Of a DNA stretch of 36,867 bases, positions 1-36,867 are shown in pieces. The DNA lies in the IMG/VR virus record IMGVR_UViG_3300032053_000231, positions 1-36,867 of that record. One strand, written 5' to 3'. The DNA is from a virus. The notes beneath the pieces are model-generated. The model saw nothing but the letters and a program-made list of their open reading frames with translations. It searched no databases and was not told where the DNA came from. The position numbers and the translations under genes were made by a program. Numbering within the stretch: the first letter of the stretch is position 1; each line of letters begins with the position of its first letter.

Positions 1-735
1 AGTGGTTTTAGTGGGTTTTCGGGCTATTCAGGAATCAGCGGATTCAGTGGTTTTAGCGGGTATTCGGGCTCAGGATTTTCGGGTTATAGCGGTGCGGGAA
101 CTTCAGGATTTTCGGGTTATTCAGGATATTCGGGAATAAGTGGTTTCAGCGGTTATTCGGGTTCAGGATTTTCGGGGTATAGCGGTGCTGGAATTTCAGG
201 GTTTTCAGGCTATTCAGGAACGTCAGGCTTCAGTGGCTATTCAGGTTACTCAGGGATTAGCGGATTTAGCGGTTATTCGGGTGCAGGAATAAGTGGATTT
301 AGTGGTTTTTCAGGGTACTCAGGAATAAGCGGTTTTAGCGGTTTTTCGGGCGCAGGAATTTCGGGTTTCAGTGGTTATTCGGGTTACTCAGGAATTTCGG
401 GATTTAGTGGATTTTCAGGCTATTCGGGAATTTCAGGATTCAGCGGTTTCAGCGGGTATTCAGGTTCGGGATTTTCGGGATATAGTGGGGCGGGAATTTC
501 AGGGTTTTCGGGTTATTCAGGGTACTCAGGAATTTCAGGATTCAGTGGGTTCAGTGGATATTCGGGCTCAGGATTTTCGGGTTATAGTGGTGCGGGAACT
601 TCAGGGTTTTCGGGCTATTCAGGAATAAGTGGTTTTAGCGGTTTCAGCGGTTATTCGGGAATTAGTGGTTTTTCAGGGTACAGTGGTTATAGTGGTTATA
701 GTGGCATCTCAGGTTTCAGTGGTTATTCGGGAAGT
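1..735 (+). repeat. Gly-X-Ser tandem repeat tract (collagen-like)
   Basis: About 80 tandem triplets of Gly-X-Ser, where X is mostly Phe, Tyr or Ile. The triplet phase is broken regularly by Gly-Ser or Gly-Ala dipeptides (as in YSGSGFSG and YSGAGISG). There is no Pro, Lys or Glu in the tract, so it is not a classical collagen helix. Serine is written with agt, agc, tca and tcg in mixed order, so neighbouring repeats differ at the DNA level while the protein repeat is preserved. The tract begins before base 1. Confidence 0.9.
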
Positions 736-1530
736 ACTCCAATAATTTCTTATTATGAAAACTTACCTTGGTATCAAGGTGGAGCATCTACATTAATGAA
801 TATGTCGGGAAGTAGTATTTGGGTTTGTCCATTTGTTCTTCCTGCAAAAATTTCAGCATCTTATATCAGGATGCCTGTTTCAATGTCAATGGTTAGTACA
901 ACATTTTCAGGCGCTACCTCAGCTGCAGCGGTTACTTTTTCAGCTCGATGGGCTTACACTATGGCTGCGGTTATTTATAGTAACGGAGCAGGAGCAAGTT
1001 CACTTAGTATACAATCATTAACTTCAAGTTCAGCGGGATGGACTGTTCAAACAAGTATAAGTGCAAGTAGTAACTCATACTCAGTTTCGTTTAACGTAAC
1101 GTATCCGTCTCTTGGGGCAAACACTCAAAACTACACAACGGGATACAGTGTTACAAGTTCAACATATAACATCAGCTCTAACAATATGACATTGTTAACA
1201 GGTGCAAGATGGTTAGATATTCCTTTTGCAGTATCGCTCGACGCAGATAACTATTGGATTGGTTTTGGAATGAGTGCTGCTTCTACATCAAACGGATTTA
1301 CAGCAATAACAGGCGCATCATTAGGGTTTACCACAATTGGAATTTCACAAGGCGCATCTTCTATTGGATTCCCTGCGCTTGCTACAAATACTTCAATACA
1401 AATGCAACCAGGGCTTGGAGCTTGGACAACCAACGCAAGTAATTTTTCAACAGGTTCTATGGGAATAAATAGTATCTCAGCGATTGCGAATAATCCGAAA
1501 CCTTACTTTCAAATGATTAGACAAGCATAA
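1..1530 (+). CDS. Phage fibre protein with Gly-X-Ser repeats, 5' end outside the window
   Basis: The reading frame is open from base 1 to the stop at 1528-1530, giving 509 visible residues; the start lies upstream. Residues 1 to about 245 are Gly-X-Ser repeats. Residues from about 246 on form a repeat-free C-terminal domain rich in Ser, Thr, Ala and aromatic residues, with no predicted membrane segment. Such repeat-plus-globular-tip proteins are usually tail fibres or virion surface appendages, with the C-terminal domain binding the receptor; that role is inferred. An ATG at 796 is in the same frame but is internal, because the repeat frame runs straight into it. The downstream glycosyltransferase block makes this Ser-rich shaft a possible glycan acceptor. 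Confidence 0.85.
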   Translation, partial: SGFSGFSGYSGISGFSGFSGYSGSGFSGYSGAGTSGFSGYSGYSGISGFSGYSGSGFSGYSGAGISGFSGYSGTSGFSGYSGYSGISGFSGYSGAGISGFSGFSGYSGISGFSGFSGAGISGFSGYSGYSGISGFSGFSGYSGISGFSGFSGYSGSGFSGYSGAGISGFSGYSGYSGISGFSGFSGYSGSGFSGYSGAGTSGFSGYSGISGFSGFSGYSGISGFSGYSGYSGYSGISGFSGYSGSTPIISYYENLPWYQGGASTLMNMSGSSIWVCPFVLPAKISASYIRMPVSMSMVSTTFSGATSAAAVTFSARWAYTMAAVIYSNGAGASSLSIQSLTSSSAGWTVQTSISASSNSYSVSFNVTYPSLGANTQNYTTGYSVTSSTYNISSNNMTLLTGARWLDIPFAVSLDADNYWIGFGMSAASTSNGFTAITGASLGFTTIGISQGASSIGFPALATNTSIQMQPGLGAWTTNASNFSTGSMGINSISAIANNPKPYFQMIRQA

Positions 1531-1566
1531 AAAATAATATTTTAAAAAATAAAAATTTTAAATTAG

Positions 1567-1791
1567 ATGATAACTAAATACAGATTAGCAAAAGTTGTTA
1601 CGCAACAACAAAACCAAGACACATTCAATATTTTGCTACATGACAATTCGGAGCAAGCTGATGGGCAATCAACACCCGAAAAAAGCGAATTTGATACAAT
1701 AGATGAAGCAATTAACTTCGCATCAACATCTGAAAATTGGAATCAAATAGAGTTCACTATAATTACGATTTACTCATTTAAATCAAACTAA
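1567..1791 (+). CDS. Hypothetical 74-residue protein
   Basis: A small, soluble, acidic protein 36 bases after the fibre gene. It opens with MITKYRLAKV and has a central stretch rich in Gln, Asn and Ser; it has no Cys, signal peptide or membrane segment. The alternating hydrophobic pattern at both ends (YRLAKVV, IEFTIITIYSF) suggests a small beta-rich fold. I do not recognise the family. Its place directly behind the fibre gene would suit a fibre accessory or assembly protein, but nothing in the sequence proves it. Confidence 0.6.
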   Translation: MITKYRLAKVVTQQQNQDTFNILLHDNSEQADGQSTPEKSEFDTIDEAINFASTSENWNQIEFTIITIYSFKSN

Positions 1792-1911
1792 TTTTTCACT
1801 CGTTGCGCTAACCGTTATTAAGCCTTTCCTAAAAGTGAAGGGGATTCATGTCAGCACTCCAACTAAGGTCGGCAGTTCGTTAAGTTCATAACTTAAAATA
1901 AATTGTTAGTA

Positions 1912-1944
1912 AAAATATTATTATTTAATCAATAATAATATTTT
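1912..1944 (+). terminator. Perfect AT-only hairpin in the gap after the fibre genes
   Basis: Fourteen bases (1912-1925) are exactly complementary to 1931-1944 around a five-base loop. The right arm ends in four T, so it could act as a weak terminator, although the stem has no G or C. A smaller hairpin, TTAAGTT-CAT-AACTTAA, lies at 1880-1896. I see no gene in 1792-1961 on either strand. The pair of hairpins separates the fibre unit from the glycan block. Confidence 0.4.
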
Positions 1945-1961
1945 ATTTGCATTGTCTAAAA

Positions 1962-2117
1962 ATGGCAAAAATTAGCAAAAATAAACAATTTCGTATAACT
2001 AATCCCCCAAAGGACGTGCAGGAATATGTGTTTATAAGAATGAAAAATAGCCTTCGCTCCTTACCAAACGAGTTGATTGTAATTATCAGGGAGCATAAAG
2101 AAAATAATAAAAAATGA
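1962..2117 (+). CDS. Small basic 51-residue protein, ribbon-helix-helix-like layout
   Basis: ATG at 1962, stop TGA at 2115-2117, overlapping the ATG of the next gene (2114) by four bases; the overlap supports the frame. The product is basic, with a short possible strand (KQFRIT), then NPPKDVQEYVFIRMKNSL and SLPNELIVIIREHK as two possible helices. That order, strand then two helices, resembles ribbon-helix-helix DNA-binding proteins, but the match is only by eye. If it is one, it could regulate the glycan block it precedes. Otherwise it is an unknown small phage protein. Confidence 0.6.
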   Translation: MAKISKNKQFRITNPPKDVQEYVFIRMKNSLRSLPNELIVIIREHKENNKK

Positions 2118-2845
2118 ATAAGCCACAAATTATCATAGATAATTATGAGAACAGAGGATTTCATAATTCCGATTTAGAAAAAGCATCAGAAAGAATTTTA
2201 AAAGCGGGTGGCTATAAAGATTGCTCAACAATTTGCGTGATACCTACTCGTGGCACAATTCCTGCAAGAGCCGTACAATCATGGTTTAATTTAATACCAA
2301 TGATGAACCAACCTTTTTTAAGAATGTTCATTATCGGAATGGAAGTTGGCGAGGCGTATAATAACGCTATCGAAATAATTCTATCAAACCAACATCTAAA
2401 TAATTTCAAATACATGTTAACTTTAGAGGAAGATAATCTTCCGCCTCCTGACGGTTTAATAAAGCTTTATGAAAACATGGAAGATTACGATGTTGTTGGC
2501 GGTTTGTATTGGACAAAAGGAGAGGGGGGGCAACCAATGATTTACGGAAATCCATTGGAATTTCCAAAAAACTTTTCGCCACAAGTTCCAATTGCTGATT
2601 CAGTTCAACCGTGTAATGGACTTGGTATGGGTTTTACACTTTTTAAATTAGAAATGTTTCGTAGTGGAAAAATTCAACAACCATTTTTTAAAACATTTAA
2701 CGAACATAATCCACAAACGGGAACTAAAGTTTATACTCAGGATTTATATTTTTTTGAAAATGCAGGAAGAGCTGGGTATAGGTTTGCGAGCAACAATTCT
2801 GTTCGTGTAGGGCACTATGATATTAATTCTCAAATAATTTGGTAA
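2114..2845 (+). CDS. GT-A-type glycosyltransferase-like protein
   Basis: 243 residues. The N-terminal part holds a Rossmann-like strand and turn, CVIPTRGTIPARAV (residues 41-54). It is followed by the acidic motif LEEDNLPPPDG (104-114), which sits where GT-A enzymes keep their metal-binding DxD, and then by a conserved-looking GLGMGFTLFK segment. A late YTQDLYFFENAGRAGYRF stretch resembles the acceptor-side Asp/Glu region of these folds. I therefore read it as a GT2-related transferase. Donor and acceptor cannot be told. It overlaps the small upstream gene by four bases and leads a run of modification genes. Confidence 0.65.
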   Translation: MNKPQIIIDNYENRGFHNSDLEKASERILKAGGYKDCSTICVIPTRGTIPARAVQSWFNLIPMMNQPFLRMFIIGMEVGEAYNNAIEIILSNQHLNNFKYMLTLEEDNLPPPDGLIKLYENMEDYDVVGGLYWTKGEGGQPMIYGNPLEFPKNFSPQVPIADSVQPCNGLGMGFTLFKLEMFRSGKIQQPFFKTFNEHNPQTGTKVYTQDLYFFENAGRAGYRFASNNSVRVGHYDINSQIIW

Positions 2846-2853
2846 AAAAAAAT

Positions 2854-3483
2854 ATGGAAAAAAACTTTCAACTTTGCCCACATGGGTTTTTAAAAACACC
2901 TATTGACGGTTCAAAACCACAATGTAAATGTTGTGGGGCAGAAATAAAACTTGGCGAAACAAATTGCAAACATTGTGTTGTAAAATTAGATATTGCCTGT
3001 GGACAAAATAAAAGAGAAGGATTTATCGGAATAGATATTGTAAAATGTGAAGGTGTTGATATTGTTCACGACTTAAATGTTTATCCATATCCTTTTGAAG
3101 ATAATTCAGTGGATGAAATTTTCATGTCTCACTATATTGAACATGTTCCCGATTTAATGAAATTCATGAATGAGCTTTATAGAATTTTGAAAGTTGGAGG
3201 TACAATGAGTGTTATTGCCCCGTATTATAATTCAATAAGATGTTGGCAAGACCCGACCCATTTACAGCCGATAAGTGAAGCAACTTTTCTTTATTATAAT
3301 AAGGATTGGAGAAAAGCAAATAAATTAGACCATTATCCTATCACATGTGATTTCGACTTCTCACTTGGATACATGTTCGCTCCTGAATGGGCTTCAAGAA
3401 GCGAAGAGGCAAAACAATTCGCAATAAAACATTATACCAACGTAGTAACGGATTTACAAGTTAATTTAATTAAAAAAGCATGA
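2854..3483 (+). CDS. Zinc-ribbon plus class I SAM-dependent methyltransferase
   Basis: 209 residues from the ATG at 2854. A longer reading from TTG at 2839 is possible but would overlap the upstream gene, while ATG leaves an eight-base gap. The N-terminus carries six Cys (8, 24, 26, 27, 38, 41), arranged like a zinc ribbon. Motif I, LDIACG, is at 45-50, followed by GFIGIDI. The segment PYPFEDNSVDEIFMSHYIEHV then matches the post-motif region of Methyltransf_11 enzymes. It overlaps the next gene by four bases (ATGA). Its target is probably a sugar or glycan in this cassette; that is inference from neighbours only. Confidence 0.8.
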   Translation: MEKNFQLCPHGFLKTPIDGSKPQCKCCGAEIKLGETNCKHCVVKLDIACGQNKREGFIGIDIVKCEGVDIVHDLNVYPYPFEDNSVDEIFMSHYIEHVPDLMKFMNELYRILKVGGTMSVIAPYYNSIRCWQDPTHLQPISEATFLYYNKDWRKANKLDHYPITCDFDFSLGYMFAPEWASRSEEAKQFAIKHYTNVVTDLQVNLIKKA

Positions 3484-6400
3484 TGCCAATTTTCAGTATT
3501 GTAATTCCGACGCATAAACATTTAGACGTTCTAAAAAAATGTTGCGAATCCATAATTAAATTTACAAATTTATCTGACAAAGAAATTGTCGTGGTTGCAA
3601 ATGGCTGTGGCGATGACGGCACAAAAGAATACGTTGAAAGTTTAGGCTCACCATTTAAATTAATTGAGTTTGATAAAGCGTTAGGATATGCTAAAGCAAC
3701 CAACGAAGGAATAAAAATTGCAACAGGAGAATTTATTGTTCTTTTAAATAATGATTGCGAAATTTTATGGGGAAATAATGATTGGATAAATATATTATCG
3801 CAACCATTTGAAAATCCAAAAATAGGAATGACGGGTGTTCACGAAATTTACAGCGATGAAATCAAACATAATTTTTTAGTTTTTCATTGTGTAATGATTA
3901 GAAAAAAAGTTTTTGATGAAATAGGTTTACTTGATGAAATGTTCGGCTCGTTTGGTGAAGATATTGATTTCACCGCACGATTATTAAACAATGGATATAC
4001 TTATGTAAACGTTGAAAAAAACTCAGAACAAAAAGAGACGATGAAAGTGGGAACTTTTCCGTTATATCATCAAGGTTCAACAACAGTTCACGATGAAAAT
4101 CATTCAGTAGAATATGAAAAAATAGTTCAAAGAAATTTAGAAATTTTAAAAAGGCGTTACGATAAAACCATTAAGAGACCGAAGTACAGTATAGTGATTC
4201 CAAGTTTTAATCAGTGTGATAAATTACTGAAGCCTGCCTTAGAAAGTCTTATTGAAGCAACTGATTTATCGGATGTAGAGGTTATTGTTGTTGCCAACGG
4301 GTGTACCGATAACACAGAAGAATATGTAAACTCACTTGGAGAGCCATTCAGAGTTTTAGTTTACAAAGACCAACTTGGTTATCCAAAAGCAACCAACATT
4401 GGATTGAAAGATGCGCTCGGAGAATTTATAGTGTTTTTAAATAACGATGTTGTTCTTTACAAAAATCCGAAAGGTTGGTTAAATATTTTAAGAGAGCCTT
4501 TTGATAGCGGAAGAAAAATTGGAATGACGGGTGTTATGTTATTTATTGGAGATGCTAATTTTTCCAATGATTTCATAATGTTTTTCTGTGCAATGACAAC
4601 ACGAAAAGTAATTGATGAAGTGGGTTTATTGGATGAGAACTTTGGATTAGGTGGGGTTGAGGATGTCGACTACGGATTAAGATTAATATTAGCAGGATAT
4701 GAATTAGTAGAAGTTCCTAACGACGGGAAAACAAAGCGTAGTTCAGGAATGTCATCAGGAACGTTTCCTATTTTTCATGCGGGATGTTCTACTGTTTCAA
4801 AAGAAAAAGATTGGGACGAAAATTTAAAACGAAACAACGAATATTTAAAGAAAAAATTTCCTAATTATTTTAAAGGGATAGATTGGATTGAAGAAATGTC
4901 GGACAAGCCAAAAATTTATGACGCATTTTTATTTTTTAATGAGCTTGACCTTCTTGAATTACGCTTTAAAGAATTAAACGATACCGTTGATTTTTTCGTT
5001 ATCACTGAAGCAACAATTACACATCAAGGAAATCCTAAACCGTTATATTTTAAAGAAAACGAAAAAAGATTTGAAAAATACAAAGATAAAATAATTTATA
5101 TTTTAGTTGACCACTTCCCTGTATTTAATGAAGATGATTGGAAAAAGCCTTGGGATAGGGAGCAGTGGCAAAGACATTGTTTAATCAAAGGTCTTACTAA
5201 TTGCAAGGATAACGATGTGATTATTTTATCTGATGCAGATGAAATTCCAAATGTAGAAGCGATAAAAAATTACAAAGGCGGAGGAATAAAATCATTAGAA
5301 CAAAATCTTTATTACTATGACTTCCATCATTTAGCGGAAAAAAAATGGACTTGTGCTAAAATAATGCAGTTTAAAGATGTAAAAGAAGGTAAAACAAAAA
5401 TTCAGGATAATAATCCTTTCATTTTTTCAACCTATTTACGAAATGAAGAGCATGAAATAATTAAAAATGGTGGATGGCACTTTAGTTATTTAGCTGATAC
5501 AAAAGGAATAATAAATAAATTAAAATCTTTTTCGCATAGAGAGTTTAATACACATCCGTATACAGAAGAAGAATATATTAGACAGTGCATAGATAAGAAT
5601 AAAAATTTATTTTCAGATGATGTCCTGAGTTACGTGGAAATTGACAATTCGTATCCAAAAACTATATTAGACAACATTAATAAGTATAAATCAATGGGGT
5701 TTATAAAGTCCGACGGAATTAATTATAGTGAGCTCCATAAAATAATGCAACAAACAGATGTCGGTCTATATCATGAGCTATTTCAATTGAATGTTAACCA
5801 ACTCGAAAGAAAAGACATTGAAGGAAAAACAATAATTGATATTGGAGGAAACAAGGGATATTTTTCGATACAGTGTATGGAAATGGGGGCAAAGGAAACG
5901 TATTGTTTTGAGCCTGTAAAAAGTATTTACGGTCAATTACTTGAAATTACAAAAAATATAAAAGAAATTAATCCATATAATTTAGCGGTGTTAGATGGAA
6001 GCATAAGTGAGGTACACATGCACGAAGACGGAATGGCATCAAATATTTGGGGACAAAAAAGTTCTGAGCCAATTAAGTGTATATCATTTGTCGAAGCCAT
6101 GTCGCACGTCATAGATACAAGCAATATGATTCTTAAATTAGATTGTGAAGGCTCTGAATTTGAAATCGTACTTAATTCTCCAAAAGAACTTATTCGTAAG
6201 TTTTCCACCATATACATTGAGATTCATGACGAGATGAATCCTAATTATGTTCATAAAACAAAAGAGTTATTGGATTACATTGAAAATTTAGGGTTTAATT
6301 TAAAAAAAGGATTGCAGGCTGGGGTGTATGCGCCAGATGGTAGTTTTACTCCATCACCAATATGTATATATAAATGCGAGAGAATAGAACATAAAAGTAT

Positions 6401-8402
6401 ATGGGATAATGAAAATATATCAATAGATAGGTTTGGGGCATGGAACACTTCGCATAATGATATGCACCATATAGACGAAAGTTTATGTAACTCTTTAATA
6501 TCTTTTTTAAGTAAAAATAATTATTCTGTTTATGATTTTGGATGTGGATATGGGGAATATATAAAAAAATTCAAAGATAATTCTATTATATGTAAAGGAT
6601 ATGATGGGAACAAGGAAATAAAAACAAAATCAAATGGTTTGTGTGAACAGTTAAATTTAGCTGAGAAATTTAAAATGGACAAACTTGATGTAGTTATGTC
6701 ATTAGAAGTTGGCGAACATATTCCTAAAGAATACGAAGATGTTTTCATAGAAAACTTACATAATCATAATAGTAAATATATAATTTTGAGTTGGGCTATT
6801 GAAGGACAATTCGGATTAGGTCATGTTAATGAAAAGTCTAACAATTACATTAAGGATAAAATAATTAAATTAGGCTATGAGAATGATATTGTTTTAGAAA
6901 ATGAATTAAGAAAAAGTTCAACCTTTGCTTGGTTTAAAAATACTATAATGGTTTTTAGAAAATCGAATAAATTTACAATTGGTTATATAAATCATAGTAG
7001 TGATGATTATGAAAAATATTTAGAGCCAAGTTTACGTGAGTTAAATGAAAATGAATACGAAATAATATCATTTACAAATAAAAATAATCCTGCAAGAACT
7101 TACAATCAAATAATCGAACACTCTAAAAATAAATATATAATTCTATTACATCAGGACGTTATTTTTCCGCCAACATTTTTAGATTCTATAAAAAAAACGA
7201 TAGAGGCGCATCCTGATTTTGGAGTGTTAGGATTAGTAGGGTTTGACGAGTTCGCTAACTTAAATAGATTCACGCTTCATTCAACACCAAACCAAACACA
7301 TAAAGTAGATTTTTTTGATTCTTGTTGCATTGTAATAAATAAAGAAAATAACATAAAATTTGATGATGTTATTTTTGACGATTTTCATTTATATGTTGAA
7401 GATTATTGTATGCAAGCTAAGGAAAAAGGATTGAGCAACTATACTATTTTAGCGGATTATAACAAAAACGATGATTGCAAAATAAAACATTTCGGTACTA
7501 CTTATTTTAAAAATGGCGGTAAAATGTGGGGACGATACGATGAATATTATAGCGTATTTTTAAAAAAATGGATAAAGAAATTACACGCCACCCTTAGAAC
7601 AGATACATTAAACGGTACGATACATCATGATACGGACGAGGTAATAAAACCAAGAGTATGCATTGTAATTTTAGCAACAGGTAACTACGGTGATTTTGCA
7701 AAAAATCTTGTAGAAAGTATTAATTGGTATTTTATGACCGATTGTTATAAAGACATTCTTTTGCTTTCAGATACATTAGCGCCAATGACGCAACGGCTCG
7801 GAGAAAATTGCGTGGTGCATACCCGAAGATGTAAAAGCGTTAGAAAGGCATCGTATTTTTTTGAATTGATGTTAGAAAATTTAGATATTATTTCAAAAGC
7901 AGATTATTGTTACAAGATGGATGCTGACATGATTATTTATAAAAACATATTAGGAAACGAAATTTTACCAAGTTCTGAACAAAATTATTCAATAGTAAAA
8001 CATTTTGCATTCGACCAAAAAAGAATGTGTAGTATTATGCCTGATGATTTTTCAGCAAAAATCCCAATTGAATATCAGGATTGTGATGGTTGGCAATCAT
8101 GTTTATTTGGCGGTAGAACTACTCAAATGATTGAGTTGGCAAAAGAACTTAATCAGAAAATAGTAACGGATAGAGAAAATAATAAAATGTGGGGAGCGTG
8201 GGAAGAGCCTTACGTTAATTGGTATTTAGCGTTAAGAAAAAAAGAAGTTAGAACACTATCACCTACTTATGCAACTCCTTTGTATTGGCACAGATTTCAT
8301 CCTGATTATAAAGAAAAATATTTAAACTCGGTTAACGGAGATTCAGAAAAAATATTTCATTTTAATCATACTGTTCAATTTGGTGGACACGAAGTTGGAT
8401 GA
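3480..8402 (+). CDS. 1640-residue multidomain glycosyltransferase/methyltransferase
   Basis: One uninterrupted frame with seven modules in order. GT2 (1-230, FSIVIPTHKH, LLNNDCEIL). A second GT2 (from 235, YSIVIPSFNQ, FLNNDVVLY). GT17, the MGAT3-like family (from 476, FNELDLLELR, then SDADEIP with DAD at 585-587). FkbM-type methyltransferase (IDIGGNKGYF at 786-795, LDCEGSE at 887-893). A second SAM methyltransferase (YDFGCGYG at 1018-1025). A GT-A module (from 1165, LLHQDVIFPP near 1226). A GT6-like module (from 1391, DADM at 1481-1484, LFGGRTT, then WGAWEEPYVNWYL at 1571-1583). Start is 3480 or 3483; 3480 gives an ATGA overlap with the previous gene. Fusing so many steps suggests ordered building of one glycan. 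Donors, acceptor and linkage are unknown. Confidence 0.85.
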   Translation: MMPIFSIVIPTHKHLDVLKKCCESIIKFTNLSDKEIVVVANGCGDDGTKEYVESLGSPFKLIEFDKALGYAKATNEGIKIATGEFIVLLNNDCEILWGNNDWINILSQPFENPKIGMTGVHEIYSDEIKHNFLVFHCVMIRKKVFDEIGLLDEMFGSFGEDIDFTARLLNNGYTYVNVEKNSEQKETMKVGTFPLYHQGSTTVHDENHSVEYEKIVQRNLEILKRRYDKTIKRPKYSIVIPSFNQCDKLLKPALESLIEATDLSDVEVIVVANGCTDNTEEYVNSLGEPFRVLVYKDQLGYPKATNIGLKDALGEFIVFLNNDVVLYKNPKGWLNILREPFDSGRKIGMTGVMLFIGDANFSNDFIMFFCAMTTRKVIDEVGLLDENFGLGGVEDVDYGLRLILAGYELVEVPNDGKTKRSSGMSSGTFPIFHAGCSTVSKEKDWDENLKRNNEYLKKKFPNYFKGIDWIEEMSDKPKIYDAFLFFNELDLLELRFKELNDTVDFFVITEATITHQGNPKPLYFKENEKRFEKYKDKIIYILVDHFPVFNEDDWKKPWDREQWQRHCLIKGLTNCKDNDVIILSDADEIPNVEAIKNYKGGGIKSLEQNLYYYDFHHLAEKKWTCAKIMQFKDVKEGKTKIQDNNPFIFSTYLRNEEHEIIKNGGWHFSYLADTKGIINKLKSFSHREFNTHPYTEEEYIRQCIDKNKNLFSDDVLSYVEIDNSYPKTILDNINKYKSMGFIKSDGINYSELHKIMQQTDVGLYHELFQLNVNQLERKDIEGKTIIDIGGNKGYFSIQCMEMGAKETYCFEPVKSIYGQLLEITKNIKEINPYNLAVLDGSISEVHMHEDGMASNIWGQKSSEPIKCISFVEAMSHVIDTSNMILKLDCEGSEFEIVLNSPKELIRKFSTIYIEIHDEMNPNYVHKTKELLDYIENLGFNLKKGLQAGVYAPDGSFTPSPICIYKCERIEHKSIWDNENISIDRFGAWNTSHNDMHHIDESLCNSLISFLSKNNYSVYDFGCGYGEYIKKFKDNSIICKGYDGNKEIKTKSNGLCEQLNLAEKFKMDKLDVVMSLEVGEHIPKEYEDVFIENLHNHNSKYIILSWAIEGQFGLGHVNEKSNNYIKDKIIKLGYENDIVLENELRKSSTFAWFKNTIMVFRKSNKFTIGYINHSSDDYEKYLEPSLRELNENEYEIISFTNKNNPARTYNQIIEHSKNKYIILLHQDVIFPPTFLDSIKKTIEAHPDFGVLGLVGFDEFANLNRFTLHSTPNQTHKVDFFDSCCIVINKENNIKFDDVIFDDFHLYVEDYCMQAKEKGLSNYTILADYNKNDDCKIKHFGTTYFKNGGKMWGRYDEYYSVFLKKWIKKLHATLRTDTLNGTIHHDTDEVIKPRVCIVILATGNYGDFAKNLVESINWYFMTDCYKDILLLSDTLAPMTQRLGENCVVHTRRCKSVRKASYFFELMLENLDIISKADYCYKMDADMIIYKNILGNEILPSSEQNYSIVKHFAFDQKRMCSIMPDDFSAKIPIEYQDCDGWQSCLFGGRTTQMIELAKELNQKIVTDRENNKMWGAWEEPYVNWYLALRKKEVRTLSPTYATPLYWHRFHPDYKEKYLNSVNGDSEKIFHFNHTVQFGGHEVG

Positions 8403-8426
8403 AATATTACTTTAAAAACAAAAACT

Positions 8427-8630
8427 ATGGGATATAAAGGAATGTTAGGATGTATGGGATGGGCAAGTGATGATTTGCCAATCACGATAGAATTAACTAA
8501 ACTATGGAATAAACTTGGTACTGAAAATGGATTTATTTATAGTTTGGATGATAATGTAATGCCTGAACATCTTTCAAAGTTACTGGATGCTATAAACTCG
8601 GTGAGAAAATATTTAAAACAAAAAATATGA
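8427..8630 (+). CDS. Hypothetical 67-residue protein
   Basis: A short soluble protein between the multidomain transferase and the radical SAM gene, overlapping the latter by four bases (ATGA). It begins MGYKGMLGCMGWASDDLP and ends in an amphipathic helix (EHLSKLLDAINSVRKYLKQK). One Cys, no membrane segment. I do not recognise a family. Tight coupling suggests it is co-translated with the radical SAM protein and may assist it. Confidence 0.55.
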   Translation: MGYKGMLGCMGWASDDLPITIELTKLWNKLGTENGFIYSLDDNVMPEHLSKLLDAINSVRKYLKQKI

Positions 8631-9490
8631 TTTTATATATAGACGTTGCACATTGTAATATTCGTTGTAAAATGTGCCCTGTTGGGGACGTTAGAGGGTT
8701 AAGAGAATCAACATCGGGTTTAATGAGTATTGATATGTTCAAGAAAATAGCTGATAAATTAGTTGACGAAAATATTACCATTGATAATTTTTATATTGGT
8801 AATTGGGGAGAGGCAATGCTTAATCCTGATTTGTGGAAAATAATCAGATATGCTAAACAAACATTAAATCCAAAACAAATTTTAGTTAATTCAAATTTTT
8901 CACTAACAATTAAGAATCCTGAATTATTATTAATGTCAGGAGTTACGGACATCAGAGCGTCGGTATCAGGTATGACACAAGATGTTTATGAAAAAAATCA
9001 CGCAGGAGGAAATATTGAGCGTATTTTAGAAAACTTAAAAATATTAAGTTCTATTAAACGAGATTTAAAACTATTATTGCCGAACATCGCAATGGTTTAT
9101 CATGAATATTTATATAACCAACACGAAAACGAACCTGCAATAAAATTTTGTCAGGAACACGGAATAGATTTCATGCCTATCAGATGTTATCCATGTACTT
9201 TAGAAGAAGGAATAAAATTTCACCAAGACCCACAAGCAAGAGAGTCATACAAAGACTTTATAAACATTGACGAAGAAATTTCAAGAATGAGAACAATTCC
9301 TGACGAAGTGCCTTGCGGATTGGTTGACCAAATAGTGATTAACCATAACGGAACTGTTTTTAAATGCTGTGGAACTTATACTAATAAAAATTCTTTAGGT
9401 AATATATTTGATTGGAAAATAGCAGATTTATTAGCGCATTATCCGAAGTTATGTACACTTTGTAAAAGCATTCCGTTAAGTTGGAGATAA
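8627..9490 (+). CDS. Radical SAM protein with SPASM-like C-terminus
   Basis: 287 residues. The iron-sulfur motif CxxxCxxC is at Cys10, Cys14 and Cys17 (CNIRCKMCP). It is followed by NWGEAMLNPD, the usual GE motif that binds SAM methionine. The C-terminus has further Cys (VPCGL, FKCCGTY, CTLCKS), arranged like a SPASM or twitch auxiliary cluster. Such enzymes perform radical chemistry on sugars, peptides or small molecules. Lying between two glycosyltransferase polyproteins it may modify a sugar or a virion protein; the substrate cannot be read from sequence. Translationally coupled to the small gene before it. Confidence 0.85.
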   Translation: MILYIDVAHCNIRCKMCPVGDVRGLRESTSGLMSIDMFKKIADKLVDENITIDNFYIGNWGEAMLNPDLWKIIRYAKQTLNPKQILVNSNFSLTIKNPELLLMSGVTDIRASVSGMTQDVYEKNHAGGNIERILENLKILSSIKRDLKLLLPNIAMVYHEYLYNQHENEPAIKFCQEHGIDFMPIRCYPCTLEEGIKFHQDPQARESYKDFINIDEEISRMRTIPDEVPCGLVDQIVINHNGTVFKCCGTYTNKNSLGNIFDWKIADLLAHYPKLCTLCKSIPLSWR

Positions 9491-9503
9491 TTTAAAAATA
9501 AAA

Positions 9504-12287
9504 ATGAACTACGATATATTAAAAAAACAAATGGAAGCCGAGTACGAATTTTTGTACAAGGAAATTTTCATATTCAATTCATATAATTGTGAGGAAGGCG
9601 AACTGAAAAATAGAATTGTTATTGACATCGGAGCTAACACAGGATATTTTGCCATTTACGCAATAGAAAACGGTGCTAAAAAAGTATATGCCTTTGAGCC
9701 AAATAAAGAAAACTTTAAAAAACTAATTGAAAGAACAAAAGATTTCGATAATATTATTTGCATTAATAAAGCGGTTTATAAAGACGGTGTAAAAAAATGC
9801 TACACTGTAAACGACAGCAATCCAAATTTAACTGATTACGAAAATGGAGTTAGATGTGAGGTCAGAGAAGCTGAAACGGAAGAGCAAGGAACGATAGACG
9901 TTATTTCTTTAAAAGAAATTTTAGACGGAATAAATGAACAGGTTATTTTAAAAACGGACTGCGAAGGTTCTGAGTATGATTTTTTTCTAAGCTCATCGAA
10001 AGAAACGTTACAAAAAATAGATTTAATTTATTCTGAACTTCACGATAAACTACATCCGAATACAGATTATAATGTGGAGATGCTTACTGATTTTATTGTA
10101 AGTAATGGTTTTGAATACATAAAATGTCAAATAAGATGGTCAACAGGAGTTTGGATTGGCGGACATTATATTCCTGAACGAAGCGATAAGAACGGAGATA
10201 ATAATTATTATAGGAAGTTTAAAAGACTACAAAATGTTATTTCCGAATATAAACCAAAAGTATACGACTGTTTCCCTATATTTAATGAATTAGACCTATT
10301 AGAAATAAGACTTGAAGAATTAAATTCAGTGGTTGATAAATTTATCATCACTGAGGCTAATGCTACTCATCAGGGAAATCCGAAACCGCTCTATTTAACC
10401 GAAAATATTGGGAGGTTTGAAAAATATAAAGATAAAATTGAAATTATCATTGTTGACTTATTAAATAATATTCCTGACCCTACATCAAAGCAAGATTGGA
10501 CAAGGGAGCGATTTCAAAGAAATAAAGCGTATGATTATTTAAAAAGTGTTTGCTTACCTAATGATATTGTTATTGTGTCAGACGCAGATGAGATACCAAG
10601 AGTAGAAGCTATTCAGAAATACATATCAGATAAAAAAGACGCTGTTGGAGTTTTATTACAAGATAGATTCATGTATTATTTAAATTATAAAAATATAACT
10701 ACCGATGAGCCACAGTTAAACTCAAAAATTTTAAGATTTGAGATGTTTAATAAATATAATTATCAAGAATTAACCGCTATGCGATACGCAGACACGGAAA
10801 AATTAATGCCTACGTATACAATAAATAAAGGCGGTTGGCACTTTACTTTTCAAGGCGGAATTAAAAAAGTTATCGAAAAAGTTAAGTCATTTGCACATAG
10901 GGAATATAATGTAAATGAAAAAATAAATTATGACAGGATGTTGAAAAATTTCGAGGAAGGAATTGACGTGTATGATGCAAAAACTACTTGGGAAACAGTT
11001 GAGGTTGATGAAACTTTTCCTAAAAAAATTCAAAGTGATAAACAAAAATATATTGATGACGGATGGATTAAGGAAAACAAAAAGATTGTTGGATTTAGAG
11101 GATATATAGATGCTCACTTATTGATATGTAAGTGTGGCTTTAATGGAGAAGTAATGTTTCCTGAATGTCCGTCATGTGGCAACAAAGATGTTAACCCTAC
11201 TTATATAGATAAGTATAAACAAGCAATAAAAATAGAAAAAGATAGTAAAGAAGCAATCATGAATAAAAAAAACATTCTTTGTTCAATATCTACACGGGGG
11301 AGATATGATACTACATTAGCTATGTCAATACAATCCGTATTATCACAAACGCTATTACCTGATGCGCTTTACATTTACGATGATAACGATGAGCCAAAAG
11401 ATTTACGGGAAATTCAGCATTATCATTATTTATTTAGAATGTTGGATGAGAAAAATATTTCTTGGAAAATTATATTCGGTCAAAAAAAAGGGCAACACTA
11501 CAATCATCAATTAGCAAATAAAGAAGGATATAACTGGGTATGGAGACTTGATGACGACACCATTGCCGAACCAAACGTACTCCAAACACTTTACGAAGCT
11601 ACGGATAGTACGGTAGGGGCAGTGGGTGGAAGTATACTCACGCCTCCCTTTGAAAAAGGAGTCAGAGCAACAGGTAAAATTGAAAATATAAAAGTTGAGC
11701 CTAATTTACAATGGGACTACATAAAAGAAACTAAGGAAGTTGACCATCTTCATTGTTCTTTCCTTTATAGAGCAGGTATTGTGGATTATGATTTAAGTTT
11801 GAGTCGGGTAGCTCATCGTGAAGAGACTCTGCTAACATTCGGTTTAAAAAATAAAGGATATAAAATATTAATAGTCCCTACAATCACTTGGCATCTTAAA
11901 AACAAAGATGGCGGAATTAGAGATGAAAAAAATACCATTTCTATGTACGAACACGATGAAAAAATATTTGACTCTTATTTAAATATTTGGGATGTAAATA
12001 AAACACAAAACAAATTATGTGTTATTGATGCGGGAATCGGAGACCATTATGCATTCAAAAACATTATACCATTGCTATTGAAAAAATATAAAAAATTAAC
12101 TGTTGCGGTATGTTATCCTGATGTTTTCTTTGATGAAGATAAAGAAAATATAAATTTTATTTCATTGGAGCAATCAAAACAAATATTTTCAGGCGATATT
12201 GGAATGTTTAATATTTATGTTTGGATGGATAAGAATAAATGGACAGGAAGTTTAACGGACGCATTTAAAGAATTTTATAACGTATGA
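9504..12287 (+). CDS. 927-residue FkbM / GT17 / GT2 / partial GT9 protein
   Basis: Modules in order. FkbM-type methyltransferase (IVIDIGANTGYF from 38, TDCEGSE at 151-157). GT17 (from about 250, FNELDLLEIR, SDADEIP with DAD at 360-362). A zinc-ribbon segment with Cys542, 544, 555 and 558. GT2 (from 590, ISTRGRYDTT, LDDDT at 682-686). A final 90 residues from about 837 (CVIDAGIGDHYAFKNIIP), which resemble the N-terminal half of GT9 heptosyltransferases. The GT9-like C-terminal half is the next gene, which overlaps by four bases. The FkbM and GT17 modules are paralogous to those in the 1640-residue protein but in opposite order. Confidence 0.8.
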   Translation: MNYDILKKQMEAEYEFLYKEIFIFNSYNCEEGELKNRIVIDIGANTGYFAIYAIENGAKKVYAFEPNKENFKKLIERTKDFDNIICINKAVYKDGVKKCYTVNDSNPNLTDYENGVRCEVREAETEEQGTIDVISLKEILDGINEQVILKTDCEGSEYDFFLSSSKETLQKIDLIYSELHDKLHPNTDYNVEMLTDFIVSNGFEYIKCQIRWSTGVWIGGHYIPERSDKNGDNNYYRKFKRLQNVISEYKPKVYDCFPIFNELDLLEIRLEELNSVVDKFIITEANATHQGNPKPLYLTENIGRFEKYKDKIEIIIVDLLNNIPDPTSKQDWTRERFQRNKAYDYLKSVCLPNDIVIVSDADEIPRVEAIQKYISDKKDAVGVLLQDRFMYYLNYKNITTDEPQLNSKILRFEMFNKYNYQELTAMRYADTEKLMPTYTINKGGWHFTFQGGIKKVIEKVKSFAHREYNVNEKINYDRMLKNFEEGIDVYDAKTTWETVEVDETFPKKIQSDKQKYIDDGWIKENKKIVGFRGYIDAHLLICKCGFNGEVMFPECPSCGNKDVNPTYIDKYKQAIKIEKDSKEAIMNKKNILCSISTRGRYDTTLAMSIQSVLSQTLLPDALYIYDDNDEPKDLREIQHYHYLFRMLDEKNISWKIIFGQKKGQHYNHQLANKEGYNWVWRLDDDTIAEPNVLQTLYEATDSTVGAVGGSILTPPFEKGVRATGKIENIKVEPNLQWDYIKETKEVDHLHCSFLYRAGIVDYDLSLSRVAHREETLLTFGLKNKGYKILIVPTITWHLKNKDGGIRDEKNTISMYEHDEKIFDSYLNIWDVNKTQNKLCVIDAGIGDHYAFKNIIPLLLKKYKKLTVAVCYPDVFFDEDKENINFISLEQSKQIFSGDIGMFNIYVWMDKNKWTGSLTDAFKEFYNV

Positions 12288-12730
12288 AAAAAATAATCAT
12301 AAGCCCGTTTTCAAAACCAATGCGAAATAATTCAGCGCACCCTAAAAATTATCCGTATTGGAAAGAGTTAATTTCAATTTTAAAAGAAAAAGGACATTAC
12401 ATAATACAGATAGGAACAGGTAATGAAGAAGTTTTAACTGAAGACTTTAGATTTAATTTAAGCTTTAAAGAGCTACGTGATTTGTCTCGCAGTGTAGATT
12501 TATTTATATCTGTGGATAATTTTTTCCCACACCTTGTTAATCATTATAGCGGTTGTAAGGGTATAGTGATATTTTCTCAGTCAGACCCCAACATATTTGG
12601 TTATAAACAAAACATCAACATATTAAAAGATAAGAAATATCTGAGAGAAAAGCAATTTTGGATGTGGGAGCAGTGCAATTTTGTTAAAGATTCATTTGTT
12701 TTTCCTGAAATCATAGCCAATCAAGTTTAA
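12284..12730 (+). CDS. C-terminal half of a GT9-like (heptosyltransferase-type) transferase
   Basis: 148 residues. It starts with a strand-turn, KKIIISPFSKP, as at the start of the GT-B donor domain. It continues PKNYPYWKELISILKEKGHYIIQIGTG and LSFKELRDLSRSVDLFISVDNFFPHL, matching the pattern of GT9 (ADP-heptose-type) enzymes, where the SVDNF/SxDSG segment lies near the donor site. It lacks the N-terminal Rossmann domain, and such a half is found at the end of the preceding protein. The ATGA overlap makes equimolar synthesis of the two halves likely. I infer a split GT-B enzyme; the true sugar donor is unknown. Confidence 0.65.
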   Translation: MKKIIISPFSKPMRNNSAHPKNYPYWKELISILKEKGHYIIQIGTGNEEVLTEDFRFNLSFKELRDLSRSVDLFISVDNFFPHLVNHYSGCKGIVIFSQSDPNIFGYKQNINILKDKKYLREKQFWMWEQCNFVKDSFVFPEIIANQV

Positions 12731-12748
12731 ATTTAAATAATTATTTTA

Positions 12749-12784
12749 AAAAACTAATTAACAATTTATTGTTAATTAGTTTTT
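12749..12784 (+). terminator. Hairpin terminator at the end of the glycan block
   Basis: Seventeen bases (12749-12765) pair perfectly with 12768-12784 around a two-base loop. The right arm ends in five T. It lies 19 bases after the stop of the last glycan gene, and a separate gene follows. The stem is AT-rich, so a bidirectional or protein-binding role is also possible. Confidence 0.65.
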
Positions 12785-12806
12785 AAAATTAACAATTAAT
12801 AAAAAC

Positions 12807-12814
12807 TATTTTTG
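12807..12814 (+). promoter_or_regulatory. Possible Bacteroidota -7 element
   Basis: TATTTTTG fits TAnnTTTG, the -7 element of Bacteroidota promoters, 46 bases before the ATG at 12860 and just after the upstream hairpin. No TTTG is found at the expected -33 spacing, so the call rests on one element and on the layout. Confidence 0.35.
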
Positions 12815-12859
12815 TAAAATTCAATAATAAATCAAACCAAAAATCAAAAAATAATAATC

Positions 12860-13291
12860 ATGGAAGTGCAAAACGAACCAAAAAATGAGCCTAAAATTAC
12901 AAATAATGCTATAAGCAGAACGATAATTGGCTTAGGAGAAATTGGCAACCTCGACATTGAAGATTTTAAGTTAAATTATGGAATTACAAGGAGTATCGCT
13001 AATTTAAGTCAAGTTGAAAAAGCATATATAAAATCCTTGAACGCTATACAAAAAAAGTATATTAGTAAGGATGAAAAAGGAAATTTTGTAATAGAGGGTA
13101 ATAATTATGTTTTTAATAGTGAAAAAGAAAAAAGCAGTTATTTAGACGAACTCGATAAATTAAACGAAACGGTTGTCGATGTAGAAGTTTGGAAAATGAA
13201 AACATCTGATTTACAAAAACTGAAAGGGATTAAAGGCACTACAATGTCTAAGTGTCACGAAATTATTATTGACGACTTGAACTTAAAATAA
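12860..13291 (+). CDS. Hypothetical 143-residue protein, own transcription unit
   Basis: A soluble, helix-rich, charged protein between a hairpin and possible promoter on the left and a strong intrinsic terminator on the right, so probably transcribed alone. Central text NLSQVEKAYIKSLNAIQKKY, then a DEKGNF turn, and a C-terminal LQKLKGIKGTTMSKCHEII. This layout recalls DUF1617-like phage proteins (a helix, a DE-G-N-containing linker, a closing helix), but I hold that link loosely. A separate promoter and terminator suggest it is needed at a different level or time from its neighbours. Confidence 0.65.
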   Translation: MEVQNEPKNEPKITNNAISRTIIGLGEIGNLDIEDFKLNYGITRSIANLSQVEKAYIKSLNAIQKKYISKDEKGNFVIEGNNYVFNSEKEKSSYLDELDKLNETVVDVEVWKMKTSDLQKLKGIKGTTMSKCHEIIIDDLNLK

Positions 13292-13313
13292 TACAAATTT
13301 AAACTGAAAACAG

Positions 13314-13349
13314 TAGCCTCTACCATCAAGTAGGGGCTATTTTTTTTTT
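13314..13349 (+). terminator. Intrinsic terminator
   Basis: Ten-base stem TAGCCTCTAC (13314-13323) and GTAGGGGCTA (13330-13339) with one G-U pair, a six-base loop, and ten T at 13340-13349. This is a textbook Rho-independent terminator, 22 bases after the stop of the 143-residue protein gene. Confidence 0.9.
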
Positions 13350-13396
13350 AAAATCATATAACTAAATCAAATTAACCTGAAAAAAAGGCATAAAAT

Positions 13397-13417
13397 CTTG
13401 ATTATTTTGTTTGATTA
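13397..13417 (+). promoter_or_regulatory. Copy 1 of a 21-base paired TTGATTA element (possible operator)
   Basis: CTTGATTA, four A/T bases, then GTTTGATTA: two TTGATTA boxes 13 bases apart. The second box overlaps the -33 TTTG of the promoter beside it. The same 21-base arrangement occurs twice more, at 31921-31941 and 31952-31972. A protein bound here would cover the -33 element, so repression is the simplest idea; this is inference. Confidence 0.5.
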
Positions 13418-13440
13418 TGTGGTTTAAATAATTATATTTG
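13410..13440 (+). promoter_or_regulatory. Bacteroidota-type promoter for the lysis and membrane gene unit
   Basis: TTTG at 13410-13413, 19 bases, then TATATTTG at 13433-13440. This is an exact match to the Bacteroidota primary sigma consensus TTTG-N19-21-TAnnTTTG. It lies 27 bases before the ATG at 13468 and just after an intrinsic terminator. It probably drives the small membrane protein and lysis genes that follow, and it is good evidence for the host group. Confidence 0.75.
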
Positions 13441-13467
13441 AAAAAATTAAATTATTTAATTTGTTTT

Positions 13468-13683
13468 ATGAGTATTGATAGTACGCCAATTTCAGTTTTG
13501 GAAAAAGAAATTAAACATTTTGAAGCGTTTATAAGGAGACTTCAAACAAGGGAAGGTATAACCAAACACGAAAACGAAAATGAGGAAGAACATAAAAAAA
13601 AATTCGATAAATTAATTAGTGATTATAGATTAAAAATTAATGAATTTCAAACCGCAATAAATATTTTAAATAAAAATAAATAA
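13468..13683 (+). CDS. Hypothetical 71-residue coiled-coil protein
   Basis: ATG at 13468 was chosen; a TTG 30 bases earlier is in frame but lies inside the -7 promoter element, so it cannot be the start of a transcript from that promoter. The product is almost entirely charged helix: residues 9-30 and 40-70 have heptad-like spacing (ISVLEKEIKHFEAFIRRLQ). No membrane segment. It is the first gene of the unit that leads into the endolysin region. No family recognised. Confidence 0.65.
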   Translation: MSIDSTPISVLEKEIKHFEAFIRRLQTREGITKHENENEEEHKKKFDKLISDYRLKINEFQTAINILNKNK

Positions 13684-13710
13684 AATTTTTTGAACTAAAA
13701 CGAACCGAAC

Positions 13711-14088
13711 ATGGAAGCAACATTACCTAACAATAACTCTGAAGAAAAACCTTTATCAACAAGGTCACTTCAAAACCATCTCATTAAAACAGCAATAGGA
13801 GCTTTGGTCATTGCGTTGCTTGGAGGATTTCTTACATCTTACGCATCTTATTACCGAACGAATGATGCTATTAGTGAGTTAAATAAAAGTAAGGACGAAA
13901 GTAAGCAGGACATTAAAGATTTAAAAAAGGATGTTGCCGACATAAAACTTACGCTCTCAAGTACGGGAATATACACAAACAATAATAAAGAGGAAATCAC
14001 TCAGTTAAAAAATGACGTTTCTGAAATTAAAAAATCTCAGGGAGAAATGATGAAACTTCTTTACGATATAAAGTCAAAACAAAAGTAA
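13711..14088 (+). CDS. Membrane-anchored coiled-coil protein
   Basis: 125 residues: a polar N-terminus, one membrane helix (about 26-46, IKTAIGALVIALLGGFLTSYA), then a long coiled coil to the end (DESKQDIKDLKKDVADIKL, EEITQLKNDVSEIKKSQGE). It shares with XhlA-type lysis accessory proteins the pairing of one membrane helix and one coiled coil, but the order is reversed. Placed two genes upstream of the cold-shock and endolysin genes, it may help holin function or anchor a complex at the inner membrane. Function not proven. Confidence 0.65.
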   Translation: MEATLPNNNSEEKPLSTRSLQNHLIKTAIGALVIALLGGFLTSYASYYRTNDAISELNKSKDESKQDIKDLKKDVADIKLTLSSTGIYTNNNKEEITQLKNDVSEIKKSQGEMMKLLYDIKSKQK

Positions 14089-14090
14089 AA

Positions 14091-14531
14091 ATGTCAAAGA
14101 ACGATTGGAACATAAAAATATCTGAATCAGATAAACCTAACATGAGGGGGTTTTATGTTACTGTGGAAAGAAACGGAGAGTATGTTGGCGGAATAAAAGG
14201 AATCATACCTGACTTTAACCGTGCAGTTGAGGAAGGAAAAGGAATGATAATTTCTAATATTAAAAGGTTACATGAAAAAATAAAATATGCAAATCACGCA
14301 TCTGATATTTTCGTTCGGAAATTTTTAATGAATAAAATGATAGATGGTATTTATGGAATTGGCGTTTTTAATGATGAAAATGGAGACCCTTATTTAGAAG
14401 TAAGTATGAACACAAAAAACGAGTATTTAATGAAGTTAGTACCTGACGAAATAGAAGTTCCGCACACAATTTTTAAATATAAAATTAAAAAAGTTTACGG
14501 AGAGAAAAGTGTAGCGCAAAATAAAAAATAA
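14091..14531 (+). CDS. Hypothetical 146-residue protein
   Basis: Starts two bases after the upstream stop and overlaps the next gene by one base (TAATG). N-terminal part is mixed strand and helix (RGFYVTVERNGEYVGG). The C-terminal part, GIYGIGVFNDENGDPYLEVSM through VPDEIEVPHTIFKYKIKKVYG, resembles the short beta domain found at the front of some trypsin-like phage and bacterial proteins. No protease catalytic triad is present. I do not assign a function. Confidence 0.6.
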   Translation: MSKNDWNIKISESDKPNMRGFYVTVERNGEYVGGIKGIIPDFNRAVEEGKGMIISNIKRLHEKIKYANHASDIFVRKFLMNKMIDGIYGIGVFNDENGDPYLEVSMNTKNEYLMKLVPDEIEVPHTIFKYKIKKVYGEKSVAQNKK

Positions 14532-14704
14532 TGGAAAATAGTTTAAGTGGTATAAAGCAAGTTAGGAAAGGCGCTCATACGGGAGAGATAATCGGATTTA
14601 CTTTAGGTATTATTCTTTTTTCAACAACAATTTACGCAATGAGTTTGGCAATAAAGGCACATAGGCTTACAATAAAAAAATTAAATAACGAAGGTTATAA
14701 ATAG
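14531..14704 (+). CDS. 57-residue single-span membrane protein
   Basis: ATG at 14531 overlaps the upstream TAA by one base, and the stop TAG is at 14702-14704. The product has a basic N-terminus (GIKQVRKGAHTG), a membrane helix at about 19-40 (EIIGFTLGIILFSTTIYAMSLA) and a basic tail (HRLTIKKLNNEGYK). Size and layout fit a small holin, antiholin or other inner-membrane phage protein. No recognised family. Confidence 0.6.
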   Translation: MENSLSGIKQVRKGAHTGEIIGFTLGIILFSTTIYAMSLAIKAHRLTIKKLNNEGYK

Positions 14705-14749
14705 AAATTAATTCAATAAATAAAAACAACAAAACAACAACAAAAAGTT

Positions 14750-14956
14750 ATGAAAACAGGAGTACAACAAACAGGAAGTGTAAAATTTTTTAATCAGGAA
14801 AAAGGTTTTGGATTTATTAAACAAGATAATGGAGAAGAAATTTTCGTTCATACTTCAGGTTTAAAAGATGACATTAAACAGAACGACAGAGTAACTTTTG
14901 AAGTTACGCAGGGAAAAAAGGGACTAAACGCAGTAAACATTTTATTGGAAGAGTAA
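14750..14956 (+). CDS. CspA-type cold-shock protein
   Basis: 68 residues, full length for the family. It has the single-strand nucleic-acid-binding motifs RNP1 (KGFGFI, residues 18-23) and RNP2 (IFVH, 31-34), with GSVKFFN before them. Cold-shock domains bind single-stranded RNA or DNA and melt RNA structure. In a phage such a protein may act as an RNA chaperone or antiterminator in late transcription; which is not shown here. The A-rich leader of about 45 bases has no Shine-Dalgarno sequence. Confidence 0.92.
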   Translation: MKTGVQQTGSVKFFNQEKGFGFIKQDNGEEIFVHTSGLKDDIKQNDRVTFEVTQGKKGLNAVNILLEE

Positions 14957-15014
14957 TCCAATTTGCATTTAGTCCGTTATTATTTTAGTATTTAAAAATT
15001 AAATAAAAATAATT

Positions 15015-15698
15015 ATGGATTATATTAGTACGTTATCTTCTGAGCAAAAAAATAATGCTACGGTTCTTGTTCAGCAAATGAGAGCTAAAATCATTACAAA
15101 CGCTGATTCAATCGCAGCTATACTTTCTATTGTTTCAAAAGAAAGTAATTTTATTCCTCATTCGGAATCATCTTATAAAAATACTCCTAACGATAGGATT
15201 AGATTAATTTTTAGAAAATTAGCCCATTATACAGATGACCAATTAAATGCATTAAAAATTAACGATGTAAATTTCTTTAACGCTGTTTATGGTGGAATGT
15301 ATGGTAATGCTTTAAACGAAGGGCATAAATTTCGTGGCGCTGGATACCATCAATTAACTTTCGAGGGAAACTTTAAAAAAGTTGGCGATGAAATAGGGGT
15401 TGATTTAGTTTCCCACCCCGAATTATTAAATACTGATTCAAAAGTTGCTGCCAACGAATTAATACAATTCTTTCTTGATAAATTTAATGAGGGACTGAAG
15501 CTCGGAGTAGTACAACAATATAATACTCATGATATAAATGGATTTAATAATGCTACTGACGCTTTAAATTGCGTTTATCATGCTAACGCAGGTTGGGGTA
15601 AATCAAGAGCTGAACTCGACAAAGATTCAACAGGAGGCAAAGCAAAGGCATCTTCAAGGATGAATGACTTAGTTAATTTTGTAAATAGTATAAAATAA
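15015..15698 (+). CDS. Endolysin, GH19 (chitinase/lysozyme-like) family
   Basis: 227 residues with the GH19 phage-lysozyme pattern: SKESNFIPHSESSY with Glu43 and Glu51 as likely catalytic and supporting acids, VYGGMYGN (91-98), and FRGAGYHQLTFEGNF (106-120). It is expected to cleave the glycan strands of peptidoglycan at lysis. There is no signal peptide or membrane segment, so export should depend on a holin; a three-span membrane protein follows four bases later. Length is normal for a one-domain GH19 endolysin, with no separate cell-wall-binding domain. Confidence 0.85.
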   Translation: MDYISTLSSEQKNNATVLVQQMRAKIITNADSIAAILSIVSKESNFIPHSESSYKNTPNDRIRLIFRKLAHYTDDQLNALKINDVNFFNAVYGGMYGNALNEGHKFRGAGYHQLTFEGNFKKVGDEIGVDLVSHPELLNTDSKVAANELIQFFLDKFNEGLKLGVVQQYNTHDINGFNNATDALNCVYHANAGWGKSRAELDKDSTGGKAKASSRMNDLVNFVNSIK

Positions 15699-15702
15699 AA
15701 AA

Positions 15703-16149
15703 ATGACTACTATAACTATTTTACAAAATATTCAGCCATATACCAAATATATAATATTATTCGGATTTATTATTTATGTAATTACAAGTATGTGGTTCTG
15801 TGTTAGATTTTTCAAAGACGAAAAATTACGCAGATGGATGCTTTCATCATTATCTAATGATAACATATTTGAAAAAGGCGGTTCGGGAAAAGCTTTTACC
15901 GCATTTTTATTATCACACGTCGTTGCATTTTCTTCAGTTATAGCAGTTGTACACTCGAAAGACCACGAGTTGCCTGATTATATGTTCATAGGACTCATTT
16001 CTTTTATAGCAGCGTTATATGGAATTAAGATGGCAGGAAAATTTGGAAATAGTGGAAGTATTAGTTCAACAACCACATCCACGCAAAGCACAACAATAGA
16101 AGAAATAAAGGAAAAAAAAGATGAAGATGTAATACCTCAAGCAGGATAA
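15703..16149 (+). CDS. Putative holin, three membrane spans
   Basis: 148 residues, four bases after the endolysin. Hydrophobic segments are at about 15-36, 64-83 and 91-110, followed by a Ser/Thr-rich stretch and an acidic/basic C-terminal tail (IEEIKEKKDED). The position beside the endolysin, the number of spans and the charged tail fit a class I-like holin, though holin families are too diverse for sequence proof. It could instead be an antiholin or membrane scaffold. Confidence 0.6.
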   Translation: MTTITILQNIQPYTKYIILFGFIIYVITSMWFCVRFFKDEKLRRWMLSSLSNDNIFEKGGSGKAFTAFLLSHVVAFSSVIAVVHSKDHELPDYMFIGLISFIAALYGIKMAGKFGNSGSISSTTTSTQSTTIEEIKEKKDEDVIPQAG

Positions 16150-16161
16150 GCAGAATAAAAA

Positions 16162-16923
16162 ATGAGCGAAATAGGAACAGACATAGAAAAAGGAGTTGAG
16201 TTTTTTAAACATGAGCTTGCTATTGCAAAAACGCATCATAAATATGCTTATGTCATTTCGGGTATTGTAATTATAGCAATCTGTTTATTTTCTTTTAGGG
16301 AGTGTCAACATCAAAAACATGCCGACGATTTAGTAAAAAATATTTCTACTTACTCCGATAGCGCAAAACACTATAAGTCAAAATTCGGTGAAATTGCTTT
16401 TAATCAAACATTACAATTTGATAATAAAAAACAATTAGAGTCATATATCGCAAGTAACGACACATTAAAGCAGTTATTAAAAAAATATAAGAGTACAAAT
16501 TCTATATCGGTTATAAAAGAAACGGTATTTATACACGATACAGTTTCGATACCATTTATAACAAAGATTCCATGTAATTTTAATGCATTTAAAATAAGAA
16601 CCCATAAGGATAGTCTTTATAAATTTGTTGGAACACTTTATCCTGATAAATTTTACGTAGATACAATTTCAATGAGTAACAAACAAACTATTGTTGATGG
16701 ATATAAAAAAACAGGATTATTTAAAAAGGAACACATGATAGAAATTTTAAATAGTAATCCTTTTATTTCTGTAAAAAACATAGGGGGATATAGTGTTAAG
16801 GATAAGCCAAAAAGATTTGGACTTGGATTTTCAGTAGGATATGGATTTGGATTCAGACAAAATACAGTTTATGTAAATCCGTATATTGGAATTTCGGCTA
16901 ACTATAATTTAATTAGTTTTTAA
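16162..16923 (+). CDS. Inner-membrane-anchored protein with beta-rich C-terminus, spanin candidate
   Basis: 253 residues: a short cytoplasmic N-terminus, one membrane helix at about 27-45, a helical and charged middle (DLVKNISTYSDSAKHYKSKF), and an HDTV motif (FIHDTVSIPF). The C-terminus (218-253) is made of short Gly/aromatic strands (GLGFSVGYGFGF, VNPYIGISANYNL) typical of Bacteroidota outer-membrane barrel ends. A protein tied to the inner membrane with an outer-membrane-like tail, directly after endolysin and holin, is a reasonable candidate for linking or fusing the envelopes. It overlaps the next gene by one base (TAATG). Confidence 0.55.
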   Translation: MSEIGTDIEKGVEFFKHELAIAKTHHKYAYVISGIVIIAICLFSFRECQHQKHADDLVKNISTYSDSAKHYKSKFGEIAFNQTLQFDNKKQLESYIASNDTLKQLLKKYKSTNSISVIKETVFIHDTVSIPFITKIPCNFNAFKIRTHKDSLYKFVGTLYPDKFYVDTISMSNKQTIVDGYKKTGLFKKEHMIEILNSNPFISVKNIGGYSVKDKPKRFGLGFSVGYGFGFRQNTVYVNPYIGISANYNLISF

Positions 16924-17417
16924 TGGGATTTGCAGGAGAAATAAAAGATGTGTCACAAAGCAAGTATGCTACCGCTGCCTTATACGCATTCTTAGGTGGG
17001 TTAGTGATTTCAGACATGTTGCCTACGCCCGCTGACGCAGTTTTTTTTAACTATTCTAAAAAATTAAGAGATGATTTTTATAATAAAAAAATAACTCCTT
17101 CACAATATTGGCGCAGAGAGGCGATTGGATATTATGGTTTCAACGTCGCTTGGTGGTTATTGGTAGCAGGAGTTATTATTGCAACAAAAGGCACTGCACA
17201 AACTAAATTAAAAGTTGCTTCTGCAATTATTGGTGGCGGAGCTGTGATAGCAATAATACATAAAAATATTCGTAAAGATGAAAAACAACAAGAATTGGAA
17301 GGGCAACAAAAATTAGAATTATTAAAACAACATCCTGAAATAGTAGAAATTTTAAGTAGACCTGAGTTTAAGGATATTAGTCAAATGCTAAAATCAAAAC
17401 CTAAATTAAATAAATAA
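16923..17417 (+). CDS. Hypothetical membrane protein, three spans
   Basis: 164 residues with hydrophobic segments at about 15-31, 70-88 and 97-113. The loop between the first two is hydrophilic and contains KKLRDDFYNKKITPSQYWRRE. The C-terminal tail is charged and helical (EKQQELEGQQKLELLKQHPEIVEILSR). It starts inside the stop of the preceding gene (TAATG), so the two are probably made together. It may belong to the lysis set; no family recognised. Confidence 0.6.
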   Translation: MGFAGEIKDVSQSKYATAALYAFLGGLVISDMLPTPADAVFFNYSKKLRDDFYNKKITPSQYWRREAIGYYGFNVAWWLLVAGVIIATKGTAQTKLKVASAIIGGGAVIAIIHKNIRKDEKQQELEGQQKLELLKQHPEIVEILSRPEFKDISQMLKSKPKLNK

Positions 17418-17429
17418 TAAAATTAAAAA

Positions 17430-19424
17430 ATGAATTATAATTCAATAAATATTGGCAGAACAATAGGAGCGGGTACTTTCGACTTATACCAATCTGATTT
17501 TCAAATATCCGTAGATACCACTCTTGGAATTTGTACTATAAATTTGCCTACCATAAGTTCTATTTTAGAACAGCGTTTAAAATCAGGATATTTACAAGTT
17601 ATTGAATATTTGATTGCGGATGTATCGGGAACAGCAGGGGTAAATAAAATTACGGTTGTAGCAGCAGGTGGAGAAACTATAAATGGCGGAGCATCTGTTG
17701 ATTTAGCTGTAAATAATATTTCAGCAACATTAACACCGACATCTCAAAAAACTTGGGATTTATCATCAAGTATATCAAGTGGGGGCGGTTCTGTAACTAA
17801 TTTTCAAAAAATTCTCCTTGTTGATGGCACTTATGGTAATGATACAACCGCAGTTCCATACGACCAATTAAAGCCATTTCAAACAATTGACGCTGCTATC
17901 GCTGTTGCTTCAAGTGGAGATTTGATTTATATAAATCCTAATCCATCAGGGTCTTATTTTTCATTCAGTAATATTTTTCCTTTTAAATTAAATTACTATG
18001 TGAGTAAAGGTGCGGATATACTATTCTTTAATGCGGGCATAGCTTATGTCGGGACAGATGACGTTTCTATTTTTGGAGAAGGTACTATTTCTTTTTTCAA
18101 CTTGGCGCTTTCAGGCGCTTATAGTGGAACAGTTTCTATAAATTGTTTTAATATAACGTTTAATGCAAATCTTGAAGCTTCAGGTTCTTGGAATGGAGAT
18201 ATAATTCTTAATGCTACTAATAAACTTACAATGAATGGGTTCATTCTTTATAACAATTCTTCATGGTGGGCAGGCGCAACAAAAGCAACAAACCTTACAA
18301 TCACTACCCCTGAAGTTGTAAATAATAGTGGAATTTTATTTATATTTTATCCTGCCACACTTCAATTAAATTTAAATATTGGAATCTATAACTCATTAAT
18401 TACAGCTGGAACAAAAGATATTTGGTGCTTTGGTGGAGCGCTACCCACATATCCTGTTATTTCATATATTAATATTGAAAGGTCAAAAGCAGATAGGTCA
18501 ATAGCAGGTTACGCAGGCTCATTCCTTGCATTCATTAGTGGTAATTCGTTTAATACAACATTCATTACGGGTGATTATACTTATTTAGGAAATGGGGTAG
18601 CGGTTCAAATACCTACATTAATAGAATCAACATATAATGGAGGTAAAATTTATTTTAATGGCGTTGCAAATATCACAAAAGGGTCTATGCTTATAGAGGT
18701 AAATTCACCTTTACAAGTCACATTAATATATATAGTTACCGTTGGGGTTCAATTCACTGCGTTAGAAACTGTAACTAATGGTCTTGGCGCAAGCGGTACG
18801 GTTCTCTCAGTTAATAGCCCTACAAGTATTACATTAACACAGACCACAGTGGATAATTTTGGAATAGGCGACACAATAACAGGGGCTACAAGTTTAACTC
18901 AAGCAACTGTAAATACTGCTACATACGATTCGGATTGTAAAATTCAAATTAAAGGTAAGGTTAATATTGATAATTCATCAATTGATTTTTTTGAATATTT
19001 ATTTTCTTGTTATTTTGTTTCTGAATGTAAACTTGAAATACTTGCTGATACAATCTATAATTCGCCATTAAATTATGGTTTATTTATCGGCAGATATAAC
19101 GGAGACTCCGTGCCTACTGCACAGGTAGATGTAAATGATTCTCAATTAGTAAATATATATGGTAGTGGAATTGAACCGTCGGCAATAATAAAAGGAATAG
19201 ATGCCTTTACTCCATTCGCACCTACTGTTGTATTTTGGGGAAAATTAAGACTTAAAAATAATAAAATTGTAACGACAGGCGCTACATCAATAGAAGGAGG
19301 CAATGCGGGCGAGCCTGTTGAGGTTTATTCTTCTTATGCAAATAAACCGCAAGTAAGTATAGCCAATACAATTGCTGGCACTGCAATTATTACAGACATT
19401 GCTATCACATCTAATAACTTTTAA
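17430..19424 (+). CDS. Beta-helix tail spike or fibre-like protein
   Basis: 664 residues, no signal peptide or membrane segment. After a small N-terminal domain and a Gly/Ser linker (SSISSGGGS) comes the pectate-lyase-like entry motif LLVDGTYGNDTTAVPYDQLKPFQTI-DAAI (split here), then many short strand repeats rich in Asn, Gly, Ile and Thr, consistent with a right-handed parallel beta helix. Such phage proteins are usually receptor-binding or glycan-cleaving tail spikes. I see no clear catalytic signature, so binding is as likely as cleavage. It lies among lysis-type genes rather than with the Gly-X-Ser fibre. Confidence 0.7.
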   Translation: MNYNSINIGRTIGAGTFDLYQSDFQISVDTTLGICTINLPTISSILEQRLKSGYLQVIEYLIADVSGTAGVNKITVVAAGGETINGGASVDLAVNNISATLTPTSQKTWDLSSSISSGGGSVTNFQKILLVDGTYGNDTTAVPYDQLKPFQTIDAAIAVASSGDLIYINPNPSGSYFSFSNIFPFKLNYYVSKGADILFFNAGIAYVGTDDVSIFGEGTISFFNLALSGAYSGTVSINCFNITFNANLEASGSWNGDIILNATNKLTMNGFILYNNSSWWAGATKATNLTITTPEVVNNSGILFIFYPATLQLNLNIGIYNSLITAGTKDIWCFGGALPTYPVISYINIERSKADRSIAGYAGSFLAFISGNSFNTTFITGDYTYLGNGVAVQIPTLIESTYNGGKIYFNGVANITKGSMLIEVNSPLQVTLIYIVTVGVQFTALETVTNGLGASGTVLSVNSPTSITLTQTTVDNFGIGDTITGATSLTQATVNTATYDSDCKIQIKGKVNIDNSSIDFFEYLFSCYFVSECKLEILADTIYNSPLNYGLFIGRYNGDSVPTAQVDVNDSQLVNIYGSGIEPSAIIKGIDAFTPFAPTVVFWGKLRLKNNKIVTTGATSIEGGNAGEPVEVYSSYANKPQVSIANTIAGTAIITDIAITSNNF

Positions 19425-19448
19425 AAACTAAAATAAAAAATAAAACAA

Positions 19449-19649
19449 ATGATAATCAACGCAATTCAAATAGTAATAAAACAAAGTCCTGCGGGGACTC
19501 AAGGCATGAGTGTTTCTCTTTCTGAGTTTAATCCAAACATACTACCTCCATCACAGCAAACGTCAGCTAACATTGACACAAGCACATTTAATCAAAATGA
19601 GACTAATACGTTAAATGCTTTCATAGCATTGATTAATTCTAAGATGTAA
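19449..19649 (+). CDS. Hypothetical 66-residue protein
   Basis: A small soluble protein right after the spike-like gene. The N-terminal strand MIINAIQIVIKQSP and Gly-rich turn lead to a Ser/Asn/Gln-rich middle and a C-terminal helix (NQNETNTLNAFIALINSKM). No Cys, signal or membrane segment. Placement suggests a spike accessory protein or chaperone; no family recognised. Confidence 0.55.
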   Translation: MIINAIQIVIKQSPAGTQGMSVSLSEFNPNILPPSQQTSANIDTSTFNQNETNTLNAFIALINSKM

Positions 19650-19669
19650 TTTTACACAAAACATATAAT

Positions 19670-19915
19670 ATGGATAAAATAAAATCAATATTAGTCCAAA
19701 TATTTGCCACAAAAATAGGTTGGCTTATAATATCATTATTGATGATATTAGTGTTTATTATTTTGTCAGATAAATACGCTTGGGCTGATACCGCTATATA
19801 CATTTGTCTGATTTATCCAATAGGATATACATTGACGGTATGTATTTATGCATGGATAATTAATCCGATTAGGAATCGAAAACAAAATAAAAATCTGAAC
19901 GATGGAAACAAATAA
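19670..19915 (+). CDS. Two-span small membrane protein
   Basis: 81 residues with hydrophobic segments at about 17-33 and 41-65 and a basic tail (NPIRNRKQNKN). It overlaps the next membrane-protein gene by 14 bases. Four consecutive genes here (19670-21423) all encode membrane or lipid-anchored proteins, so it probably belongs to an envelope or lysis set. No family recognised. Confidence 0.6.
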   Translation: MDKIKSILVQIFATKIGWLIISLLMILVFIILSDKYAWADTAIYICLIYPIGYTLTVCIYAWIINPIRNRKQNKNLNDGNK

Positions 19916-20198
19916 TAATTCCAATGACAATATTGAAAAGTCATTCAAGAGTTGGTTTAAAATTATGTGGCAGAATTTTTTCATTCAATTATTTGTTGGA
20001 TTTTTCACAATATTAATTATCGAACTTTTTAATTTTGATTGGTGCGTAAATGCTTTTAATGACGCAAAATCAGACGGAATACCCGCCACCATATTCGCTT
20101 GTTTTGGTTTAGCTCTACCATTGGCAGGGGCTTTGATTGTGGGTTACAAGGGCTTATGGCAGTATTGGCGTGATTTAATGACGGGAAAGAATAGATGA
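19902..20198 (+). CDS. Two-span small membrane protein
   Basis: 98 residues: Asn-rich soluble N-terminus, membrane segments at about 26-44 and 62-82, short basic C-terminus (WQYWRDLMTGKNR). It overlaps both neighbours (14 bases upstream, ATGA downstream), showing translational coupling within the membrane-protein run. Size and topology would suit a holin or antiholin, but there is no diagnostic motif. Confidence 0.6.
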   Translation: METNNNSNDNIEKSFKSWFKIMWQNFFIQLFVGFFTILIIELFNFDWCVNAFNDAKSDGIPATIFACFGLALPLAGALIVGYKGLWQYWRDLMTGKNR

Positions 20199-20596
20199 TG
20201 CTAATTAGTTTAATATTTTTTATTCTTGCGTCAATTTCAAATGCGGTGATGGACACTTGTAGTCACCATTTTTCTAATTCAGTATTTTCAAAACTAAATC
20301 CTAAATTTTGGGATGCCACTATAAGTTGGATGAATAAGTATGTGGACGGAAATCCGTCTAAAGGCATCAGAAAATTATTTTGGATTATTAATTTTCCCGT
20401 TCAATTAACCGACGCATGGCACATGTTCAAATCACTAATGATAATTTTCATTTGTGCAAGCATAGCAACATTCAAAGGCTATACTATTTATTATTTTGAA
20501 TATGAGTGGCTAAATATTGCAATAGCCATAATAGTCTATGGAACTACTTGGAATTTATTTTTTTCGCTGTATTATGGCTATATCTTTAAAAAATGA
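20195..20596 (+). CDS. Conserved-looking phage membrane protein
   Basis: 133 residues with a hydrophobic N-terminus (about 1-18) and spans at about 80-99 and 108-129. The polar loop contains PKFWDATISWMNKYVDGNPSKG and FPVQLTDAWHMFKS; the NPxxG and DAWH text is of a kind I associate with a small membrane family common in Bacteroidota phages, from memory only. ATGA overlaps at both ends tie it to the genes on either side. Function unknown. Confidence 0.6.
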   Translation: MMLISLIFFILASISNAVMDTCSHHFSNSVFSKLNPKFWDATISWMNKYVDGNPSKGIRKLFWIINFPVQLTDAWHMFKSLMIIFICASIATFKGYTIYYFEYEWLNIAIAIIVYGTTWNLFFSLYYGYIFKK

Positions 20597-21423
20597 AAAA
20601 TACAATTGTATTTGTTTTATTCTTATTGTTATTTTACATAATATCATGTAAAGTAACTCAAGAAAAAAACGTACATACTGAAAATCATTTGCCTAAATCT
20701 GATAAAGTTAATGCCGATAGTATTAAAAAAAAATATGATTTTGCCGAATTAAAAGAAAATAAAGTAAGAGTTGAGAGTTCAAAATTATTAGTTGGTGATA
20801 ATGGAATGGAGTATTATCATGAAGATTTAAGGATAATCGAAGTTCCGAATACAAAAATAATTAAGCAACATAGTAGTTTATCTGAAGGCAGAATAGTTTA
20901 TCGTATACCGAATATCATGAAAGTTCGTAGCACGTATAAGGTGCTTGTACGAATTTCAAAATCAAAAGCAACAGTAAGTATTTACGATTCATTGTCAGGT
21001 GATGTGATGACAAGTCATCTCCCAATCACCGAAACTATGGAAGTTAAGTTGATAGATGTTTCTCCGAGTGATAAAAAAATGTTTGACATTGTAACTGATG
21101 ATAATGGGACACAGATTGTTGAAAGCGGTGATACTTATACTGAATGGAGTTGGGACGTTACGCCAATACATGTTGGCGTTTCAAAATTAAAAATAATTGT
21201 ATCAACAATTCATAACGGCAATAAAAAAGATATTGTTTATGAGGACGCTGTTGAAATTGAAAGAGACATTAAAGAACAAATTATTTTCTTTTGGGAAGAG
21301 TATTGGAAATGGATTATCACTACGTTCATAACACCATTTTTCATTTGGTGGTGGAAGAATAGAAAAAGTAAAAAGAAGAAAGGCGAAGAAGAAACTGAAA
21401 AAGAAGAAGATGGCAAAAGTTAA
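20593..21423 (+). CDS. Lipoprotein with C-terminal membrane helix, unimolecular spanin candidate
   Basis: 276 residues. The N-terminus is a lipoprotein signal with lipobox FYIISC, lipidated at Cys19. A long periplasmic region follows; the later part is beta-rich with WSWDVTPIHVGVSKLKI. Near the C-terminus is one membrane helix (WKWIITTFITPFFIWWW, 238-254) and a charged cytoplasmic tail. An outer-membrane lipid anchor plus an inner-membrane C-terminal helix is the layout of unimolecular spanins such as T1 gp11, though this one is about twice as long. The beta domain next to a membrane helix also occurs in bacterial signalling proteins, so the alternative is a host-type envelope protein. Confidence 0.6.
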   Translation: MKNTIVFVLFLLLFYIISCKVTQEKNVHTENHLPKSDKVNADSIKKKYDFAELKENKVRVESSKLLVGDNGMEYYHEDLRIIEVPNTKIIKQHSSLSEGRIVYRIPNIMKVRSTYKVLVRISKSKATVSIYDSLSGDVMTSHLPITETMEVKLIDVSPSDKKMFDIVTDDNGTQIVESGDTYTEWSWDVTPIHVGVSKLKIIVSTIHNGNKKDIVYEDAVEIERDIKEQIIFFWEEYWKWIITTFITPFFIWWWKNRKSKKKKGEEETEKEEDGKS

Positions 21424-21645
21424 ATTATTCGATAAGGAACACGGCACTTATAAATTCAGATGTCCCGCAGGGCATGACCATTACATTAATACTATTGTTC
21501 CAAACCATCAAGAAGCTCAATGGGGCTTCAATGGCGATGTAAATAATCCAACATTCACTCCATCAGTAAACGAACGTACAGATTTTGTTCCGATTGTTCG
21601 CATGGTTTAGCAGGACAGACGATGGATTTGCCTGAATTAGATTAG
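21410..21645 (+). pseudogene. Frame-shifted remnant of a DUF6527-like phage protein
   Basis: The frame from ATG 21410 reads FRCPAGHDHYINTIV, then WGFNGDVNNPTFTPSV, matching the first two thirds of a DUF6527-like phage protein. It then runs into a stop at 21608. The typical family ending, DCSHGLAGQTMDLPELD, is present but in another frame, from 21592 to the stop at 21643-21645. The middle segment expected between them is missing. I read this as an internal deletion that shifted frame, or less likely a sequencing error. The family name is from memory. The ATG is preceded by AGAAGAAG. Confidence 0.6.
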
Positions 21646-21839
21646 TACAATTTTTCCAACCATATTTTTACTTGGGTATAGTAATCGTATTTGTCAATAG
21701 CGTCCTTATTTCTGTTCAAGAAAACAAAATCATTCAGGTCGTCTCTTAGCTCATCAACATAGGATATGGCTCTTTTCTTATTTCTATATTGAGTCATTAG
21801 AGAAATAGCTCTGTCCTTTGCGGTTACATCAAATTTCAT
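21642..21839 (-). CDS. Small helical phage protein, 65 residues
   Basis: Last gene of the minus-strand block; its stop overlaps the end of the decayed plus-strand gene. Text such as VTAKDRAISLMTQYRNKKRAISYVDELRDDL and a closing YYTQVKIWLEKLY follow a pattern common in small Bacteroidota phage and prophage proteins (AKE...AK..A...VDEI...YW..VK.EI..L). All helix, soluble, function unknown. It overlaps the preceding gene by 11 bases. Confidence 0.65.
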   Translation of the reverse strand: MKFDVTAKDRAISLMTQYRNKKRAISYVDELRDDLNDFVFLNRNKDAIDKYDYYTQVKIWLEKLY

Positions 21840-22338
21840 ATTCTTTTTTCATTAGCTCATCGTATTTTTTGTCAGATTCTTTGTTATTATAAGTCATCCT
21901 GCATCCGCCTAAAAATTGTCGTTCTGAATTTATTCTGCAAATTTTTTCTAATATTTTATCCCTGTCATGCAATATTTTATGTCTTCGTTTTGGAGATTGT
22001 ATTTCAATAACATCTTCGCCATCCACGTAGTATAATCCTACTCCACTACCAATTTCTGAAGGCTTAATTAGGTCTTTTGGACAGGCATAAGAAAAATAAT
22101 TTGGTGAACGGTCAGGAGCTATATGGGCATAAAACGAGTGCTTCTTTTTCTTCTTGTCAGCCGTAAAATCACTACGGCTAATTTTCACTTCAAATTCGTA
22201 AAGCATTCCACTTTTTGAAATAGAGATAACATCCAATTCAAAATCACTAATTAAATATTTTACATTTTCACAGACAGGCGAATGAAATTTCAGCACTTGC
22301 ATTTTACCTATTGCTTTTTGTATTTCTTTTGTGGTCAT
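21829..22338 (-). CDS. PD-(D/E)XK nuclease-like protein (MmcB-like pattern)
   Basis: 169 residues. ELDVISIS (34-41) followed by YEFEVKISRSDF (47-58) gives Asp36 and Glu50-Val-Lys52, the D...ExK core of PD-(D/E)XK nucleases. The wording EFEVKISRSDFTADKKKKKH resembles MmcB-type DNA repair proteins. Basic stretches follow. It is coupled by ATGA to the gene upstream and sits at the distal end of the replication-type genes. Possible roles are host DNA degradation or DNA repair; the exact substrate is not visible. Confidence 0.6.
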   Translation of the reverse strand: MTTKEIQKAIGKMQVLKFHSPVCENVKYLISDFELDVISISKSGMLYEFEVKISRSDFTADKKKKKHSFYAHIAPDRSPNYFSYACPKDLIKPSEIGSGVGLYYVDGEDVIEIQSPKRRHKILHDRDKILEKICRINSERQFLGGCRMTYNNKESDKKYDELMKKEYEI

Positions 22339-23291
22339 TTTTTTAAATTTAGTTCCGCCTCCTCAATAACCGCCTTTAACTCTTTATTTTCTTTAACTAA
22401 TTTTTTAAAAAACCATTTTATTGTTATTTTTCGTGCGTGACTAATAATTAAAGATTCGCCTTCCTTATCTACATCATCCAATTTTAGTTTGTCGTAAATC
22501 GTTTTAAAATTGATTCTCTGCCCGAAATTCTTTGCATTCTTAGGGTGGTGTTTTAATTTAAGTTCTTCTACTGCCTTATCCCAAATAGCCTGCTGTTGCC
22601 CCTCATCCAAATTAATTAATCCGAGTTTTTTACAATACGTGTAAAAATTATTTTTGAAATCATAGAAATCATAGATATTGTTTTTTTTATAATTTTCAAA
22701 CTTAGAATAAATACTATTAAGCCAATCGTTATGAATTTTTAATTTCTGTTCTTCAGTAAGCTCTTTCGGTTTTTCAATATCACTTGGTTTTATGTATGGA
22801 AGTCGTAACATAGCTTCGTGCTTTGTAGTAGTTATGTAAGTATCTAACCACTCAACCATTGTAGATATATTAATGCCATAAAATTTACCATATTTTTTTC
22901 TCACGCCCATCCTAAAGGCAATACCAATTTCTTCAATAGTTAAATGAGAATAATCTCTTTTTATTTCTTCAATAGCGATAGGAATGAATATCGTTCTGTC
23001 TGATTTACTAAAAGTTTCCAATGAAACTCCTGATTCCCAAATCATCTTTGTAAAAATAGAAACTAATTGTTTTTGCGGTTCACTCCCAATATCCAAATCT
23101 AAATTTCTAACTCTTTCATTATTTAGAGTGGCTAATAAAACCTCTTTTTCTAATGGCACAATCAAATCTGAATCTTCTATATCACGAACTTTTAATTTAG
23201 GCATATACAATACGGGAGTTTCTTTATATGGAACGGTTAATCCATTATCCTGATTATCTATTATTTGAAGTTTATTATTTTCTTCTTGCAT
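22335..23291 (-). CDS. Hypothetical 318-residue protein, replication region
   Basis: Soluble, helix-rich, no Cys-based motif. The segment HLTIEEIGIAFRMGVRKKYGKFYGINISTMVEWLDTYI (quoted in parts: IGIAFRMGVRKKYG, GINISTMVEWLDTYI) is a pattern I associate with Bacteroidota phage proteins near helicase or replication-initiator genes. The C-terminal 60 residues are strongly basic and helical. It lies four bases after the DnaD-like gene and overlaps the nuclease-like gene. A helicase-loader or replisome accessory role is inferred from place only. Confidence 0.55.
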   Translation of the reverse strand: MQEENNKLQIIDNQDNGLTVPYKETPVLYMPKLKVRDIEDSDLIVPLEKEVLLATLNNERVRNLDLDIGSEPQKQLVSIFTKMIWESGVSLETFSKSDRTIFIPIAIEEIKRDYSHLTIEEIGIAFRMGVRKKYGKFYGINISTMVEWLDTYITTTKHEAMLRLPYIKPSDIEKPKELTEEQKLKIHNDWLNSIYSKFENYKKNNIYDFYDFKNNFYTYCKKLGLINLDEGQQQAIWDKAVEELKLKHHPKNAKNFGQRINFKTIYDKLKLDDVDKEGESLIISHARKITIKWFFKKLVKENKELKAVIEEAELNLKK

Positions 23292-23295
23292 GTAA

Positions 23296-24027
23296 TTATT
23301 TTTTCGTAGTTAGTTCTTGATAAACGTCAACTGCGGTTTCAGTTCGACTTTTTTTATTTTCAGAATTTCCATAATATTTTTCTTTCATTTTTTCTTCTCG
23401 TCTTATTCCACCCCTGATAGCAGCTTCATAATCTTTAATTAAAGTACCTCCTTTGGTTTTCCATCCAACCTTAACGTAATGGTCATAAAGGTCTTTAATG
23501 GAATTTATGTGAGCGTCAGCCTTCTCCGATAAGTAATACGCCTGAAAATCCTGAAATGAAGGTATTACAAAACGTTTTGACTCTTTACCTTTTTTTTTAT
23601 TTTCTTTTTCGATTTCTTTTATATCTCGAACGCTTTTTAAAATATCTGAAATTTCTTTTGGGTTTCCAAATCCTTCTAAATTAGAGGCAAGTTTATCTAT
23701 AATCAAATCACTTTCTTCAACTCCTTTTATTAAAGGTAATTTCTTTTTATGTTTTAAAAAATCTTTAATGAAAAGTTTTTTCTTACCGTCACTTAATAAT
23801 TTTATTTTTAAATCGCTCAAAGAATTAACTAAATCATTTTTTGTAAATGTAGAATATTTTTTATCTTTTACAATTCCTTGAATCTGCGTTAGCCAAAGGC
23901 TTACGTTATATTCTATGAATCCTGCCTGATTACAATTATCGTACATAAAATTTAATAAAAGTTTTGGATATGGGTGTAATTCCATATAAAAATTATCTTG
24001 CCATTTCATAGATTCTGCTCTGCTCAT
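23296..24027 (-). CDS. DnaD-like / phage replication initiator-type protein
   Basis: 243 residues from the ATG at 24027, which overlaps the TGA of the upstream HTH gene (ATGA); an earlier TTG would run inside that gene. The N-terminus, MKWQDNFYMELHPYPKLLLN, followed by a GFIEYNVSLWLTQI segment, has the winged-helix look of phage replication initiators. The C-terminus, VIPSFQDFQAYYLSE to VGWKTKGGTLIKDYEAAIRGGI, matches the closing region seen in DnaD-like and O-like proteins, where it follows a W..KGG.I.D....I pattern. The predicted role is origin binding or loading of the replicative helicase. Confidence 0.65.
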   Translation of the reverse strand: MSRAESMKWQDNFYMELHPYPKLLLNFMYDNCNQAGFIEYNVSLWLTQIQGIVKDKKYSTFTKNDLVNSLSDLKIKLLSDGKKKLFIKDFLKHKKKLPLIKGVEESDLIIDKLASNLEGFGNPKEISDILKSVRDIKEIEKENKKKGKESKRFVIPSFQDFQAYYLSEKADAHINSIKDLYDHYVKVGWKTKGGTLIKDYEAAIRGGIRREEKMKEKYYGNSENKKSRTETAVDVYQELTTKK

Positions 24028-24167
24028 TTTACAACTAAAACCCAATTATTACCTATTTTTTTAGCCACAACATTTTCAGGCAATCTACTTTCAGTGATTT
24101 GAAGTAAAACAGCCTGTCTCGTTACTTTAAGTTTTTTTGCGTATTCGGTTACGGATAATTCTTTCAT
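24024..24167 (-). CDS. 47-residue helix-turn-helix protein (excisionase/MerR-like)
   Basis: ATG at 24167, stop TGA at 24024-24026. It overlaps by four bases both the DNA methyltransferase gene upstream and the replication gene downstream, which supports its reality. The sequence LSVTEYAKKLKVTRQAVLLQI is a helix-turn-helix, followed by a short wing (PENVVAKKIGNNWVL). This is the compact HTH_17/excisionase type, which binds DNA or serves as an accessory to a larger protein. It may regulate this operon or help replication initiation. Confidence 0.75.
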   Translation of the reverse strand: MKELSVTEYAKKLKVTRQAVLLQITESRLPENVVAKKIGNNWVLVVK

Positions 24168-25327
24168 TTATTTGGCTTTAAAATCGTTTCCCATACGTGC
24201 TCTGCAATTGCTTTCATCATCAGAGGAGGAACAGCTCTTCCGATGCGCTCCCATTGTTTACTATACGTTCCTGTTAATATATAATCAGAAGGGAATGAGC
24301 TTATCACTTTTAATTCAGGGATGCTTAGTTTTCTCAATGCTTTTTCAGAATCGTCGAACTCTACTTCTACAAGCCCATTTGCAAGCCCCTTATATTGTGA
24401 AAGAATAGTTGGCGACACGTCTTTTGATGAATCAGCAAATAATTTAGTTTCATCATTTCTGTCTTTATGAGAAGCGTTTACTCCATGTCTGACTACTTTA
24501 TATCTTCTCTGAACACCAAGACCGTCAGCTAAAACAGTAAAGCACACGCCATTTTTCTGTACTCTTCTTGGTTCTTTTTCTCCAAATGCTTTTATGGTTG
24601 CTTCGATGCACTCAATATCATTTAGTGCTTCCCCAAGAGAAACTATTTCGTTTAAGGGTTTAGGATAAGTAATATCTGCTTTTAAATCCTTTCTAACACC
24701 TATAAAAATTGTTCTTTCTCTATTTTGCGGAACTCCATAATTTTTTGCATTTATAACTTTATATCTGACGTTGTAACCGCAATTAACGAGCGAATGATAA
24801 ATTGTATCTTCTTCTCCACCAAACATATTAAATTGGTCGCTACCTAATAAATCCTTTGACGCACCTGACGTTAATCCCGCAACGTTTTCACAAATAAAAA
24901 CTTTTGGTTGTAATCCATTTAAAATTCTTGTAAATTCAAAAAATAAATCGTCCGTTCTTTGTTCTGTATCAGAATATTTTTTTATTTGTCCCCACATTTC
25001 TTCTTTTTTTCCCGCAATAGAAAAGCTGCTGCAAGGTGGTGAACCGTCCAAAATATCTAATTCTCCTTTTTTAAGTCCTATTTTATTTAAAATTTCTTCG
25101 GCAGTTAGCTCTCTAATGTCTTGTGGGAAAATAGGTGTATCAGGATAATTTGCTCTATATGTTTCCTGAGCAGCGGGTATAAATTCGCTCATAGCTAAAA
25201 CGTCTCCACCTGCCAATCTATAACCTGTTGACGAACCGCCTCCGCCTGCAAATGTTGAAACGGCAGTAAATAATTTTTTTGCAGATTGCTCTCTTACAAA
25301 ATTCATATCATAAATAAATGGCTTCAT
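24164..25327 (-). CDS. DNA cytosine-5 methyltransferase with Arg in motif X (predicted carboxymethyltransferase)
   Basis: 387 residues, full set of C5-MTase motifs: I FAGGGGSSTG (26-35), IV GSPPCSSFS with catalytic Cys99, VI ENVAGL (147-152), VIII QNRERTIFIG (201-210), IX RKLSIPELKVISSFP (332-346) and X QWERIGRAVPPLM (358-370). The target-recognition region is between about 212 and 331; the site it reads is unknown. Motif X normally reads GNAV or GNSV; here Asn is Arg364 (AGA, 24236-24238). I recall that a basic residue at the matching Asn374 of M.MpeI let that enzyme use carboxy-SAM and form 5-carboxymethylcytosine. The gene is coupled by ATGA to chorismate mutase and sits downstream of cmoA, so I predict a cytosine carboxymethyltransferase. 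Plain methylation remains possible. Confidence 0.9.
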   Translation of the reverse strand: MKPFIYDMNFVREQSAKKLFTAVSTFAGGGGSSTGYRLAGGDVLAMSEFIPAAQETYRANYPDTPIFPQDIRELTAEEILNKIGLKKGELDILDGSPPCSSFSIAGKKEEMWGQIKKYSDTEQRTDDLFFEFTRILNGLQPKVFICENVAGLTSGASKDLLGSDQFNMFGGEEDTIYHSLVNCGYNVRYKVINAKNYGVPQNRERTIFIGVRKDLKADITYPKPLNEIVSLGEALNDIECIEATIKAFGEKEPRRVQKNGVCFTVLADGLGVQRRYKVVRHGVNASHKDRNDETKLFADSSKDVSPTILSQYKGLANGLVEVEFDDSEKALRKLSIPELKVISSFPSDYILTGTYSKQWERIGRAVPPLMMKAIAEHVWETILKPNK

Positions 25328-25590
25328 AATTCTTGTTGGATTTTAATGCTGTATTTGTGTATTGTGTTATAGATTTCTGTTATAAAATTTTCGTCGTAAC
25401 CAAATGACGCTATCGTTTTTATTTTTTCTTGCAATAATTCATCGAACCTTTTTTCATCAATGATTGGAATGTTATTTTGTTTTTTGAAAGTTCCAATATA
25501 TTTAGAAATTATCATTCTCTCTATTAATGCATCAATAATTTTATTATCAACGCCATCAATTCGTTTTCTATATTTTTCTAACTCTGACAT
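25324..25590 (-). CDS. Chorismate mutase, AroQ class
   Basis: 88 residues, a free-standing AroQ domain. Aligned without gaps to E. coli chorismate mutase (recalled, offset three), the active-site residues Arg11, Arg28, Lys39, Asp48, Arg51, Ser84 and Gln88 are present as Arg8, Arg25, Lys36, Asp45, Arg48, Ser81 and Gln85. Glu52, which touches the chorismate hydroxyl, is Phe49. It converts chorismate to prephenate in the cytoplasm. It starts directly at the stop of the CmoA-like gene with no gap and overlaps the methyltransferase by four bases. Since CmoA consumes prephenate, its likely job is to feed carboxy-SAM synthesis. Confidence 0.88.
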   Translation of the reverse strand: MSELEKYRKRIDGVDNKIIDALIERMIISKYIGTFKKQNNIPIIDEKRFDELLQEKIKTIASFGYDENFITEIYNTIHKYSIKIQQEL

Positions 25591-26226
25591 TTATTTTATT
25601 GCTATTAGTCCTACGAAGTTATAAGATTGCCAAAAAGATGTTATAGTTTTAAATCCTGCTGACTGTAATAGGTGAATATTTTGTTGCATCGAGTTGGGTT
25701 TCATTATATATCTTAAATCTTTTTCTTTCTTAATTATTTCTTCTTCTGTAAAGTGATTGCCTTTGTAGTCATAATGACTAAAGGATAAAACTTCTTGCAT
25801 CATTCCATTTTCCTGATAAATTTTTTCGCAAAGAATAAAAGCTCCGCCACTATTCAGCCCATCATAAACGGTTTTACAAAAGTTTTCTCTACTCATTCTG
25901 TTTAAAAATTGCATTGTAAATATTGAATAAACAATACAAGCGTTTTTTACTTCAAATTCCCCATTCAAATCAATATTTTTAAACTCTATTTCACTATCCT
26001 TCTCAGGCATTAATTTAGCATTGTCATATCCTATTTTTAAATTTGGATACTTAATAGATTTTAATAATTTACCTGTGGAGCAACCCAAATCGTAAATGGC
26101 AGTGTCTTTTGTAATGAAATATTCCGACATTGATAAAATGGTATTTATTAATACGTCATAATTTGGGATTGATTTTGATATATGTTCATCAAAATCTTTT
26201 ATGGTATTAAAATCAAACTTGTTCAT
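25591..26226 (-). CDS. cmoA: CmoA-like carboxy-S-adenosylmethionine synthase
   Basis: 211 residues from ATG 26226; a TTG start at 26268 would add 14 residues outside the conserved domain. Text parallels E. coli CmoA (recalled): IPNYDVLINTILSMSEYF to SVPGYSNII, YDLGCSTG (45-52) to YDLGCSLG, FTMQFL (103-108) to FTLQFL, YDGLNSGGAFILCEKI to YQGLNPGGALVLSEKF, FWQSYNFVGLIAIK (198-211) to WFQCFNFGSLVALK. CmoA makes carboxy-SAM from SAM and prephenate. One caution: the position of E. coli Arg199 reads Glu168 inside KKEK. No cmoB-like tRNA gene is seen here, so the product is probably used by the DNA methyltransferase two genes on. Confidence 0.85.
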   Translation of the reverse strand: MNKFDFNTIKDFDEHISKSIPNYDVLINTILSMSEYFITKDTAIYDLGCSTGKLLKSIKYPNLKIGYDNAKLMPEKDSEIEFKNIDLNGEFEVKNACIVYSIFTMQFLNRMSRENFCKTVYDGLNSGGAFILCEKIYQENGMMQEVLSFSHYDYKGNHFTEEEIIKKEKDLRYIMKPNSMQQNIHLLQSAGFKTITSFWQSYNFVGLIAIK

Positions 26227-26237
26227 GTCGGAAGATG

Positions 26238-26269
26238 CAAATTTAATACTTAACTTGCTATTTGGCAAG
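26238..26269 (-). promoter_or_regulatory. Possible promoter for the carboxy-SAM cassette
   Basis: On the minus strand, TAAATTTG (26245-26238) fits the Bacteroidota -7 element. CTTG (26269-26266) lies 20 bases upstream, one mismatch from the -33 TTTG. A transcript from here would have a leader of only a few bases before ATG 26226, which is unusual. A five-base hairpin (CTTGC and GCAAG) overlaps it. Confidence 0.35.
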
Positions 26270-26287
26270 CGTTGTTAATAACATTTT

Positions 26288-26956
26288 TTATCCTTTAAAA
26301 TAATCGTTAATTATATTGATTGCCTCTTGTGCGCCCATCGCCAAGCAAGCTCTATACCCAAATTTATTTAATTTGTCAATCACCTCTAACTGTTCATCAG
26401 ATGCCTTTCCTTTTGCTTTAACTACCTTTCCTGCTTGTTTTCCTTTTTGAACTATTCTTTTATGCTCATTCGCTTTCAGCTCTATAAATAAAGCAAAATA
26501 AATTATTTTTCTAACTATTATTCCACCTTCATTAAAATTTCTAAATTTAGGATGACAAATTACAAAATCTGGCAAACCCTTTAGATTCCCCATGAGTGAA
26601 AACTTATAACGTTCAAACGGACTCCTTTTCCCTTCCGAGGCAGGGTGAAACCAAACTACATCAGGATAATTTGATTTTAAAAAATTAACTACTTTAATAT
26701 GCTCGACATCTTCGTGAGTTAGGAACGAAAAGAACGGATTTTTTTGATTTATTTTTGGATTATATACGTCTGAATTATTTGATTTTACAATCGGTCTTTG
26801 AACTAAAGTTTGTTTTACATTACTATTTTGTTTAACTACCTTTTCATTTAATATTTTATTTTTTGGGAGCTTAGGTTGTTTGCTTTCAATGGGAACTAAT
26901 TTTCCGTCAACCATTGTGAAACCAAGTGCCTTTAAACTTTTAGCGTCAAGAGCCAT
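26288..26956 (-). CDS. VRR-NUC domain nuclease
   Basis: 222 residues. The N-terminal 70 residues are basic and probably flexible. The C-terminal domain reads HPASEGKRS (104-112), LMGNLKGLPDFVICHP (121-136), LFIELKA (156-162), and ends with a helical ASDEQLEVIDKLNKFGYRA. PD (129-130) and ELK (159-161) form the PD-(D/E)XK core of VRR-NUC enzymes. In phages these are often resolvase or recombination nucleases acting on branched DNA. It lies one intergenic gap (61 bases) upstream of cmoA. Confidence 0.8.
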   Translation of the reverse strand: MALDAKSLKALGFTMVDGKLVPIESKQPKLPKNKILNEKVVKQNSNVKQTLVQRPIVKSNNSDVYNPKINQKNPFFSFLTHEDVEHIKVVNFLKSNYPDVVWFHPASEGKRSPFERYKFSLMGNLKGLPDFVICHPKFRNFNEGGIIVRKIIYFALFIELKANEHKRIVQKGKQAGKVVKAKGKASDEQLEVIDKLNKFGYRACLAMGAQEAINIINDYFKG

Positions 26957-26962
26957 GTAAAA

Positions 26963-27148
26963 TTAATTAAGACAAATATCAATGCCCGTATCATTAAATA
27001 ATTCCGCTTTATCCAAAGGAACTCCTTCTATGACGTATCTTGTTACGTGGTCTATTTTTAAAGATGAAACTTGAGGAAATGGCTGTTTCTCCCATTCTTC
27101 CCAAGTTAAGGTTACTGTTGTTATATTTCTAACTGTATTTATTTTCAT
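26963..27148 (-). CDS. Hypothetical 61-residue protein
   Basis: Small soluble protein six bases upstream of the VRR-NUC gene. A beta-type N-terminus (INTVRNITTVTLTWEEWEKQ) and a middle with DHVTRYVIEGVPLDKAELF. One Cys near the end. No family recognised. It belongs to a run of short early-type phage genes between 26963 and 28835. Confidence 0.55.
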   Translation of the reverse strand: MKINTVRNITTVTLTWEEWEKQPFPQVSSLKIDHVTRYVIEGVPLDKAELFNDTGIDICLN

Positions 27149-27164
27149 GTTTATTTTTTTTTAT

Positions 27165-27473
27165 TTAAAATTCATCATGACACCAAACAGGTGTTTTTTC
27201 ACCAACATAAGCGCCACTAACATTAAAACCAAAATACTCAGAAGCTAATTCACGCTTTTTACTTTCGATAGTTTCGCCTTCTTCCAATTCATCTTCACTA
27301 ACTTCAGTGTCTTTCATGAGTATTTCAATACATTTTTTGACCGAATAAACAAGTCGTGGAACGGAATTAAAATCTTTGCAAACTCCAATTACAGCATCAT
27401 CAAGACCGACTGCTATTCCATCAGTAAACGTATCCTGTTCGTATTGTTCAAGTATCTGTTCTAATTTTTTCAT
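27165..27473 (-). CDS. Hypothetical 102-residue phage protein
   Basis: Soluble and acidic. The N-terminus is helical (KKLEQILEQYEQDT). The middle reads GLDDAVIGVCKDFNSVPRLVYSVKKCIEIL and the end FNVSGAYVGEKTPVWC. I associate this layout, DDA.IGV...PRLVYSV..CIE and F.V.GAYVGEKTP, with a small family widespread in phages, function unknown. Three Cys lie in it. No catalytic motif. Confidence 0.65.
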   Translation of the reverse strand: MKKLEQILEQYEQDTFTDGIAVGLDDAVIGVCKDFNSVPRLVYSVKKCIEILMKDTEVSEDELEEGETIESKKRELASEYFGFNVSGAYVGEKTPVWCHDEF

Positions 27474-27476
27474 AAT

Positions 27477-27773
27477 TTATTTTTTCTTTTTATTAAATCT
27501 ATTTCTCCAAATAGGCAAAACGTTTTCTGCATACAATATTCCAAAATGCCAATACGCATTTGCAAAAGTGGTTAACGGAACATGAATTTTAAAATCATAA
27601 TATTGTAATTTACCGACCTTAACACCTTTTTTTTCTTCTGTATCGTACACATAACTTTCATTTGCTACCTTTAACGTTTTCCTAAGCGCTTCCGCCTCTT
27701 TAGTCGGTAGACATAATTCTAACGGATAATTTTCTATAAATTCCTTTTTGTTCATGTACTTCATGTCTTTCAT
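27477..27773 (-). CDS. Hypothetical 98-residue basic protein
   Basis: Soluble and basic, ending WRNRFNKKKK. There are three Met choices at the front (residues 1, 4 and 7); the first gives a gap of 12 bases to the upstream gene and was kept. The middle has EAEALRKTLKVANESYVY and a strand-rich KVGKLQYYDFKIHVPL. No family recognised. Confidence 0.55.
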   Translation of the reverse strand: MKDMKYMNKKEFIENYPLELCLPTKEAEALRKTLKVANESYVYDTEEKKGVKVGKLQYYDFKIHVPLTTFANAYWHFGILYAENVLPIWRNRFNKKKK

Positions 27774-27785
27774 ATAGTTAAAATT

Positions 27786-28136
27786 TTAAATGTCAAAATT
27801 CATTTTTATTTGGTTTCGCATCAACTTCTCAATCTCATGTCTTTCTTTGTATAATTTTCCACGAAGCTCGACGTTCTTCTCCTGTAACTTGCGACGTGAC
27901 CGAGTTATGGACTCTGGTGTTGCTAATTTTCCCAAGTATAACATTTCTTTAATTTTGTCAAAGCTATAATCTCCTTTAGCACCTTGTTTTTCCCATACCC
28001 TTACAATTAAAATATTATCATCGTCCCGTGCTTCTAAATCTTTTTTTATAACTTGAGCTACGGTTGGCATTATCTTTAAAATCTTTTCAATAAAGTCCTG
28101 ATAATCTTCGTTTGTTTTTAGTTTTTGTTTTTTCAT
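27786..28136 (-). CDS. Small phage protein, tandem paralogue A
   Basis: 116 residues from ATG 28136; the frame could extend to TTG 28157, but that would enter the upstream gene. It shares with its neighbour RDDDN-ILIV, a PESI.RSRRKLQE segment, NVELRGKLYKER and the ending MRNQIKMNFD, so the two are tandem duplicates. The RR-rich helix could bind nucleic acid. The pattern (RDDDN....W, PESI.R.RRKIQE.NPELRG) is familiar from many phages, as a protein of unknown function. Confidence 0.65.
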   Translation of the reverse strand: MKKQKLKTNEDYQDFIEKILKIMPTVAQVIKKDLEARDDDNILIVRVWEKQGAKGDYSFDKIKEMLYLGKLATPESITRSRRKLQEKNVELRGKLYKERHEIEKLMRNQIKMNFDI

Positions 28137-28137
28137 A

Positions 28138-28461
28138 TTATTTATTTTCTGTATCAAAATTCATTTTTATTTGGTTTCGGATAACCCTCTCTGTCCGTTG
28201 CCTCTCATAGTATAGCTCACCTCTCAACTCAGGGCACTTCTGCTGAATCTTCCTTCTCACCCGAATTATACTTGCAGGAATAGACAAATCGCCATTTAAA
28301 AGCCTCTCTTCAAACTCAGCGTATGATTTATTTTCTTTATTAATTTGAATATTCCAAATGGCAAGTATCAAAACGTTATCATCATCCCTGCTCTTCTCGT
28401 TTGTTTTGAGCACTGACAAAACTAATGGCATTGTCTTTATGACGTTACTGATAAAATCCAT
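28138..28461 (-). CDS. Small phage protein, tandem paralogue B
   Basis: 107 residues, one base upstream of paralogue A's start. The shared core is RDDDNVLILAIWN, PASIIRVRRKIQQKCPELRGELYYER and RNQIKMNFD. The paralogues differ most in the N-terminal 20 residues and in the loop after the first Trp. Two copies side by side suggest either a recent duplication or a working heterodimer; sequence divergence points to an older duplication. Function unknown. Confidence 0.65.
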   Translation of the reverse strand: MDFISNVIKTMPLVLSVLKTNEKSRDDDNVLILAIWNIQINKENKSYAEFEERLLNGDLSIPASIIRVRRKIQQKCPELRGELYYERQRTERVIRNQIKMNFDTENK

Positions 28462-28463
28462 TA

Positions 28464-28835
28464 TTAAATATAACTAACCATTAAAATAATTACCACCGCA
28501 TGAAAAAATTGGTCAGCGCCAAATATTATCCAATGCCATTTATTAGCAGGGCTTTGTAAAGATGGAAACCAACCATTCATTCTGCCTTTCCATAAGTCAA
28601 TTAAGAAATGTGTCATCATCTGAAATGAAAGTAGATTCCAATATAAAGGCTCATTCATTGGCAGAAAAAATCCTAAAACAATCCCCATTAAAATAGTATG
28701 AACCAATGCGTGAGCTAAAATAGGTATTATAGGTCTGCCTAAACGTTTAGCATTTAACATCCAAGAGGTTGATAAATGAGTGAAGTCCGCCAAAAAATGA
28801 CAGAAAAATAATAATATTAATAATGTTGTTTTCAT
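28464..28835 (-). CDS. DUF3307-like membrane protein
   Basis: 123 residues, mostly hydrophobic, with about four membrane segments. Motifs of the DUF3307 family are visible: CHFLADF (12-18), HALVHTILM, THFLIDLWKGR and DQFFHAVVIIL. The conserved His and Asp in membrane-facing positions are typical of this family, whose role is unknown; it occurs in bacteria, phages and conjugative elements. It sits inside the replication/recombination block, two bases from neighbours on each side. Confidence 0.75.
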   Translation of the reverse strand: MKTTLLILLFFCHFLADFTHLSTSWMLNAKRLGRPIIPILAHALVHTILMGIVLGFFLPMNEPLYWNLLSFQMMTHFLIDLWKGRMNGWFPSLQSPANKWHWIIFGADQFFHAVVIILMVSYI

Positions 28836-28837
28836 AT

Positions 28838-29533
28838 TTAAAATAAACTTGCTTGGTCTTCGTTTTTAATCGGTTTATTATTTTTAGGTTTTTTATCAAT
28901 TACTTTTGTTACTTCATGAACTTCATTTTTAATTTCAGGTATGGTTATTTCAGCATTCAGTTCAAGTTTATCTTCTTCAGGTTTTAAAATAACTTTCGGA
29001 GGTTCTTGCTCAATTATTTTTTGAATAGGCTCTACAACATCTTTAACCACAAAATCAATTTTTGCTTTTTCGTATTCTCTTTGATATTTTACTAATTCGT
29101 TATTTTCAACTAATTTATATTTTTGAAAATTTTCACGTTTCTCAAAACAGGTTTCGTTAAAGTAGTACCAAAAATGCGTATCAGTTATCGGAACATTTAT
29201 CCACTTATGGTTGTTTCCATTCATTAAGCGCCAATAATTGTCAGCAACTAAAGTGTATTTATCGTAATCATTTAATTCGTTATATTTGGAATAATTTTCT
29301 AATGCCTTTTGGTTTTTAGCAACTCCAATTTTTAGCAACGCATTCTGAACTCTTTGCTGTTTCTGCAATAGCTCCTGCTTTTGTTTTTCATTTAAAGAAA
29401 ATCTTAATTGAAGTAGGCTTGCCATCTGTTCTTTTGAAATTTTATTTTGCTTGGTAGGTAAATCATGAGCCTCAGACTTCTCATTTAGAAAGCCGTAATT
29501 CTCAGGCATCTTTTTTAGCCTCTCATTAAACAT
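28838..29533 (-). CDS. Hypothetical protein ending in a beta-clamp-binding-like motif
   Basis: 231 residues: a helical N-terminus (MASLLQLRFSLNEKQKQELLQKQQ), a central domain with YNELNDYDKYTLVADNYWRL, and a flexible acidic/Pro/Lys C-terminal tail. The last five residues are QASLF (227-231), very close to the bacterial sliding-clamp-binding consensus QL(S/D)LF, on a disordered tail as in many clamp-binding proteins. It is next to the putative annealing protein, so a replication or recombination role through the host clamp is plausible. No enzyme motif seen. Confidence 0.6.
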   Translation of the reverse strand: MFNERLKKMPENYGFLNEKSEAHDLPTKQNKISKEQMASLLQLRFSLNEKQKQELLQKQQRVQNALLKIGVAKNQKALENYSKYNELNDYDKYTLVADNYWRLMNGNNHKWINVPITDTHFWYYFNETCFEKRENFQKYKLVENNELVKYQREYEKAKIDFVVKDVVEPIQKIIEQEPPKVILKPEEDKLELNAEITIPEIKNEVHEVTKVIDKKPKNNKPIKNEDQASLF

Positions 29534-29536
29534 TTT

Positions 29537-30505
29537 TTAATTTGCCTTATTATTTTTTCTTTTTTCAATTGCTTCGCCCAAGTTTATTTTTTTTGATTCA
29601 TCTTTTACTTCTTCGTTTTCTTCAACCACAACATGAGCTATTTCAGTAATAGCATTATTATCTGTTACTATATTGTTTGACTGATTTATGATTGGTAAAT
29701 CACCCAATTGTTTTGATGCTTTACTAATTGCATTAGGTTTAGCCATTGAGAATGCTGAAGCAAGAGTAGTATCTTTTTCTTTGATAGCGGTTGCAATTCC
29801 ACGTAAGTCAAAAACATCATCACGAGTTAAATCTTCAACTGTTTTTTTGTCAAAAAGCGCTAAAATATTTCTTTCAGGAACACCTTGTTTTATGAAACTT
29901 TCAACGGTATCTTTTCTTATTGTTTCAAAATCTGCCGTTTCACCCATAACAATTTTTCTAATTTCATTTTGGATACGAGATGTAATGGCTTCAGGAATAA
30001 CTTTAAAAATTGCATTACGAAGTGCAATCGAACACGCTGCCATACTCTCTAAAATTTGCATATCTTCACTAATTATTTTCCCTCCCGCATCAGTTATTTT
30101 TCGGATTGCTTCTATACTATAAGCCACGTTATTTTCCAAATCCCAGCATATACCTCTTGCAGTAACAGCTTTTCCATCATTTGAAATTATGCTTGCCGAT
30201 GAGCGAATGTTCCCGTAACAACTTGTGATTATAGTTGCTAATTTAATGGATGCGCCCCTAATGGTTTTTCCTTCTTTAACCACAGAGTAAAAGCAGTTAT
30301 CGGCAGTTTCTTTATCCTGAGTGGCAAGAAACAAAATATTTTTTAAAGACTTTGCTAAGTCACGGGGAAATTTTCGAGCCGTTGATACCGCAACATCAAT
30401 TTCTGCACGAGCACCTTCAGAGGCTTCTGATGGATTTATTGTTATTGGTTTTTCAACTATCTCATTGATGTGGTCTAAGTTTCCTAATTCTTTTGTGAAG
30501 TCCAT
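29537..30505 (-). CDS. Putative single-strand annealing / recombination protein
   Basis: 322 residues. ARAEIDVAVSTARKFPRDL, TADNCFYSVVKEGKTIRGASIKLA, YGNIRSSASII, ACSIALRNAIFKVIP and a C-terminal DVFDLRGIATAIKEKD follow the pattern of a protein family very common in phages and often annotated as a RecT-like or DNA-annealing recombinase; I know it from memory and do not hold the functional name firmly. It is one small gene away from an Fe-S exonuclease, the usual partner of annealing proteins. The leader carries AACCAAAAATC seven bases before ATG. Confidence 0.6.
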   Translation of the reverse strand: MDFTKELGNLDHINEIVEKPITINPSEASEGARAEIDVAVSTARKFPRDLAKSLKNILFLATQDKETADNCFYSVVKEGKTIRGASIKLATIITSCYGNIRSSASIISNDGKAVTARGICWDLENNVAYSIEAIRKITDAGGKIISEDMQILESMAACSIALRNAIFKVIPEAITSRIQNEIRKIVMGETADFETIRKDTVESFIKQGVPERNILALFDKKTVEDLTRDDVFDLRGIATAIKEKDTTLASAFSMAKPNAISKASKQLGDLPIINQSNNIVTDNNAITEIAHVVVEENEEVKDESKKINLGEAIEKRKNNKAN

Positions 30506-30550
30506 TTGGTTTGATTTTTGGTTTTAATTATTAATTTTTTTATTCCCTTT

Positions 30551-30895
30551 TTAAAATATTCCAAGTTCCATTTTGTAATCGTTTTCTTTTATGTCTGCAA
30601 AATATAATTTTTTAAGTTCATCGTATTCATCTTTTGAAATGTCAAATTCGTATGCGCCTGAATTATTTGGATTTGGTTTGTAGATAGAATCAATTAAAAC
30701 AAAAACGGTTATTATAGGATTAATTTCTCTGATTCTTAATAATCCAATTTTATCATTCCAAATTTCCCAAACACCTCTTTGATTTTGCGTTCCGACTGCA
30801 ATCGTTCGGTTTCTTTTGGACTCAAAACTCAAACAGCTTTCTTTAAAGCCCTGAATTGCTATTTCTTTGGTCATTAACTTTTTAATTTCTTCCAT
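30551..30895 (-). CDS. Hypothetical 114-residue protein
   Basis: Lies between the exonuclease and annealing-type genes. A helical N-terminus (EEIKKLMTKEIAIQGFKES) leads to a beta-rich middle (IGLLRIREINPIITVFVLIDSIY) and an acidic helical C-terminus (YEFDISKDEYDELKKLYF). One Cys. I do not recognise the family. Given its neighbours it may be an accessory factor for recombination. Confidence 0.55.
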   Translation of the reverse strand: MEEIKKLMTKEIAIQGFKESCLSFESKRNRTIAVGTQNQRGVWEIWNDKIGLLRIREINPIITVFVLIDSIYKPNPNNSGAYEFDISKDEYDELKKLYFADIKENDYKMELGIF

Positions 30896-30942
30896 ATAAA
30901 TTTACGAATTTGACGTGTCTTTACAGCCATTGTTAATAATTT

Positions 30943-31920
30943 TTATTGCAGGTAATAAACAGTTATTGGAGGAATAGTTGCTCTAAATTTACATTCTTCT
31001 TTTAAGGGACACTCAGCGCACTTAGCCAAAGAAGGTCTTGGTTGGTATCCGTATTTTTGATAATGTAAAAGATGCGGAATAGCCTTGTCAATAAACGCTC
31101 TGTGAGTGTCAAATTGCGATTCATCAAATCTAAAATCAATAAGCCTGCAATCATTTTCGTCTTTTGGATTGAACAAGAAAAATAAAAATGGAGGGTTAAT
31201 TCCTGTTTTTAATACTTCAATAAATTTGTAATGTATAGGCTGAGTAATTAAACTCACTTTTTCGTGTAAGCGAGATAATCCCCAACCCAATAAATTCCAA
31301 ACATCGTCAAGCAGCCCAGAAACTTTCATGTCAAAAATTGCGGTCTCTCCCATACTGAGAACCTTTACCTTATGACCATTACTATCCTTTGCAAAAATAT
31401 CTCTTGTGGCTCTAATCCTAATGTCCAATGTTCCCGTTAACACAACATCAACTCCAAATCTTTCCATTGCGTCAGGATACGGAACAGAAATATCTTCACC
31501 CGCCTTTATAATTTCCAATCCGTAATGCTCCATTACCTTTTTAAAATTATCTAAATGTTTTATCATGAGCCGATAATCAGCGCTAAGTTCAGGTTCTACT
31601 TCAGCTTTTGGAACAATTTCTTCAGGAACAGCCTCAAGTTCAGGCAGAGCTACTTCACCTTTTTTTAATTTTTTAGGTTTTTTCGGTTTAACTTCCTTAA
31701 CTGCCTTTACTTTTAATGTCTTTGGAATGGGTATAGAGCCGTTTTTAGGAACGCTACCAGTCGCAACATATTCAAACCAAGCCCCAAGGTTCATCGCATC
31801 GCTTGGGGGAAATAAATCGAATCTACTGTCAATGTATTTAGCTTTAAAAACTAATCCACAGCCTTCACCTGAAGAATATTGAAGTAAGCCCTTTAAAAGT
31901 GATTGTGAAATCTTTAACAT
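30943..31920 (-). CDS. Fe-S cluster PD-(D/E)XK exonuclease (Cas4/AddB/RecB-like)
   Basis: 325 residues. The nuclease core is LTGTLDIR with Asp166 and IFDMKVSG with Asp197-Met-Lys199, the D...(D/E)xK motif. Cys21 near the N-terminus and Cys301, Cys304 and Cys310 near the C-terminus match the four-Cys 4Fe-4S fastening seen in Cas4 and AddB. An inserted Pro/Lys/Glu-rich linker (about 66-113) is unusual. Such enzymes resect DNA ends and give single strands to an annealing protein, a candidate for which lies downstream. Two copies of the paired TTGATTA element stand directly before its ATG. Confidence 0.8.
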   Translation of the reverse strand: MLKISQSLLKGLLQYSSGEGCGLVFKAKYIDSRFDLFPPSDAMNLGAWFEYVATGSVPKNGSIPIPKTLKVKAVKEVKPKKPKKLKKGEVALPELEAVPEEIVPKAEVEPELSADYRLMIKHLDNFKKVMEHYGLEIIKAGEDISVPYPDAMERFGVDVVLTGTLDIRIRATRDIFAKDSNGHKVKVLSMGETAIFDMKVSGLLDDVWNLLGWGLSRLHEKVSLITQPIHYKFIEVLKTGINPPFLFFLFNPKDENDCRLIDFRFDESQFDTHRAFIDKAIPHLLHYQKYGYQPRPSLAKCAECPLKEECKFRATIPPITVYYLQ

Positions 31921-31972
31921 CTTGATTATTTAGTTTGATTAATTATTTAAACTTGATTAAATTGTTTGATTA
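31921..31972 (-). promoter_or_regulatory. Copies 2 and 3 of the paired TTGATTA element upstream of the exonuclease gene
   Basis: Copies at 31921-31941 and 31952-31972, 31 bases apart, each CTTGATTA, four A/T bases, GTTTGATTA on the plus strand. They start one base before the exonuclease ATG (minus strand). Together with the copy at 13397-13417 on the plus strand they look like binding sites of one regulator. No minus-strand TAnnTTTG was found in this gap, so the promoter itself is not identified. Confidence 0.5.
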
Positions 31973-32029
31973 TTTGGTTTACGTTTTTTTTGTAACGAAT
32001 AAATATTTTTTATTTCCGTAGTTATAATT

Positions 32030-32122
32030 TAATTTTGTAACGAATGCTGATTACATTCAATTGTGTTCAACGCAATTTTTGGTTTGATAATAGCGGAGCT
32101 GATTACTCCGCTATTTTTTTTT
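32030..32122 (+). ncRNA. Possible short plus-strand RNA ending in an intrinsic terminator
   Basis: In a 209-base gap of the minus-strand block, a perfect ten-base stem (32089-32098 with 32106-32115, AATAGCGGAG and CTCCGCTATT) is followed by nine T on the plus strand. It therefore terminates plus-strand transcription, opposite to all nearby genes. TAATTTTG at 32030-32037 fits a plus-strand -7 element; no good -33 TTTG was seen. A transcript from about 32044 would be roughly 75 bases and antisense to the exonuclease leader. GCTGATTAC occurs twice in it. On the minus strand the hairpin has no U tract. Confidence 0.4.
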
Positions 32123-32129
32123 AAATTAT

Positions 32130-33035
32130 TTAATTCATTTTTTGGTTTACGAGTATTTCTTCCTTAGAAGGGTCAAAATTTTCATCTGCCCACATAGTTA
32201 AAATTAAATGACCTCCTTTCACAGGTTGTAAAACAACAGGGTCAGGAATATGTTTAATTAATTTATAGCCATCAACTAATTTGAGTCCTGTCAAATCCAT
32301 GTCTTTCACGGGGGCACATATCTGAAGACAAACTTCTTTTTTTGTAACTTTAACATATCGTACTCCATTAAATATTTCGCATTTAGAATTAAAATATCCA
32401 TTATTATATATTCCGTCATCACCTGTGATGAACGAATATGCCGTAGAACTTCTTTCGTGATATTTAAGATGACCTTCGATAAGAAATGAATCGTCAATAG
32501 TATTTAATGGGCAAACTCCCCAATCAGTTGAAACTTCAAATAACATTTTTATCTCATCTTCCTTATGTAAATTAAATTTTTCAATTTCCCTTAAATTTTT
32601 TTCAGGAACAAAGCCTTTAAACCTTGCGACATCTCCACACACTAAATTATATTTGTGGCATATTATTTGAACCTGCTCTTCGGTAATAAATTTGTTATTC
32701 GGATATTTCTGCTGATAGTATTTAGCCATCTCAACCTGTTCTTTACTTAACTTAGCTTTTTGGATTAACGGTTTTAATTCAGTCACCTGATTAGCTTGTT
32801 TAAATCCAAGTTTTTCCAATCTATCAACTTTACTTACATCTTTTGTAGATGCTTCATCAATAATTTTTTTAGCTTCAATTAGTATAGTTTCGGCAGCGAT
32901 ACTAAATTCGTGATGAATCTCCAACACCTCTTTTGGATAATTATTTTTGTTTTCAACTGTTTCTAAAACAGCTTCTTTTGCCTCAATTACTTCTTGAGGA
33001 GGTTGTGGTACACTTTTTTTGAATAGATTGAACAT
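32130..33035 (-). CDS. Hypothetical 301-residue protein
   Basis: Soluble. The N-terminal third is helical and acidic (EVIEAKEAVLETVENK, HHEFSIAAETILIEAKKIID). The C-terminal part is beta-rich with several Cys (ICHKYNLVCGDVARFKGF, CEIFNGVRYVKVTKKEVCLQICAPV) and closes DPVVLQPVKGGHLILTMWADE. I have a loose impression of a conserved family in Bacteroidota phages with this ending, function unknown. The ATG directly follows AACCAAAAATC. Confidence 0.6.
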   Translation of the reverse strand: MFNLFKKSVPQPPQEVIEAKEAVLETVENKNNYPKEVLEIHHEFSIAAETILIEAKKIIDEASTKDVSKVDRLEKLGFKQANQVTELKPLIQKAKLSKEQVEMAKYYQQKYPNNKFITEEQVQIICHKYNLVCGDVARFKGFVPEKNLREIEKFNLHKEDEIKMLFEVSTDWGVCPLNTIDDSFLIEGHLKYHERSSTAYSFITGDDGIYNNGYFNSKCEIFNGVRYVKVTKKEVCLQICAPVKDMDLTGLKLVDGYKLIKHIPDPVVLQPVKGGHLILTMWADENFDPSKEEILVNQKMN

Positions 33036-33068
33036 GATTTTTGGTTTTTAATTTATAATTTATTTTTT

Positions 33069-34115
33069 TTAATCTTCGTTAACGTAAAATAGTTTGTAGA
33101 ATTTTAATCCTTTCTCTTCGTCAAATCCTTGTTCAACATAATCGTGACGAGAATGAATTTGGATATTAAAGTTGTTGTCTAATTTAATGGTACTCTTAGT
33201 AAATCTATTATATTTTTTAAATGCCGTTTTAGAAATAACAAAATTATCGGCTTCTTTTATATTGAATCTTTTATTGTATTCTTCTTTATGTTCCCTAAAT
33301 GAATCAATTAACTCAGGTTCAATAAGTATTTCTTTCTCAAAAGCTTTTTCACTAAACTCTTCGTTATTATCAAAGAAGTTTACGGAATTATTAAGTATCA
33401 TCATCCTGTCATTTTTCTTTACATTATTTTCTTCTGTCAGAACCTCTTCACAAAAAGCAACGCAATGATTAATGTAATTTGACGTGTGCAAGTATGGAGA
33501 TTCTTTTAATTGCATATCCAAAAAATCATGACTCCAATAAGTAGCAGCGTCAGCTATCTTACTACTGTTGTCAATAATTACAGCCTTGTATCCATCTTCT
33601 TTGTCGGTATTGAAAATTAAAACCCCCTTCTCTAATTTTGAAGTCATTCCTGAATCAGTTACAATAGAAAAATCACCCCCGCTAAAATCTGCTTTTATAA
33701 AAGTTTCTTTCGCTTCTGATTTAAATATTCCGATAGCATCACACAGCTCACCATCTACGACTACATCATTTATATATGCGACATAAAAATCACCGCCTTT
33801 TACTTTTATGTGAGTAGTTTGTTGATATAGGTGTTGAGCGATTTTTTTAGAGCCATCAAAAAATTTCTTTTTGTCTTTAAAAATATCCTCTACCGTTCCT
33901 TTAACATCGTAAATCATCAAATCTGATTTTTTCCTGAAGTGGTAGTAAATATCATTTTTAAATCCTTCTAACAAATGATTTATTAAAGTTTCTTTCACAA
34001 AATCATCTTTGAATATAAATTGTTCTTCGGATGGAATAAAATCTTCCGATAATCCAAAGTTTCCAACATAATGAACTGCAAATCCTGTAATGTTTATTCT
34101 TGAAAAGTCTATCAT
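33069..34115 (-). CDS. Nucleoid-associated protein, NdpA/YejK family
   Basis: 348 residues, full length for the family. Matches to its pattern: AVHYVGN near the N-terminus, SKKIAQHLYQQTTHIKVKGGDFYVAYI, DAIGIFKSEAKETFIKADF, KGVLIFNTDKEDGYKAVIIDNSSK, AATYWSHDFLDM, and the C-terminal NFVISKTAFKKYNRFTKSTI followed by KLDNNFNIQI. The bacterial family binds DNA and associates with the nucleoid. In a phage it could organise viral DNA or block or mimic the host protein. Overlaps the small zinc-finger gene by four bases. Confidence 0.85.
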   Translation of the reverse strand: MIDFSRINITGFAVHYVGNFGLSEDFIPSEEQFIFKDDFVKETLINHLLEGFKNDIYYHFRKKSDLMIYDVKGTVEDIFKDKKKFFDGSKKIAQHLYQQTTHIKVKGGDFYVAYINDVVVDGELCDAIGIFKSEAKETFIKADFSGGDFSIVTDSGMTSKLEKGVLIFNTDKEDGYKAVIIDNSSKIADAATYWSHDFLDMQLKESPYLHTSNYINHCVAFCEEVLTEENNVKKNDRMMILNNSVNFFDNNEEFSEKAFEKEILIEPELIDSFREHKEEYNKRFNIKEADNFVISKTAFKKYNRFTKSTIKLDNNFNIQIHSRHDYVEQGFDEEKGLKFYKLFYVNED

Positions 34116-34306
34116 AATTTTTTATTGTCTAATTGTTTAAGTTGCCGTTTTAATCTTATTAATTCGGTGTATGGATTATTTCTATATGCAAACATCTGTT
34201 CATCGTGACATTTTGTATGTGAAAAATCTTCTCCGTATTTTTCGTACCTATCACCAACAATAAAATTTCTTTCACAAAATATACATTTTTTATCTAACAT
34301 AATCAT
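34112..34306 (-). CDS. 64-residue zinc-finger-like protein
   Basis: Four likely metal ligands in two pairs: CIFC near residues 8-11 and HTKCH near 30-34. The middle is polar and the C-terminal 25 residues form a basic helix (YTELIRLKRQLKQLDNKK). ATG 34306 overlaps the previous stop (TAATG). Such small Zn proteins in phages often bind DNA or host factors. No specific family. Confidence 0.65.
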   Translation of the reverse strand: MIMLDKKCIFCERNFIVGDRYEKYGEDFSHTKCHDEQMFAYRNNPYTELIRLKRQLKQLDNKKL

Positions 34307-34509
34307 TATATAGTATAAGGCACATCTTTAATTTTTACCCACTCATCCCAAGTAAACTCCATACTCTTGCGTATTTTTTCTCCTTCTATCTCGCCCTGCT
34401 TTAACGCTTTATTCATTGTCCTCTGACCCTTATTAGATTTTAAATATTTTTCTAAACGGATAATTTGTTCTTTACTCCAAATAGGTTTATTTTTTTTATT
34501 GTCGCTCAT
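34306..34509 (-). CDS. 67-residue basic helical protein
   Basis: Highly basic and soluble: WSKEQIIRLEKYLKSNKGQRTMNK, then EGEKIRKSMEFTWDEWVKIKD. ATG 34509 overlaps the upstream stop by ATGA; the stop overlaps the downstream start. No recognised family. The WSKEQIIRLEKYL text recalls a Myb/SANT-like or other DNA-binding helix, too weak to assign. Confidence 0.55.
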   Translation of the reverse strand: MSDNKKNKPIWSKEQIIRLEKYLKSNKGQRTMNKALKQGEIEGEKIRKSMEFTWDEWVKIKDVPYTI

Positions 34510-34652
34510 TTAGCCATTGTAACTGTTTGAAATCCTACCATTCTCTTTTCCACAAAATATTCACCACCATATTTTAATTGATACTTTATATCTGCATAAA
34601 CAGGAGTTGCATCAGGAATTTCATATCTTACAATAGTGTTTTTTGTAAACGC
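34506..34652 (-). pseudogene. Gene fragment without a start, broken near a homopolymer
   Basis: A coding-looking frame reads NTIVRYEIPDATPVYADIKY, then QLKYGGEYFVEKRMVGFQTV and stops at 34506-34508, overlapping the next gene by four bases. It has no ATG in front of it, and a stop (TGA, 34653-34655) precedes it immediately. Moving frame at the run of six A upstream would extend it as SVYK, from a TTG at 34656. I take this as a frameshift or sequence error, possibly two, in a small beta-rich phage gene. Confidence 0.45.
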
Positions 34653-34669
34653 TCAATCTTTTAACTTCG

Positions 34670-34771
34670 CTAAAAATCCTTATAATCAATAGCCTCAATC
34701 TCTTTTGAGACCTGAGATGCCTGTTCTCGGATTGTTTGTAGCCTATTTACTAATTCTTCTCTTGCGTCCAT
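34670..34771 (-). CDS. 33-residue helical peptide
   Basis: ATG 34771 (two bases after the stop of the gene upstream), TAG at 34670-34672. Product MDAREELVNRLQTIREQASQ plus VSKEIEAIDYKDF, a single charged helix. One more T in the run at its 3' end would extend it to DFLAKLKD, so it may itself be truncated by the same local errors as the fragment that follows. Real but small; low certainty. Confidence 0.4.
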   Translation of the reverse strand: MDAREELVNRLQTIREQASQVSKEIEAIDYKDF

Positions 34772-34773
34772 TT

Positions 34774-34953
34774 TTATTTAATTCTTTGGCAGGTTGACGT
34801 AGACATTCTTTTTTCAAATTCTTGTTTTGAGATTTTCTCCTCGTACCAAGAAAACTGAAAATTACTTCTATCCCATCCATCAGGGTCAAGTATTTGAATG
34901 TGCGGAAATAATGTTTTGCTCCACTCGTTTGACGATTTTAACTCTGTGCTCAT
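34774..34953 (-). CDS. Conserved small phage protein, 59 residues
   Basis: ATG 34953 overlaps the lipoprotein stop by four bases; stop TAA at 34774-34776. Contains LDPDGWDRSNFQFSWYEEKI, then SKQEFEKRMSTSTC. The pattern DPDGWDR.N...S..EE.I...EF..R...STC is one I know as very widespread in tailed phages, function unknown. Its tight coupling to a lipoprotein gene may be incidental. Confidence 0.75.
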   Translation of the reverse strand: MSTELKSSNEWSKTLFPHIQILDPDGWDRSNFQFSWYEEKISKQEFEKRMSTSTCQRIK

Positions 34954-35675
34954 TTTAATTGATTATTTATTAATCCTAAAAATTCTATTTTTACAATTCC
35001 ACCACTATTATTTGCATTACGGGAAATGTTACAAATATTTTGGGTCTGCGGAGTTTCAGGATTTGTGATGCAAGTCGGCATTCCTGCTGTGTTTGTGCAA
35101 TTTGTACATCCATACGGATAAACACCAACGAGCCCTGTATTTTTTCCCATGCTATCATTATAAATCGTAGTTACATTCATATAGTTTTGATTTGCCTCCC
35201 ATGTTCCGCCACCATATAAAGTGAATCTGCCCAAACTACTCACGCCTGCCACACAACTAATCTCAATTGTTTCCTGAGCCATATTAACTGTTCCTGCGTT
35301 GTTCAAAGTAAATTCGTAAAGCGTGATTCCCACAGGGCAATTTACTGGGGCATACGCAAAAGAAATATTTCCCATAATCGCAAGACTATCAGGAGTAGAA
35401 TAGTCCAAAGAATCATTTGGGGCTAATTTAAAGCTACCCTGTAATAAATTGGTAGATACTATTCCGAATATTCCGTTAACGTTGGAAACCCATCCTGCAC
35501 CGCCTCCTAACGTTAAATAAACAAGGGCAGTATCAGGGTTTGAGTTTTTAATTCTTAATAATGTTATTGCCGAATCAGCATTAATGTTAACGTTAACGTC
35601 AATTTTTTCTTCTATTTTTGTTTCGCAGGAAAATAGGATTAGTGACAGGGCTAAGATTGATAGGATTTTTTTCAT
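34950..35675 (-). CDS. Phage-encoded lipoprotein
   Basis: 241 residues. The signal ends in the lipobox LILFSC, lipidated at Cys17, followed by an acidic stretch (ETKIEE), which in Bacteroidota often favours surface export. The mature domain is beta-rich with Gly-rich strands (YLTLGGGAGWVSNVNG, FTLYGGGTWEANQNYMNV) and a Cys-rich end (VYPYGCTNCTNTAGMPTC). It lies in the early-type block rather than the lysis block. Phage lipoproteins made early can block superinfection, as with T5 Llp; that role is only inferred. Its leader (35676-35735) is A/T-rich with no clear promoter. Confidence 0.75.
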   Translation of the reverse strand: MKKILSILALSLILFSCETKIEEKIDVNVNINADSAITLLRIKNSNPDTALVYLTLGGGAGWVSNVNGIFGIVSTNLLQGSFKLAPNDSLDYSTPDSLAIMGNISFAYAPVNCPVGITLYEFTLNNAGTVNMAQETIEISCVAGVSSLGRFTLYGGGTWEANQNYMNVTTIYNDSMGKNTGLVGVYPYGCTNCTNTAGMPTCITNPETPQTQNICNISRNANNSGGIVKIEFLGLINNQLK

Positions 35676-35735
35676 GGTTTTATTTTTTTAGTTTATTTTT
35701 TTTAAATTTACAGGTTTTATTCATTATTTCGTGTT

Positions 35736-35906
35736 TTAATTTATAATGGTTTCTTTTTTTAAAATTTCACGTACTTTTTCAACTAACTCTTCAAGCGTAC
35801 CATTATTGTCAATTACATAATTAAATTCAGCATTGTCAAGCGCTGTTTCGGAAGGGTGTAATGAAGGTGAAGACGAACCATTATCTCTATTAATCCTGCT
35901 TTTAGT
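35736..35906 (-). pseudogene. C-terminal remnant of a phage P-loop kinase-like protein
   Basis: On the minus strand, 56 codons (stop at 35736-35738) read INRDNGSSSPSLHPSETALD followed by FNYVIDNNGTLEELVEKV. This is the C-terminal signature I know from phage deoxynucleoside monophosphate kinase-like proteins (HPSE.ALD...FDYVIDN.GT..EL). The frame has no ATG and begins after a stop at 35907-35909. The P-loop half is missing; the upstream text (MKQHISTILKKGA from 35947) does not resemble it. So a truncated gene. Confidence 0.6.
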
Positions 35907-35952
35907 TTAGCGCCTTTTTTTAATATTGTACTTATGTGTTGTTTCATAAATT

Positions 35953-36171
35953 TTAATCTAAAACTTCCATTTCTTCGACAGCCCAATCTTGCCACATTCC
36001 GAAAAATGAAGCGCCCTTGTACTTTTTCTCCATCGCCTTCCATTTTTTATATTCGGTTTCTTTATGTTCATTCATTGCTTTTTCAGCACCTTCTTTTGAA
36101 CGGTGTAAACTCATGGTAGCATAACTACTTTCTTCTGTCGATGAATTATATAAGAATGCGTATATTTTCAT
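35953..36171 (-). CDS. Hypothetical 72-residue phage protein
   Basis: Starts MKIYAFLYNSSTEESSYATM, then SLHRSKEGAEKAMNEHKE and ends FFGMWQDWAVEEMEVLD. The layout, MKIYA...SYATMSLH.SKEGAEKAM...W.VEEMEV, is one I associate with a small phage protein of unknown function. ATG 36171 overlaps the YopX-like gene stop by four bases. Confidence 0.65.
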   Translation of the reverse strand: MKIYAFLYNSSTEESSYATMSLHRSKEGAEKAMNEHKETEYKKWKAMEKKYKGASFFGMWQDWAVEEMEVLD

Positions 36172-36614
36172 TTTTTAGTTTCGTAAATATTTCCAACTAC
36201 CTTAGAAACTTTTAACCAATACCCTAAATCAACACGATTCAACCCGTCTTTTTTAGTTCCTTTCCAACAAACGTAAAAACCAAAGTGACCTCCGTGCCCA
36301 TCATCGTTCATATTTGTGTATTGTCCGAATTTTATAACGCCTAATATTTTTTCATCAAAATGATATGGAATTAAATCTCCTTCATAAACTATTTTTTCAC
36401 CGATAGGAAAGCCTAACATGACGATAGCATCTTTATCAATTTCGGTTATACTTAATCCTGCGTACCAATCATCATCAGCTTCATAAACTTTTGTTCCTGT
36501 GCAAAAATAATCCCGACCATTCCTTGAGCTTAAATGTTTCCCCTCGCAATAAATCATTTCAGGAGCATAGCTACTAAATCTCTTTGCGAAAACTCTAAAA
36601 TAATATTTGCTCAT
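36168..36614 (-). CDS. YopX family protein
   Basis: 148 residues. The YopX core is clear: MLGFPIGEKIVYEGDLIPYHF (quoted in parts: GFPIGEKIVYEGDLI), then GVIKFGQYTN, GHFGFYVCWKG, DLGYWLKV and the closing VVGNIYE. YopX-domain proteins are small oligomeric proteins common in phages and prophages, of unknown function. It overlaps genes at both ends by four bases (ATGA), part of a coupled early-type chain. Confidence 0.8.
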   Translation of the reverse strand: MSKYYFRVFAKRFSSYAPEMIYCEGKHLSSRNGRDYFCTGTKVYEADDDWYAGLSITEIDKDAIVMLGFPIGEKIVYEGDLIPYHFDEKILGVIKFGQYTNMNDDGHGGHFGFYVCWKGTKKDGLNRVDLGYWLKVSKVVGNIYETKK

Positions 36615-36867
36615 TCTTTAATTTTTATGATGCCAAAATTCAGCAACACATCCAAAACTCCAATTACATCCATTCTGCCACTCAAAGGAGCAACCGTGTT
36701 TTGAACTTCAATCTTATAATCGTTATAAACGTACATCGAATATCCTGTAAACTTGCAATATATTGATAGCGGAACAACTCCACCGTTGTTATTAATTACA
36801 AAATCTTTGACGCAAAATTCCTGAAAATCAAATCCTGTTGCTTTTTTGAATATGCCTGAAAGTTCGT
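36611..36867 (-). CDS. Partial hypothetical protein, N-terminus beyond the window edge
   Basis: The frame is open from the right edge to TGA at 36611-36613, which overlaps the YopX ATG (36614). 84 residues are visible, beginning ELSGIFKKATGFDFQEFCVKD and ending DVLLNFGIIKIKE. Beta-rich with two Cys; no recognised family. The ATGA overlap supports that it is translated. Confidence 0.6.
   Translation of the reverse strand, partial: ELSGIFKKATGFDFQEFCVKDFVINNNGGVVPLSIYCKFTGYSMYVYNDYKIEVQNTVAPLSGRMDVIGVLDVLLNFGIIKIKE

Follow-up and report, generated by a model that had tools for sequence, protein, structure and literature searches.

The question raised by this locus is what a phage makes with a single 1640-residue protein (positions 3480–8402, + strand) composed of seven glycosyltransferase (GT) and methyltransferase (MT) modules, and on which acceptor. 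The window analysed here is the whole 36,867-nt stretch of the IMG/VR record IMGVR_UViG_3300032053_000231. The gene has an ATG start and no internal stop, and its start overlaps by 4 bases the stop of a methyltransferase gene. The borders of all seven modules were set by self-comparison. Modules 1 (3480–4175, residues 1–232) and 2 (4176–4865, residues 233–462) are GT2 domains that share 47% identity, the first carrying NND at residues 90 and 99 and GEDID at 159, the second NND at 321 and GGVEDVD at 391. They are followed, on Pfam evidence, by a GT17 module (4878–5723, residues 467–748; SDADE at 584), an FkbM methyltransferase (5736–6434, residues 753–985; DIGGNKG at 787, LKLDCEGSE at 885), a class I methyltransferase (PF13489; 6435–6974, residues 986–1165) with the motif VYDFGCGYG at 1017, a GT-A fold transferase (PF13712; 6978–7604, residues 1167–1375; HQDV at 1224, YVEDY at 1305), and a GT6 module of the ABO/alpha-1,3-galactosyltransferase family (7608–8399, residues 1377–1640), in which the DxD is kept (MDADM at 1480). 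The six Pfam models that cover the seven modules all scored above their curated cut-offs: Glycos_transf_2 at 155.8 bits over three stretches (cut-off 23.3), GT17 at 112.5 (26), Glyco_tranf_2_5 at 86.4 (27), GT6 at 39.7 (25), Methyltransf_23 at 38.1 (27), and Methyltransf_21 (FkbM) at 29.0 (22.7). A profile search found no solved structural relative of the GT17 modules. The GC content by codon position was alike across all seven modules. The order GT2-GT2-GT17-FkbM-MT-GT-A-GT6 in one chain, as given in the preliminary description, is thus borne out by one open frame. The catalytic DxD-type or SAM-binding motifs, checked for degeneracy, were intact in seven of seven modules, and the observation of a multi-module chain therefore stands.

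Seven modules, five GT and two MT, that all keep their motifs are most naturally read as a set of enzymes assembling a methyl-capped glycan, as had been proposed. The set is not self-contained: further GT and MT modules are encoded within positions 2114–12730, and across loci of this type conservation is highest for a divergent GT2 and for a GT9-like enzyme in two parts. Upstream on the + strand lie a possible, weakly matched GT-A-like protein of 243 amino acids (2114–2845; phrog_1574, of unknown function, E 4e−6; PF00535 12.9 bits, below the cut-off of 23.3) and a SAM-dependent methyltransferase of 214 amino acids (2839–3483; Methyltransf_11 40.3 bits, cut-off 21.2). Downstream on the same strand are a radical SAM protein (8627–9490; Radical_SAM 40.6 bits, cut-off 29.5) with a SPASM-like tail (18.5 bits, below the cut-off of 21.5), and a second multi-module protein of 927 amino acids (9504–12287) with FkbM, GT17, and divergent GT2 modules and a 92-residue tail. 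This tail (12009–12284, +), with an invariant GxGDH, is the proposed N-terminal half of the split GT9-like enzyme. The gene for the C-terminal half, a 148-amino-acid protein assigned to GT9-type GT-B enzymes from its alignment and predicted fold (12284–12730, +), begins 4 bases ahead of the end of the 927-residue gene. No TM-like segment was found in the cluster genes.

Open reading frames with at least three GT or MT modules occurred in 37 of 145 viral contig clusters, with up to ten modules in 2970 amino acids and in reshuffled order; the 1640-residue protein, which had been called extreme for a phage, thus has larger relatives. The viral set came from GT17, GT2, and FkbM scans and the genome comparison set from a single GT17 scan; with the GT17 scan only, such frames were present in 8/55 viral versus 1/76 genome clusters. 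A search of genome contigs returned no relative of the whole protein, and among annotated phages, 34 records matched one or two modules each at <32% identity, none covering 80% of the protein. In one 187-kb contig (L004), the modules are spread over several successive frames. Readings with translation tables 15 and 4 fail to close those frames, and the breaks look like assembly or sequencing indels. Module order varied widely, with 21 orders among 55 proteins. Of 112 GT2 modules, 58 had their best match at a different ordinal position of another protein, 49 at the equivalent position, and 5 within their own protein. The suggestion that module order records the order of sugar addition finds no support in this shuffling. 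Such variability in order and content would also be expected if the modules had accumulated as passengers, some of them decaying, that share no product; however, the single 1640-codon frame with every motif intact, and the recurrence of long multi-module frames, make unselected accretion very improbable.

A gene for a candidate acceptor, in the same orientation as the cluster, precedes it by 0.6 kb. The gene at positions 1–1530 (+), cut by the 5′ end of the record, leaves 509 amino acids of a collagen-like (Gly-X-Ser)n protein that matched Pfam Collagen (PF01391) at 81.8 bits (cut-off 27.2, E 2.9e−23). Its repeats occupy residues 1–244 and contain 85 G, 79 S, and 0 P, with GFS (30), GYS (27), and GIS (14) as triplets; short units, GA or GS, interrupt the register in places. 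The remaining 265 or so residues make up a C-terminal domain, for which no PHROG match was found. The repeat part is proline-free and may form no collagen triple helix. The preliminary description did not mention this gene at the left end of the window. PHROG "tail fiber" matches of repeat ORFs are possibly compositional.

The GT9 half and Gly-X-Ser fibre genes were associated in both directions. In the forward direction, a Gly-X-Ser ORF was present in 40 of 68 viral clusters with the GT9 half versus 4 of 77 without it (Fisher 4.5e−13, computed as if the clusters were independent, an assumption that related phages violate), and in 0/76 bacterial or archaeal GT17 clusters. For the reverse direction, records were picked solely by the Gly-X-Ser DNA pattern: at least 120 stretches matched, and the test used the 58 clusters that had 16 or more SGxSG tetrads (57 records, two clusters sharing one; 6 of the 58 overlapping loci of the GT scans), those with 3 to 15 tetrads being set aside. 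Among the matches listed, the GT9 half was present in 31/49 plus 3/8, that is 34/57, of these records, compared with 0/50 Gly-Pro-X collagen control records (50 of 93 available clusters) and 2/32 chance-pattern controls with <3 tetrads (all 32 clusters taken; the two hits were weak). Where both occurred together, the nearest repeat ORF was on the same strand as the GT9 half in 61 of 62 clusters, at a median of 2.2 kb. The Y positions of the collagen-like ORFs were at least 60% Ser/Thr in 37 of 37 clusters of this kind (mean 0.91, Pro 0.3%). In the neighbourhoods of 90 GT9-half clusters, GT genes were the sole widely shared families, indicating that the pair is kept in unrelated gene neighbourhoods. 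One antisense ORF family in these neighbourhoods was regarded as artefactual, a by-product of the GT2 coding strand. In the cultured Methylophilaceae phage P19250A, an MT, a GT2 with a GT9 tail, and a GT9 half (P19250A_0024 to P19250A_0026) directly follow a 1201-residue (GYSGFSG)n protein (P19250A_0023).

We therefore propose, with a probability of about two in three, that this phage locus performs cytoplasmic O-glycosylation, with the 1640-residue protein as its main enzyme and the (Gly-X-Ser)n tail-fibre protein of the neighbouring upstream gene as its acceptor; the chemistry, the acceptor, and the order of addition are what we infer. An unlikely alternative is that the GT/MT and fibre genes merely share a hypervariable host-recognition region of the same lineages while the enzymes act elsewhere, on another virion protein or on host glycans. 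In the portions consulted of two reports on aquatic phages (PMC10202952, PMC7029224), tail-fibre, collagen-like, and GT genes are placed in genome regions that are variable or structural. The association is also incomplete: no repeat ORF lay in the fetched stretch, in many cases short, of 28/68 GT9-half clusters, and among the matches listed, 23/57 Gly-X-Ser records were without the GT9 half and 15/57 also without any PF00535 GT2. Some of these enzyme-less records exceed 40 kb, so the fibre can exist without these enzymes in the record. However, shared location alone would not readily account for the absence of the GT9 half from the likewise fibre-like Gly-Pro-X records, for GT genes being the only ones widely shared around it, or for the near-constant strand agreement.

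The putative split enzyme itself was characterised mainly through its C-terminal half, which contains the C-terminal nucleotide-sugar domain of the GT9 family (GT-B). The copy in the window scored 14.4 bits against Pfam GT9, under the cut-off of 22, and copies at two other loci (L103 and L117) scored above it. Its predicted structure (pLDDT 96.8) aligned to the C-terminal halves of WaaF, TibC, and WaaC (VIA Z 15.3, 14.9, and 14.5); fold matches were at Z 14 to 15 for these and 3tov, the next being 11.7 and 9.6. Profile searches gave nothing usable for the N-terminal half: the 92-residue tail had no GT9 profile match, and in a fused protein (L147) the PF01075 match was confined to residues 84–228. 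An alignment that combined fused with half proteins was excluded because the halves seemed misaligned. TibC is a protein serine O-heptosyltransferase; in the adhesin that it modifies, it acts on serine and leaves threonine alone (PMC4358343). Because the lipopolysaccharide (LPS) enzymes WaaF and WaaC tie with TibC, the fold alone gives no protein acceptor.

The activity of WaaC and WaaF on LPS could suggest that the enzymes alter the infected cell's O-antigen or capsule, blocking superinfection or re-adsorption, which is the usual assumption for phage GTs in the part of the literature consulted (PMC7029224); a GT2 module also matches the GtrB-like phrog_841. Nevertheless, no GtrA flippase was found in the window by a search that was positive in 7/14 control genomes, the cluster genes are devoid of TM-like segments, and host surface modification does not predict the Gly-X-Ser association, so that we regard it as improbable. 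Glycosylation of phage DNA is established in general. It has been proposed for aquatic phage GTs, according to part of one report (PMC10202952), the window contains a DNA methyltransferase (24164–25327), and T4 alpha-glucosyltransferase is among the weaker fold matches of the GT9 half. Against glycosylation of phage DNA bases, the cluster lies beside fibre and lysis genes, the DNA methyltransferase is among minus-strand genes on the opposite strand, and the fibre association is not predicted; a Tet_JBP search had no match in the window, its control also being silent. This explanation appears the least probable of all.

Under the fibre O-glycosylation reading, a protein-directed transferase would start on the serines that occupy Y in the triplets. 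The strongest candidates for this step are encoded at 11211–12730: the divergent GT2, which is conserved, and the split GT9-like enzyme, whose C-terminal half resembles that of TibC. The GT2, GT2, GT17, GT-A, and GT6 modules, with the modules of the 927-residue protein, would then lengthen the chain from nucleotide sugars, and the FkbM and class I methyltransferase modules would O-methylate the sugars; both the starting enzyme and the sugars are suggested here rather than observed. The glycans might give the fibre protection or stiffness, or they might adjust how it binds the host. A broader and more doubtful generalisation is that collagen fibres without proline are widespread among phages and carry virus-made O-methylated oligosaccharides on their Y-serines, with glycosyl-serine replacing the hydroxyproline of animal collagen; the split GT9 (GT2-fused N-terminal half plus free C-terminal half) would start the chain, giant shuffled GT/MT chains would finish it in a synthase-like manner, and module swaps would alter the fibre coat. 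If the fibre O-glycosylation reading is right, glycosylation of collagen-like fibres is a large-scale activity of phages, carried out by machinery that differs from the systems of animals, mimivirus, and Bacillus spores, and a group of very long, mostly metagenomic GT/MT proteins acquires a function. P19250A offers a minimal three-gene set with fibre in which the idea can be tried, a collagen that lacks proline, is saturated with serine, and bears sugar at Y would be a test of helix stabilisation by glycosylation alone, and the variable modules may be a route to changing virion surface sugars through recombination. In the excerpts of the literature searched, no report linked phage GT/MT genes to Gly-X-Ser fibre glycosylation; that search also found no paper on repeat strings such as GYSGYSG or on a multidomain phage GT/methyltransferase with FkbM.

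Several known systems share parts of this arrangement. Joining two or more GT domains to a methyltransferase within a single viral protein, the 1640-residue chain resembles in domain make-up the enzymes of the A064R kind. In the published descriptions available to us in part, PBCV-1 chlorovirus A064R (638 aa) combines two Rha-transferases with a methyltransferase, while A111/114R (860 aa) consists of three GTs (PMC9614988, PMC7826918), and these viral domain chains build a methylated glycan on the virus's own virion protein, as is proposed for the phage. The likeness is one of description: the PBCV-1 chains have three domains and serve the N-glycosylation of an algal virus capsid protein, whereas the phage protein has seven modules, including GT17 and GT6, and its likely acceptor is a collagen-like fibre. 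Mimivirus L230, a collagen lysyl hydroxylase and glucosyltransferase, is described in a section of one source as glycosylating viral collagen-like proteins (PMC9614988). It thus resembles the phage system, for which such an acceptor is proposed, but has one GT domain with a hydroxylase and targets hydroxylysine, whereas the phage triplets are serine-rich and proline-free. Mycobacteriophage virion proteins carry glycans at capsid and tail-tube C-termini (Freeman et al. 2023, as cited in part of PMC12619734), added by phage-encoded GTs according to extracts of PMC11256854. Those acceptors differ from a collagen-like fibre. We know of no multi-module GT/MT chain in mycobacteriophages. The Bacillus anthracis protein BclA has GPT repeats. 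Its collagen-like region is densely O-glycosylated with a GalNAc-Rha-Rha-Rha-anthrose chain (PMC10050317) whose terminal sugar bears a 2-O-methyl group (PMC6222408), as stated in the portions of these sources consulted; BclA is, however, a bacterial spore protein modified by separate enzymes, and the phage system would pair a fibre with fused ones. TibC and AAH, the bacterial autotransporter heptosyltransferases (BAHT), share the GT9-like C-terminal domain. TibC is one chain that forms an iron-containing dodecamer with a four-cysteine iron-binding motif, according to the same partial source (PMC4358343), whereas in the phage the C-terminal half is a separate protein and the putative N-terminal half is fused to a GT2.

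The plus-strand frame at 3480–8402 runs uninterrupted for 1,640 codons from an ATG that shares four bases with the stop codon of a methyltransferase gene upstream. Its product contains, from the N- to the C-terminus and all above the curated Pfam cut-offs, GT2, GT2, GT17, FkbM (Methyltransf_21), Methyltransf_23, Glyco_tranf_2_5, and GT6 modules, confirming the module list of the preliminary description. The donor- or SAM-binding motif was retained in all seven modules, so a check for degenerate motifs did not refute that observation. The accompanying claim that this chain is a glycan assembly line is plausible, but the machinery is not confined to one protein: the cluster spans 2114–12730 and carries further glycosyltransferase and methyltransferase parts, including a weak GT-A-like gene, the upstream methyltransferase gene, and a 927-aa FkbM-GT17-GT2 protein. 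A radical SAM protein with a SPASM-like tail is also encoded inside the cluster (8627–9490), and its target could be a sugar or the fibre peptide. No membrane-spanning-like stretch was found in any cluster protein (19-residue Kyte-Doolittle mean, maximum 1.26), and no GtrA flippase was found in the 36,867-base IMG/VR virus record, all of which the window covers. To the right of the cluster lie a weakly matched Rz-like spanin gene (13711–14088) and an endolysin gene (15015–15698; phrog_181), while the minus strand encodes a DNA methyltransferase (24164–25327), a tRNA-methyltransferase-like protein, and an NA37 nucleoid-associated-type protein (33069–34115), the last being an example of such a protein encoded by a phage.

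Two components keep reappearing in the compared loci and form their conserved core: a divergent GT2 whose C-terminal tail is about 90 residues long, and a small protein of 150 aa (12284–12730 in the window), which begins at, or slightly ahead of, the stop of the tailed GT2 gene. In 90 clusters that hold the small protein, one and the same clustering recovered the GT2 family 80 times and the small-protein family 79 times; the clusters outside these counts hold fused, partial, or too divergent members. The two proteins appear as one frame in three loci (L147, L101, and L110); Pfam GT9 supports the fusion in L147 and, slightly under the cut-off, in L101, and the single frame of L110 had no Pfam GT9 match. 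The predicted fold of the small protein (pLDDT 96.8) matched WaaF (Z 15.3, rmsd 2.2, 129 aligned), TibC (Z 14.9, rmsd 2.7, 140 aligned), WaaC (Z 14.5, rmsd 2.1, 125 aligned), and 3tov (Z 14.0, rmsd 3.0, 139 aligned), aligning to the C-terminal half in all four; the next match scored 11.7 and others were lower. A profile search also aligned it to WaaC 180–295 (E 1.7e-5). These matches identify the small protein as the C-terminal half of a GT9-type enzyme. The GT2 part of the core has a GT-A fold, and polypeptide GalNAc-transferases are among its matches, a likeness that is unspecific. In its tail, GxGDH is invariant and would suit a GT9 N-terminal half. Because no profile search returned a match confirming the tail as GT9, a split GT9-type GT-B enzyme, composed of the tail (12009 onward) and the free C-terminal half (to 12730), remains a proposal; the apparent split, with the overlapping start of the C-terminal half, is retained across many phages.

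At the left end of the record, an open frame without a start codon (1–1530) encodes a collagen-like protein (Pfam Collagen, 81.8 bits; cut-off 27.2), only the C-terminal part of which is given by ORF tables that disallow open ends. Gly-X-Ser triplets dominate its residues 1–244, which include 85 Gly and 79 Ser but lack Pro; X is chiefly Phe, Tyr, or Ile. Where GT9-half clusters from the glycosyltransferase scans, picked without regard to repeat sequence, had collagen-like runs, the Y position was serine-saturated in 37 of 37 clusters. Very long serine-rich collagen-like ORFs with GTS/GSS-type repeats occur in the viral contigs L174 (3–8402, 2,800 aa) and L210 (3–6800, 2,266 aa), the fetched stretch of the latter having no GT9 half.

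In the cultured phage P19250A (L318), a methyltransferase, the GT2 with its tail, and the GT9 half follow in order after a 1,201-aa (GYSGFSG)n protein (P19250A_0023, KX815270; L318 15750–19355), with host-specificity and tail-fibre genes upstream. This protein is annotated as a tail length tape-measure protein, but it is collagen-like and the name looks wrong. Given this arrangement, co-occurrence was tested in both directions. Among viral clusters from the glycosyltransferase scans, a Gly-X-Ser ORF was present in 40 of 68 with the GT9 half versus 4 of 77 without it, and in 0/76 bacterial and archaeal GT17 clusters. Conversely, when viral records were picked, among the matches listed, solely by the DNA pattern of the repeat and searched over their whole length, the GT9 half was found in 31/49 and 3/8 (together 34/57) Gly-X-Ser records, versus none of 50 Gly-Pro-X collagen records and two of 32 chance-pattern records (31 and 17 bits). 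The respective Fisher values, 6e-13 and 3e-7, ignore lineage; contigs with common 60-mers were merged, and kinship among the phages may inflate the tests. The 23 Gly-X-Ser records without the GT9 half comprised 8 with a PF00535 enzyme, compared with 11/50 Gly-Pro-X records, and 15 with neither.

A scan of viral contigs with the whole 1,640-aa protein recovered two relatives, L003 and L004. The chain in L003 (2,969 aa) has five GT2, three GT17, and three FkbM modules, PF13712, and another methyltransferase. Two ORFs separate it from a 1,581-aa collagen-like frame on its upstream side, and a terminase gene lies downstream. An ORF of the homing-endonuclease type (NUMOD3; L003 15731–16468) separates this chain from the gene for the tailed GT2, and a GIY-YIG-like ORF was seen by eye between the core genes of L142. 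In the other relative, on a 187-kb contig (L004 9902–17860), the modules are spread over several successive frames with many indels, breaks for which sequencing error is a more likely cause than biology. Alignment scans with GT17, GT2, and FkbM, together with our own HMMs, collected 43 non-redundant ORFs with at least three modules; 42 belong to viral contigs and the other to a bacterial one. They were present in 37/145 viral contig clusters, 34 of which had the GT9 half and 21 a Gly-X-Ser ORF. The best match of the 112 GT2 modules was in the same protein for 5, at the same ordinal of another protein for 49, and at another ordinal for 58. Since the closest matches of these modules are mostly in other proteins, not among their chain neighbours, sequence comparison indicates that they are old and reshuffled and that their order is a poor guide to the chemistry; the idea that it reflects the order of sugar addition is thus unsupported.

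The glycan acceptor is most likely the neighbouring collagen-like fibre. Soluble glycosyltransferases, a record lacking a GtrA flippase, and adjoining fibre and lysis genes fit a cytoplasmic route in which nucleotide sugars donate directly to a protein. Serine, present in almost every triplet of the fibre, would be a natural O-acceptor, and methyl groups would cap the glycan, as suggested by the two methyltransferases in the chain and the others beside it. Vent-worm collagen is stabilised by galactosyl-threonine at the Y position. TibC, among the nearest solved GT9 relatives of the GT9 half, is described as modifying serine, not threonine, of an adhesin (PMC4358343); WaaF and WaaC, which are LPS enzymes, are equally near by fold, and the likeness to TibC is therefore only a hint. 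A viral chain of two glycosyltransferases and one methyltransferase, A064R of PBCV-1, is reported to methyl-cap the capsid N-glycan, and the mimivirus collagen L71 to be glycosylated through L230 (PMC9614988). BclA is a further known glycosylated collagen (PMC10050317), the glycans of which are thought, according to a review, to aid a hydration network (PMC8968730).

Follow-up and report, generated by a model that had tools for sequence, protein, structure and literature searches.

The window, by which we mean the whole stretch of viral DNA analysed here (36,867 nucleotides), carries on its minus strand three consecutive genes, cmoA, a chorismate mutase gene and cmoX, packed without gaps. The features on which the argument turns are as follows.

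25591-26268, minus strand: predicted CmoA, carboxy-SAM synthase (matches to TIGR00740, phrog_4752 and PDB entries)
25324-25590, minus strand: stand-alone AroQ-type chorismate mutase of 88 residues (PF01817), the predicted prephenate supplier
25324-25327, minus strand: ATGA overlap of the chorismate mutase stop and the cmoX start, read from the sequence
24164-25327, minus strand: predicted CmoX-type DNA cytosine C5-carboxymethyltransferase of 387 residues with an ATG start (PF00145)
25031-25042, minus strand: SPPC motif IV (Ser96-Pro97-Pro98-Cys99), invariant in alignments A4 and A6
24236-24238, minus strand: codon AGA for Arg364 in motif X, equivalent to SpCmoX Arg350 and M.HhaI Asn304 in the alignment with PDB entry 8yf3

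The cmoA ORF opens at a TTG at 26268, the likelier start being the ATG at 26226 (MNKFDF), and its TAA stop directly abuts the ATG of the chorismate mutase gene. The three genes probably form one tight, translationally coupled block, and their order (cmoA, chorismate mutase, methyltransferase) agrees with the earlier note, which had placed the methyltransferase two genes from cmoA.

The minus-strand ORF at 25327-24164 matches the C5 methyltransferase family PF00145 with an E-value of 3.6e-52. Its best PDB sequence match is 8yf3 (E 1.1e-72), followed by M.HaeIII (E 8.6e-18), and the alignment with 8yf3 spans nearly the whole protein, setting the catalytic Cys99 on SpCmoX Cys98 and Arg364, in the context ERIGRAVPP, on Arg350. 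An AlphaFold2 model of the enzyme (mean pLDDT 80; region 241-273 poor) likewise retrieved 8yf3 as its best Foldseek match (E 3e-31). This entry, published in December 2025, shows SpCmoX from Synechococcus phage S-B43 in complex with carboxy-SAM (Cx-SAM) (PMC12783734). In SpCmoX, Arg350 stands where M.HhaI has Asn304 and touches the carboxymethyl group/carboxylate of Cx-SAM, which is the sole cofactor accepted by the wild-type enzyme; the target motif shown is GC (PMC12783734). The R350N variant accepts neither SAM nor Cx-SAM (PMC12783734), so that an Arg364Asn exchange need not restore the use of SAM. Further Cx-SAM pocket residues present in the window enzyme (F26, E48, F49, D70 and C99) are common to C5 enzymes generally. 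The earlier note had read AGA as an Arg at the motif X Asn position and had taken it as a switch to carboxy-SAM. The codon and the alignment with 8yf3 bear out the residue, and its counterpart in 8yf3 contacts the cofactor's carboxymethyl group instead of pointing away (PMC12783734). The carboxy-SAM reading is supported as right in substance, the natural switch having already been published as CmoX; an enzyme of this kind, with Arg in motif X and CmoA beside it, is already known (PMC12783734).

To relate the motif X residue to gene neighbourhood, viral and genome contigs were scanned with CmoX profiles whose patterns derived from motifs I and IV, motif X not being used, and a CmoA scan added loci picked for having cmoA; counts were deduplicated, and at least 3 kb was required on both flanks. 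Arg and cmoA went together: 60 CmoX-like enzymes had both, five had Arg without cmoA, none had cmoA without Arg, and 30 had neither (22 Asn, seven Met and one Leu; Fisher 7e-20). Because the loci from the CmoA scan were chosen for cmoA, the cleanest table is that of the genome contigs alone, with 18, 1, 0 and 28 enzymes in the same four classes (p 4e-12). On a tree, the Arg/cmoA label needs only about four changes, so that these cases are not independent events, and their treatment as independent pairs was dropped. Among the five exceptions with Arg, L193 has cmoA on another contig of the same genome and Erwinia phage Alexandra has it about 16 kb distant; the remaining three (L025, L027 and L075) are contigs, perhaps incomplete, and L025 (63-71% identical) has the Arg and no cmoA within its 34.7-kb contig. 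Three further enzymes with no Arg and no cmoA seen (L188, L195 and L016) are nested within Arg clades, the first two having one short flank. The last of these, at L016 4010-5227 in Methylophilales phage Melnitz-3, belongs to the CmoX clade and has Leu at motif X; the 13-kb stretch read shows no cmoA, and loss or another cofactor is possible.

All core C5 motifs are present in the window enzyme, and it might on that account be taken for an ordinary 5-methylcytosine methyltransferase in which the Arg is neutral or merely tuning, the more so as natural motif X is not absolutely Asn. A PF00145 sample of Bacteroidota and Chloroflexota gave 59 readable ordinary C5 enzymes, partly read by eye, in which the position was Asn in 53, Asp in three, Met in two and Arg in one; the Met and Asp cases show such latitude, and the sole Arg belongs to the CmoX of the L193 genome, which has cmoA. 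Motif X Arg is accordingly not common among ordinary enzymes lacking cmoA, and every member of the cmoA-linked clade has it, in keeping with the earlier note's view that a chance substitution was unlikely. With cmoA in the same operon, and SpCmoX, which has the same Arg, taking only Cx-SAM (PMC12783734), we consider an ordinary 5-methylcytosine enzyme very improbable here. A Bacteroidota locus (L348) chosen only for cmoA beside a C5 enzyme, before its motif X was read, proved to read GRSVPP.

Two variations on the arrangement were observed in passing. In Staphylococcus phages (L022 8019-9718 and L024 7977-10495), the C5 methyltransferase next to cmoA is divergent and reads Gly at motif X (GGVINQ), and L024 additionally carries a CmoY homologue; these enzymes, which may embody a second way to bind Cx-SAM, were kept outside the counts and handled as a different branch. 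Elsewhere a tandem pair of CmoX-like genes lies beside cmoA (L095, L064, L134, L140, L142, L145, L080 and L152), perhaps reflecting two target sites.

The window CmoA matches phrog_4752 with an E-value of 1.1e-55 and TIGR00740 with an E-value of 9.1e-39 over 209 residues, its 133.5 bits falling below the curated cut-off of 193.3, as do the scores of the other phage CmoAs checked likewise. PDB matches include H. influenzae YecO (1im8) and E. coli CmoA (4iwn), and the experimentally active SpCmoA is 42% identical. Phage-type CmoAs, SpCmoA included, do not keep the Arg found at position 199 of E. coli CmoA and have instead a conserved Arg four residues on. The cellular CmoA of E. coli serves the cmo5U34 modification of tRNA, and the phage protein could in principle do the same, its proximity to the methyltransferase being incidental. 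We find this scarcely credible: phage S-B43 is without CmoB (PMC12783734), CmoA at cut-off level occurs in six of 148 sampled Bacteroidota genomes (the host may not be Bacteroidota), and CmoA and CmoX are found together across otherwise different phages.

The 88-residue ORF between cmoA and cmoX matches PF01817 (CM_2, type II chorismate mutase) with an E-value of 9.6e-20 and 71 bits against a cut-off of 27, and the sequence profiles favour mutase models over the isochorismate lyase model NF005475. An ungapped alignment to 1ecm sets R8, R25, K36, D45, R48, S81 and Q85 on R11, R28, K39, D48, R51, S84 and Q88 of the E. coli chorismate mutase (EcCM), the seven residues of its active site; the seven are invariant also in three fused relatives described below. 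The AlphaFold2 model (pLDDT 90) has 1ecm as its best Foldseek match (TM 0.90, rmsd about 1.0). In its H1-H2 loop the protein further retains a Pro and an Asp that have been tied to naturally efficient chorismate mutases (PMC7762937). From sequence and model, it is predicted to convert chorismate to prephenate.

Profile searches of fetched contigs for chorismate mutase in relatives revealed three viral contigs in which a DAHP synthase fused to a chorismate mutase (DAHPS-CM) occupies the same position between cmoA and cmoX.

L001, 608-1579: fused DAHP synthase-chorismate mutase
L002, 3821-4819: fused DAHP synthase-chorismate mutase
L103, 94-1065: fused DAHP synthase-chorismate mutase

These fusions are about 320 residues long. 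In L103 the tail only of cmoA is present, at the contig end, and two tandem CmoX genes follow the fusion; in L001 the DAHPS domain is N-terminal and the CM domain C-terminal, the order described for Prevotella and Porphyromonas (PMC12202928). The nearest cellular relatives of the fusion, among the Bacteroidota sampled, are Bacteroidota DAHPS-CM proteins at 37-44% identity, and a Bacteroidota host would be suggested, judged from the DAHPS-CM relatives only. A CM_2 profile search of 100 whole CmoX/CmoA records found no case beyond these three, so that chorismate mutase is present in four of about 101 CmoX/CmoA virus records, the window included, always between cmoA and cmoX; at this frequency it is accessory and not a requirement. 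A scan of viral contigs with the single chorismate mutase sequence gave no match, its seed patterns being too specific, and the A7 profile scan recovered the same three loci and nothing further, so that how often viruses in general carry a chorismate mutase is poorly measured. In the stretches compared, cmoA, cmoX and the CM domain are all that the window recognisably has in common with its nearest CmoX relatives, and hence the cassette appears to be passed among phages; a search for a close phage record for the window found none.

Other loci bear some resemblance to this arrangement. In Verrucomicrobiota MAGs (L200 9622-11927 and copies L274-L286) there are several CmoX-CmoA loci each, most of them with a CM-like ORF ahead in which the first five catalytic residues are conserved; since these ORFs end before the Ser84/Gln88 helix, they were rejected as full support. 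In two phages, cmoX is separated from cmoA (or cmoY) by an ORF of the uracil-DNA-glycosylase superfamily (L003 9492-9956 and L109 11468-11923). A 'phage' record with a good chorismate mutase match (L021) was set aside as probably bacterial, because its DAHPS-CM adjoins genes for prephenate dehydrogenase and DXP synthase.

What the phage gains from a chorismate mutase can be read in two ways. The enzyme, or DAHPS-CM in the relatives, might boost the Phe and Tyr from which phage proteins are made, in which case its position in the operon would be incidental: cellular chorismate mutase feeds Phe and Tyr, the unverified, bacterial-looking L021 record couples DAHPS-CM to prephenate dehydrogenase, and a study of the rumen virome, in which viral metabolic genes of DNMT1 type, for asparagine synthase and for chorismate mutase were each reported on their own, assigned the last to aromatic amino acids (PMC10465536). 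This is improbable in our judgement, as all four viral copies sit exactly between cmoA and cmoX with no other in 101 records, the genes next to the four copies include no recognisable prephenate dehydratase or dehydrogenase, and prephenate is the co-substrate of CmoA (PMC12783734). We think it likely instead that some phages encode their own prephenate supply for DNA carboxymethylation, in the form of a chorismate mutase or DAHPS-CM between cmoA and cmoX. The chorismate mutase gene in this position appears to be the new part of the present locus. We found no link in the literature between chorismate mutase or DAHPS-CM and a cmoA-cmoX operon; the word 'chorismate' is absent from the main text of the 2025 CmoX paper (its supplements lay outside the search), and that paper lists prephenate availability as needing work (PMC12783734). 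The locus thus addresses a question left by that study, namely the source of prephenate.

No PF00733 Asn_synthase domain, such as a CmoY-type ligase would have, was found in the 36.9-kb record even at an E-value of 0.1, and the full CmoA-CmoX-CmoY set is thus not present in the window. The predicted product is therefore plain 5-carboxymethylcytosine (5cxmC), unless a ligase lies outside the record; as the record may be a fragment, the missing ligase is not proof of absence. In S-B43, CmoY amidates 5cxmC with glycine (PMC12783734), and 5cxmC might here too be a mere intermediate, amidated in like manner by a ligase encoded elsewhere in the phage genome or belonging to another family. CmoY homologues go with CmoX in many relatives and the window may be an incomplete genome, both of which lend this some weight; against it stand the negative domain search and the nearest relatives (L001, L002, L103, L020 and L108), in which the genes after cmoX are replication genes and not ligases. 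On balance we regard amidation as unlikely, and retain unligated 5cxmC as the expected product.

Five palindromic tetramers, GATC, GGCC, CCGG, CGCG and CTAG, are wholly absent from the window (1-36867), against an expectation of 32-88 for each; GCGC occurs about as often as expected (38 versus 37.6), and AGCT and TGCA are also kept. The missing tetramers are a sign of strong restriction pressure, and their absence fits a protective role of the modification without revealing its target. Palindrome avoidance was considered as a readout of CmoX specificity and rejected, since GpC is contradicted by the absent GGCC and CGCG; the specificity may differ from that of SpCmoX. At a distance from the operon, window positions 2839-12287 encode a methyltransferase, a 1640-residue multi-domain glycosyltransferase/methyltransferase protein, a radical SAM protein and a 927-residue glycosyltransferase/methyltransferase protein, a glycan or decoration cluster unusual for a phage.

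Taken together, these observations lead us to propose, with a probability of roughly 0.8, that a three-gene phage operon makes 5cxmC in viral DNA, the chorismate mutase securing prephenate. As its fold and conserved residues suggest, the small chorismate mutase would convert host chorismate to prephenate. CmoA would then combine prephenate with SAM to give carboxy-SAM, as has been shown experimentally for its homologue SpCmoA, and Cys99 of CmoX would attack C6 of cytosine and the carboxymethyl group pass to C5, as has been shown experimentally for the homologue SpCmoX. Arg364 would bind the carboxylate of the cofactor and so make the enzyme use Cx-SAM to the exclusion of SAM, and the unligated 5cxmC may mask sites from restriction enzymes. 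Where the published system takes prephenate from the host, chorismate mutase, or DAHPS-CM in the relatives, would secure it, and the fusion could in addition increase the flow into the shikimate pathway. Chorismate mutase, CmoA and CmoX would form a small, self-contained cassette capable of turning chorismate and SAM into Cx-SAM and of writing 5cxmC. If this is true, viral DNA modification is tied to control of host aromatic metabolism, and part of the viral metabolic genes labelled 'aromatic amino acid' may in reality serve DNA modification, which suggests a rereading of some viral chorismate mutases, DAHP synthases and asparagine synthases now counted as 'auxiliary metabolic genes'.

Among known systems, the closest likeness is to CmoX, CmoA and CmoY of S-B43: both loci have a C5-type enzyme with SPPC and a motif X Arg and a phage-type CmoA close by, the window proteins aligning with their S-B43 counterparts at 45% identity for the methyltransferase and 42% for CmoA. 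They differ in that the slot filled in S-B43 by the CmoY glycine ligase is occupied in the window by chorismate mutase. The engineered M.MpeI N374K resembles the window enzyme in that a basic residue at the motif X Asn permits the use of Cx-SAM (PMC12783734); that enzyme is a CG-specific product of engineering with Lys at the position, whereas the window enzyme is natural, has Arg, and is accompanied by its own CmoA and chorismate mutase. The chorismate mutase itself shares the fold and the seven active-site residues of AroQ enzymes, typified by the E. coli domain (1ecm), and is set apart from these and from the DAHPS-CM proteins of Bacteroidota type in being phage-borne, within a cmoA-cmoX operon and without genes for aromatic amino acids.
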